A stretch of 32,051 nt of DNA from Candidatus Zixiibacteriota bacterium (GCA_040753495.1 JBFMEF010000042.1:1-32051); one strand, 5' to 3'; shown: positions 1 to 32,051, counted from the stretch's first letter. Made by a program: numbers and translations. The notes: generated from the sequence alone by a model not told the origin.

Positions 1-356
1 TCCTGGACAATCCTGACGCCGGGATATCCGTTGACCAGAATCGGCGCGGGGCGCTGCAGGGTCGAGATTATTCCGGTGCGCAGCCCCATCTTGAGGAAAC
101 ATTCCTTGTCCCAGGCCGAAATCATCACCCCCGGCATCTTGGAATCCCCCAGGGTATCGCCCGCTTCCAGCCGCAGGTTGCGCGCTATTATTCTGGCATC
201 GGCCGCGGCATCATTACTCAGCGCCGTCGCCAGCCAGGTCTCTCGTTCCTGCCCCTGGGCTATTTCCGAGCCAATGAGAAGCAGAATGACCGCCAGCAGG
301 GCGACAGCCAGATACCAGACGGCCAGCGCGAGGAACCGATTTTGATACTGCTTCAT
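1..356 (-). CDS. Secreted or membrane-anchored protein of the late module, cut by the left edge
   Basis: An open frame starts with ATG at 356 and runs off the left edge without a stop, giving 118 complete codons. AGAGG lies about 9 bases upstream, and the stop of the FN3 gene is 12 bases upstream. The N-terminus (MKQYQNRFLALAVWY and onward) has a charged start and then a long hydrophobic stretch at about residues 9-29. A small/polar segment (IGSEIAQGQE) follows that could be a signal peptidase site or the end of a membrane anchor. The rest (ETWLATALSNDAAADA..., later NGYPGVRIVQ) is soluble-looking and not recognised. Position after the tail and internal virion genes suggests a late or virion role, but this is inference. 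It is the fourth protein in this 10 kb with such an N-terminus. Confidence 0.75.
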   Translation of the reverse strand, partial: MKQYQNRFLALAVWYLAVALLAVILLLIGSEIAQGQERETWLATALSNDAAADARIIARNLRLEAGDTLGDSKMPGVMISAWDKECFLKMGLRTGIISTLQRPAPILVNGYPGVRIVQ

Positions 357-368
357 ATCTATATGCCT

Positions 369-830
369 CTATTCGTAACGAAGCACTTCAAGATTGACAA
401 TCCGCGCCGGACGGGTCATATCGGGCAAGTTAACTCTTTTCACATTAGAAACCGGCCCCCGTAGTTCGGCTCCGAAAGTCCCGGTCGTATCGCAGGCGAC
501 AATCGCATAGAAAACATAAGGCTTTCCGGGCATTAAAGAAAAAGCGGCATAGGCGCTGTCAATTTGTCCCGGATTAGAAGGTGTCGGTGTAGCCGGCACA
601 ATCACGCAGGAAAGCGGATTGCAGCTCCAAAAGGAAACACTGTCAGCCGCCGAAAGCGAATCTTCGAAAACTTTCAGGACATAATAGCTGGCCGGTCCCG
701 AGGCTGATTCGTTGGCATCGTCGGGGACAGCCGTCCAGTGCAGCCAGACTCCGGTAGGAGCCGCGGCGCATATCGCTCCGAGAGCCAGTATGGCTAATAG
801 GCTTATCAACATTCCCTGTAACTGCTTCAT
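369..830 (-). CDS. Secreted fibronectin type III-like domain protein
   Basis: 153 aa. The start at 830 has a strong GGAGG 6 bases upstream. Residues 1-24 form a textbook Sec signal peptide: MKQ, then LISLLAILALGAIC, then AAA before P25. No proper lipobox precedes C21, since the -1 residue is Ile. The mature part looks like one FN3 domain: an early VWLHWTAVPDD strand, a central YYVLKVFEDS, and a late MPGKPYVFYAIVACD followed by GPVSNVKRV. FN3 and other Ig-like domains are common on phage surfaces and in host extracellular proteins, where they bind carbohydrate or protein. The gene sits between a small membrane protein and the truncated secreted protein, probably in one late transcript. A virion decoration or adhesion role is inferred; a secreted protein acting on the host envelope is the alternative. 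Confidence 0.8.
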   Translation of the reverse strand: MKQLQGMLISLLAILALGAICAAAPTGVWLHWTAVPDDANESASGPASYYVLKVFEDSLSAADSVSFWSCNPLSCVIVPATPTPSNPGQIDSAYAAFSLMPGKPYVFYAIVACDTTGTFGAELRGPVSNVKRVNLPDMTRPARIVNLEVLRYE

Positions 831-844
831 CGTGTCCTCCTTTT

Positions 845-1144
845 TTATCCTTTGGTTCCGTTCCTGACTTTGTCAATCTTATCGTAGATGCGGGTAATTT
901 CGCCGCTAAGCCGCTCCTTCTCCCGCCAGCTTTCGACCTTATGTTCCTCCAGTTCCTTCTCAATGTTGGCGGTGTCTTTCCGGACGCTGATAATATCCCC
1001 TTTCAAAGAGCCTATCTGCGCGCTTAAAGTCTCTTTGGTGGCGCTTATCTCGCGGATAATTTTTTCGCGTTGTTTCCAGAAGAAACCGACCACCAGAATG
1101 GTCTGGGTGACGACCACCACAACGAACTCGAGGTTGAATTCCAT
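845..1144 (-). CDS. Small membrane coiled-coil protein (possible lysis or virion-associated protein)
   Basis: 99 aa. The ATG at 1144 has AGGAG 6 bases upstream and starts 9 bases after the polyvalent protein stop. Residues 5-22 (LEFVVVVVTQTILVVGFF) form one transmembrane segment with almost no charged lead, followed by WKQREK. The remaining 75 residues are highly charged, with heptad-like spacing (IREISATKETLSAQIGSLKG..., IEKELEEHK, LSGEITRIYDKIDKVRN), so a long coiled coil is predicted. This layout is seen in phage holin-like and i-spanin-like proteins, and also in unrelated bitopic phage proteins. The position after the internal virion genes would fit a lysis gene, but no endolysin is present in the window, so the function is open. 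Confidence 0.75.
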   Translation of the reverse strand: MEFNLEFVVVVVTQTILVVGFFWKQREKIIREISATKETLSAQIGSLKGDIISVRKDTANIEKELEEHKVESWREKERLSGEITRIYDKIDKVRNGTKG

Positions 1145-1153
1145 GCTGCTCTC

Positions 1154-4100
1154 CTAATATCTAAAGTCCGGATAACGGTTATTCCACTCTTCTATCAGTT
1201 TATCTGCTTCCGCGTCTTTCCCTTTTTCTCTCAGTCGGGCGAGACGCTGAATCAACTCTTTCTGCTCAAACTGTATCCGCTTCTCGCGAGCTTCCGGAGT
1301 CTCTGTTCGAGTAAATAGCCTGCCGACCACAGGGATATTCGCCGGATGCGCGATTTCGGGAATCTCCCCACTCGCAGCGGCCTTGACGCCGGTCTCAACT
1401 GTTCTCACTATCCCGCTGGCCAGCCCTCCCGTCATTCCCTGAAGCAGATGGTCGATTTTCCGGGGTGACAAGCCAAAGGTCTTCCCTATAAATTTGGCCG
1501 TCTCGGTCGTGTAGGGACTGAATCTATCTTTAGGGTCTTTGCTTTTCGCTTCCCAGTATGGGTCGATAGGCCGGTCACGGAAGAAATCGTAATTAGCCCA
1601 GAGCTCTATGGGCACTTTGATTGAGGGAGGCAAATCCACCGGCGCCGGGAACGGAACGCCGTTAATCTCAAAGGTCTGCCCGGGGGTAATCTGGTCGACT
1701 ATCGCCCTCATTCCCTCCTTGAGCGCTTCCGGGTCTTTTGAATAGAAATAATTAAGGGCTAATTCGGGACCCCCGGCATAAGCAACCGTCCACTCAAAAG
1801 GTTTGGGCAGCCGCAGAATCTTGTCGGAACCGTCTGGATTTTTCCCCAGGTTGAAATGCCAGAAGGAATATTTCTCCCAGGCGGGGAGCTCCTTGTACCA
1901 CTGCTCATCTTTATGGATGTTCCAGAGAATGGCCGTCGGAATCGTCAGCGAAGCGACCGCTTTCGTAGATGCCTTTATCGGATGTTCCCGAGCGAATCTG
2001 ATGAATTTCGCGAGTCCCTGAACATTCGCGTTCCAGAAGGGAATTATCTGATTGATTACCGACCCATAGGCTCCCATCCTGGTAAAATTGACCGTCACAT
2101 CGCGAGCTGCCGCTGAGGCGAGTATTTGCGCGCTTTCGGATTTCTTCCCGTAGAGCTGCTCTCCCTTTTTGTAAGCGGCCTCGAATTCCGCCAAACGGGG
2201 AATCGATTCAGTGACGCTCAAGACTTCTTTGAGAGCCTCAATCGGATGAGAGACGACATTCATCGTCTTTTTCTTGGCATCGGAGGCAAGCACCTGGCGG
2301 GCCGCCTTCTCAAGACTTTTCCGGTCGGCGCCGATGAAGTGGGCCATATCGACTCCGGAACGCGCATATAACTCCTTCGTCTCGCTACTGGGATTGAAGC
2401 GGTCGATAGTCGCTTTCGCCATAGCATCGGGGAACCGGTCAGGCCGAATGAATTCCGACTGCAGCCAAGCCCCTTGTATGTCACGCAGAGGATTGGTGAT
2501 AAGGCTGAATCCCGGACGTAGCCCGGTCGCCCCCAATCTGACCGCCCGGGCCACTGGAGCGAAGAAATATTTAATGAAGAATGGCTGATGCATCCGGTCC
2601 ATGGACATCAGCGTCTTATAGATATCGGCATGAACCTGATAAGCCTTCTTCTTTCCGTCTACAACCAAGGTAATGATATTGTCGCGATTGATGGCGCGCG
2701 TGGCGGCATTGGTATAGACGGTTACTATCTGGTCAAGCGATGCCCGGCTGACATCAACTCCGGCTTCTTTCAGCTGCCCCTCCAGCTGCTCGAGATTAAA
2801 TTTGGTAGTAGCTTTTGGCAACTCGACTTCTCTTATGAATGCTCCGAGGCCTTCATGGCTATCGGCCAGTTTAGCCAGGGCGCGACCGACTCGGGCTTTG
2901 TCCGCCAGGCCGATAAGGAATGACACATTCTTGACCATGGAATGATAAGGATTTATAATCTGACGACCGCTGCCTCGAATTTTCTTGACGGGCGAGGGCA
3001 AATTGGCCCAGCGAGTCGAGGTCGAAAGCGATGCCAGGTCGGCCCTGGAATCCATGACGCGATAGAAGGGGAAATATTCATTATTGAGCGCCTTCATGGC
3101 ATCGACGGCCTGCCTTTCGATGGCGCCCGATTCTACCACATAATCCCAGACGCGGTCATTAAAAGCCTGATAATCTTCGAATGCCTTCCGGAATAGCCGA
3201 GACTCATATTTGTCTCGGATGAAAGTGGCGTCAGCCAGGTCTATTCCCGGGTTGATTCCCCTCTTATGAAGCTCGAGAGCGCGCCGTGCCGTCCCGTAGA
3301 GGGCAAACTGTTTCTTTTGATTCGATATCGGAGCCAATGCTTCTCGCAGTGAAGGGCCGGTTTTATTACCGGCCATGTCGAAGGTTCCTTCCGTGACCAT
3401 ATCCATCGCTTTGCGGTCGGCTGCCATTTTATTGGCTCGATATTGCAACGTGGGGCTGTCGGCCGGAAGGATTCTACCCTCTTTGGCGGCCTCGGTGATA
3501 TTGCCTTCACCGGTGGCCTTTTTTTCAAGAGTTTCTACCGGCAGCCAATCGTCTTCGAATAAGGTACGTACCCGGGCTATTCCTGAGAGCACTTTCTCCT
3601 TGGCGGTCTGGGCGATGCCGCGCCCCTTCCAATCGATATGAGCGATAACCCGAGCTTCCGAACCCTCGTTTCTCCATCTACTGATAATCCCCTTGCCGCT
3701 TTCGAGAGTCTCTTTAAGCTCTGGATGCTGCGCCAGGAATTGAGTGAACGATTCTGTGAATTTCGGCGCCATAATTTCCGGTTTAGCCGATTCTGTTAGA
3801 TAATGCCGGACATACTCGGCAAATCCTTCATTCGGTCGAGACTTTGTCGGCTCATAATCGAGCTTGCCGAGTTCCTCTTTGTACCCGGGAAGGTCAGAAA
3901 ATTTATACCCTTTGTCGATATGGTGAGCCACCTCATGAGTTAGCGCCGCCACATCCCCCCAGTCTTTCATCGCGATGGTTTCGGCTCTCTTATTGTAGGC
4001 TCCGGTGGCTTTCAGAATTCGTTCCCGCTTCCCTTTAAATCCGGTAAAAATAGGAACTCGCAATGACCGGCTGAAAAACTCCCTGATATGTTGCACTCCG

Positions 4101-5350
4101 ACCGGTTCCCCTTCTTTCGGCATTGTCTCTTTAGCTATCTGAGCGGGGCCCTTGAAAGCCTCGAGTCCTTCGCCCGTTAATTTTCCTCCGGCCTCAGGAG
4201 GTTTGGTCGCCTTCTTCCCCTCGACCGCCTCTTTCAGCCCCGGCATTGACCCGCCGATGACAATCTTCTCAGGCATTTTTGCCGTTTCTTGGGGTGACGC
4301 TCGTTCTGCTTCAACCCTCACATAATTTTTGCCAGTAGCCAAGTCCATTTTGACCTGGGCCCCGGGCGGCAAAACTTCTTCCGGCGCAACTTCACGATAG
4401 GTCGCCGCCGGCACCTTTTTTATGGTGGGTTCAGCGGCGGCCTTATCCGCCACAGCGGAAGGGGCAGTTTCTTTCCCCGGTTTAATTCTACCACCGGAAA
4501 CGCGATATTCCAGTTCCTGACGCGACATCCCGGCAATCTGCTCGGCTGTCAACGGCTCTTTTGAGAACCTCTGCATTTCAAGAAGTTCATCCATAAGTGA
4601 GGCGGTGGGAGATTCTTTTATTTGCCTGAGAGTGACATCTTGGGTTACTGGGATTTCCATCTTCGGTTCTTTCGGCTTCGGGACTTGCTCTAAGCCTGGA
4701 GCTTTAGCGGATTCACCTTGTTCTCTCACTTCGGCTACGGTTCTTTCAAACTCCGGCAAGTTAGCCCGATATTGAGACTTCGACATAGTGAGTCGCGGAT
4801 TGGCGCCGGCCTTCATTGTTGCGCTTCCAGAACCAAAAACACTGGCCAAATCGAAGGCCAGTAGAACCGGATTTTGAGCATACATATCGAGAATCTCTTT
4901 AGAGGTCGGCGCCGGTTGTCTTTCCTGTCCGATATGCGGAGGCTCTTCTATTCCAGCCCCAAAGGCGTTTATCAGCCTCCTGGCGGCGTCGAAAGGATAT
5001 CGAGCCAGTCCATAGGCGGTCTCGCCAGCCGCCTCGGCTGTGGCAAGCGGTCCCTTCAGCTGGGCTTCGACGACCGGCTGGAGAAATTCCGGAGCGCGAA
5101 TTATGCCCTTAAGCGTTGCCTCCGCTCCCTTGATAAGCGTTTCCGGATGCGTGACAGGGAACCCTTTCGGATATTCGGTGGGTGAATAGAGCCAATTGGA
5201 AAAGCCGCCGGCAGCCGCCGGCTCTTCAGGCATAGGCGCAACTGCCGCTTGGCGCTTCAACCAGGGTCTCTGATGCTGCTCAGAAATCTCCACCGCCGTA
5301 TCGGACGCAATTGCCGGAATTTTATTTTTTAACCAGGGACGCTCACCCAT
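1154..5350 (-). CDS. Large polyvalent internal virion protein with zincin-like site and LPD38-like C-terminus
   Basis: 1398 aa, the largest protein here. The N-terminus carries two PWLK motifs (residues 5-8 and 29-32) and a long Pro/Glu/Lys-rich disordered region to about 400. Residues 472-476 read HEVAH (HEXXH), with candidate third ligands in the NEGFAEY segment at 507-513. This matches the gluzincin-like domains found in phage polyvalent proteins. From about residue 925 there is a segment (RAVRLGATGLRPGF, then TNPLRDIQGAW) typical of the LPD38-type C-terminal domain of large phage virion proteins. Another stretch near the end (GLSPRKIDHLL) fits the same group. Such proteins are thought to be packaged in the capsid and ejected with the DNA. 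The gene immediately follows a coiled-coil protein with no gap. The domain names come from pattern recall, not a search. Confidence 0.85.
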   Translation of the reverse strand: MGERPWLKNKIPAIASDTAVEISEQHQRPWLKRQAAVAPMPEEPAAAGGFSNWLYSPTEYPKGFPVTHPETLIKGAEATLKGIIRAPEFLQPVVEAQLKGPLATAEAAGETAYGLARYPFDAARRLINAFGAGIEEPPHIGQERQPAPTSKEILDMYAQNPVLLAFDLASVFGSGSATMKAGANPRLTMSKSQYRANLPEFERTVAEVREQGESAKAPGLEQVPKPKEPKMEIPVTQDVTLRQIKESPTASLMDELLEMQRFSKEPLTAEQIAGMSRQELEYRVSGGRIKPGKETAPSAVADKAAAEPTIKKVPAATYREVAPEEVLPPGAQVKMDLATGKNYVRVEAERASPQETAKMPEKIVIGGSMPGLKEAVEGKKATKPPEAGGKLTGEGLEAFKGPAQIAKETMPKEGEPVGVQHIREFFSRSLRVPIFTGFKGKRERILKATGAYNKRAETIAMKDWGDVAALTHEVAHHIDKGYKFSDLPGYKEELGKLDYEPTKSRPNEGFAEYVRHYLTESAKPEIMAPKFTESFTQFLAQHPELKETLESGKGIISRWRNEGSEARVIAHIDWKGRGIAQTAKEKVLSGIARVRTLFEDDWLPVETLEKKATGEGNITEAAKEGRILPADSPTLQYRANKMAADRKAMDMVTEGTFDMAGNKTGPSLREALAPISNQKKQFALYGTARRALELHKRGINPGIDLADATFIRDKYESRLFRKAFEDYQAFNDRVWDYVVESGAIERQAVDAMKALNNEYFPFYRVMDSRADLASLSTSTRWANLPSPVKKIRGSGRQIINPYHSMVKNVSFLIGLADKARVGRALAKLADSHEGLGAFIREVELPKATTKFNLEQLEGQLKEAGVDVSRASLDQIVTVYTNAATRAINRDNIITLVVDGKKKAYQVHADIYKTLMSMDRMHQPFFIKYFFAPVARAVRLGATGLRPGFSLITNPLRDIQGAWLQSEFIRPDRFPDAMAKATIDRFNPSSETKELYARSGVDMAHFIGADRKSLEKAARQVLASDAKKKTMNVVSHPIEALKEVLSVTESIPRLAEFEAAYKKGEQLYGKKSESAQILASAAARDVTVNFTRMGAYGSVINQIIPFWNANVQGLAKFIRFAREHPIKASTKAVASLTIPTAILWNIHKDEQWYKELPAWEKYSFWHFNLGKNPDGSDKILRLPKPFEWTVAYAGGPELALNYFYSKDPEALKEGMRAIVDQITPGQTFEINGVPFPAPVDLPPSIKVPIELWANYDFFRDRPIDPYWEAKSKDPKDRFSPYTTETAKFIGKTFGLSPRKIDHLLQGMTGGLASGIVRTVETGVKAAASGEIPEIAHPANIPVVGRLFTRTETPEAREKRIQFEQKELIQRLARLREKGKDAEADKLIEEWNNRYPDFRY

Positions 5351-6085
5351 CTACTTCCCAAAAACTCCCTCTATTTGTCGTTTCCAATCATCATAGTCCG
5401 CGCTGCTTATGAGTCCCTTGCGAAGGTCCTCGTCGAGGTCTTTCATCGCCGCCTCTTTCGAGACGTAGCCGTTCCAGGTCGCCTGATTTGTCCATCCGGG
5501 CGCTTCCTCGGCCAGAACCCCACCGATGACCATCTTTCTATTCATATCTCGCAGCATTGCCTGCTTAAAAACCCCCGGGTCGTTACCGTACTGTGCCTTC
5601 TCCTGGCTATCCATAGCATTCCAGAGCCTTACCCATTCGGCCAGGCTGGGCTTTTCTTCCTCAGGTTTTTCGTTGCGGGCCAATTGTAAAGCCTCTTCTT
5701 TTGTCTTGCCCTGTTTCAGGTAGAACTGATATCGCTTTTCCAAGTCGCTGGGAGCATATACGGGAGGCCTCTTCTTCTCTTCCTGCTCCGCCGCGAAACG
5801 CTTCTCCGAAAGCCCGAGCCGGCGCAATTCTAATTCCCTGTTCCAGGCTTCGTTTCGCTGTTGGATGTCAAGGCGAGTATCTCTTTCAGCGGCCGCTTCC
5901 CGACGCTGACGCTCTTCTTCTTCCTGACCGAGATAAAATTTCTTCTGCTGCCAGTCAAACTGACGATTCTCCCTATCCATCTCCTCGCGTCTCAGCCGTT
6001 TCCTCTCCCGTAGGGCGTAGATATCCATCAATCCCTGGCTCAGTCGGCGCAGCGCCTCACTCAAGTCCGCTCTGGCTATTCCCAT
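5351..6085 (-). CDS. Coiled-coil internal virion protein candidate
   Basis: 244 aa. The ATG at 6085 has a GAGGGGAG stretch just upstream. Residues 10-105 are extremely rich in Arg, Glu and Gln with heptad spacing (RERKRLRREEMDRENRQFDW, and later ERQRREAAAERDTR), a long helical rod. The C-terminal half is a more compact segment with WVRLWNAMDSQEKAQYG and EDLRKGLISSADYDDWKRQI, the latter resembling a short helical-hairpin motif. It ends directly against the start of the 1398-aa polyvalent protein, with no spacing. In short-tailed phages, coiled-coil proteins at this position are commonly internal virion or ejection proteins. That role is inferred from location and composition only. Confidence 0.75.
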   Translation of the reverse strand: MGIARADLSEALRRLSQGLMDIYALRERKRLRREEMDRENRQFDWQQKKFYLGQEEEERQRREAAAERDTRLDIQQRNEAWNRELELRRLGLSEKRFAAEQEEKKRPPVYAPSDLEKRYQFYLKQGKTKEEALQLARNEKPEEEKPSLAEWVRLWNAMDSQEKAQYGNDPGVFKQAMLRDMNRKMVIGGVLAEEAPGWTNQATWNGYVSKEAAMKDLDEDLRKGLISSADYDDWKRQIEGVFGK

Positions 6086-6109
6086 GCTCCCCTCGCTCTC
6101 CTTCTCGCC

Positions 6110-6544
6110 CTATACCCGGGCCAGGGCGGCGCGGGTGGAGTAGACATCACCCAGGTTTTGCTGCCGGCGGTTATAGAGGTTCTGATAAAACTCGGCCAGG
6201 GGCATATAAAGCGATTGGATAGTCGCGTTGGTCAGAGCCTGCTGCGTCAGTCCTGAGCGATTTCCAAATCGCGCTCCGGCCGTCTGCAAAAATTTCTTCA
6301 GCGCCGGCGCATTGGCCAGCTGCAGCATCCGCGACATTTTGTTCAGTTCATTCTGGTCGATATCGGCGGTCAACTGCTCTTCCAATTCCGGAAGCTTCCA
6401 GTAGGACTGCTCACCGACTCCCAGGCGCCGGTTGAGGATATCCCGTTCCGGCTTGCTTAGTTTTCCGCCGCCGCCGACCAGACCACTGGCGGTGCTTCCC
6501 AGGACAGAGCCGATTGCCAGAAATTCATCAATTCCGAAAGCCAT
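6110..6544 (-). CDS. Small internal virion protein candidate (gp14-like position)
   Basis: 144 aa. The ATG at 6544 follows an AGGGAGGTAGAACAA leader, a good ribosome site. The N-terminal 27 residues (GIDEFLAIGSVLGSTASGLVGGGG) are Gly/Ala/Ser-rich and weakly hydrophobic. The rest is helical and Gln/Asn-rich (EEQLTADIDQNELNKMSRML, QNLYNRRQQNLGD). This layout, a glycine-rich amphipathic N-terminus followed by helices, is often seen in small ejection proteins encoded between the nozzle gene and the large internal proteins of podoviruses. No specific family could be assigned with certainty. Confidence 0.7.
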   Translation of the reverse strand: MAFGIDEFLAIGSVLGSTASGLVGGGGKLSKPERDILNRRLGVGEQSYWKLPELEEQLTADIDQNELNKMSRMLQLANAPALKKFLQTAGARFGNRSGLTQQALTNATIQSLYMPLAEFYQNLYNRRQQNLGDVYSTRAALARV

Positions 6545-6562
6545 TTGTTCTACCTCCCTTTT

Positions 6563-8998
6563 TTAGTCTATTCCGACCGGTTTGACGATACAGTCAATCC
6601 CGTCTATCTTCACTTTGGTTATGTTCTTATCCACGGCGTTCATAATCGGCTCTATCTGCAGATTAAACCAGTGCGCGGTATGGAGGGTGCTCTGGTCGAC
6701 ATATCTTTTGGCGTGAGCGTAAGAGAGAGAATCGAAAGTAAGCGTGTCCAGTTTCTGACCGTCTTCGTTATAGACCCTGACTCTAACCAGAGGGTCACCG
6801 GCGGCCGTGTCATCGATATTAGACAGCCAATCAGAGCGCAAGTAGGCCGCCTCAAAATTCACCGGCTCCAGGCTGCGGGCAATCCCCCGTTTCTCGTAAA
6901 GAGGATAAATCCGATACCCCCCCTCATCGAGGGAATCGTTGTAGTCGAGTTTATAGAGAAGGTCTGATCCCGGGCTCACAAAGCAGAAATCCCGAAAGGG
7001 CGCCAGGTTAACCCGATTGAGGGTATCATACATAACCGCGTCATGGAAATCCAGGTAGGTCCAGAAAGACCAGCCATTGGTCTTGAAAAAATGAGCCCAG
7101 GTGGTGTCGGTATTGGGATAAGAGAAAAGCAAAATATCATCGAAAATCCGCATCGCCGCCGCCGTCATGCTGTCAGGGCTTCTAACGATATAATTGCGGA
7201 TGTTGTCGGAAATATAACGGCGCGAGAGTGACTGGTCGCGGTAGATATTCCCCGTCTCCAGGGAGATTCCTTTCCGGTCCAGAAAAATATTGGCGCCGTT
7301 ATAATTGACGAACCCCTGGCGGGCAATCTGTCCGACGCCCGATTCCTTCTTACTGCGATTATAGACATTCCCATCCTGGGTATAGATTATCAAGATGGAA
7401 TTGTGCCGATAAAGAATCAGATACCCCTCGTAAGAGACCAGGCGAACATTCTGGTCGCCGTCATCGAGATCGACATCGAGGTAGTCGAACTGATACCATT
7501 CGTAAGGCGTGCCGGACTGGGAGATATAGATCTTCTGGTCGTCCCAGCCCCAGAGGCGACCTTCATGAACCACCACCCCGCTTAGAACTACATCGAGCAC
7601 ATTGCGCTCAAAGAGGTCATGATTGGCTTCCAGGTCGCGCCAGTGCTCGGTATCGGTGTAATCGGTGGCGGCATTGCTGGTGATAGTGTCCAACACATAC
7701 CAGCCGTGATAGTAAGGGGCATCATTGACGATATCAATTAGCCGCTTTATGACGACCCTGACATATCGGCTCTGGCAGGGCGGCAGCCCGATTTTCGTCT
7801 GAAAACGCTCAATTTCGGTGTTATAGTAAGTCAGAGCCCGAGAAGTATCGCTCGTTCTGCCCGTCAGCGTGTCCAGCAAATAAACCGCATACTGAACCCA
7901 CCAGTTGCTGGAATAGCCGGAAACGGTGTCGGCCGTTGACCCGCCGTCTCCATCTAAGAAAGTGGGCGCGCCCAGAGAATAGTAGCAGTTCTTCAGCGGC
8001 GGATATTCCTGGTTTAGGAGGTACTGGATATTTAATCCCGATGGAGGCTGGGCTTCCCGGATGGTTTTCCAGAAGTAGGTATTGTTCAGGGTGGCATCAC
8101 TCAGATTGTCACCGTGGTTCCAGAGCTGAGCGTTTGTCCAGTTGTTGGTTACGCTGAAGGTATCTATTACAAAAAGTGAATCGGTGTCAAAATTGTTATG
8201 GTCACCGCGAGTTCGAACCAGCAGGAAATCAAGCGCCCCCGGGGCGACACAGACAGAGTCGGCAATTTGCGGATAGAGATTCTGAATGAGTATTCTCTCG
8301 TTGAGCGCCCGCACTGGCGCCGACAAGGGACCACACCACTTCGAAAAAGCGTAATTGGTTGAGCAGGGCACTTCGGCTACAAAAGCGTAGCGATAGACGC
8401 CGTTGAGATTGCCGGACTGTTTAAGCGTAATCACTTCAGCCTGTCCCGGGGCTAACGGGGTGACGTAATCGGCCGTCATGGTCGAGGGAGCGCCGGAGAT
8501 AATTAGCGGGCGATTTCTGCCGTTGCAAAATAGAATATCATCATTCCAAACCGTCCAGATGCCGGTAGTGGGATAGAGATAAGAATAAAGCGAGTCGGTA
8601 CAATCGTAAGAGAATGGCTCGCTGACCTTCAGGTCGGCATAATAGCCGGTGTTGATTCTCAAAACCTCAAAAAGATACCCCTGCCCATTGGAGAAGCGAT
8701 GTGAAAAAATCGCCGAAATTTCATTATGATTCGGCAGGGCGCTGGTCAGGGCGTGAAATCCCGGTCTTGGATAGAGGCTCCCGGGGTATCGGTCGAGATT
8801 CCAGTTGCGGACTATCTGCGCCTGCTCTGGCGGAACGGAGAATATATTATCGACCGAGTTCATCCCTCCGGAGAAGTTGTAGATTGAATATGGCTCCTGG
8901 GCGGTAACAACCTCAGGAGCCACTTCCGTTAAAAGGAGGACTAAAGCGAATAAGGCCCAGGTGACTGGGGTTATTTGGAAAGCTCGCTTACCTCTCAT
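6563..8998 (-). CDS. Tail nozzle protein (T7 gp12/P22 gp10-like) with N-terminal signal peptide
   Basis: 811 aa from the ATG at 8998. This start is chosen over the in-frame ATG at 9013 because GGGAGG sits 7 bases before it. It overlaps the preceding adaptor by 11 bases. The segment at residues 40-81 (YNFSGGMN, then PPEQAQIVRNWNLDR, then RPGFHAL) is the characteristic opening of nozzle/tail-tubular-B proteins: SGG, then an N-x-D type turn, then a RPG motif. Long beta-rich repeats follow, with many D, Y and W residues, as expected of a propeller-like nozzle that caps the short tail. Unusually, residues 1-33 form a Sec signal peptide: RGKR, a TWALFALVLLL core, and VTA before QEP. The fold assignment is fairly safe; export is a prediction. 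Confidence 0.85.
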   Translation of the reverse strand: MRGKRAFQITPVTWALFALVLLLTEVAPEVVTAQEPYSIYNFSGGMNSVDNIFSVPPEQAQIVRNWNLDRYPGSLYPRPGFHALTSALPNHNEISAIFSHRFSNGQGYLFEVLRINTGYYADLKVSEPFSYDCTDSLYSYLYPTTGIWTVWNDDILFCNGRNRPLIISGAPSTMTADYVTPLAPGQAEVITLKQSGNLNGVYRYAFVAEVPCSTNYAFSKWCGPLSAPVRALNERILIQNLYPQIADSVCVAPGALDFLLVRTRGDHNNFDTDSLFVIDTFSVTNNWTNAQLWNHGDNLSDATLNNTYFWKTIREAQPPSGLNIQYLLNQEYPPLKNCYYSLGAPTFLDGDGGSTADTVSGYSSNWWVQYAVYLLDTLTGRTSDTSRALTYYNTEIERFQTKIGLPPCQSRYVRVVIKRLIDIVNDAPYYHGWYVLDTITSNAATDYTDTEHWRDLEANHDLFERNVLDVVLSGVVVHEGRLWGWDDQKIYISQSGTPYEWYQFDYLDVDLDDGDQNVRLVSYEGYLILYRHNSILIIYTQDGNVYNRSKKESGVGQIARQGFVNYNGANIFLDRKGISLETGNIYRDQSLSRRYISDNIRNYIVRSPDSMTAAAMRIFDDILLFSYPNTDTTWAHFFKTNGWSFWTYLDFHDAVMYDTLNRVNLAPFRDFCFVSPGSDLLYKLDYNDSLDEGGYRIYPLYEKRGIARSLEPVNFEAAYLRSDWLSNIDDTAAGDPLVRVRVYNEDGQKLDTLTFDSLSYAHAKRYVDQSTLHTAHWFNLQIEPIMNAVDKNITKVKIDGIDCIVKPVGID

Positions 8999-9686
8999 CG
9001 ACCGGCCTCCCAAGGAGTTTCTGCTCGATGAAAAGGATATTCTGGAGAAGTTCCTCTTTGTCGGGCGGGCTGAAATTTATCCGGCTATAGCATTTTAGAA
9101 CTACGCGGTCAATCAGGAGCGGCTCAAACTGCTGGGGCAAATCAAGCGTGTCGGTGGTGTCGGTCAAAATTTCATGATGGGCGAAATAGAATAGCGTCGC
9201 CGTATCCAGTTCCGTTTGGCTAACCCGGTCGAAGCGGATTTTATCGTTGAATACGCTCCACTGCGTGGGGCGTCCCGACTCGAAAGCGGGATTGCGTCCA
9301 TAGTCGCGGAGCGGGGAGTATTTCAAGGCCGAGGGACGGGGGGTCTCGTTGCTGCCAGGGGCCGGATTGGGATTTAAAATCACCGCTTCCCCCAGATAGA
9401 AATCGCTCGGCAGGGTATACTCATAGGCGGCGCCGGTCAGGACAATGGTTGTTTCTCGCTCGAGAGCCGAGCCGAGGATGGCGATATTCTCCGCTTCTTC
9501 GTTGGTGAACTGACGGATAAGAGAATCGGTTATCCGGCGGCTGTCGAAATAAAGGCTTCTCCCTCTGACGGAACGGTAGATGTCGGCCAGGGTGGCGCTC
9601 TCCAGAATATTGATAGACCAGAGCGCCAGAAAACCCAAAAGCAGAATAACCGCTATCCGCCGTTTACGGAAGTTCGTCGATTTCAA
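8988..9686 (-). CDS. Second adaptor-like (head-tail connector) protein with N-terminal hydrophobic signal
   Basis: 232 aa from a TTG at 9686, preceded by GGGAGG about 4 bases away. An upstream ATG at 9713 in the same frame would add nine residues and lacks a clear ribosome site. Either start overlaps the previous gene. Residues 7-10 are basic (RKRR) and 11-27 hydrophobic (IAVILLLGFLALWSINI), then ESATLADI: a signal peptide or anchor. The mature part contains YTLPSDFY (LPSDF at 92-96), the Tyr/Leu-Pro pattern typical of phage adaptor proteins of the gp11/gp4 kind. YFAHHEILT and a C-terminal helix (KEELLQNILFIEQKLLG) follow. It should bind between the portal or first adaptor and the nozzle. The signal-like N-terminus is atypical for this role. 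Confidence 0.75.
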   Translation of the reverse strand: MKSTNFRKRRIAVILLLGFLALWSINILESATLADIYRSVRGRSLYFDSRRITDSLIRQFTNEEAENIAILGSALERETTIVLTGAAYEYTLPSDFYLGEAVILNPNPAPGSNETPRPSALKYSPLRDYGRNPAFESGRPTQWSVFNDKIRFDRVSQTELDTATLFYFAHHEILTDTTDTLDLPQQFEPLLIDRVVLKCYSRINFSPPDKEELLQNILFIEQKLLGRPVDER

Positions 9687-10377
9687 GAAGCCTCCCTTCG
9701 AGATATGGGTCAATTGTGACGGTCGGAATGGGCGGCGTTACCGGACGCGCCTGCGCTATCAGGCGGCGCAAACCCTGTTCATAAAGAGTATCCTCATCCT
9801 TAGTGACCGCCTTCCACCAGACATACCCGTCGGCCCCCCTCTTCTCGACGGGTGGCGCCAGTATCGAAAGAACTTTATGCACCAGTGTCGGAACATGGCT
9901 TTCGGGTAAACGATTGAGATTGCCCAGCGTCGGCTTAAGACAGTAATGCAGGTAGTAAGTTGTGCTTTCTGTTGGGCTGGGGCTGAAGGCGAGCTGCTTG
10001 CGCCCATTATCGGCCAGGCCATAGAGCATCGCCACCTCCGGAACTCCCGTGTTGTAAAGCTCGCTGCCACTGACATCGGCCGGATTCAGGCTGGCATCAT
10101 AGCCATCCTCGCCGACGAAGTTGATTTTCTTCTTGCGGGCGCTATCGGCAATCTTGATGATTCTGCCGATATCGTCCCGGCCGAGCGTCACTACTCCGGT
10201 ATTGGCTGGAACGCTAAAACTATGTGGCGCTCCGGCCCGTAGGAACCACCATTCATGGCGGTCTCCCATCTCTGACCAGGCCGACTCGATAGTCGCTTCA
10301 ATGGCGGCGCGATAATCGGCGTTGAAATTCATCACTTTGCCCTGAATCATCACCACCACCTTGTTGATATTAGCCAT
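9664..10377 (-). CDS. Adaptor-like (head-tail connector) structural protein
   Basis: 237 aa. The start ATG at 10377 is favoured because AGGAG lies 7 bases upstream; the frame is open further upstream but lacks a good site. It overlaps the end of the glycosyltransferase gene by 8 bases. The N-terminus (MANINKVVVMIQGKV) is not a signal peptide. Residues around 20-45 (ADYRAAIEATIESAWSEMGDRHEWWFLRA) match the helical opening of phage adaptors, with the typical aromatic WWFLR cluster. TTYYLHYCLKP and LPESHVPTLVHKVLSIL further in fit the same class. The product probably docks on the portal ring. A second adaptor-like gene follows, so the two may form successive rings or be a duplicated pair. Confidence 0.7.
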   Translation of the reverse strand: MANINKVVVMIQGKVMNFNADYRAAIEATIESAWSEMGDRHEWWFLRAGAPHSFSVPANTGVVTLGRDDIGRIIKIADSARKKKINFVGEDGYDASLNPADVSGSELYNTGVPEVAMLYGLADNGRKQLAFSPSPTESTTYYLHYCLKPTLGNLNRLPESHVPTLVHKVLSILAPPVEKRGADGYVWWKAVTKDEDTLYEQGLRRLIAQARPVTPPIPTVTIDPYLEGRLLEIDELP

Positions 10378-11386
10378 TGACGGTCTCCTTGTCTGCCACA
10401 GTGGACTCCGCTTCCTCTGCAACCTCATCCTCGTCTTCGCGCAAATCAGAGGCAAAATCAAGCACGGGAGAGGTAAAATTATTCTTGTCGCACCAGGCCT
10501 TATGCTGCATCAGCTGGTCTTTCATGAAGGCATATTTATACTGCGCCGGCGTTCGATAGCTGAGGGTCATATGCCCGAGCTGAACCGAGAAGTCGCAGTA
10601 GATTTTGAAGCCCAATTTTTGAGCCTCGCGGCAAAAATAGATATCTTCGCCGACATCCCCCCATGTGCCGCGCGTCGGGTCATACACATGGTCGAACCAG
10701 AAGGGAGGATTTATCTGCGGTTTGGCAATCTCGAGATATTTCTTCAATTCTTCGGACAGCCCCCGTAAGACCTCGGGATTGTCTTTTAAGAAATTCTCGT
10801 AATTCCTTTTGATTATCAGCCTCCGCTCGTGCTCCGCCGAAAAGGCGTCAAAAACCTGTCGCTTGATACAGAGAAATCCGGTACCGATGGCGTCAACTTC
10901 CAGAACTCCTTCGTCGGGAGGGTTGAGGATGTTTATCCAGGGACCTTCCTGACGGTCCGGAATCGCCAGCTTAAAAACCTGCGGAAGGTAGGGCGCGCCG
11001 CGCTGACAATAGAGTCCGCCGCAGATATTCAGATTATGGTCTAAAATCCGCTTCATCAATTCCAGCATATAAGGCAGCGCCAGCTTCTTCCCTTCGAAAT
11101 CGACCACCGTATTGCTCCGGAATTCTTCCTTTTGAAATCCCATGTCATCATCGAGGAAGAAAAGGAAATCCCACTGCAACTGCGGGGTGTCGGTGACAAA
11201 TTCGTTCCGGAGGAAATGAATCAAAGCCCCTTCCTGGGTGTCGACCATAATCTGATAGCCAGGAATGCCGCCGTTAAGCAGCACATCTCGAAACTCAATC
11301 ATCTGCTGCGGCAGGGAGTCATAGTAAGGGATGCAGATTTTCACTATTGGCCGCCGCCGCGGATGGAGGGAGACCAGTTTTCCCAC
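10370..11386 (-). CDS. GT-A fold glycosyltransferase-like protein
   Basis: 338 aa from a GTG at 11386, with AGGAG about 8 bases upstream. No closer ATG is available. The N-terminal IVKICIPYYDSLPQQM gives the first strand of a nucleotide-sugar binding fold. FFLDDDMGF (D79-D81) is the metal-binding DXD motif. GTGFLCIKR (168-176) and GEDIYFCREAQKLGF (246-260) are the acceptor and catalytic segments, and H272 in QLGHM can be the last metal ligand. Together these fit family 2-like glycosyltransferases acting in the cytoplasm on an unknown acceptor. The acidic C-terminus (REDEDEVAEEAE) is low complexity. It lies within the virion structural block, between the capsid-linked gene and the adaptors, so glycosylation of a virion protein is possible but unproven. 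Confidence 0.75.
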   Translation of the reverse strand: MGKLVSLHPRRRPIVKICIPYYDSLPQQMIEFRDVLLNGGIPGYQIMVDTQEGALIHFLRNEFVTDTPQLQWDFLFFLDDDMGFQKEEFRSNTVVDFEGKKLALPYMLELMKRILDHNLNICGGLYCQRGAPYLPQVFKLAIPDRQEGPWINILNPPDEGVLEVDAIGTGFLCIKRQVFDAFSAEHERRLIIKRNYENFLKDNPEVLRGLSEELKKYLEIAKPQINPPFWFDHVYDPTRGTWGDVGEDIYFCREAQKLGFKIYCDFSVQLGHMTLSYRTPAQYKYAFMKDQLMQHKAWCDKNNFTSPVLDFASDLREDEDEVAEEAESTVADKETVNG

Positions 11387-11397
11387 CTGAGGCGCTC

Positions 11398-11784
11398 CTA
11401 TTCCTGACCTTCGGATTTCAGGGATCCGGCCGTCTGCCGCCCCTCGAGATACTTGGTTGTCGTCTTGTTGACGGAGGTGTCTACCAGCCAGAATTCCAGG
11501 CCGTAGAGAGCATGCCCCATCATGAGGTGAAGGTCTTCCTCGTTGGTGATTTCAATCTCATGCGGAGCGCTCGTTCGAATTAGTTTCACCGGCGGCCAGG
11601 TTCCGTCCGGATACCGCTTTCCGGTGAACTGATAGGTTGCATTAGCGATTCGGCAGTATAGGAAGACTGGAAATTTCATTTTAGAATCTGGCGCTTCCAC
11701 GACGCCGGCAGTTTCCTTTTTTTCAGAGGGCTCGAGGTCGGTCGCCTCGTCCTTCACAGCCTTAGTGGACTTTTTGTTCGGCAT
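11398..11784 (-). CDS. Unknown capsid-neighbour protein with internally duplicated N-terminal segment
   Basis: 128 aa. The ATG at 11784 has AAGGA about 8 bases upstream. The first 35 residues are charged and disordered (NKKSTKAVKDEATDLEPSEK). The remainder is a small compact domain (FPVFLYCRIANATYQFTGKR, then IEITNEEDLHLMMGHALYGLEFWLVD). The DNA for EATDLEPSEKKET is one copy of a 40-bp direct repeat whose other copy forms the leader and ribosome site of this same gene. It follows the capsid gene after a hairpin and precedes the glycosyltransferase. A head-completion or decoration role would be reasonable by position, but no family was recognised. Confidence 0.7.
   Translation of the reverse strand: MPNKKSTKAVKDEATDLEPSEKKETAGVVEAPDSKMKFPVFLYCRIANATYQFTGKRYPDGTWPPVKLIRTSAPHEIEITNEEDLHLMMGHALYGLEFWLVDTSVNKTTTKYLEGRQTAGSLKSEGQE
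11709..11748. repeat. 40-bp direct repeat, copy A (inside the gene)
   Basis: The 40 bases beginning CAGTTTCCTTTTTTTCAGAG are identical to 11787-11826. The copies are 78 bases apart. This one codes for EATDLEPSEKKET in the protein at 11398-11784. Confidence 0.9.
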
Positions 11785-11786
11785 TA

Positions 11787-11826
11787 CAGTTTCCTTTTTT
11801 TCAGAGGGCTCGAGGTCGGTCGCCTC
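11787..11826. repeat. 40-bp direct repeat, copy B (leader of the gene)
   Basis: This copy lies between the capsid stop and the ATG at 11784. It supplies the ribosome site (minus strand AAGGA) and one arm of a hairpin. A 78-bp tandem duplication is the simplest origin. Confidence 0.9.
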
Positions 11827-11837
11827 AAGCCCCCTCT
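11803..11837 (-). other. Hairpin immediately after the capsid gene
   Basis: Arms AGAGGGCTCGAGG and CCTCAAGCCCCCTCT (plus strand) pair over about 13 bp with a 2-base bulge, around a 7-base loop. On the transcribed minus strand no U-run follows, so it is not a standard terminator. It may shield the 3' end of capsid mRNA or lower expression of the next gene. Confidence 0.4.
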
Positions 11838-11844
11838 TTTAGAC

Positions 11845-13080
11845 TTAAGCGTAGGTCGTCACACCCTTGAGAATCGAGATATTCTCCGGATTGATGACGC
11901 CCAGCCCGACTTCGGCGATATGCTCGTCGGTGAAGCCGTCGGTACCATCTCTGACGACATTCTCGTAGAGAGCGACATCAGAGTTCTGCAGATAACGATA
12001 CTGGACCAGGTCGGGGTCGAAGACGATGGCAACGCCTCCGTAGCCGGCCGTGGTTGTGCCGTAGGGCGAATTCTGCAGGATGGTATCGCGGACGATAAGC
12101 AGGGTGCCGTTACCGGTCTCCCACTCGGCGACCTTGATGCCATAGAGATATTCGCTTGGCTTCATCTGCAGCTTGCCGTCTTTCCAGTAGTCCAGCATCT
12201 CGATGACGAGCGGAGAGCAAAGGGCTACCCGCACCATAGCATCGCCATACTGGAAACAGGACCGGACAAAACTCAGCCAGCCCGACTTGGTGAATGTGGT
12301 AGTGGCGGTGGTGACATTCCCCCCGCCGTTGATGCCCCAATACCAGAGACCGCCGGTGGTCCGGATAGGGGCGCCGTTGACCGGACCGGTCAGGTCCTCA
12401 TACGGCTCCGACCAGAGAAAAGCATACTCGATATTCTTCTTCAGCTCGATGAGGGACTCCTGGCGGAGCTCCTCTTTCTTTTTCCCGCCGTAATATTCCG
12501 AGTTCTGAGCGGTGCGGGAAAGACCCAGAGTATCGCGGAATATACCGCAATAATTCGTCCGAAGACGATTCTGGACCTTGTGGATGGTCGGGGGTGCCTG
12601 GTTCTCCTCCGACTGCGTCGCCAGTCGCAGAAGCGGCTCGTTGTCGGCCCAGGCAGCCGCCGCCGTAGCGCCGAATCCGCGCACTACGGTGATGGTGTTA
12701 GCCCCGGTGTCACGCGCCGTGACGTAGACAACCTCTTCCTTGACGACATTTTTGACGATGTCGCCAACCTGGATATGGGCGACCGAATCGCAGATGATGG
12801 TTGTCGCGCCGGCGGTGTAGCCGGTGGAGTAGTTGACCGCCGTCCAGCGTCCGCGCGGCTCTTTCTCCAGGACTTTGAATTCCGGATTGACGCATACCTT
12901 TTTCTTCGCGGGCAGCTTTCCGTCGGATTTTGACCCGACTTCCAGTCCGCCGCCGCCGCTGATATGCACAAGCGGCGTCAGGTCTTTCTGCAGCCAGAAG
13001 ACTTCCGGAGGAGTGTCAATTTTCCGTTCGGCCTGAAGAACCGTCCCGGTGCTCTGTCTTCCGGTTATATAACTGGGCAC
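11845..13080 (-). CDS. Major capsid protein, SU10/phiEco32-type
   Basis: 411 aa from a GTG at 13080, with AAGGAG about 10 bases upstream. The order of features fits the SU10-like (DUF5309-type) major capsid proteins of HK97 fold: an N-terminal MPSYITGRQSTGT, a beta-rich insertion with DSVAHIQVGDIVKN and VYVTARDTGANTITVVRGFG (about residues 90-140), then helical segments EELRQESLIELKKNIEYAFLW and a C-terminal strand block (LYGIKVAEWETGNGTLLIVRD). The insertion resembles an Ig-like or carbohydrate-free beta domain common in this group. The gene sits directly after the scaffold-like gene, as expected. A hairpin lies 8 bases beyond its stop. Family assignment is by recalled sequence pattern and is strong but not searched. 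Confidence 0.88.
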   Translation of the reverse strand: MPSYITGRQSTGTVLQAERKIDTPPEVFWLQKDLTPLVHISGGGGLEVGSKSDGKLPAKKKVCVNPEFKVLEKEPRGRWTAVNYSTGYTAGATTIICDSVAHIQVGDIVKNVVKEEVVYVTARDTGANTITVVRGFGATAAAAWADNEPLLRLATQSEENQAPPTIHKVQNRLRTNYCGIFRDTLGLSRTAQNSEYYGGKKKEELRQESLIELKKNIEYAFLWSEPYEDLTGPVNGAPIRTTGGLWYWGINGGGNVTTATTTFTKSGWLSFVRSCFQYGDAMVRVALCSPLVIEMLDYWKDGKLQMKPSEYLYGIKVAEWETGNGTLLIVRDTILQNSPYGTTTAGYGGVAIVFDPDLVQYRYLQNSDVALYENVVRDGTDGFTDEHIAEVGLGVINPENISILKGVTTYA

Positions 13081-13123
13081 TTCTCTCTATCTCCTTGCCC
13101 CGCGGCGAAGACAGAGACTCTTT

Positions 13124-14164
13124 TTACTTCGGCTCCAATCCGTAGGCTTTAAGCCCGACCGTTCTGGCGTCGTCATTCTCTGCTCCCCCTCCGGAGCTGG
13201 GACCGGCGCCGCCCGAAACAATTAAACCCGAGGCGAGCATCTTATCGACTTCCGCCTTGCTCAGTTCTTTGACGCGCTTGCTGAGAAGCTTGTCGACCAG
13301 CTGCGGCAGGAGCCGCCCCTTAGCGGCGTAAAGCTGAAGCTCCAGCAGATATTTGGGGTTATTTCCGTTCTCTGCTATTTCCTTGAGGATTTTGTCGCAT
13401 TCAGCCTTGATGTCAGGGTCTTTATACTCGGGATGGGCATCGGAGAATTCCATCTCGACCTCCCGAAACATCCGCTCCTGCTCGCCGGCGGCAACCTGAG
13501 ATACAACTTTGTCATGCTCGGACAATTTCGCTTCGAGTGCGGCATACCGGCTGCGTTCATGTTCCAGTGCAGTGTCCAGAAAATCGGACAATGCGTTAGC
13601 CTCACTCTCGCCGAGAGACTCTGAGAGGGTGGTAAGAATCTTCGCCAGTTTGGGATTGGTTTTGGCGATTTCCCTGACGGAAGAGGGGGGCGCTGGCGAT
13701 GGCTTGTCTCCGCCTTCGCCGGATTTGGCGGGCGGAGTAGCCGATTCCTTGGCTTTTTTGGCCTCCTCTAATTCCTTGAGGAGCTCCGCCTCGCGCGTTT
13801 TCTTCTCGTTGAGAATCTTCGAATACTGCGCCTGCAGCTCCGTATGTCCCAATTCGAGCGCTTCCGGGGTCTCGTACTTCCCCGCCAGTAGTTTCTTCTC
13901 GGGTGGAGTGGTCGGCTTGCCCTCGGGGCCGGTCTGGCCGGTCGGCGGCTGCTTGCTCGGGTCGCCTTCAGGTTTCGCCTCGGACTTTTTCTGTTCAGGC
14001 TCTTTCTTTTCCGGGTCGCCTCCGGATGCTCCGGGCTCAGTAGACGCGATTCCATAAGCAGCCAGAGCATCAGCCTTCTGGCCTGCCTCTATCTGCTCAG
14101 GAGTCGGCTCGCCTGAGGTCGCCTTTGCACCCTCGGGGCCGGTAGTTGAATTTTCACCTGCCAT
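13124..14164 (-). CDS. Scaffolding-like protein
   Basis: 346 aa. The ATG at 14164 follows an AAGGACGG stretch. Residues 1-110 are low complexity, rich in Pro, Glu, Lys, Gly and Thr (GGDPEKKEPEQKKSEAKPEG and similar). Residues 110-140 form a coiled coil (YSKILNEKKTREAELLKELE). The C-terminal half is mostly helical, with DFLDTALEHERSRYAALEAK and QLVDKLLSKRVKELSKAEVD. This composition and the location between the portal and major capsid genes are typical of podovirus scaffolding proteins, which direct procapsid assembly in the cytoplasm and then leave or are degraded. No protease gene is evident near it. A scaffold is the best reading; sequence motifs alone would not prove it. Confidence 0.75.
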   Translation of the reverse strand: MAGENSTTGPEGAKATSGEPTPEQIEAGQKADALAAYGIASTEPGASGGDPEKKEPEQKKSEAKPEGDPSKQPPTGQTGPEGKPTTPPEKKLLAGKYETPEALELGHTELQAQYSKILNEKKTREAELLKELEEAKKAKESATPPAKSGEGGDKPSPAPPSSVREIAKTNPKLAKILTTLSESLGESEANALSDFLDTALEHERSRYAALEAKLSEHDKVVSQVAAGEQERMFREVEMEFSDAHPEYKDPDIKAECDKILKEIAENGNNPKYLLELQLYAAKGRLLPQLVDKLLSKRVKELSKAEVDKMLASGLIVSGGAGPSSGGGAENDDARTVGLKAYGLEPK

Positions 14165-14184
14165 CTGTTACCGTCCTTATGGTT

Positions 14185-14658
14185 TTATGTTAACTTGGCC
14201 TCGACATCCAGGTCGTCTGGTCTGTCGGCCTTGTTTTTCAATTCTTCAAGACTTCTTTCAATCTCCGCGACCGTCCGATTAATCTGCGCGTAAGAGTTGA
14301 AGAAGCGGATAATTCCTTCATGCTCCATCGTGAGCGCCGCCTCGGTAGTGCCTTCTCCTTTTCTCTTCGCCTCCCAGATTTCGACCGATTCAATTCGCCG
14401 GATACGGGCAAGTAGCCCCCCCTCGAGAAGCCGGAACCAGGGCTGTTTGATACCCTCGGCAATAGCCCGGGCGCGTGAGAGCTGAAGAACCTTCTTCCGA
14501 TGCTGGAGAGCCAGTTTGCGTTTAAAATCCTCGGCAGTGTCGTCGGGAAGGAACGCCTCCTCGGGTAGAATCTGGGCGTCGCCATAAGCGAGAAGCTCCG
14601 CGAAATATTGGGCGTCATAATTGGCGAGAACATACTTGGGCATCAATTCTTCCGGCAT
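14185..14658 (-). CDS. Unknown protein between portal and scaffold
   Basis: 157 aa from the ATG at 14658; a GTG directly before it at 14661 is an equal alternative, both served by GGGAG in the portal gene end. The protein is mostly helical and charged (EDFKRKLALQHRKKVLQLSRA, then GIIRFFNSYAQINRTVAEIER). A central GIKQPWFRLLEGGLLARIRRIESVEIWEAK may form a short beta or helical hairpin. It starts within a few bases of the portal stop, so translation is probably coupled. Small helical proteins in this slot of phiEco32-like phages are often of unknown function, and I do not recognise a family. Confidence 0.7.
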   Translation of the reverse strand: MPEELMPKYVLANYDAQYFAELLAYGDAQILPEEAFLPDDTAEDFKRKLALQHRKKVLQLSRARAIAEGIKQPWFRLLEGGLLARIRRIESVEIWEAKRKGEGTTEAALTMEHEGIIRFFNSYAQINRTVAEIERSLEELKNKADRPDDLDVEAKLT

Positions 14659-14661
14659 CAC

Positions 14662-16515
14662 TTAGGCTCCCAATAATTGATAAGGTTGTGTCGGGGCGCG
14701 TTCCGATAGACGCGAGGCTTCCGGCAAATTGCCCAACTCGGGATTCGCTTGTCGACCCAGAAGTCGCTCTGCTCCTCCCGTGTTGAGAATGCTCGCCACC
14801 TGGGTTAGAACATCGTTCTGTCCGGTGTCGAGGGGTATACCGAAGACTTCGGCTGGAATCATGAATCGTTCGGCATCCTCGCGGTCAAAGCTCTGATAAA
14901 GAGTTTTCAGCGCATAGCGGTTATTCTGGAGCGGCGCCGGAATTACCTCGCCGGTGACCAGGCGGACATACTGCTGCGTCTGTGAGCCGAGCCTTACCAG
15001 CTCCACCAAGTCGGCGCGGCGGGCGGCGCGGCGAATCGATTCGCTGATGCCCGATACGCGATAGAGAAATTCACCGCAGATTTCTTCTTTCGAAATCCAC
15101 TGATACTGCCCTCCCTGGGCGCTTCCGTCCATGTAAACCTGCATCTGCTCCGGCATGAACTGTTCCACTAGGGAAGCGCAGATTTTTGCTTCAGGAAGGA
15201 GGGTGCATTTTTCGTAAGTCATCCCATCATACTGAATCCGCTGGTCGCCCTGGGAGGCGAATATGGTATCGGAAGTCGCGGAATGCACGCGGGGAGAAAA
15301 CCCTTTTTGCGGTCCGAAATATCCGGTCGTTTCCTCGATGCTGGAAGCGATAAGAGCGTTCAGTTGGAGGATGTCCTGTTTCATCTCGGGCATCCGGACG
15401 ATATCGACATCGTCCATTTCTTCCACCGGAATGCGCTGATTGGGAACCGATATCAGCCAGTTGGGGTCGACATTCGCCTTGTGCTTCCAAATCGGCCAGT
15501 TGTTCATGATGGCATTATCACCGGCCATGTCGAGGAGAAGGTTGCCGAATTTCTGGGCCGGCAGGATCATCTTGGCCATCGCAATCGGATAGAAGCTGTC
15601 GGGGTCGAGCGTTTTGATACCCTGGACGATCGGCTTCGTCTTGTGGTAGTAAAAATTATCAACATCGCGAATAATAGTCTCGTCATTGGCCAGGGTGATG
15701 AAGTGGTCGTCGGCGATAAAATGCTGCAGGCGGATAATTCCTTCATCCGGTTTGGGTTGCTCATAGCCCATCTGGGACTGTCGCATGTAATACTGGATTT
15801 CATTCTGGCCGGACATATTCAGGGGAATCTGCTTGACCTTGCTGAGGTCGAAGGCGCCGGACTGAGCCATCTCCAAAAGATGCTGCGCCGGCAGAAACTG
15901 CTCGATGATTACCCAGGGCTTCTCCTCCAGGGTCAGTCCATGGGGATGGGGAAAGACTTCGGTCGGACTCAGTACTTCAAACCAGAGACCGTCATAGACC
16001 GTCTCTTCGACCATGATTTTTTCTTTGTATCGATAGCCATAAATCTCGAGGTCGATGACTTTTTCGGTTTTGCGTTTTATTCGCTTCCAGGATGGTATCC
16101 GGAAACCGCAGCCGTAAAGCAGGGTGTATTTCAAGAGCCGCTGGCTGGTCAGATACCAGGCCGGGCAGTGCTCGAAGTAATATTGCAGGACCCGCTCGCG
16201 ATTTTGGGCGATGTCAAAGGCGGTGCCATTGGAGGGCTGGACAGAGACGAAGGGCTTATGGCTGAATTGCCCTATTGTCATCCGCGAGGCTTCCAGTTCG
16301 ACCTGGGGGAAAATTTTATGGTAGTGGAAATTGGAACGGCGGAGTTTTTTGAACTTCTCGCGGAGATATCCGTGGTAGTTGAGATAGATTTCCGTCCATT
16401 GATCGCGCCGCGTCCGCTGGCATTCTTTGGCGAGCTGGTAGGCTTCCCGAACCTTCTTGACCGGGTCGGTTTTCGCTATGACATAAGCGCCGAGTGTCTT
16501 GCTTTCCTTTGGCAT
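14662..16515 (-). CDS. Portal protein (podovirus-type head-tail connector)
   Basis: 617 aa. The ATG at 16515 has GAGG about 8 bases upstream. The protein has the size of short-tailed phage portals. It shows the expected opening: a helical segment with RRDQWTEIYLNYHGYLREKF, then FPQVELEASRMTIGQF, where portals cross from the wing into the stem. Later IMNNWPIWKHKANVDPNWL and QDILQLNALIASSIEETTGYFG match the region after the stem in P22/phiEco32-like portals. A C-terminal helical crown (EDAERFMIPAEVFGIPLDTG, then LTQVASILNTGG) follows. It forms the dodecameric ring for DNA entry and docks terminase and adaptors. The order terminase, portal, scaffold, capsid supports the call. Confidence 0.83.
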   Translation of the reverse strand: MPKESKTLGAYVIAKTDPVKKVREAYQLAKECQRTRRDQWTEIYLNYHGYLREKFKKLRRSNFHYHKIFPQVELEASRMTIGQFSHKPFVSVQPSNGTAFDIAQNRERVLQYYFEHCPAWYLTSQRLLKYTLLYGCGFRIPSWKRIKRKTEKVIDLEIYGYRYKEKIMVEETVYDGLWFEVLSPTEVFPHPHGLTLEEKPWVIIEQFLPAQHLLEMAQSGAFDLSKVKQIPLNMSGQNEIQYYMRQSQMGYEQPKPDEGIIRLQHFIADDHFITLANDETIIRDVDNFYYHKTKPIVQGIKTLDPDSFYPIAMAKMILPAQKFGNLLLDMAGDNAIMNNWPIWKHKANVDPNWLISVPNQRIPVEEMDDVDIVRMPEMKQDILQLNALIASSIEETTGYFGPQKGFSPRVHSATSDTIFASQGDQRIQYDGMTYEKCTLLPEAKICASLVEQFMPEQMQVYMDGSAQGGQYQWISKEEICGEFLYRVSGISESIRRAARRADLVELVRLGSQTQQYVRLVTGEVIPAPLQNNRYALKTLYQSFDREDAERFMIPAEVFGIPLDTGQNDVLTQVASILNTGGAERLLGRQANPELGNLPEASRLSERAPTQPYQLLGA

Positions 16516-16602
16516 GGCATTTTCCTCGGCTAATAATTAAATATGCTGTCAAGTAAAAAGTCCTCCACATATTTTCAAAAATCTCCACATTTTTTGGGCG
16601 AC
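16516..16602 (-). promoter_or_regulatory. AT-rich leader of the portal/head operon with a two-copy 8-bp repeat
   Basis: This 87-base gap is one of the largest and most AT-rich in the window. On the minus strand it contains ATGTGGAG twice (16590-16583 and 16570-16563), exactly 20 bases apart, about two DNA helical turns. A TTGACA (16552-16547) follows, with a TATTTAAT a few bases downstream. The spacing does not make a textbook sigma-70 pair. The paired repeats could be an activator site for late transcription of the portal and capsid genes. That is inference from placement and symmetry. Confidence 0.3.
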
Positions 16603-16926
16603 CTAAGCGTCCGAATCAGTCAAGAACGCGCTGATATGGGGACGGGAAGGGGCTCGACGCAGCAAATCTCTCAGGTCCATAAACGGTAATAGCGGAGCTT
16701 GAGACTCCGCCTCTTCCCTCACTGCCTTAATTTCCTCCTCGGATTTGCCATGAGCCCGGAGAGCGCGCTCAATGGAGAGAAGAATATCATTTCGGATAAA
16801 CATCGGGTCTTTACGGGCAATTATCGGAATATGCTTTCCCCATGTCCCGCATAAGACCGGGTCGGTTTTGGTGATGATGGTGACATAGAGCCACCAGAGA
16901 TGCAACGATGGTAAATTAATCGGCAT
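16603..16926 (-). CDS. Unknown small protein upstream of portal
   Basis: 107 aa. The ATG at 16926 is chosen because GAGGA lies 8 bases upstream and because the longer frame would start within the terminator hairpin. The N-terminal third is aromatic and hydrophobic (LPSLHLWWLYVTIITK, residues 5-20) and could be a beta strand pair or a weak membrane segment. The rest is helical and charged (SIERALRAHGKSEEEIKAVR, then FMDLRDLLRRAPSRP). It is the first gene after the intrinsic terminator and is followed by the AT-rich leader of the portal gene. No family was recognised. It could be a small head-assembly or regulatory factor, but nothing in the sequence shows that. Confidence 0.6.
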   Translation of the reverse strand: MPINLPSLHLWWLYVTIITKTDPVLCGTWGKHIPIIARKDPMFIRNDILLSIERALRAHGKSEEEIKAVREEAESQAPLLPFMDLRDLLRRAPSRPHISAFLTDSDA

Positions 16927-16952
16927 AAGAGTTTTCCTCGTTTCTTCTTGGC

Positions 16953-17000
16953 CGCAAGAAAAGCCCCCTGCTTCTACCGACCAGGCGGAATCAGGGGGGC
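16953..17000 (-). terminator. Rho-independent terminator, possibly part of an attenuator
   Basis: On the minus strand, GCCCCCCTG (17000-16992) pairs with CAGGGGGC (16970-16963). The stem continues after one A/G mismatch with TTC/GAA, leaving a 13-base loop. TTTTCTT follows immediately at 16962-16956. This is a strong intrinsic terminator placed after the methyltransferase and terminase genes and before the portal block. A CCGCCT in the loop can alternatively pair with an AGGCGG at 17026-17021, which would compete with the terminator. Confidence 0.6.
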
Positions 17001-17016
17001 GTTTAGGCAATTAGGC

Positions 17017-17033
17017 TCCCGCCTTACGCGGGA
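17017..17033 (-). other. Short hairpin upstream of the terminator
   Basis: TCCCGC and GCGGGA (minus strand, 17033-17028 and 17022-17017) are perfect 6-bp arms around a 5-base loop. The downstream arm overlaps the AGGCGG that can pair with the terminator loop, so the two structures are mutually exclusive. A strong but apparently unused ribosome-site sequence, AAAAGGAGGT, lies about 50 bases upstream near 17090-17081. No start codon follows it at a useful distance. Confidence 0.35.
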
Positions 17034-17095
17034 CTCGTCTCGTCGAAAAATTGGTTTGGGCTGACTAAGCTGTCTGTGCGTTACCTCCTTTTGTT

Positions 17096-17719
17096 TTAAG
17101 TTTTCCGTTTCTGGTGGTTGATATTATCCTCGAGGACTAAAGCTCCAATATTCCCCATCTCTTCCCATTGACCGAGCGGCTTGACCTCGCTTAAGAATCT
17201 CCCGACGGTATCCCAAAGAACATCATGGAAGACGATTATCGCCGGCCGCTCCAGAAGCGGCGCCCAGAGTTCAAAATCCTGTTTTACCGACTGATATTTG
17301 TGGTCGCCGTCGATGAAGAGAAAATCAAAATTCTTATTCGGCAGGATAGACCGCTTGAATTCCTCCACCGCTTTTTCGGAGCGCTTCCGCAGAATGGTCA
17401 ACCGGTCAAACAGCCCGAAAGTCATCAGATTCCGCTTGAACTCCGGAAAAACATTTATCCCGAAATACTCCGGAATATCGCAGTCCATCCAGCTGTCGAC
17501 GACGACGAAGGGGAGTCCGCGGCGCTTGGCGGTGTCGGCTAGATAGACGGTGCTTCTCCCCTTCCAGGCGCCGATTTCAATCAGTCCGTGCTTCGCCATG
17601 GAAGCGTATCTGACCAGAAAATCGGTCTGTTGCGGTATGTCGACATACGACTCGATATTTTTAGCCAGCGGGTCAATTTCGGTGCGTAGATGCTCGATGG
17701 TCTCAGGGTTAAGCGGCAT
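17096..17719 (-). CDS. Class I SAM-dependent methyltransferase (Methyltransf_24-like)
   Basis: 207 aa. The ATG at 17719 has GAGGAG 8 bases upstream and lies 2 bases after the terminase stop. Motif I is GLIEIGAWKGRSTVYLA (about 45-61), where E48 and the G50-x-x-x-G54 turn hold SAM. FDFLFIDGDHKYQSVKQD (131-148) with D137, D139 and H140 is the post-II motif typical of the Methyltransf_24 family, and IIVFHDV (161-167) follows. Members of this family methylate small molecules or sugars, often next to glycosyltransferases; DNA methylation motifs (NPPY-like) are absent. In this genome it is co-transcribed with terminase and ends just before the terminator. Its substrate cannot be told from sequence. 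Confidence 0.85.
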   Translation of the reverse strand: MPLNPETIEHLRTEIDPLAKNIESYVDIPQQTDFLVRYASMAKHGLIEIGAWKGRSTVYLADTAKRRGLPFVVVDSWMDCDIPEYFGINVFPEFKRNLMTFGLFDRLTILRKRSEKAVEEFKRSILPNKNFDFLFIDGDHKYQSVKQDFELWAPLLERPAIIVFHDVLWDTVGRFLSEVKPLGQWEEMGNIGALVLEDNINHQKRKT

Positions 17720-17721
17720 AG

Positions 17722-19170
17722 TTAAATCTCCTCGATTATCGGTTCTCCGGTATCATCGCGATAGCGCATCTGAATTTTCTTGGGGGCTCCTGATTGAAAT
17801 CGTTTCGCCCACTCTTTGACTTCGGTCAGGGCGTAAACAATCGCGTCCACCAGGTCGTCATGGAAGGTTCCTTCGCCCGTGAACATCTGCATTTGCGTCA
17901 TCAGTTCCAATTGCTTACGGTCGGCGTAATTGAAATGGACTTTCTTCCGCTGCACCAGTCCCTGAACCTTATGCGCCCGCATGACCTTGTCATGGATTGG
18001 CTTGACCTGTTTTAAGTTTAGGCTGGTTGAGTAGAGTTTTTCCTTATCCTTGATTTCGGTGATGATGGCGTCTTCGTTTGGCTCTTTGCAGCGCGATTCG
18101 ACGATGGTTTTGTTCTGGTCGTATTTGTCTTTGACAACGAATAGTTGGTCAACCGCTTCCTTTGTTGTCCAGTGGTTATTCTCGGCATTCAGAACATAGA
18201 CATCAGGGTCGCTGCCGTGCGTAGCGAGCACGGTCACTATCGCCGTATAGTCAGCCTGGCTGTTCTTGCTCTCTGCCGGGTCTATGGCCGTAACGATGTA
18301 GTGATTATTCCGGAGCACCTCGCGGTAGGCCGCGCTATCCGGCTCGTATTTGGCAAACCACTCTTCGCGAAAGACAGGATTGCCGGGGACCAACGGCCGA
18401 AGAAGATACTCGGCATTGTAGGCGTCCATTCCGATTTCGTTCCTGCGAAACTCGAGGAACTCGTCAGGGAACTGTTGCGGCCAGACCGATTTTCCAGAGC
18501 CGACCGGATGCTCCGCGGGAAATCCAAGGTAGGTGTACCCGGGGAGTTTCTTGATTTTCGAGAGAAGCGATAAAGGCGACATTCCCGTGCCGATAAAAAT
18601 CAAACGCTGGTCTTTGAGTAGGACCGGAAGGACATCGTCAAAGAGCCAGGCTTCGTCCGATTTGAGCACCGCTTCGCTGCGCATATCCCGGATATCCTGA
18701 GGGTCGTCGACTATCACAGAGCCGCGACTGCCTCGAACGGAGGCGCCCTTTCCACGCGAATAAAAGTCACAGCGGCTGCCGTCGGCACGGATAACCTGGA
18801 GATGGTCTTGCCCCCAGTGGTCGCCGCGGCGAAACTGGTAATCATGCTTGAGAAGGGAATTCTCTTCGAACTCGCGCTGCATAAGCTGCATCCACTTTGT
18901 GGCGATACCGGTCGGACCTCCTGAAGCCGAAAGAAGCTGCACCTCTGGCACCTGCGTCTCACAGATGAGATAAGCCGGGTAAATGCGGCAGGCGATTGAG
19001 GACTTGGCCAATCCACGGAAGCCCTCGATGACGATTCGGGTGAGGCTGTCGTCATAGAGGGCGGCATAGATTTCCCGGTGCGCCTTCGGGACCGGCGCGG
19101 TAAGAAGCGGACTGAAATACTGCGCCGCGAAAAGCTCGATTGGATTGAGGTCGAAATTGCGGTTAATCAC
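17722..19170 (-). CDS. terL: Terminase large subunit (DNA packaging ATPase-nuclease)
   Basis: 482 aa from a GTG at 19170, which overlaps the small-subunit stop as GTGA. The ATPase half has an adapted Walker A (IEGFRGLAKSSIA, K56) and Walker B SVIVDDPQDIRD (D155, D156). IFIGTGMSP (about 191-199) is the coupling motif. The RNase H-like nuclease half has VTAIDPAESKNSQADYTAIV (D297 as first acidic residue) and a late FHDDLVDAIVYAL near residue 450 as the last acidic cluster. Both catalytic centres look intact. The protein cleaves and translocates DNA into the procapsid through the portal. The length and motif set fit podovirus/T7-like large terminases. Confidence 0.92.
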   Translation of the reverse strand: MINRNFDLNPIELFAAQYFSPLLTAPVPKAHREIYAALYDDSLTRIVIEGFRGLAKSSIACRIYPAYLICETQVPEVQLLSASGGPTGIATKWMQLMQREFEENSLLKHDYQFRRGDHWGQDHLQVIRADGSRCDFYSRGKGASVRGSRGSVIVDDPQDIRDMRSEAVLKSDEAWLFDDVLPVLLKDQRLIFIGTGMSPLSLLSKIKKLPGYTYLGFPAEHPVGSGKSVWPQQFPDEFLEFRRNEIGMDAYNAEYLLRPLVPGNPVFREEWFAKYEPDSAAYREVLRNNHYIVTAIDPAESKNSQADYTAIVTVLATHGSDPDVYVLNAENNHWTTKEAVDQLFVVKDKYDQNKTIVESRCKEPNEDAIITEIKDKEKLYSTSLNLKQVKPIHDKVMRAHKVQGLVQRKKVHFNYADRKQLELMTQMQMFTGEGTFHDDLVDAIVYALTEVKEWAKRFQSGAPKKIQMRYRDDTGEPIIEEI

Positions 19171-19661
19171 TTCTCCCTAACCTCCCCAGGAATAATCTCT
19201 TTGACCTTCACGCCGAATTGCAAGAGGGCATTTCGAAGCGACAACACGCGTTGCTGCTGCAGCTCAACGAAATTCACATCGCCAGCGGGATTGTTGATTT
19301 CAATGCCGGACTGACGCGCAAGTATACCCATATTTTCCGCAAGACGAATCGCTAGTCGCAAGTCACCGCCGTCTTCTCGACCCCGTCCTGCCAGGTAACG
19401 CTCAAACACTTGCTCGACCTTCTTTAGGTAGTCGTAGTGGACTTTCCGCCATAATTTTCGGTATAGTGGACTGTTTTCCAGATAGGTCCGTAGCGTTTGT
19501 AAGTCATAATCGATGGTGCGTTTCGATAATCGAAGAGCGTCAGCAATAGCTCTTTTTGACATACCTGACATACGCAAGGCGTGCACCACAAGCTCGCGCT
19601 CATTGGGAACCGCGGGCTCCAGTTTCTTTTGCTGTTTAATTCCCTTCCGTTGTCTTGTCAC
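19167..19661 (-). CDS. terS: Terminase small subunit-like HTH protein
   Basis: 164 aa from a GTG at 19661 that overlaps the preceding stop as GTGA, the same coupling seen across this operon. A TTG nine bases further upstream is an alternative. Residues 20-65 form a helix-turn-helix (NERELVVHALRMSGMSKRAI, then DALRLSKRTIDYDLQTL). The middle is helical (YDYLKKVEQVFERYLAG). The C-terminus has LAENMGILARQSGIEI and a QQQ segment, as in small terminase subunits with an N-terminal DNA-binding domain and a helical oligomerisation part. It would recognise the packaging site and recruit TerL. Position directly before terL is the main support; a transcription regulator is the alternative. Confidence 0.75.
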   Translation of the reverse strand: MTRQRKGIKQQKKLEPAVPNERELVVHALRMSGMSKRAIADALRLSKRTIDYDLQTLRTYLENSPLYRKLWRKVHYDYLKKVEQVFERYLAGRGREDGGDLRLAIRLAENMGILARQSGIEINNPAGDVNFVELQQQRVLSLRNALLQFGVKVKEIIPGEVREK

Positions 19662-19870
19662 TCTGCGCAACTGTTTCCAACCCTTCGTAGTTTTATTTGT
19701 TTTCGCCGCTCGTAACGGGACAGATAGTGGACTAATGCTTCTCGGATGATAGAGGCCTTGCTTCGCTTTTCGTCGATGGAGCGCCTCACCAGTTTAGTAG
19801 AGATATCTGAAGACAGCTCCACGGTAAAGGCATAGCATTTCACACCATTCTGTCTGATCCTGGCGACCAT
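19658..19870 (-). CDS. Ribbon-helix-helix (CopG/Arc-like) DNA-binding protein
   Basis: 70 aa. The ATG at 19870 shares one base with the stop of the initiator gene (TAATG). Residues 13-50 show a beta strand (CYAFTVELSS) and two helices (ISTKLVRRSIDEK and SKASIIREALVHYLSRYE), the pattern of dimeric ribbon-helix-helix repressors. The basic tail (RRKQIKLRRVG) could contact DNA. It is placed between the replication and packaging genes and might control one of them or act as a partner in DNA packaging. No toxin gene is adjacent, so an antitoxin role is not suggested. Confidence 0.7.
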   Translation of the reverse strand: MVARIRQNGVKCYAFTVELSSDISTKLVRRSIDEKRSKASIIREALVHYLSRYERRKQIKLRRVGNSCAE

Positions 19871-20790
19871 TATTTTGCGTAAAGTTCCTGAAGTGTTTCT
19901 ATGGTTAATGGTCCTTTTTGGAGCCAGAGTTTATATTCTTCAACCCAGCGCGGATTATTTTTAATCGTTTTTGTTATAAAATTCACTGTTACTGGGCTTT
20001 TGGGTTGGGAGAACATCGCCCAATACATCGCCCGCTCTCGCTCTTTCCGCTCTACCTCGGTCAACTCCTCCCATGGTTTTTTGGGGGTTTGACACTCTAC
20101 TGAATCTTTCTGGTCAGTTGAAGTTGTTAGACCGGTAGGTTCGTTTTTTGGAATTGCTCTTTTTTGGTCATCTCCTTTGGGTTTTGAATTTGTATTAAGG
20201 GGAATCTTCCGAATCTTCAAGGATTCGGAGATTCCCTTATCTGAATCAGAATCAGAATCCAGATTCAGATTCAGATAGTCGGCATAGGGTATCACTAAAC
20301 CATATTTATTGACATAGACTTGCAAGACGAAACCAACAAAGAATGAAGGCAGAATGGGGCATTTACTCGGCATTAGTGTACCATTTCCGTACCATTTCGG
20401 CCTGTTTTTAACATACACCTCGCGGTATTCTTTAACCCTTTTTGACTCCTCAAAAATGCCGGAAAATCCCCATTTTTTTAGGAGCCTTACACAGCTCATC
20501 ATTTGTGATTTAGAGTACTTCCCTTTTGCCAGGGAGTAATACATCCCAGACACCCACCAAACATGACTTCGGTCGGCCGATATCTCAAGTTTTCCGATAC
20601 TCTCGAAATAGTCAACAATCCGCCGAAACCGGTCTGTTCTCATTCGGCATAATTGTGCCGATATTTTCTCACTTAAAGGACAAACTCCAGACATGTCTCG
20701 CTTATCCATAATTAACCGCGCCACCACCAATTCATCGGCACTTCGGTATTCATCTTCCTCCCAAAAACTCTCATACACTAGGTGCGGCAT
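19870..20790 (-). CDS. Putative replication initiator protein carrying the candidate origin
   Basis: 306 aa. The ATG at 20790 has GAGGAG about 8 bases upstream and lies 5 bases after the dnaB stop. Residues 15-110 look like a winged-helix/HTH domain (ADELVVARLIMD, EKISAQLCRMRTDRFRRIVDYF, VRLLKKWGF). A disordered acidic linker (LNLNLDSDSDSDK, 173-185, and on to about 245) follows. A helical C-terminal domain (WEELTEVERKERERAMYWAM, then KTIKNNPRWVEEYKLWL) could bind the helicase. This three-part design with an iteron-encoding linker parallels lambda O and P22 gp18-type initiators. Replication context comes from the adjacent helicase gene. The DnaD-like family is another possibility; sequence identity to known initiators was not tested. 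Confidence 0.65.
   Translation of the reverse strand: MPHLVYESFWEEDEYRSADELVVARLIMDKRDMSGVCPLSEKISAQLCRMRTDRFRRIVDYFESIGKLEISADRSHVWWVSGMYYSLAKGKYSKSQMMSCVRLLKKWGFSGIFEESKRVKEYREVYVKNRPKWYGNGTLMPSKCPILPSFFVGFVLQVYVNKYGLVIPYADYLNLNLDSDSDSDKGISESLKIRKIPLNTNSKPKGDDQKRAIPKNEPTGLTTSTDQKDSVECQTPKKPWEELTEVERKERERAMYWAMFSQPKSPVTVNFITKTIKNNPRWVEEYKLWLQKGPLTIETLQELYAK
20202..20272 (-). repeat. Iteron-like palindromic GAATC/GATTC array (candidate replication origin)
   Basis: Within 71 bases there are nine copies of the pentamer GAATC or its complement: at 20202, 20211, 20222, 20230, 20243, 20249, 20255, 20262 and 20268. They form two nested inverted repeats. One spans 20202-20234 around TTCAAG. The other spans 20239-20275, with arms of about 17 bases matching at 15 positions. 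The array lies inside the initiator gene and encodes its linker. Lambda-type origins are arranged this way, with initiator binding sites inside the initiator gene. Confidence 0.5.
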
Positions 20791-20795
20791 ATATA

Positions 20796-22178
20796 TTACT
20801 CCTCAAGAGCTCCCTCAAATCTCACATATTCCGGCACCCAAACGACCGGTACCTCCGCGGTTCTCCCGCCGCGATTTTTATCGACAATCAGGCAGCACTT
20901 GCGGTTGATTTTATCCCCGTCATGATGGATGAATATGACGACATCGGCGTCCTGCTCTATGGCGCCGGATTCGCGGAGGTCCGAAAGTCGGGGTTTTCGC
21001 CGCTTTTCACCCTTGTCAACATTCCGGTTAAGCTGGGCACAGAGTAGAACCGGCACGCGAAACTCCCTCGCTAAAAGCTTGAAAGAGCGCGTCATATTCG
21101 CCACATCCTGTTCACGGTTAGCTGACCTCTTGATGTTGTCGGGCGTTACTAAGGTGAGATAATCAATCGCTATTAGTCCAATTTTGCCTTTCCGGTCTTC
21201 TTCTTTGGCGATGGCCCGAATTTGCAATGGGGTCAATCCAGGTTGGTCACAGACCAGGAAATTTGAGCCCTCTTTACTGAGGTAGTCGCCCGCCAAGACA
21301 ACTTCAGACCAACGATTATCCTGGATGTTAATGTCGGAGATAAAACGTTGGCTGGAGACACGAGCGCGGCTGAGAAGCTGACGTAGGAATATTTCTTTGG
21401 CTTCCATTTCGAGACTAAAAAGAACGGTTTTCTGCTTTAGCCGTTGAGAGATATATTCGCAGAAGTTCAGAAGTAGGGCGCTTTTCCCTTCGCTCGGCCG
21501 GGCGGAGATAATAATAAGCTGTCCCGGGCGGAACCGCATAATTTTATTGAGGTCGTCAATATGAGTCTTAAATCCTAACTCTTTATTCCCTTGATTAACC
21601 TCGTCGAGTTCGCTTAAGAGGTCAGGTATAATGTCAGCCGCGCGGACAATTGTTGCCGTTTTGCCTGAGCTCGAAACAATATCTACCGCTTCTTGAATCA
21701 ATGGCGCCACGTCGGCCGGCTCGGTTCCGTATTCGTAAGCCTGTGCGATAATCTCATTGCCTCGTTCGACCAGCCGGCGCAGTTGGTATTTTTGAAGGAG
21801 AATTCCGATGTAATGCTTGATATGGGCGGTGGTGACGATACCGTCTATCAGGTCAATAAGATATATCCGGCCGCCGGCGATGTTGAGTAGCCCGTCGGCC
21901 TGAAGCTTTTCGGTGGTCATGGTTATATCGACGGGCTTACCCTCTTCATAGAGAGAGAGCATCGCCTGATAGATATATTGATGTGGGGGAGCGAAGAAGG
22001 CTTCCGGACCAGGGATCAGTGAGGCCGAGACGTTGATGGCATCCGGGTCCATCAGAATAGAGCCAAGAATCTGCTGTTCAGCGTCTATGGAGGCCGGGGG
22101 TGGACTCTGTGAAAAGTTTTGCCTTGAAGACCTCCTTGTCTTCCTTTCTTGCCGCATCCCTGCTGCTTTTGTTGTCAT
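20796..22178 (-). CDS. dnaB: Replicative DNA helicase, DnaB family
   Basis: 460 aa from the ATG at 22178; an in-frame TTG at 22202 would add eight residues, and neither has a clear ribosome site. The N-terminal domain is intact (ASIDAEQQILGSILMDPDA, then FFAPPHQYIYQAM). The RecA-like core begins with LGFKTHIDDLNKIM and RPGQLIIISARPSEGKSAL, where the Walker A is SEGKS instead of the more common MGKT. FSLEMEAKEIFLRQL, Walker B KIGLIAIDYLTLV, VLLCAQLNRNVDKG and SGAIEQDADVVIFIHHD cover the remaining DnaB motifs in order. It unwinds DNA at the fork as a hexamer. The next gene downstream is the putative initiator, which may load it. No loader or primase gene is visible. Confidence 0.93.
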   Translation of the reverse strand: MTTKAAGMRQERKTRRSSRQNFSQSPPPASIDAEQQILGSILMDPDAINVSASLIPGPEAFFAPPHQYIYQAMLSLYEEGKPVDITMTTEKLQADGLLNIAGGRIYLIDLIDGIVTTAHIKHYIGILLQKYQLRRLVERGNEIIAQAYEYGTEPADVAPLIQEAVDIVSSSGKTATIVRAADIIPDLLSELDEVNQGNKELGFKTHIDDLNKIMRFRPGQLIIISARPSEGKSALLLNFCEYISQRLKQKTVLFSLEMEAKEIFLRQLLSRARVSSQRFISDINIQDNRWSEVVLAGDYLSKEGSNFLVCDQPGLTPLQIRAIAKEEDRKGKIGLIAIDYLTLVTPDNIKRSANREQDVANMTRSFKLLAREFRVPVLLCAQLNRNVDKGEKRRKPRLSDLRESGAIEQDADVVIFIHHDGDKINRKCCLIVDKNRGGRTAEVPVVWVPEYVRFEGALEE

Positions 22179-22218
22179 GCCGCGATAGTCCGTTATTGCC
22201 AATAAGTGCTAATTTCTA

Positions 22219-22698
22219 CTAATTACTGTTTAGATTTTTTCTGCTCTTTATTTCACCACCAATGTCAAACCGAAGTAGAACCTGACCGATAAATCCGAGG
22301 GAAGCCGCCGTTCCGGGGTGCCGGCGAGCTCCTGCGGCAATTAGAAAATCGGTGCTTTGGTCTCGCAAAACCTTTTTAGTCAAAAGAACCTGAGCTCCTA
22401 TATAAGGTTCAAAATTCTGCCGGTCTAATCTAACGACCGGTCCAGTCAGCAGACTAAAACCTCTGCCGATAATCGATTCCACCTCCAGCATCACCGTTGA
22501 ATAGCTGGCGTTGCCTTCCAAGGAAAGAATAAGGTTCCCATGGTAATCGCGGGGGATAATCCACCGGACGGAACCGCCGGGCTCCCAGGTAGAACGGGAT
22601 GTTAGAGCTGAGTATCCTAGGATAAATTCCGACCCGCTTGACTGCGCCCGGGCTATTGCCGCGAGCAGAAGCAGACTAATGATTAGAAGCGTTTTCAT
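22219..22698 (-). CDS. Secreted beta-barrel-like outer membrane protein candidate
   Basis: 159 aa from the ATG at 22698, chosen because AGGAG lies 7 bases upstream and it begins a signal peptide: MKTLLIISLLLLAAIARA, then QSS. The longer frame from 22773 overlaps another gene and would bury the signal. The mature part alternates short amphipathic beta strands and turns (EFILGYSALTSR, GNLILSLEGNASYSTVMLEV, FSLLTGPVVRLD, FEPYIGAQVLLTKK, FLIAAGARRH, LGFIGQVLLRFDIGG), as in small outer membrane barrels. It sits among early small genes, away from the virion block. Phage-encoded outer membrane or periplasmic proteins can block receptors or DNA entry of rival phages. That role is inferred; only secretion and beta structure are read from sequence. 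Confidence 0.75.
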   Translation of the reverse strand: MKTLLIISLLLLAAIARAQSSGSEFILGYSALTSRSTWEPGGSVRWIIPRDYHGNLILSLEGNASYSTVMLEVESIIGRGFSLLTGPVVRLDRQNFEPYIGAQVLLTKKVLRDQSTDFLIAAGARRHPGTAASLGFIGQVLLRFDIGGEIKSRKNLNSN

Positions 22699-22993
22699 CG
22701 GGGGTCTCCTCTCTTTGGTCGCGCAAAAATTCATCAACCGTCTTCCCCCCTGTAATGTTGGGGTCAGAGCCAAAGCAATCTTCCAATTCTACCGGTTTGC
22801 ATGATGCCTTACGACTCTCATTTTCCTCTTTTCGCCCCCACTGCGCCGCCTCCTGCACGGCGAAATTGAAGATTTCTTCTATATTTTTAATCATTTCAGG
22901 ATTGAACTTGGATGGCAAATAAATGTATTCGTCTAATCGATTCATCCCCCTCTGCACAATCGCCGCCAGTTCGGGCGGTAGGTCATTGCTCAT
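22676..22993 (-). CDS. Small protein of a duplicated family (copy 1)
   Basis: 105 aa. The ATG at 22993 overlaps the previous stop as ATGA and has AAGGAGAGG upstream. Residues 5-60 contain LPPELAAIVQRGMNRLDEY, FNPEMIKNIEEIF and FAVQEAAQWGRKEE. The same segments occur in the protein encoded at 23832-24188, with matching DNA stretches of 28 and 20 bases. The C-terminal half (CKPVELEDCFGSDPNITGG) is different. The end of the gene overlaps the start of the beta-barrel gene by 23 bases. The shared segment is probably a small helical domain. No function was recognised. Confidence 0.7.
   Translation of the reverse strand: MSNDLPPELAAIVQRGMNRLDEYIYLPSKFNPEMIKNIEEIFNFAVQEAAQWGRKEENESRKASCKPVELEDCFGSDPNITGGKTVDEFLRDQREETPDENASNH
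22835..22862. repeat. 28-bp repeat shared with 24000-24027 (copy 1)
   Basis: The 28 bases here are identical to 24000-24027, both starting CCCCCACTGCGCC. In the minus-strand reading frames they encode the AVQEAAQWG segment of two paralogous small proteins. A second identical stretch of 20 bases lies at 22955-22974 and 24129-24148. The DNA-level identity implies a recent duplication or gene conversion. Confidence 0.7.
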
Positions 22994-23214
22994 CGGGAAC
23001 CTCTCCTTCCAGCCGGGCGAGACGGTCTATTATTGGAAGCCTCCTTCATATTCGCTATTTCTTGCCTCGTGAAGCGATACTTGTTGGGAACATTTATGAT
23101 GCAGAGGTCAGCGTAGGTCTTGAACATCTTGCCCAATTCACTCTCCGGCTGTTTATAGTGCAGGGTGTAGAGGAATTGAGCCGTCAGTCGTAGGGCTTCA
23201 ATTCTATTTGACAT
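22990..23214 (-). CDS. Unknown small protein
   Basis: 74 aa. The ATG at 23214 follows AAGGAGAGCGC. Residues 1-35 are helical (NRIEALRLTAQFLYTLHYKQ). A central YADLCIINVPNKYRFTRQEI follows, and the tail is basic and Arg/Pro-rich (NNRPSRPAGRRGSR). It overlaps the next gene by four bases, so translation is coupled. It resembles no family I can name; its neighbours are small accessory genes of the early region. Confidence 0.65.
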   Translation of the reverse strand: MSNRIEALRLTAQFLYTLHYKQPESELGKMFKTYADLCIINVPNKYRFTRQEIANMKEASNNRPSRPAGRRGSR

Positions 23215-23248
23215 CTTTGCGCTCTCCTTCCTTCCGCCTCTGGCGGGG

Positions 23249-23698
23249 TTATCCCTTCGGGTTCAATTTCCAAAACATTTTCGATGACTTTCTCAATTCG
23301 AGAACCCGCTTGAATATCTTCAATGGATTTTTACTTATCATCAAGTCTCGATAAAAGTTGATATGATTAGCTATCGCATCATCCCGCCATTGAATATCTT
23401 TTATCAACTCCCCAATGTATTGTTCATGCCCCTCGTAATACCAAGACTCGGCAATCTCCTTGAAATTGTTATACCATTCATCGGGAATGAAAAACCTGAC
23501 GACCTGGCCAGGCATATTGCCCGGTGTATTCTTGAAATCCATTGGACGATAGTCAACAGTGTAATGATTGGGTGGAGGAACCTCTCCCTCTATCATAGCA
23601 GTTGTTATTTGTAATGGATTGAATTTTGCTTCTCTATAGTAACACTGTTTCCAATCGAATTTCTCGAATCGAATAATGTAGGTTACTCTATCATTCAT
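23249..23698 (-). CDS. Unknown protein
   Basis: 149 aa. The ATG at 23698 has GGAG about 7 bases upstream and overlaps the preceding small gene as ATGA. The sequence is aromatic-rich and globular in appearance: YIIRFEKFDWKQCYYREAKF, VVRFFIPDEWYNNFKEIAES, then YIGELIKDIQWRDDAIANHI and a basic C-terminus (KIFKRVLELRKSSKMFWKL). No catalytic motif, signal peptide or membrane span is visible. It belongs to the early accessory block. No family was recognised. Confidence 0.7.
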   Translation of the reverse strand: MNDRVTYIIRFEKFDWKQCYYREAKFNPLQITTAMIEGEVPPPNHYTVDYRPMDFKNTPGNMPGQVVRFFIPDEWYNNFKEIAESWYYEGHEQYIGELIKDIQWRDDAIANHINFYRDLMISKNPLKIFKRVLELRKSSKMFWKLNPKG

Positions 23699-23832
23699 AT
23701 CATCACTCCCTGTCTTATTTTGTGTCCGCCGAACCGGACGTATTGGGCGTTGAGTTCGCCCGTCAGTATGCGGTTCACGCCCGCCCCTTGTTCAACTGTT
23801 CGCAGAAATCGGCAAAGATTCACGATTTGCAT
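23695..23832 (-). CDS. Small unknown ORF, 45 aa
   Basis: The ATG at 23832 shares one base with the upstream stop (TAATG), and AGGTGG lies just before it. Its stop at 23695-23697 overlaps the next gene as ATGA. The product begins MQIVNLCRFLRTVEQGAGVN and ends GGHKIRQGVMI. The coupled boundaries on both sides argue that this is a real gene and not chance. It is basic and has no visible membrane span. Its function is unknown. Confidence 0.6.
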   Translation of the reverse strand: MQIVNLCRFLRTVEQGAGVNRILTGELNAQYVRFGGHKIRQGVMI

Positions 23833-24188
23833 TACCACCTTCTCCATTGAATAATTTTACATTTATGACATTGTCTATATACTTCTTTGCAACTATTTGA
23901 TGATGCGATGATAGGAGCCCACTCACTCCAGTCGTGAATTTCACATGTTATTGACCAATACATATTCACCCCTCGACCACCAGGTCGGCGTTCTTCTTTC
24001 CCCCACTGCGCCGCCTCCTGCACGGCGCAGATGAGGATATCTTGCATCATATCGTCTGCCGGTTTAAAATCCGGTGGGATGGCATGGGCGATGGTATAGT
24101 ATTTCCCAAATTCCTTCATCGCCCGCTCCACAATCGCCGCCAGTTCGGCGGGCAGGTTAGTGCCTTGCGGGGTCGGTTTGTCAGACAT
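23832..24188 (-). CDS. Small protein of a duplicated family (copy 2) with a CxxC C-terminus
   Basis: 118 aa. The ATG at 24188 is preferred to the ATG at 24194 because AGGAGG then lies 7 bases away instead of 1. The N-terminal 60 residues (LPAELAAIVERAMKEFGKYY, then AVQEAAQWGKEE) match the protein at 22676-22993. The C-terminal part is unique: VNMYWSITCEIHDWSEWAP, then CKEVYRQCHKCKIIQWRRW with a C-x2-C pair that may bind zinc together with an upstream Cys/His. Copies 1 and 2 thus share a common head on different tails. Function is unknown. Confidence 0.7.
   Translation of the reverse strand: MSDKPTPQGTNLPAELAAIVERAMKEFGKYYTIAHAIPPDFKPADDMMQDILICAVQEAAQWGKEERRPGGRGVNMYWSITCEIHDWSEWAPIIASSNSCKEVYRQCHKCKIIQWRRW
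24000..24027. repeat. 28-bp repeat shared with 22835-22862 (copy 2)
   Basis: Second copy of the identical 28-base stretch, within the gene at 23832-24188. The two copies are 1165 bases apart in direct orientation and could recombine to delete the genes between them. Confidence 0.7.
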
Positions 24189-24190
24189 CG

Positions 24191-24280
24191 TCATACCTCC
24201 TGAGAAATTTTATCTTCACGATAATAGTGCCACTTACCTTTTGGCACGTCAGGGATTTTTAGGTAAATCTTTTCTTTCAT
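24191..24280 (-). CDS. Micro-ORF, 29 aa
   Basis: The ATG at 24280 overlaps the stop of the preceding 27-codon ORF as ATGA. The product is MKEKIYLKIPDVPKGKWHYY followed by REDKISQEV. Its last codons contain AGGAGG, the ribosome site of the next gene, so the two are probably coupled. Ordered beta-like spacing at the start suggests a short folded peptide. No function is known. Confidence 0.5.
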   Translation of the reverse strand: MKEKIYLKIPDVPKGKWHYYREDKISQEV

Positions 24281-24360
24281 ATCAGCGCCTCCTGCGCCAG
24301 CCTGCGGGCGGCTATGGCGATTCTCACCCCGTCGTTATCGGCGTACGTCGTCACAGTCAC
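24277..24360 (-). CDS. Micro-ORF, 27 aa, GTG start with perfect ribosome site
   Basis: The GTG at 24360 is preceded by AAGGAGG, about 8 bases away. The product starts VTVTTYADNDGVR and ends in the helix IAIAARRLAQEALI. The stop overlaps the next micro-ORF as ATGA. The strength of the ribosome site makes translation likely in spite of the size. It could be a leader peptide for the genes that follow. Confidence 0.5.
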   Translation of the reverse strand: MTVTTYADNDGVRIAIAARRLAQEALI

Positions 24361-24372
24361 CCCTCGACCTCC

Positions 24373-24627
24373 TTACAGTTTCAAATAATTAACCAGGATA
24401 TGCACGAAGAAATCATACTCCAGGCCGCGTATAAAATCATTATCCCTGCCGGCGAAGAAATACTCCTTTGCCCGACGGTAGTCCTCCCATGACCGGCTCC
24501 CCTCCTCAAGGCCAATCTTCCGAAACTCGTCCAGGAGCCGCTGCTCCTGGCAGAGCATGACCAGGGGCGAATTATCCCCTGGCCAACGGAATATGTCATC
24601 GGGCAGATGGTCTATGCCTTTATGCAT
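24373..24627 (-). CDS. Unknown small protein
   Basis: 84 aa. The ATG at 24627 overlaps the winged-helix gene by 16 bases; AGGAG is about 11 bases upstream. The protein is helical and charged: LVMLCQEQRLLDEFRKIGLE, then SWEDYRRAKEYFFAGRDNDF, and ends with FVHILVNYLKL. No motif was recognised. Its stop codon runs into the ribosome site of the next micro-ORF (TAAGGAGG), a compact arrangement that supports coupled expression. Confidence 0.65.
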   Translation of the reverse strand: MHKGIDHLPDDIFRWPGDNSPLVMLCQEQRLLDEFRKIGLEEGSRSWEDYRRAKEYFFAGRDNDFIRGLEYDFFVHILVNYLKL

Positions 24628-25112
24628 CTCTTTTCACGCTCCTTCCAGTCGGCCAATCCGATATCCATAATGGCCCGGTAGGGATATTTCCGGATCTCCT
24701 TACTGTCAAAATCGATATTCTCCCCCGGCCAGTTTAATCGATAATGCCGCTTTTTGTCGTTTTCGATTGCTTCGCCGAATTTCCCCAGCGCCTTCCGCAA
24801 ACGGTAGATATAGCGGGAGACATTATGCCGAAGGGCCGGGCAATGGTCGACCAGATTGTCCAGATGCATCCACCCGTCCAGCTTCTGCCATACGAAGTTG
24901 TTCTGGTCTTCTCTCTGTAGCAGGTAAATCCGCTTCCGATGTGCCGCCAGGCGGGCGAGATATTCAAATTCCCGGCCACGTAGATAAAACGGAATCTGAT
25001 TTATAACGACCAGGAAGCGAACCTGTAGTTTGGCTGTCTCTTTGCGCATCGTATCTGAACACCTAACAGCCTTCCCGCTTATCAACATCCGGCCTTTGTG
25101 TGCAATAGTCAT
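24612..25112 (-). CDS. Winged-helix DNA-binding protein (OmpR C-terminal-like)
   Basis: 166 aa. The ATG at 25112 overlaps the HNH gene stop as ATGA; GGGAG lies 7 bases upstream. Residues 45-130 follow the pattern of OmpR/PhoB-type effector domains: REFEYLARLAAHRKRIYLLQ in place of the usual LT-x-x-E-x-x-LL start, HNVSRYIYRLRKALG as the recognition helix, and IENDKKRHYRLNWP in place of the I-x-x-V-R-G-x-GY-R-L hairpin. The receiver domain of a normal response regulator is absent. A transcription regulator of early phage genes is the likely role. The match is based on motif order alone. Confidence 0.6.
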   Translation of the reverse strand: MTIAHKGRMLISGKAVRCSDTMRKETAKLQVRFLVVINQIPFYLRGREFEYLARLAAHRKRIYLLQREDQNNFVWQKLDGWMHLDNLVDHCPALRHNVSRYIYRLRKALGKFGEAIENDKKRHYRLNWPGENIDFDSKEIRKYPYRAIMDIGLADWKEREKRCIKA

Positions 25113-25498
25113 ATCAAATCTCCCACCGCTCGGACCTGATGCAGCCGGGCCTTGCGATTTTTCATTCTGTCCTTGACATCGTGCCGGTTATGGCACCGCT
25201 GGCAGAGGGCTGCCAGGTTCTCCGGCCGATTGTCCCGGGGGTCGTGATTGAGATGCGCAATAGTGAGGACAACCTTAATGTTTTTGTGTCTTACACCATC
25301 CCTGCCCCAACTATATTTATTGAACCGCTGATTGGGGTCGGTATAATAGGCTTTTCCCTGGCGATCGCGATATATGATGAAATGATTTCGAACGCCGCAG
25401 AATTCACAACAATTACCCGCTCGCTGAAGAATGACCTCGCGAATAATGTCCCAGTTCTCCGGATAGAGCGGCTTCATTTCTGGTCTAATGGGCGTCAT
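25109..25498 (-). CDS. HNH endonuclease
   Basis: 129 aa. The ATG at 25498 overlaps the previous stop as ATGA, with GGGGAGGGGC in front. It has the zinc-finger form of the HNH fold: C31-x2-C34 (CCEFCG), the catalytic AHLNHDPRDNRPENLAAL segment (H82, H85, N94), and C99-x2-C102 followed by H106 (CQRCHNRHD). The fold is complete. Such proteins are either free-standing homing endonucleases or nicking enzymes tied to packaging. Here it lies in the accessory block, far from terminase, so a homing or accessory nuclease role is more likely. Confidence 0.88.
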   Translation of the reverse strand: MTPIRPEMKPLYPENWDIIREVILQRAGNCCEFCGVRNHFIIYRDRQGKAYYTDPNQRFNKYSWGRDGVRHKNIKVVLTIAHLNHDPRDNRPENLAALCQRCHNRHDVKDRMKNRKARLHQVRAVGDLI

Positions 25499-25890
25499 GC
25501 CCCCTCCCCCAATCCTATATTTTCCGGAAAAATAAATCCGTTCCGGTCGTCATAATAGATATCGGCATAGATTTTCCGGCTTCCCGTCTCGAACTCGGGG
25601 TTTTCATTTACCCAGTCAAAAGGGATTGACTGTTCCTCGAGCCATTCCACCGCCCGAGATAATTCCTTTCCCTGGCGGCAGGTCCATATAATTATTTTGT
25701 CGCCGGCGAGGTGATGCCTCTTCAAAATTTCTATGTTCTTCGGAATAGGCTCTCCAATGTCCGGATATTTGTTGGTGACCAATGTACCGTCAAAATCAAT
25801 GGCGATATATCGACAACGCGAAATATCCAGGCCTGCGATGCGCATCGACGTCGTGGTCGTAAATGACCCCTTATTCCGTATCAATTCCAT
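25495..25890 (-). CDS. HAD-superfamily hydrolase-like protein
   Basis: 131 aa. The start at 25890 is preferred because AGGAG is about 6 bases upstream; the longer frame from 26004 lacks a site and covers another gene. Motif I is YIAIDFDGTL (D32, D34). Motif II-like IIIWTCRQG follows (about 66-74). Motif IV is ADIYYDDRNG near the end. The compact size, with almost no cap, matches small phage and Bacteroides-type HAD proteins. These are usually phosphatases acting on small phosphates or nucleotides. The substrate is unknown. Confidence 0.8.
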   Translation of the reverse strand: MELIRNKGSFTTTTSMRIAGLDISRCRYIAIDFDGTLVTNKYPDIGEPIPKNIEILKRHHLAGDKIIIWTCRQGKELSRAVEWLEEQSIPFDWVNENPEFETGSRKIYADIYYDDRNGFIFPENIGLGEGA

Positions 25891-26114
25891 TGCAACTCCT
25901 CTCTGGCATAGAGCCGCGGGACATGGTCTATAATCACAAAGAGCGGTATATTTGGCCGCACCCCAAAAATCGTTACCCCCGGACGAACCTTCCCTATCTT
26001 CCACAGATGCCGGCAGAAGGCGACATAGGCTTTCTCGGAGAAACTCAAAAACCGTGATTGTCCCGCCAGCGCCTCCATGGCAGCGTTGTAGACTTCCAGG
26101 CCAAGGTCAAGCAT
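25881..26114 (-). CDS. Unknown small protein
   Basis: 77 aa. The ATG at 26114 has GGGGAG about 5 bases upstream and overlaps the preceding gene by 8 bases. Residues 1-40 are helical (LGLEVYNAAMEALAGQSRFL, FSEKAYVAFCRHLWKIG). The rest is beta-rich (RPGVTIFGVRPNIPLFVIID). It overlaps the HAD gene start by 10 bases. No family was recognised. Confidence 0.65.
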   Translation of the reverse strand: MLDLGLEVYNAAMEALAGQSRFLSFSEKAYVAFCRHLWKIGKVRPGVTIFGVRPNIPLFVIIDHVPRLYAREELQWN

Positions 26115-26436
26115 TATTGCTCCCCATCTGCATAAATGCCACCCTGCTTCTTTTCTTGCGCCACTTGCCCAGGGGAATATTGAGACATAGAGTTACCAGA
26201 TTATCAATAGTATAGAACTCAATTGCGAGCCTGTACCAACCGGTGAGACACTCGGAAACATCGTATGTCTTAGCCTCTCCGAATAGAACCCGAAATCGAA
26301 AAATGAGAACTGTGAACTCAAGCAGATACTGTCCGGGACGCCATGTTATCAGATAGAGCGCCCAATGCTTCCAGAAATTCTTCCAGAGCCAGGGGTCGGC
26401 ATATTTCTCCTTTGGAAATCCTATCTGCCAGTTCAT
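26107..26436 (-). CDS. Unknown aromatic-rich protein
   Basis: 109 aa. The ATG at 26436 overlaps the zinc-ribbon gene as ATGA; GGAGG is 5 bases upstream. It is rich in Trp, Tyr and Phe (WLWKNFWKHWALYLITWRPG, FTVLIFRFRVLFGE) and ends basic (GKWRKKRSRVAFMQMG). The central segments alternate hydrophobic and charged residues as in beta sheets. No clear membrane span is long enough to call. It is part of the overlapping chain of early genes; its function is unknown. Confidence 0.65.
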   Translation of the reverse strand: MNWQIGFPKEKYADPWLWKNFWKHWALYLITWRPGQYLLEFTVLIFRFRVLFGEAKTYDVSECLTGWYRLAIEFYTIDNLVTLCLNIPLGKWRKKRSRVAFMQMGSNNA

Positions 26437-26651
26437 CCTTGCCTCCGCGACTTATTGGCGTCCCAGCGGCGCGCCAACTCCAACTTGCCAGGGCGGCGCC
26501 GGCGCATCTTGCGGTAGTAAGCCCGGTCCGGAACCAGTGTCCGGCAATTTGCCTCCAGGCAAGTCCAGCCATGAAGCTGATGGCTGTAGACGATATGCAG
26601 CGTCTGGCATTTAGGACAGCGGGTGATATTCTGGGGGATGGATTTTTTCAT
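26433..26651 (-). CDS. Zinc-ribbon protein
   Basis: 72 aa. The ATG at 26651 overlaps the preceding stop as ATGA, with GGGAGAGG about 7 bases upstream. Four cysteines make a zinc ribbon: C12-x2-C15 (RCPKCQ) and C31-x4-C36 (CLEANC), separated by a short beta hairpin. The C-terminal half is strongly basic (YYRKMRRRRPGKLELARRW), likely to bind nucleic acid. It may help a neighbouring nuclease or control transcription. No closer assignment is possible. Confidence 0.7.
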   Translation of the reverse strand: MKKSIPQNITRCPKCQTLHIVYSHQLHGWTCLEANCRTLVPDRAYYRKMRRRRPGKLELARRWDANKSRRQG

Positions 26652-27169
26652 GCCTTAACCTCTCCCACCGAAGCCGTCAATTTTAATATTTCATTTAGAT
26701 TGCTATCCTTCTGAATCTGGCCGGACTCTACAGCCAGGCCTATCTTCTGACCAATAGTCTCTCCCGACTTGTCGACCAGGAATCCGGCGAAGACATCGGC
26801 TGGAGTATTTACATCGTATAGAATGGAGATACAGGTCGCCTTCACATAATCCGCCATAATCCGCCAACCGACCCTCTCCGCCTTAGCCTGAATATTTGCC
26901 GTCACCTGCTTATGGAAGGCACTGTCGTATCTCATCCGGCGATGGGTTATATCCGAATAGGAATTGAGAAGCGAATTGACAATCTTCTGCGGGTCAATCA
27001 CCCAGCGGAACGGCGCTCCCTTATATCCGGCCAGAATCATATTCTTTCCCTGATTGCGGATCTGGCCAATCTGGTCGAACCCGGCGCTTTCCAGCATGTC
27101 GATAATCTCTGCGATCGACTTATTGACTGAGACTTCCGTGTCGGAGAGAGGTAGAGATTTTTTAGGCAT
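26648..27169 (-). CDS. Unknown protein next to the recombination module
   Basis: 173 aa. The ATG at 27169 has AAGGAA about 7 bases upstream. The fold looks mixed: helix (VNKSIAEIIDMLESAGFDQI), strands (NMILAGYKGAPFRWVIDP), a long helical region (SAFHKQVTANIQAKAERVGW, RIMADYVKATCISILYDVNT), then a hydrophobic loop (ADVFAGFLV) and helices to the end. It directly follows the ATPase, RecT and nuclease genes and may act with them. I recall similar unnamed proteins in RecT operons, but I cannot name a family. Confidence 0.7.
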   Translation of the reverse strand: MPKKSLPLSDTEVSVNKSIAEIIDMLESAGFDQIGQIRNQGKNMILAGYKGAPFRWVIDPQKIVNSLLNSYSDITHRRMRYDSAFHKQVTANIQAKAERVGWRIMADYVKATCISILYDVNTPADVFAGFLVDKSGETIGQKIGLAVESGQIQKDSNLNEILKLTASVGEVKA

Positions 27170-27278
27170 CGTGTAGTTCCTTTAAACTAATTTTCTCTGC
27201 CGCGAGCAGGGAGGGAAGTAAGATGGTTGCTACTGAATCAGGGACAACAATCCTGTGGTTTACCCTGCCCGCAGCCAT
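27162..27278 (-). CDS. Small unknown ORF, 38 aa
   Basis: The ATG at 27278 lies one base after the ATPase stop. The product begins MAAGRVNHRIVVPDSVATIL and ends AAEKISLKELHDA. Its end overlaps the next gene by 8 bases. The frame is open upstream to 27377 but the added part is Arg-rich, overlaps the ATPase gene by 98 bases and lacks a ribosome site, so the short form is preferred. The ribosome site for the short form is also weak. It may be a real small gene or chance. Confidence 0.4.
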   Translation of the reverse strand: MAAGRVNHRIVVPDSVATILLPSLLAAEKISLKELHDA

Positions 27279-27279
27279 G

Positions 27280-28737
27280 TTAAAATCCCGCCTCATTCGA
27301 ACGGACAGCTGGTCCAGGGGCTTTACCCGCGCTGCCCGAAGGAGATGTCTGGAGGCGGGAAACTTTCTTCTTTTCATCTCTCTTATCAGCCGTCTCCTCT
27401 TCGGCTGTCACCTTGAGCGGTCCCGAGGTGACCTCAGTGATGAAATACTCAAAACCGTCATCCTTGCAGGTCTCCTCGAATATCTTCTTCTTGTCGGCGT
27501 CGAGTTTCTCATACCCGTCGATGCAGATCACCCGGAGTTTCCCGGCCTCGGCCAGTTTCCGGGCGATATCGACCGCGAAGACAACCTTCTCCGAATCGGA
27601 GAGCTTGTCGGCTGGAACTCCATCGAGAAATATCTCCTCATCGCGGATTTCCAGATTATTAACCGGCAGTTTGACCTGGGAGAGAAGTCTCTTCGGAACG
27701 GTTGTGGTCAGGCTGACATAAAGGTCATCAAGCGACTGATGTTCCTCTTTTTTCTCCGCAAGTGCCTCTTTCCGCTTCTCAATCTCCTCCAGCTTTAGAA
27801 GCAGCTTCTGGCTCTGATTGTAGCGGTTAATCCGGCTTTGCCTGGCGGCGACATCGGGAGCGACAAATTCCTTGACCTTATCAGCCAGAGATTTACCTTC
27901 ATCTCGCAAGCGGGACAATTCTTCCCGCTTTTCGGCCAGGCGCCGCTCGAGGTCGTCGATTTCAGAAATTATCTGAGTCGCCCTCTGGCGCTTGGTTTCG
28001 AGCGACCTCTTGTCGGCCTCATGCTGATTGATGAGCGCCGTCTCTTTCCCCAACTGCGCCAGCTCGGCCTGAAGGTCGAACCCCTTGAACTCTTCCGGAT
28101 TGACTGTCTCCGGAATGTCCCGGCTGTCCTGCTCGATAGCCTTGGTCAGCCTGGTGACCTCAAGATTCACCTCATGCCGGCGATTATAGACATCGGACTG
28201 CACCTTCTTAAGGACGGTCAGCCCGTGCTGCTCGTAATCGTAAGACTCAAGCTTTATTCCGGCATCATCCGGGGTCTGCCATCCGAGGTCGTAGAGAATT
28301 TTCTCAAGGGATGGTTTCGGGACTGTGAACCAAATCGACTTGAGAAACATCTCGGTGCGCTCTCTCCCCTTGAGAAGGAGGAACTGGGTGGGGTCGAAAT
28401 TGAAGGCCGTCGGTCCCAATATAGCCTTGAGGAAATTCGCCGGACGGTCAACTTCCTTGCCTTCCATCGTCACCCGGACATCGTTGCTGGTCGGCGTTAT
28501 GGTCCGCTCGACTTGAATGTCACCGTCAAGCTCTATTAGAATCTGTGACCGGTCGGCCCCCTTCTCGACCAAGAACGGGTCCTTGCCCGAGGATTTCATC
28601 GCCTCGGTTATGGCCTTGAGGATGGAAGATTTTCCGACACCGTTGCCGCCCTGGATACGGTTTATCTTCCCCACCCTGGCCGTTTTGAATTCCGAAATTC
28701 CCATGAACTTCAGAATCGTAATCTTCGTGATCTTCAT
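27280..28737 (-). CDS. Rad50/SbcC-like AAA ATPase of the recombination module
   Basis: 485 aa. The ATG at 28737 has AAGGAG about 7 bases upstream. Residues 1-38 give strand I (ITKITILKFMGISEFKT) and Walker A GGNGVGKSS (30-38). A coiled-coil zone runs from about 180 to 330 (ERRLAEKREELSRLRDEGKS and similar), much shorter than in full Rad50/SbcC and without a visible CxxC zinc hook. The C-terminal ATPase lobe has a signature-like LSDSEKVVFAVDIARKL (about 377-393) and a Walker B-like LRVICIDGYEKLD. Such compact ATPases commonly accompany RecT and a RecB-like nuclease in phages, and probably help process DNA ends. Length and hook absence set it apart from host SbcC. Confidence 0.85.
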   Translation of the reverse strand: MKITKITILKFMGISEFKTARVGKINRIQGGNGVGKSSILKAITEAMKSSGKDPFLVEKGADRSQILIELDGDIQVERTITPTSNDVRVTMEGKEVDRPANFLKAILGPTAFNFDPTQFLLLKGRERTEMFLKSIWFTVPKPSLEKILYDLGWQTPDDAGIKLESYDYEQHGLTVLKKVQSDVYNRRHEVNLEVTRLTKAIEQDSRDIPETVNPEEFKGFDLQAELAQLGKETALINQHEADKRSLETKRQRATQIISEIDDLERRLAEKREELSRLRDEGKSLADKVKEFVAPDVAARQSRINRYNQSQKLLLKLEEIEKRKEALAEKKEEHQSLDDLYVSLTTTVPKRLLSQVKLPVNNLEIRDEEIFLDGVPADKLSDSEKVVFAVDIARKLAEAGKLRVICIDGYEKLDADKKKIFEETCKDDGFEYFITEVTSGPLKVTAEEETADKRDEKKKVSRLQTSPSGSAGKAPGPAVRSNEAGF

Positions 28738-28773
28738 ATTGACATCTCCTTAGAGTTTATTCTCGATTAATTG

Positions 28774-29685
28774 TTAGAAGCCCAGGTCTCCGGTTTTCTT
28801 GCCCCGCATACTTGCGGGGTTCGGCTTCTCACTTCCGTTAGCGGGTTTCTTCTCCGGCTCATGCCCCTGATGCGTACCCGGGTCGCCGGCGGACATGCTT
28901 TCGGTCGACAATCCGCTTTCCTCAGAAGAGGCAGAAGCCGGCCCTGTCTCGCTTTCATTATGACCATTATCAGGATATTCCATAACGACCTCTTCCCCTC
29001 CAGCCAAATGAGTAACCGGATTCTTAATGACACCCTGGTCATAGCTGAGCGCTAATTCCATATCCTGAGTCATTGGCGCCCATTTGGAAATATTCAGCTT
29101 ATGAACGGTCTTAAGAGCCATCGCCTCGAAAGTATCAAACCAGGGACCGATGCCCCTTTTATAGGCCTGCGAATACCTTTCAGCATGGGCCTTAATTTCC
29201 TCCACAGTCATATAGAGATAATGCTCATATCCGTTCGTGAGCCGGAAATAACTGACATACCCAATGACCTTCTCGGATGCCTTTTTGCTGAGGTCATATT
29301 TGAAGTCTCCGGTGATATTATCCCAGAGAATCAATTGCCCTTCGTATACTGGACTGGCGTTCATTCGAGAGAATTGCCCGGACCGCAATCCCAGCTGCGA
29401 ATATCCCTTCCATCCCATCTGGAATTGCGCCTGTCCTTTATAGGGGACGATGTGCGCAAAACCGAGACTCGGATTTATGGGTAGGTCAAGTGTAGCCGCG
29501 ACCATGGCAGCCGAAATTACACTGTCAGGCGCTATTTGAGAGAGCTGACTATTGGCCTTTACTGCCGATATAACGCTGCTTACAAACCCGGCAGCTTTTT
29601 TCCCGAGCACTTCATTGAACCTGGCCCTGATGGCGGGACTGTCAATTCGCTCTTTCAGGGTCAGCGCTTTTGTTGTGACTGTCAT
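28774..29685 (-). CDS. recT: RecT-family single-strand annealing protein
   Basis: 303 aa. The ATG at 29685 follows AAGGTG. The conserved core spans about 20-205: RFNEVLGKKAAGFVSSVISA, an AAMVAATLDLPINPSLGFAHIVPY segment, then QFQMGWKGYSQLGLRSGQF, and GPWFDTFEAMALKTVHKLNI. These are hallmark RecT segments. The C-terminal 80 residues are Gly/Ser/Glu-rich and disordered (GPASASSEESGLSTESMSAG). The protein anneals single strands and promotes strand exchange during phage replication and recombination. The nuclease is encoded upstream and the ATPase downstream, so the three may work together as a phage recombination unit. Confidence 0.92.
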   Translation of the reverse strand: MTVTTKALTLKERIDSPAIRARFNEVLGKKAAGFVSSVISAVKANSQLSQIAPDSVISAAMVAATLDLPINPSLGFAHIVPYKGQAQFQMGWKGYSQLGLRSGQFSRMNASPVYEGQLILWDNITGDFKYDLSKKASEKVIGYVSYFRLTNGYEHYLYMTVEEIKAHAERYSQAYKRGIGPWFDTFEAMALKTVHKLNISKWAPMTQDMELALSYDQGVIKNPVTHLAGGEEVVMEYPDNGHNESETGPASASSEESGLSTESMSAGDPGTHQGHEPEKKPANGSEKPNPASMRGKKTGDLGF

Positions 29686-29711
29686 TTTATTTCACCTTTC
29701 ATATTTATCAG

Positions 29712-30566
29712 TTATCTGCCACTCCAGAATTTGCAGGTAATAGCATATCCGCAGTAGCGCTTAGTACAAATCCATCCCTGGGGGTCTGCCGGCATAAGAG
29801 CCTGTTTTCCTGCCCGAACGGCGTCCAATATTTCGATAAATCTCTCTATCCGGCGGTAGAGGGGATTAATCCAGGATGGCCCCGGGGCTAGGACCTCAAT
29901 ATCGGTCTTGGGAGTCTTGGTTTTGATGACCTTGTGATGATAGACCTTAGACGGGAATCTTCCCGTCTCCATTTTGAAGGCTGTCGCGTACATAGCCATC
30001 TGGGGAGACATGACCGAGGGCTCATTTTTGCTCATAGTTTTAATGTCTCCGACAGCATCATCCTCGAGGATGTCAATGCGCCCAGCCAAGTCGACCGGAT
30101 ACCCCTTCAGTTCGATCACAAACTTCTTCTCAACCTCAACCGGAAAAACCGTGGGGGCAAGAGTGCTGTGATATTTCAGAGAAAGGTCCACGGCCCGGTC
30201 GACCGCCTCACCATAGGTCTTTTTCTGGTCGATAGCTTCTTCCTCCTGGAGTGTCACTCCCTCATTCCATTCAGATTCAAAAGCGGTTCGGCTTATATCT
30301 TTTATCTCCTCAGAAGAAAGCAGCTCTCCGGTGCTGATTTTATTGAGGAAATCCTGCTCGGCTACGGTATGGACATTTCTGCCAAGAAGAAGCGCTATTC
30401 CGGGCGGGATGACCTCTTCCTTCTCCCATATGCCAAATCGTTCTCCGTATCGCCGCTGAAATTGAATGCCACATTTGGCGAGCATGTTGAGCATGGAGAC
30501 ATGAAGCTGGGGCTTGATGCCCGAGAAGGTCTCATCTGATTTTACTCTTGACATATTTTCCAACAT
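29712..30566 (-). CDS. PD-(D/E)XK nuclease with likely 4Fe-4S cluster (RecB/Cas4-like)
   Basis: 284 aa. The ATG at 30566 is close to its AGGAG; an internal ATG at 30554 is an alternative. The nuclease core contains GRNVHTVAE (H66), VEVEKKF, AGRIDIL (D165), GDIKT (D174, K176) and SPQMAMYATAF (Q189, Y193), the order seen in RecB-type nucleases. Cysteines C32 near the start and C267, C272 and C278 at the end (CTKRYCGYAITC) can hold a 4Fe-4S cluster as in AddB and Cas4. It is encoded just upstream of recT and likely resects DNA ends. No cas genes or CRISPR array are nearby, so adaptation is not suggested. Confidence 0.87.
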   Translation of the reverse strand: MLENMSRVKSDETFSGIKPQLHVSMLNMLAKCGIQFQRRYGERFGIWEKEEVIPPGIALLLGRNVHTVAEQDFLNKISTGELLSSEEIKDISRTAFESEWNEGVTLQEEEAIDQKKTYGEAVDRAVDLSLKYHSTLAPTVFPVEVEKKFVIELKGYPVDLAGRIDILEDDAVGDIKTMSKNEPSVMSPQMAMYATAFKMETGRFPSKVYHHKVIKTKTPKTDIEVLAPGPSWINPLYRRIERFIEILDAVRAGKQALMPADPQGWICTKRYCGYAITCKFWSGR

Positions 30567-30617
30567 CTCCTATTTTTAAGCGTTGATGATATCTGATTGA
30601 TTTCAGGCGGTTGATTC

Positions 30618-30908
30618 TCAGTGCACCGAATCAGCCGCCTTTCTGTTTCTCCTGCCGCGACCCACCTGAATATCCAGCTGCGCTCCCTCGGGAAGCTCCA
30701 GGTCCAGCTGAATCTTGCGCATCTCCAGACGGTACGCCGGGCCTTGCTCCATACATTCCGAGAGCATCTGCAGGTCAGCCGCCTCTTGAAGAGAGCGGCG
30801 ACAGCGCAGCGTCACTTCCACCACCGGTATTTTGGCGTCGGCCGGACCGGCCAGCCTATGCTTCACACCGGTCACACTCACACCGCGAAGTTCAATCGCG
30901 TCACTCAT
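30618..30908 (-). CDS. Unknown small protein
   Basis: 96 aa. The ATG at 30908 overlaps the stop of the preceding small TM gene as ATGA, with AGGAG about 8 bases upstream. The middle is beta-rich with regularly spaced charges (ELRGVSVTGVKHRLAG, KIPVVEVTLRCRRS, RKIQLDLELPEGAQLDIQVG), and the tail is basic (GRGRRNRKAADS). It could be a small beta-sandwich nucleic-acid binding protein. Position next to the recombination genes fits a helper, but no family was recognised. Confidence 0.65.
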   Translation of the reverse strand: MSDAIELRGVSVTGVKHRLAGPADAKIPVVEVTLRCRRSLQEAADLQMLSECMEQGPAYRLEMRKIQLDLELPEGAQLDIQVGRGRRNRKAADSVH

Positions 30909-31045
30909 AGCTTAATCTCCTTTCCTTTGATAATGTCTATCAACTCTCTATATGCTTTCTTAATCTGCGGCGCTCCGACGACCAGTCCGAGCGCTATTAT
31001 CATAGCCCACCAGACGGCCAGCAACCACCCTATCAATGACTCCAT
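30905..31045 (-). CDS. Small single-TM membrane protein, 46 aa
   Basis: The ATG at 31045 is preferred to an out-of-frame ATG at 31049 because GGGAG is then about 6 bases away. The product starts MESLIGWLLAVWWAMIIALG and continues LVVGAPQIKKAYRELIDIIKGKEIKL. A hydrophobic span covers about residues 4-24, followed by an amphipathic basic helix. The stop overlaps the next gene as ATGA. Such layouts occur in small phage inner-membrane peptides, including holin-like and exclusion proteins. Function is not shown. Confidence 0.55.
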   Translation of the reverse strand: MESLIGWLLAVWWAMIIALGLVVGAPQIKKAYRELIDIIKGKEIKL

Positions 31046-31069
31046 TCATTCTCCCCTCTTGCTTAAGTT

Positions 31070-31372
31070 TCAGCACGGCGGAACGATATTCTCCGGCTCC
31101 CGCATCGCTCCGGACTTTGAAGTTATCCGGCCGTTCGGGACCGCTATGTCGCCGCCGACTATCCATGTTTTCTGTTCCTTGTCCGGCGTGGTTGATTTTT
31201 CAAGCTCCCCGTTGAGATTGCTTTTAATTAACTCCGCCGTCGCCATAAGCGACTTATAGAGCAACCGGAGCGTCTCCTGGTGCCCCCGTATCTGCCGCTC
31301 GAGAAGACGGATATCGCTGAGAACATCCGCCACTTCTTCATGCATGAATTGCGCTTTGTCTTGAAGCCTCAT
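31070..31372 (-). CDS. Unknown coiled-coil protein
   Basis: 100 aa. The ATG at 31372 has AGAGG about 8 bases upstream. Residues 1-55 form a helical, heptad-like stretch (HEEVADVLSDIRLLERQIRG, TLRLLYKSLMATAELIKSNL). The C-terminal part is short and beta-like (QKTWIVGGDIAVPNGRIT) and ends in EPENIVPPC. It lies between two tiny membrane proteins. No family was recognised. Confidence 0.6.
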   Translation of the reverse strand: MRLQDKAQFMHEEVADVLSDIRLLERQIRGHQETLRLLYKSLMATAELIKSNLNGELEKSTTPDKEQKTWIVGGDIAVPNGRITSKSGAMREPENIVPPC

Positions 31373-31389
31373 CTTACTGACCTCTACCC

Positions 31390-31470
31390 TTACGCCAGCC
31401 GGATAGCGATGCCCAGGGCAATTCCGCTCCAGAGAACGGCATAGGCATGCAGTTTAAAATGAGCTATCAT
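31390..31470 (-). CDS. Micro-ORF, 26 aa, one membrane segment
   Basis: The ATG at 31470 overlaps the HTH gene stop as ATGA, with AGGAG about 9 bases upstream. The product is MIAHFKLHAYAVLWSGIALG followed by IAIRLA. Residues 7-24 could span a membrane once. It is small even for a membrane peptide, but its coupled start and the similar gene at 30905-31045 make it plausible. Expression is not proven. Confidence 0.45.
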   Translation of the reverse strand: MIAHFKLHAYAVLWSGIALGIAIRLA

Positions 31471-31928
31471 CTTGATTCACTCCTTTCCTGTTTTTCGGCG
31501 CTTCTAATCTCCCGGGATTTGCGGAGAATGTCTTCGAAGGTCACATCTTTAACCGCTGGCAGTTGCAAGAGAACCTTCTTCCGGTTTCTCCGGATGACAT
31601 TCATCCGCGAAATCTCCTCGGGAGTTGGATTCGTTGTTTCATGGGGAATCTCCGGAAGCGGGCCGCTGAATCGGTTGTGAATTTCATCTCCGGAGATATA
31701 GGTCTTCCGCCCGGGAACCTTCGTCGCCCGTATCGCCCCGGCGTTTATCCAGGCGTAAATCGTCTGCACCGACTTGCCGAAGAACGCCGCCACCTGAGCG
31801 ACGGTGTAATACTTTCCCCGGACGATGCGCATGGGCGCGCGCATTTTGGGGCTTGACAAAGTGGAGCGATTAGCTATATTATCGCCGGAAGGGATTTCTA
31901 ACGGGCTCACGGACGTATCCCCAGACAT
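31467..31928 (-). CDS. Excisionase/MerR-type HTH DNA-binding protein
   Basis: 153 aa. The ATG at 31928 shares one base with the upstream stop (TAATG). Two in-frame ATGs at 31841 and 31829 would remove a 29-33 residue extension. Residues 38-80 form the short helix-turn-helix of excisionase-like proteins: YYTVAQVAAFFGKSVQTIYA, then WINAGAIRATKVPGRKTYIS, which is the typical wing. A basic, helical tail follows (NRKKVLLQLPAVKDVTFEDI). It can be a repressor, an excisionase, or an early regulator. No integrase is visible here, so excision is only one option. Confidence 0.75.
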   Translation of the reverse strand: MSGDTSVSPLEIPSGDNIANRSTLSSPKMRAPMRIVRGKYYTVAQVAAFFGKSVQTIYAWINAGAIRATKVPGRKTYISGDEIHNRFSGPLPEIPHETTNPTPEEISRMNVIRRNRKKVLLQLPAVKDVTFEDILRKSREIRSAEKQERSESR

Positions 31929-32051
31929 TAGTGAACGGTTTCTTTTTTCGGAGCGGGTCGGAGGATTAGACTGGAGTCGTTTGGCTTCCGTATCACGTCT
32001 ATATCATCCCCCAATTGTAGACCGTTTTCCTCTACCCACTTGGGAAATACT
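31928..32051 (-). CDS. AbrB/MazE-like (SpoVT-AbrB) protein, C-terminal part, cut by the right edge
   Basis: The frame enters at the right edge and ends with TAA at 31930-31928, giving the last 40 residues. They read VFPKWVEENGLQLGDDIDVI, then KPNDSSLILRPAPKKETVH. This matches the swapped-hairpin pattern of AbrB/MazE proteins (P-K-x-x-x-E-x-x-G-L-x-x-G-D-x-I-x-V). These bind DNA as transition-state regulators or antitoxins. Its stop overlaps the HTH gene start, so the two are co-translated regulators. A toxin partner, if any, is not seen. Confidence 0.6.
   Translation of the reverse strand, partial: VFPKWVEENGLQLGDDIDVIRKPNDSSLILRPAPKKETVH

Follow-up and report, generated by a model that had tools for sequence, protein, structure and literature searches.

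Tailed-phage assembly is assumed to be cytoplasmic, and we know of no tailed phage that builds its tail outside the cytoplasm. Export signals do occur on other phage proteins. The coat proteins pIII and pVIII of filamentous phages are made with signals and are put in the inner membrane before assembly, and phage-encoded surface lipoproteins and o-spanins also carry genuine export signals. Our search of the literature, in which subscription journals and preprints were thinly covered, found no account of tail adaptors or nozzles that carry Sec signals, nor of a tailed virus that uses such a route.

The tails of SU10, KHP30, crAss001 and N4 share an adaptor family with the phage described here, as judged from the sequence and predicted fold of its second adaptor (adaptor 2). 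The gene order portal, scaffold, capsid, adaptors, nozzle is also common to them. In this phage and its relatives, four divergent phages in all, signal-type N-termini are found on adaptor 2 and the nozzle and not on the head genes, at rates above those of chance and of the controls.

The window, i.e. the whole stretch of DNA that was analysed, is one complete contig (C42) of 32,051 bases from a metagenome-assembled genome. It is a tailed phage with terminase, portal and capsid genes, and its late genes are all on the minus strand. RecA of this genome shares 87% identity with the RecA of a Candidatus Zixiibacteriota MAG, against 75% for the next organism, so the host is most likely a Zixibacterium. 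The features are as follows.

1..356, minus strand: left-edge protein, ended by the contig edge, with a predicted signal peptide or anchor (AQG/QER; signal scorer)
369..830, minus strand: FN3-like protein with a predicted signal peptide (AAA/PTG; signal scorer), whose relatives have a signal or lipobox; the label comes from the relative L021:43-456 (fn3, 9e-5)
845..1144, minus strand: small N-terminally membrane-anchored coiled-coil protein, possibly Rz-like (phrog_739 Rz-like spanin at 0.025 only); positional counterpart L044:6175-6459
1154..6544, minus strand: three internal/ejection-type proteins (6110-6544, 5351-6085 and 1154-5350, the last LPD38), signal-negative (PHROG/Pfam, signal scorer)
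6563..8998, minus strand: nozzle-like tail protein, predicted signal at residues 1-33 (VTA/QEP); phrog_511, phrog_3287, relative L042:9012-11432, signal scorer
8900..8998, minus strand: nozzle signal-coding segment (signal scorer; BLAST to the relative aligns from residue 31 only)
8988..9686, minus strand: second tail adaptor (adaptor 2), SU10_adaptor family, with a predicted N-terminal Sec-type signal or anchor at residues 1 to about 31 (PF24175, Foldseek, signal scorer)
9588..9686, minus strand: signal/anchor-coding segment of adaptor 2; no ATG, GTG or TTG between the core's end and codon 75
9664..10377, minus strand: first adaptor (adaptor 1), signal-negative (SU10_adaptor 5.4e-4, below cut-off; relative L042:7677-8354)
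11845..13080, minus strand: major capsid protein, signal-negative (52% identity to L042:5029-6231)
14662..16515, minus strand: portal, signal-negative (relatives, signal scorer)
17722..19170, minus strand: large terminase, signal-negative (relatives, signal scorer)
22219..22698, minus strand: extra signal-bearing small protein, not in the late module (signal scorer)

Adaptor 1 and the internal proteins were identified from weak Pfam and PHROG matches, relatives and gene order. Some neighbouring genes deserve mention. The LPD38 internal protein (1154-5350, minus strand) is common to BA3, Vibrio, Pelagibacter and Bacillus Page-like phages. A glycosyltransferase-like gene (10370-11386, minus strand; FFLDDDMGF motif by eye, no Pfam match) separates the capsid gene from that of adaptor 1; it is strongly kept in L042:6748-7677 (4.9e-89), and a role in virion glycosylation is possible. 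A Methyltransf_24 gene (17096-17719, minus strand; 1.9e-23) lies between terminase and portal.

Adaptor 2 is, by sequence and predicted fold, a member of the SU10_adaptor family. Residues 32-201 match positions 2-157 of PF24175 (1.9e-13; 51.8 bits, with a curated cut-off of 27) and adaptor 2 of all four phages matches this profile at E <= 0.01. A Foldseek search with an AlphaFold model of moderate confidence (pLDDT 68) returned KHP30 as the best match (7wmp, 4.1e-6), then VP1, crAss001, N4 and SU10 (7z47, 1.3e-4). The identity of the nozzle is less certain. It is suggested by weak PHROG matches (phrog_511, 7.3e-7; with relatives, phrog_3287 virion structural protein, 2.4e-12), by its position after the adaptors and by a very weak PDB profile match (GP4 virion protein 8jov_A, E 0.81). 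It is 33% identical to L042:9012-11432, and its AlphaFold model (pLDDT 38) is too poor for use.

Signals were scored with a home-made scorer that uses a basic n-region, a 10-residue Kyte-Doolittle core and a von Heijne-type cleavage matrix for positions -3/-1. The scorer was positive in 23/133 host genes (17%), nearly all of them convincing signals or lipoproteins, the doubtful ones being, by eye, a few pilin-like or membrane proteins; spurious ORFs scored positive at about 2% (2/78 and 4/192). Within the window, adaptor 2, the nozzle, the FN3-like protein, the left-edge protein and the protein at 22219-22698 are positive, and the remaining 36 called genes are negative. A previous, sequence-only reading of this DNA had claimed that the first four begin with a basic start, a hydrophobic core and a small-residue exit, and that such a start is absent from the terminase, portal, capsid, adaptor 1 and the internal virion proteins; it did not list the protein at 22219-22698. 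Both claims were borne out: all four minus-strand starts are scorer-positive, and all of the latter proteins, as well as the scaffold, are negative.

The sequence features of predicted Sec/SPase I substrates (basic n-region, hydrophobic core, small -3/-1 residues) are found by the scorer in these proteins. Each of the four starts has a basic stretch, a hydrophobic core of 12-25 residues and a plausible exit, and the scores are within the host's own signal range. Adaptor 2 (9686 down to 8988) has a TTG start with GGGAGG ahead of it and begins MKSTNFRKRRIAVILLLGFLALWSINILESATLADIY, while the nozzle (8998 down to 6563) has an ATG start and begins MRGKRAFQITPVTWALFALVLLLTEVAPEVVTA/QEPYSIYNFSGGMN. 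The FN3-like protein (830 down to 369) begins MKQLQGMLISLLAILALGAICAAA/PTGV and the left-edge protein (356 down, to the contig end) MKQYQNRFLALAVWYLAVALLAVILLLIGSEIAQG/QERE. No lipobox with Cys (SPase II) was found in these four genes; lipoboxes were found in L044:6463-6897 (LTGC) and in the adaptor 2 of another relative, G002 (LSAC). The protein at 22219-22698 has a very clear signal, MKTLLIISLLLLAAIARA/QSS (exit AIARA/QSS); L044:10857-11375 resembles it by look, with homology between them not detectable.

A capsid search identified an IMG/VR phage (L042, L044 and L045) with 52% capsid identity, and two further relatives are phage contigs within Zixibacteria genomes (G002:C48 = L008 and G070:C81 = L019). 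The IMG/VR phage can be tied to the Zixibacteria phylum because a truncated portal in a Zixibacteria genome (L007:2384-3187, in G020:C18) is 94% identical to its own. This fragment, which has a tyrosine-recombinase-like gene nearby, is the remnant of an integrated relative. Scans of IMG/VR with the window nozzle, the window adaptor 2, the L008 capsid and the L019 capsid gave no relatives, and tblastn against INPHARED with the nozzles, the window portal and the G002 spike gave no matches. L003, a terminase match, was rejected as a relative: its identity is only 25% and it carries virion genes that look unlike the window module.

In the window, L042, G002:C48 and G070:C81 the scorer is positive for adaptor 2 (4/4) and the nozzle (4/4), the G070 nozzle being scored from its ATGA-overlapping start at 12459 and not from the internal Met (MIRIIIFLLFILASSVMG/Q). 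The same four phages have no signal in 35/35 head and internal proteins, i.e. terminase, portal, scaffold, capsid, adaptor 1, ejection proteins and small neighbours. The contrast between 8/8 and 0/35 is far beyond chance, although the four phages, being of common descent, do not count as independent trials.

Homology of the nozzles and of adaptor 2 over the four phages is significant, with identity down to about 20%, and the signal stretches hardly align. For example, BLAST aligns the window and L042 nozzles from window residue 31 on only, yet both keep a signal, so the property has been conserved while the sequence was rewritten. Retention of a hydrophobic start as a property is what one would expect to see if the signal is functional. 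Do related phages keep the extension, as the sequence-only reading proposed to examine? It is kept in distant relatives of both adaptor 2 and the nozzle, and a search for a relative in the same nozzle/adaptor lineage without it found none. Furthermore, adaptor 2 of the window and of G002, the FN3-like protein and the left-edge protein have no internal start that gives a signal-less protein with a full-length domain.

Beyond adaptor 2 and the nozzle, the relatives have further proteins with signals that are of receptor type (beta-helix, CBM96/disaggregatase-like, PKD-like and FN3-like). In G002, signals also occur on FN3-like, beta-helix and other proteins, and L044 has signal-type starts on an FN3-like lipoprotein and on CBM96-like and PKD-like proteins. 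The G002 adaptor 2 (L008:7353-8015), with its lipobox-like LLSAC, could be a lipoprotein, which is odd for a tail adaptor. The split between head and tail is not pure, because signal-bearing genes also lie between portal and scaffold (L008:1776-3218 and L019:6974-7510); these are candidate exported head decorations.

The control phages gave a different picture. No signal-positive structural protein was found in six cultivated podoviruses (crAss001, BA3, Page, FGH, SU10 and KHP30; 0/97). SU10-type adaptors of another phylum (399 genomes) have genuine signals in 0/30 cases; the lone scorer positive, the L149 adaptor, has an internal Ala-rich stretch and was rejected as a false positive. In the same host phylum, 0/7 other adaptors have a signal, and the two neighbouring nozzles that were checked have none. 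As signal-less adaptors and nozzles are found elsewhere in the phylum, and the nozzle profile of the signal-bearing lineage fails to reach these nozzles, the trait marks a nozzle/adaptor lineage among phages of the Zixibacteria phylum. Two further hints of export were discarded: cysteine enrichment, as a sign of the periplasm, showed no useful difference and no sign of an oxidising compartment, and low lysine is common to nozzles without signals.

A basic start with a strong hydrophobic core should direct a protein to Sec, and these starts score like the host's exported proteins, thus Sec targeting is expected. Judged from sequence, the predicted export of these proteins is well supported, and from it we infer translocation, cleavage and the place and time of head-tail joining. 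The explanation that we favour, with a little more belief than doubt, is that Sec carries the proteins of the distal tail and of receptor binding across the inner membrane or leaves them anchored in it, and that they are joined to DNA-filled heads no earlier than the breach of this membrane. That the virion would be built in two compartments, with cytoplasmic heads, with a distal tail and receptor-binding proteins that reach the periplasm via Sec, and with the two joined across the inner membrane or after its breach, we regard as evenly balanced between true and false.

Under the favoured explanation, the phages are podoviruses of Zixibacteria in which adaptor 2, the nozzle and the receptor-binding or decorating proteins would be made as Sec substrates, and would cross the inner membrane or stay anchored in it. 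The signal may be cleaved by signal peptidase or the anchor may be kept; the bulk of the protein would be outside either way. Heads, complete with DNA, portal, adaptor 1 and ejection proteins, would be cytoplasmic products. The two compartments would then meet where adaptor 1 joins adaptor 2, either at the inner membrane or in the periplasm after lysis proteins open the membrane, and joining would most likely occur when the phage lysis proteins open the inner membrane. Just downstream, the IMG/VR relative encodes small membrane proteins as well as a protein that looks M15-like by eye (no Pfam match), which is compatible with lysis-coupled joining. That said, the lack of a tailed-phage precedent, and the fact that a DNA-filled head cannot pass an intact inner membrane, count against the favoured explanation.

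For the FN3-like and left-edge genes, and for the other genes downstream whose products have a signal or are lipoproteins, an alternative is that they encode cell-surface proteins of infection or lysogeny, e.g. for superinfection exclusion or adhesion, a reading that we consider possible but short of probable. It is compatible with the favoured explanation, and would leave only adaptor 2 and the nozzle to explain. The window FN3-like protein has no match in Pfam, and the fn3 match of its relative L021:43-456 is just below the curated cut-off. Another relative, L044:6463-6897 of the IMG/VR phage, is a predicted lipoprotein with a textbook lipobox, and the domains concerned are generic adhesion modules. 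Similar phage lipoproteins have been reported, with one case of a comparable kind in PMC4936722. The FN3-like protein may be a cell-surface protein rather than a tail part; for the left-edge protein, a search for relatives found none. However, this reading does not account for adaptor 2 and the nozzle, and the L021 beta-helix and L044 816-aa proteins are spike- or fibre-like by size, domain and place. The sequence-only reading had proposed that tail parts pass through or anchor in the inner membrane before assembly, or that the sequences are kept for another purpose, and it is partly supported. Its extensions are real, outside the family domain (PF24175 from residue 32) and kept; the FN3-like and left-edge proteins are at most candidate tail parts.

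Could the hydrophobic starts be uncleaved anchors? Tail parts would then form an assembly platform in the inner membrane, dock cytoplasmic heads and be released at lysis. The window adaptor 2 lacks a clean cleavage site (either Ser24 or a Thr32-Leu-Ala34/Asp motif), the left-edge protein has a core of sufficient length to stay in the membrane uncleaved, and the G002 nozzle core is likewise long. Furthermore, a membrane-held tail accounts for how soluble heads find the tail. We nevertheless think this unlikely, as the small-residue exits of most nozzles and several adaptor 2 proteins are good (VTA/Q, GRA/E, VNG/T). Moreover, a basic N-terminus puts the bulk of the protein outside, so head docking faces the same topology problem; with adaptor 2 or the left-edge protein as an uncleaved anchor, the C-terminus would still be outside.

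A further proposal is that the hydrophobic N-termini are parts of the virion, buried in the tail lumen or entering the membrane of the recipient, with no use of Sec in the producer. Adaptors and nozzles line the DNA channel, and hydrophobic segments are common in ejection proteins. We find this improbable: the starts have a full n-h-c signal make-up that scores like the host's exported proteins, they also occur on receptor-type and lipobox proteins, a newly made basic and hydrophobic start would normally be caught by SRP/Sec, and no control podovirus has such segments. An artefact, i.e. wrong start codons or chance hydrophobicity with the true proteins starting downstream, would suit the TTG start of the window adaptor 2, the G070 nozzle ATG two codons ahead of the predicted cleavage site and some internal start codons in the IMG/VR and G070 adaptor 2, but is highly improbable given ribosome-binding sites ahead of both window starts (adaptor 2 and nozzle), no internal start behind the signal in the window and G002 adaptor 2, and homologues that are 8/8 positive versus about 2% of spurious ORFs.

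Our analysis suggests that head and tail may be made on opposite sides of the inner membrane in a group of uncultivated Zixibacteria viruses. If part of the tail is exported first, head-tail joining would be coupled to membrane breach or lysis, a premature ejection in the cell that makes the virion could be avoided, and before release the tail parts could work at the cell surface. Signals on the adaptor and nozzle are also a simple genomic mark to seek in other phages.

Compared with known systems, the window adaptor 2 has an added signal, whereas the known SU10_adaptor members that we checked begin at the domain and have none. Among BA3-like and Page-like podoviruses, the large LPD38-type internal protein recurs in Thalassomonas BA3, Vibrio FGH and Bacillus Page, with 24-28% identity along some 60% of its length, but their structural proteins are all without signal. 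Phage surface lipoproteins and o-spanins are a possible model for the FN3-like lipoprotein, but are not tail-structure proteins, as adaptor 2 and the nozzle are. The filamentous pIII and pVIII are likewise virion proteins with signals that are placed in the inner membrane before assembly, a comparison of mechanism only: filamentous phages extrude through the membrane with no pre-filled head, while the window phage is tailed and has a terminase, portal and capsid.
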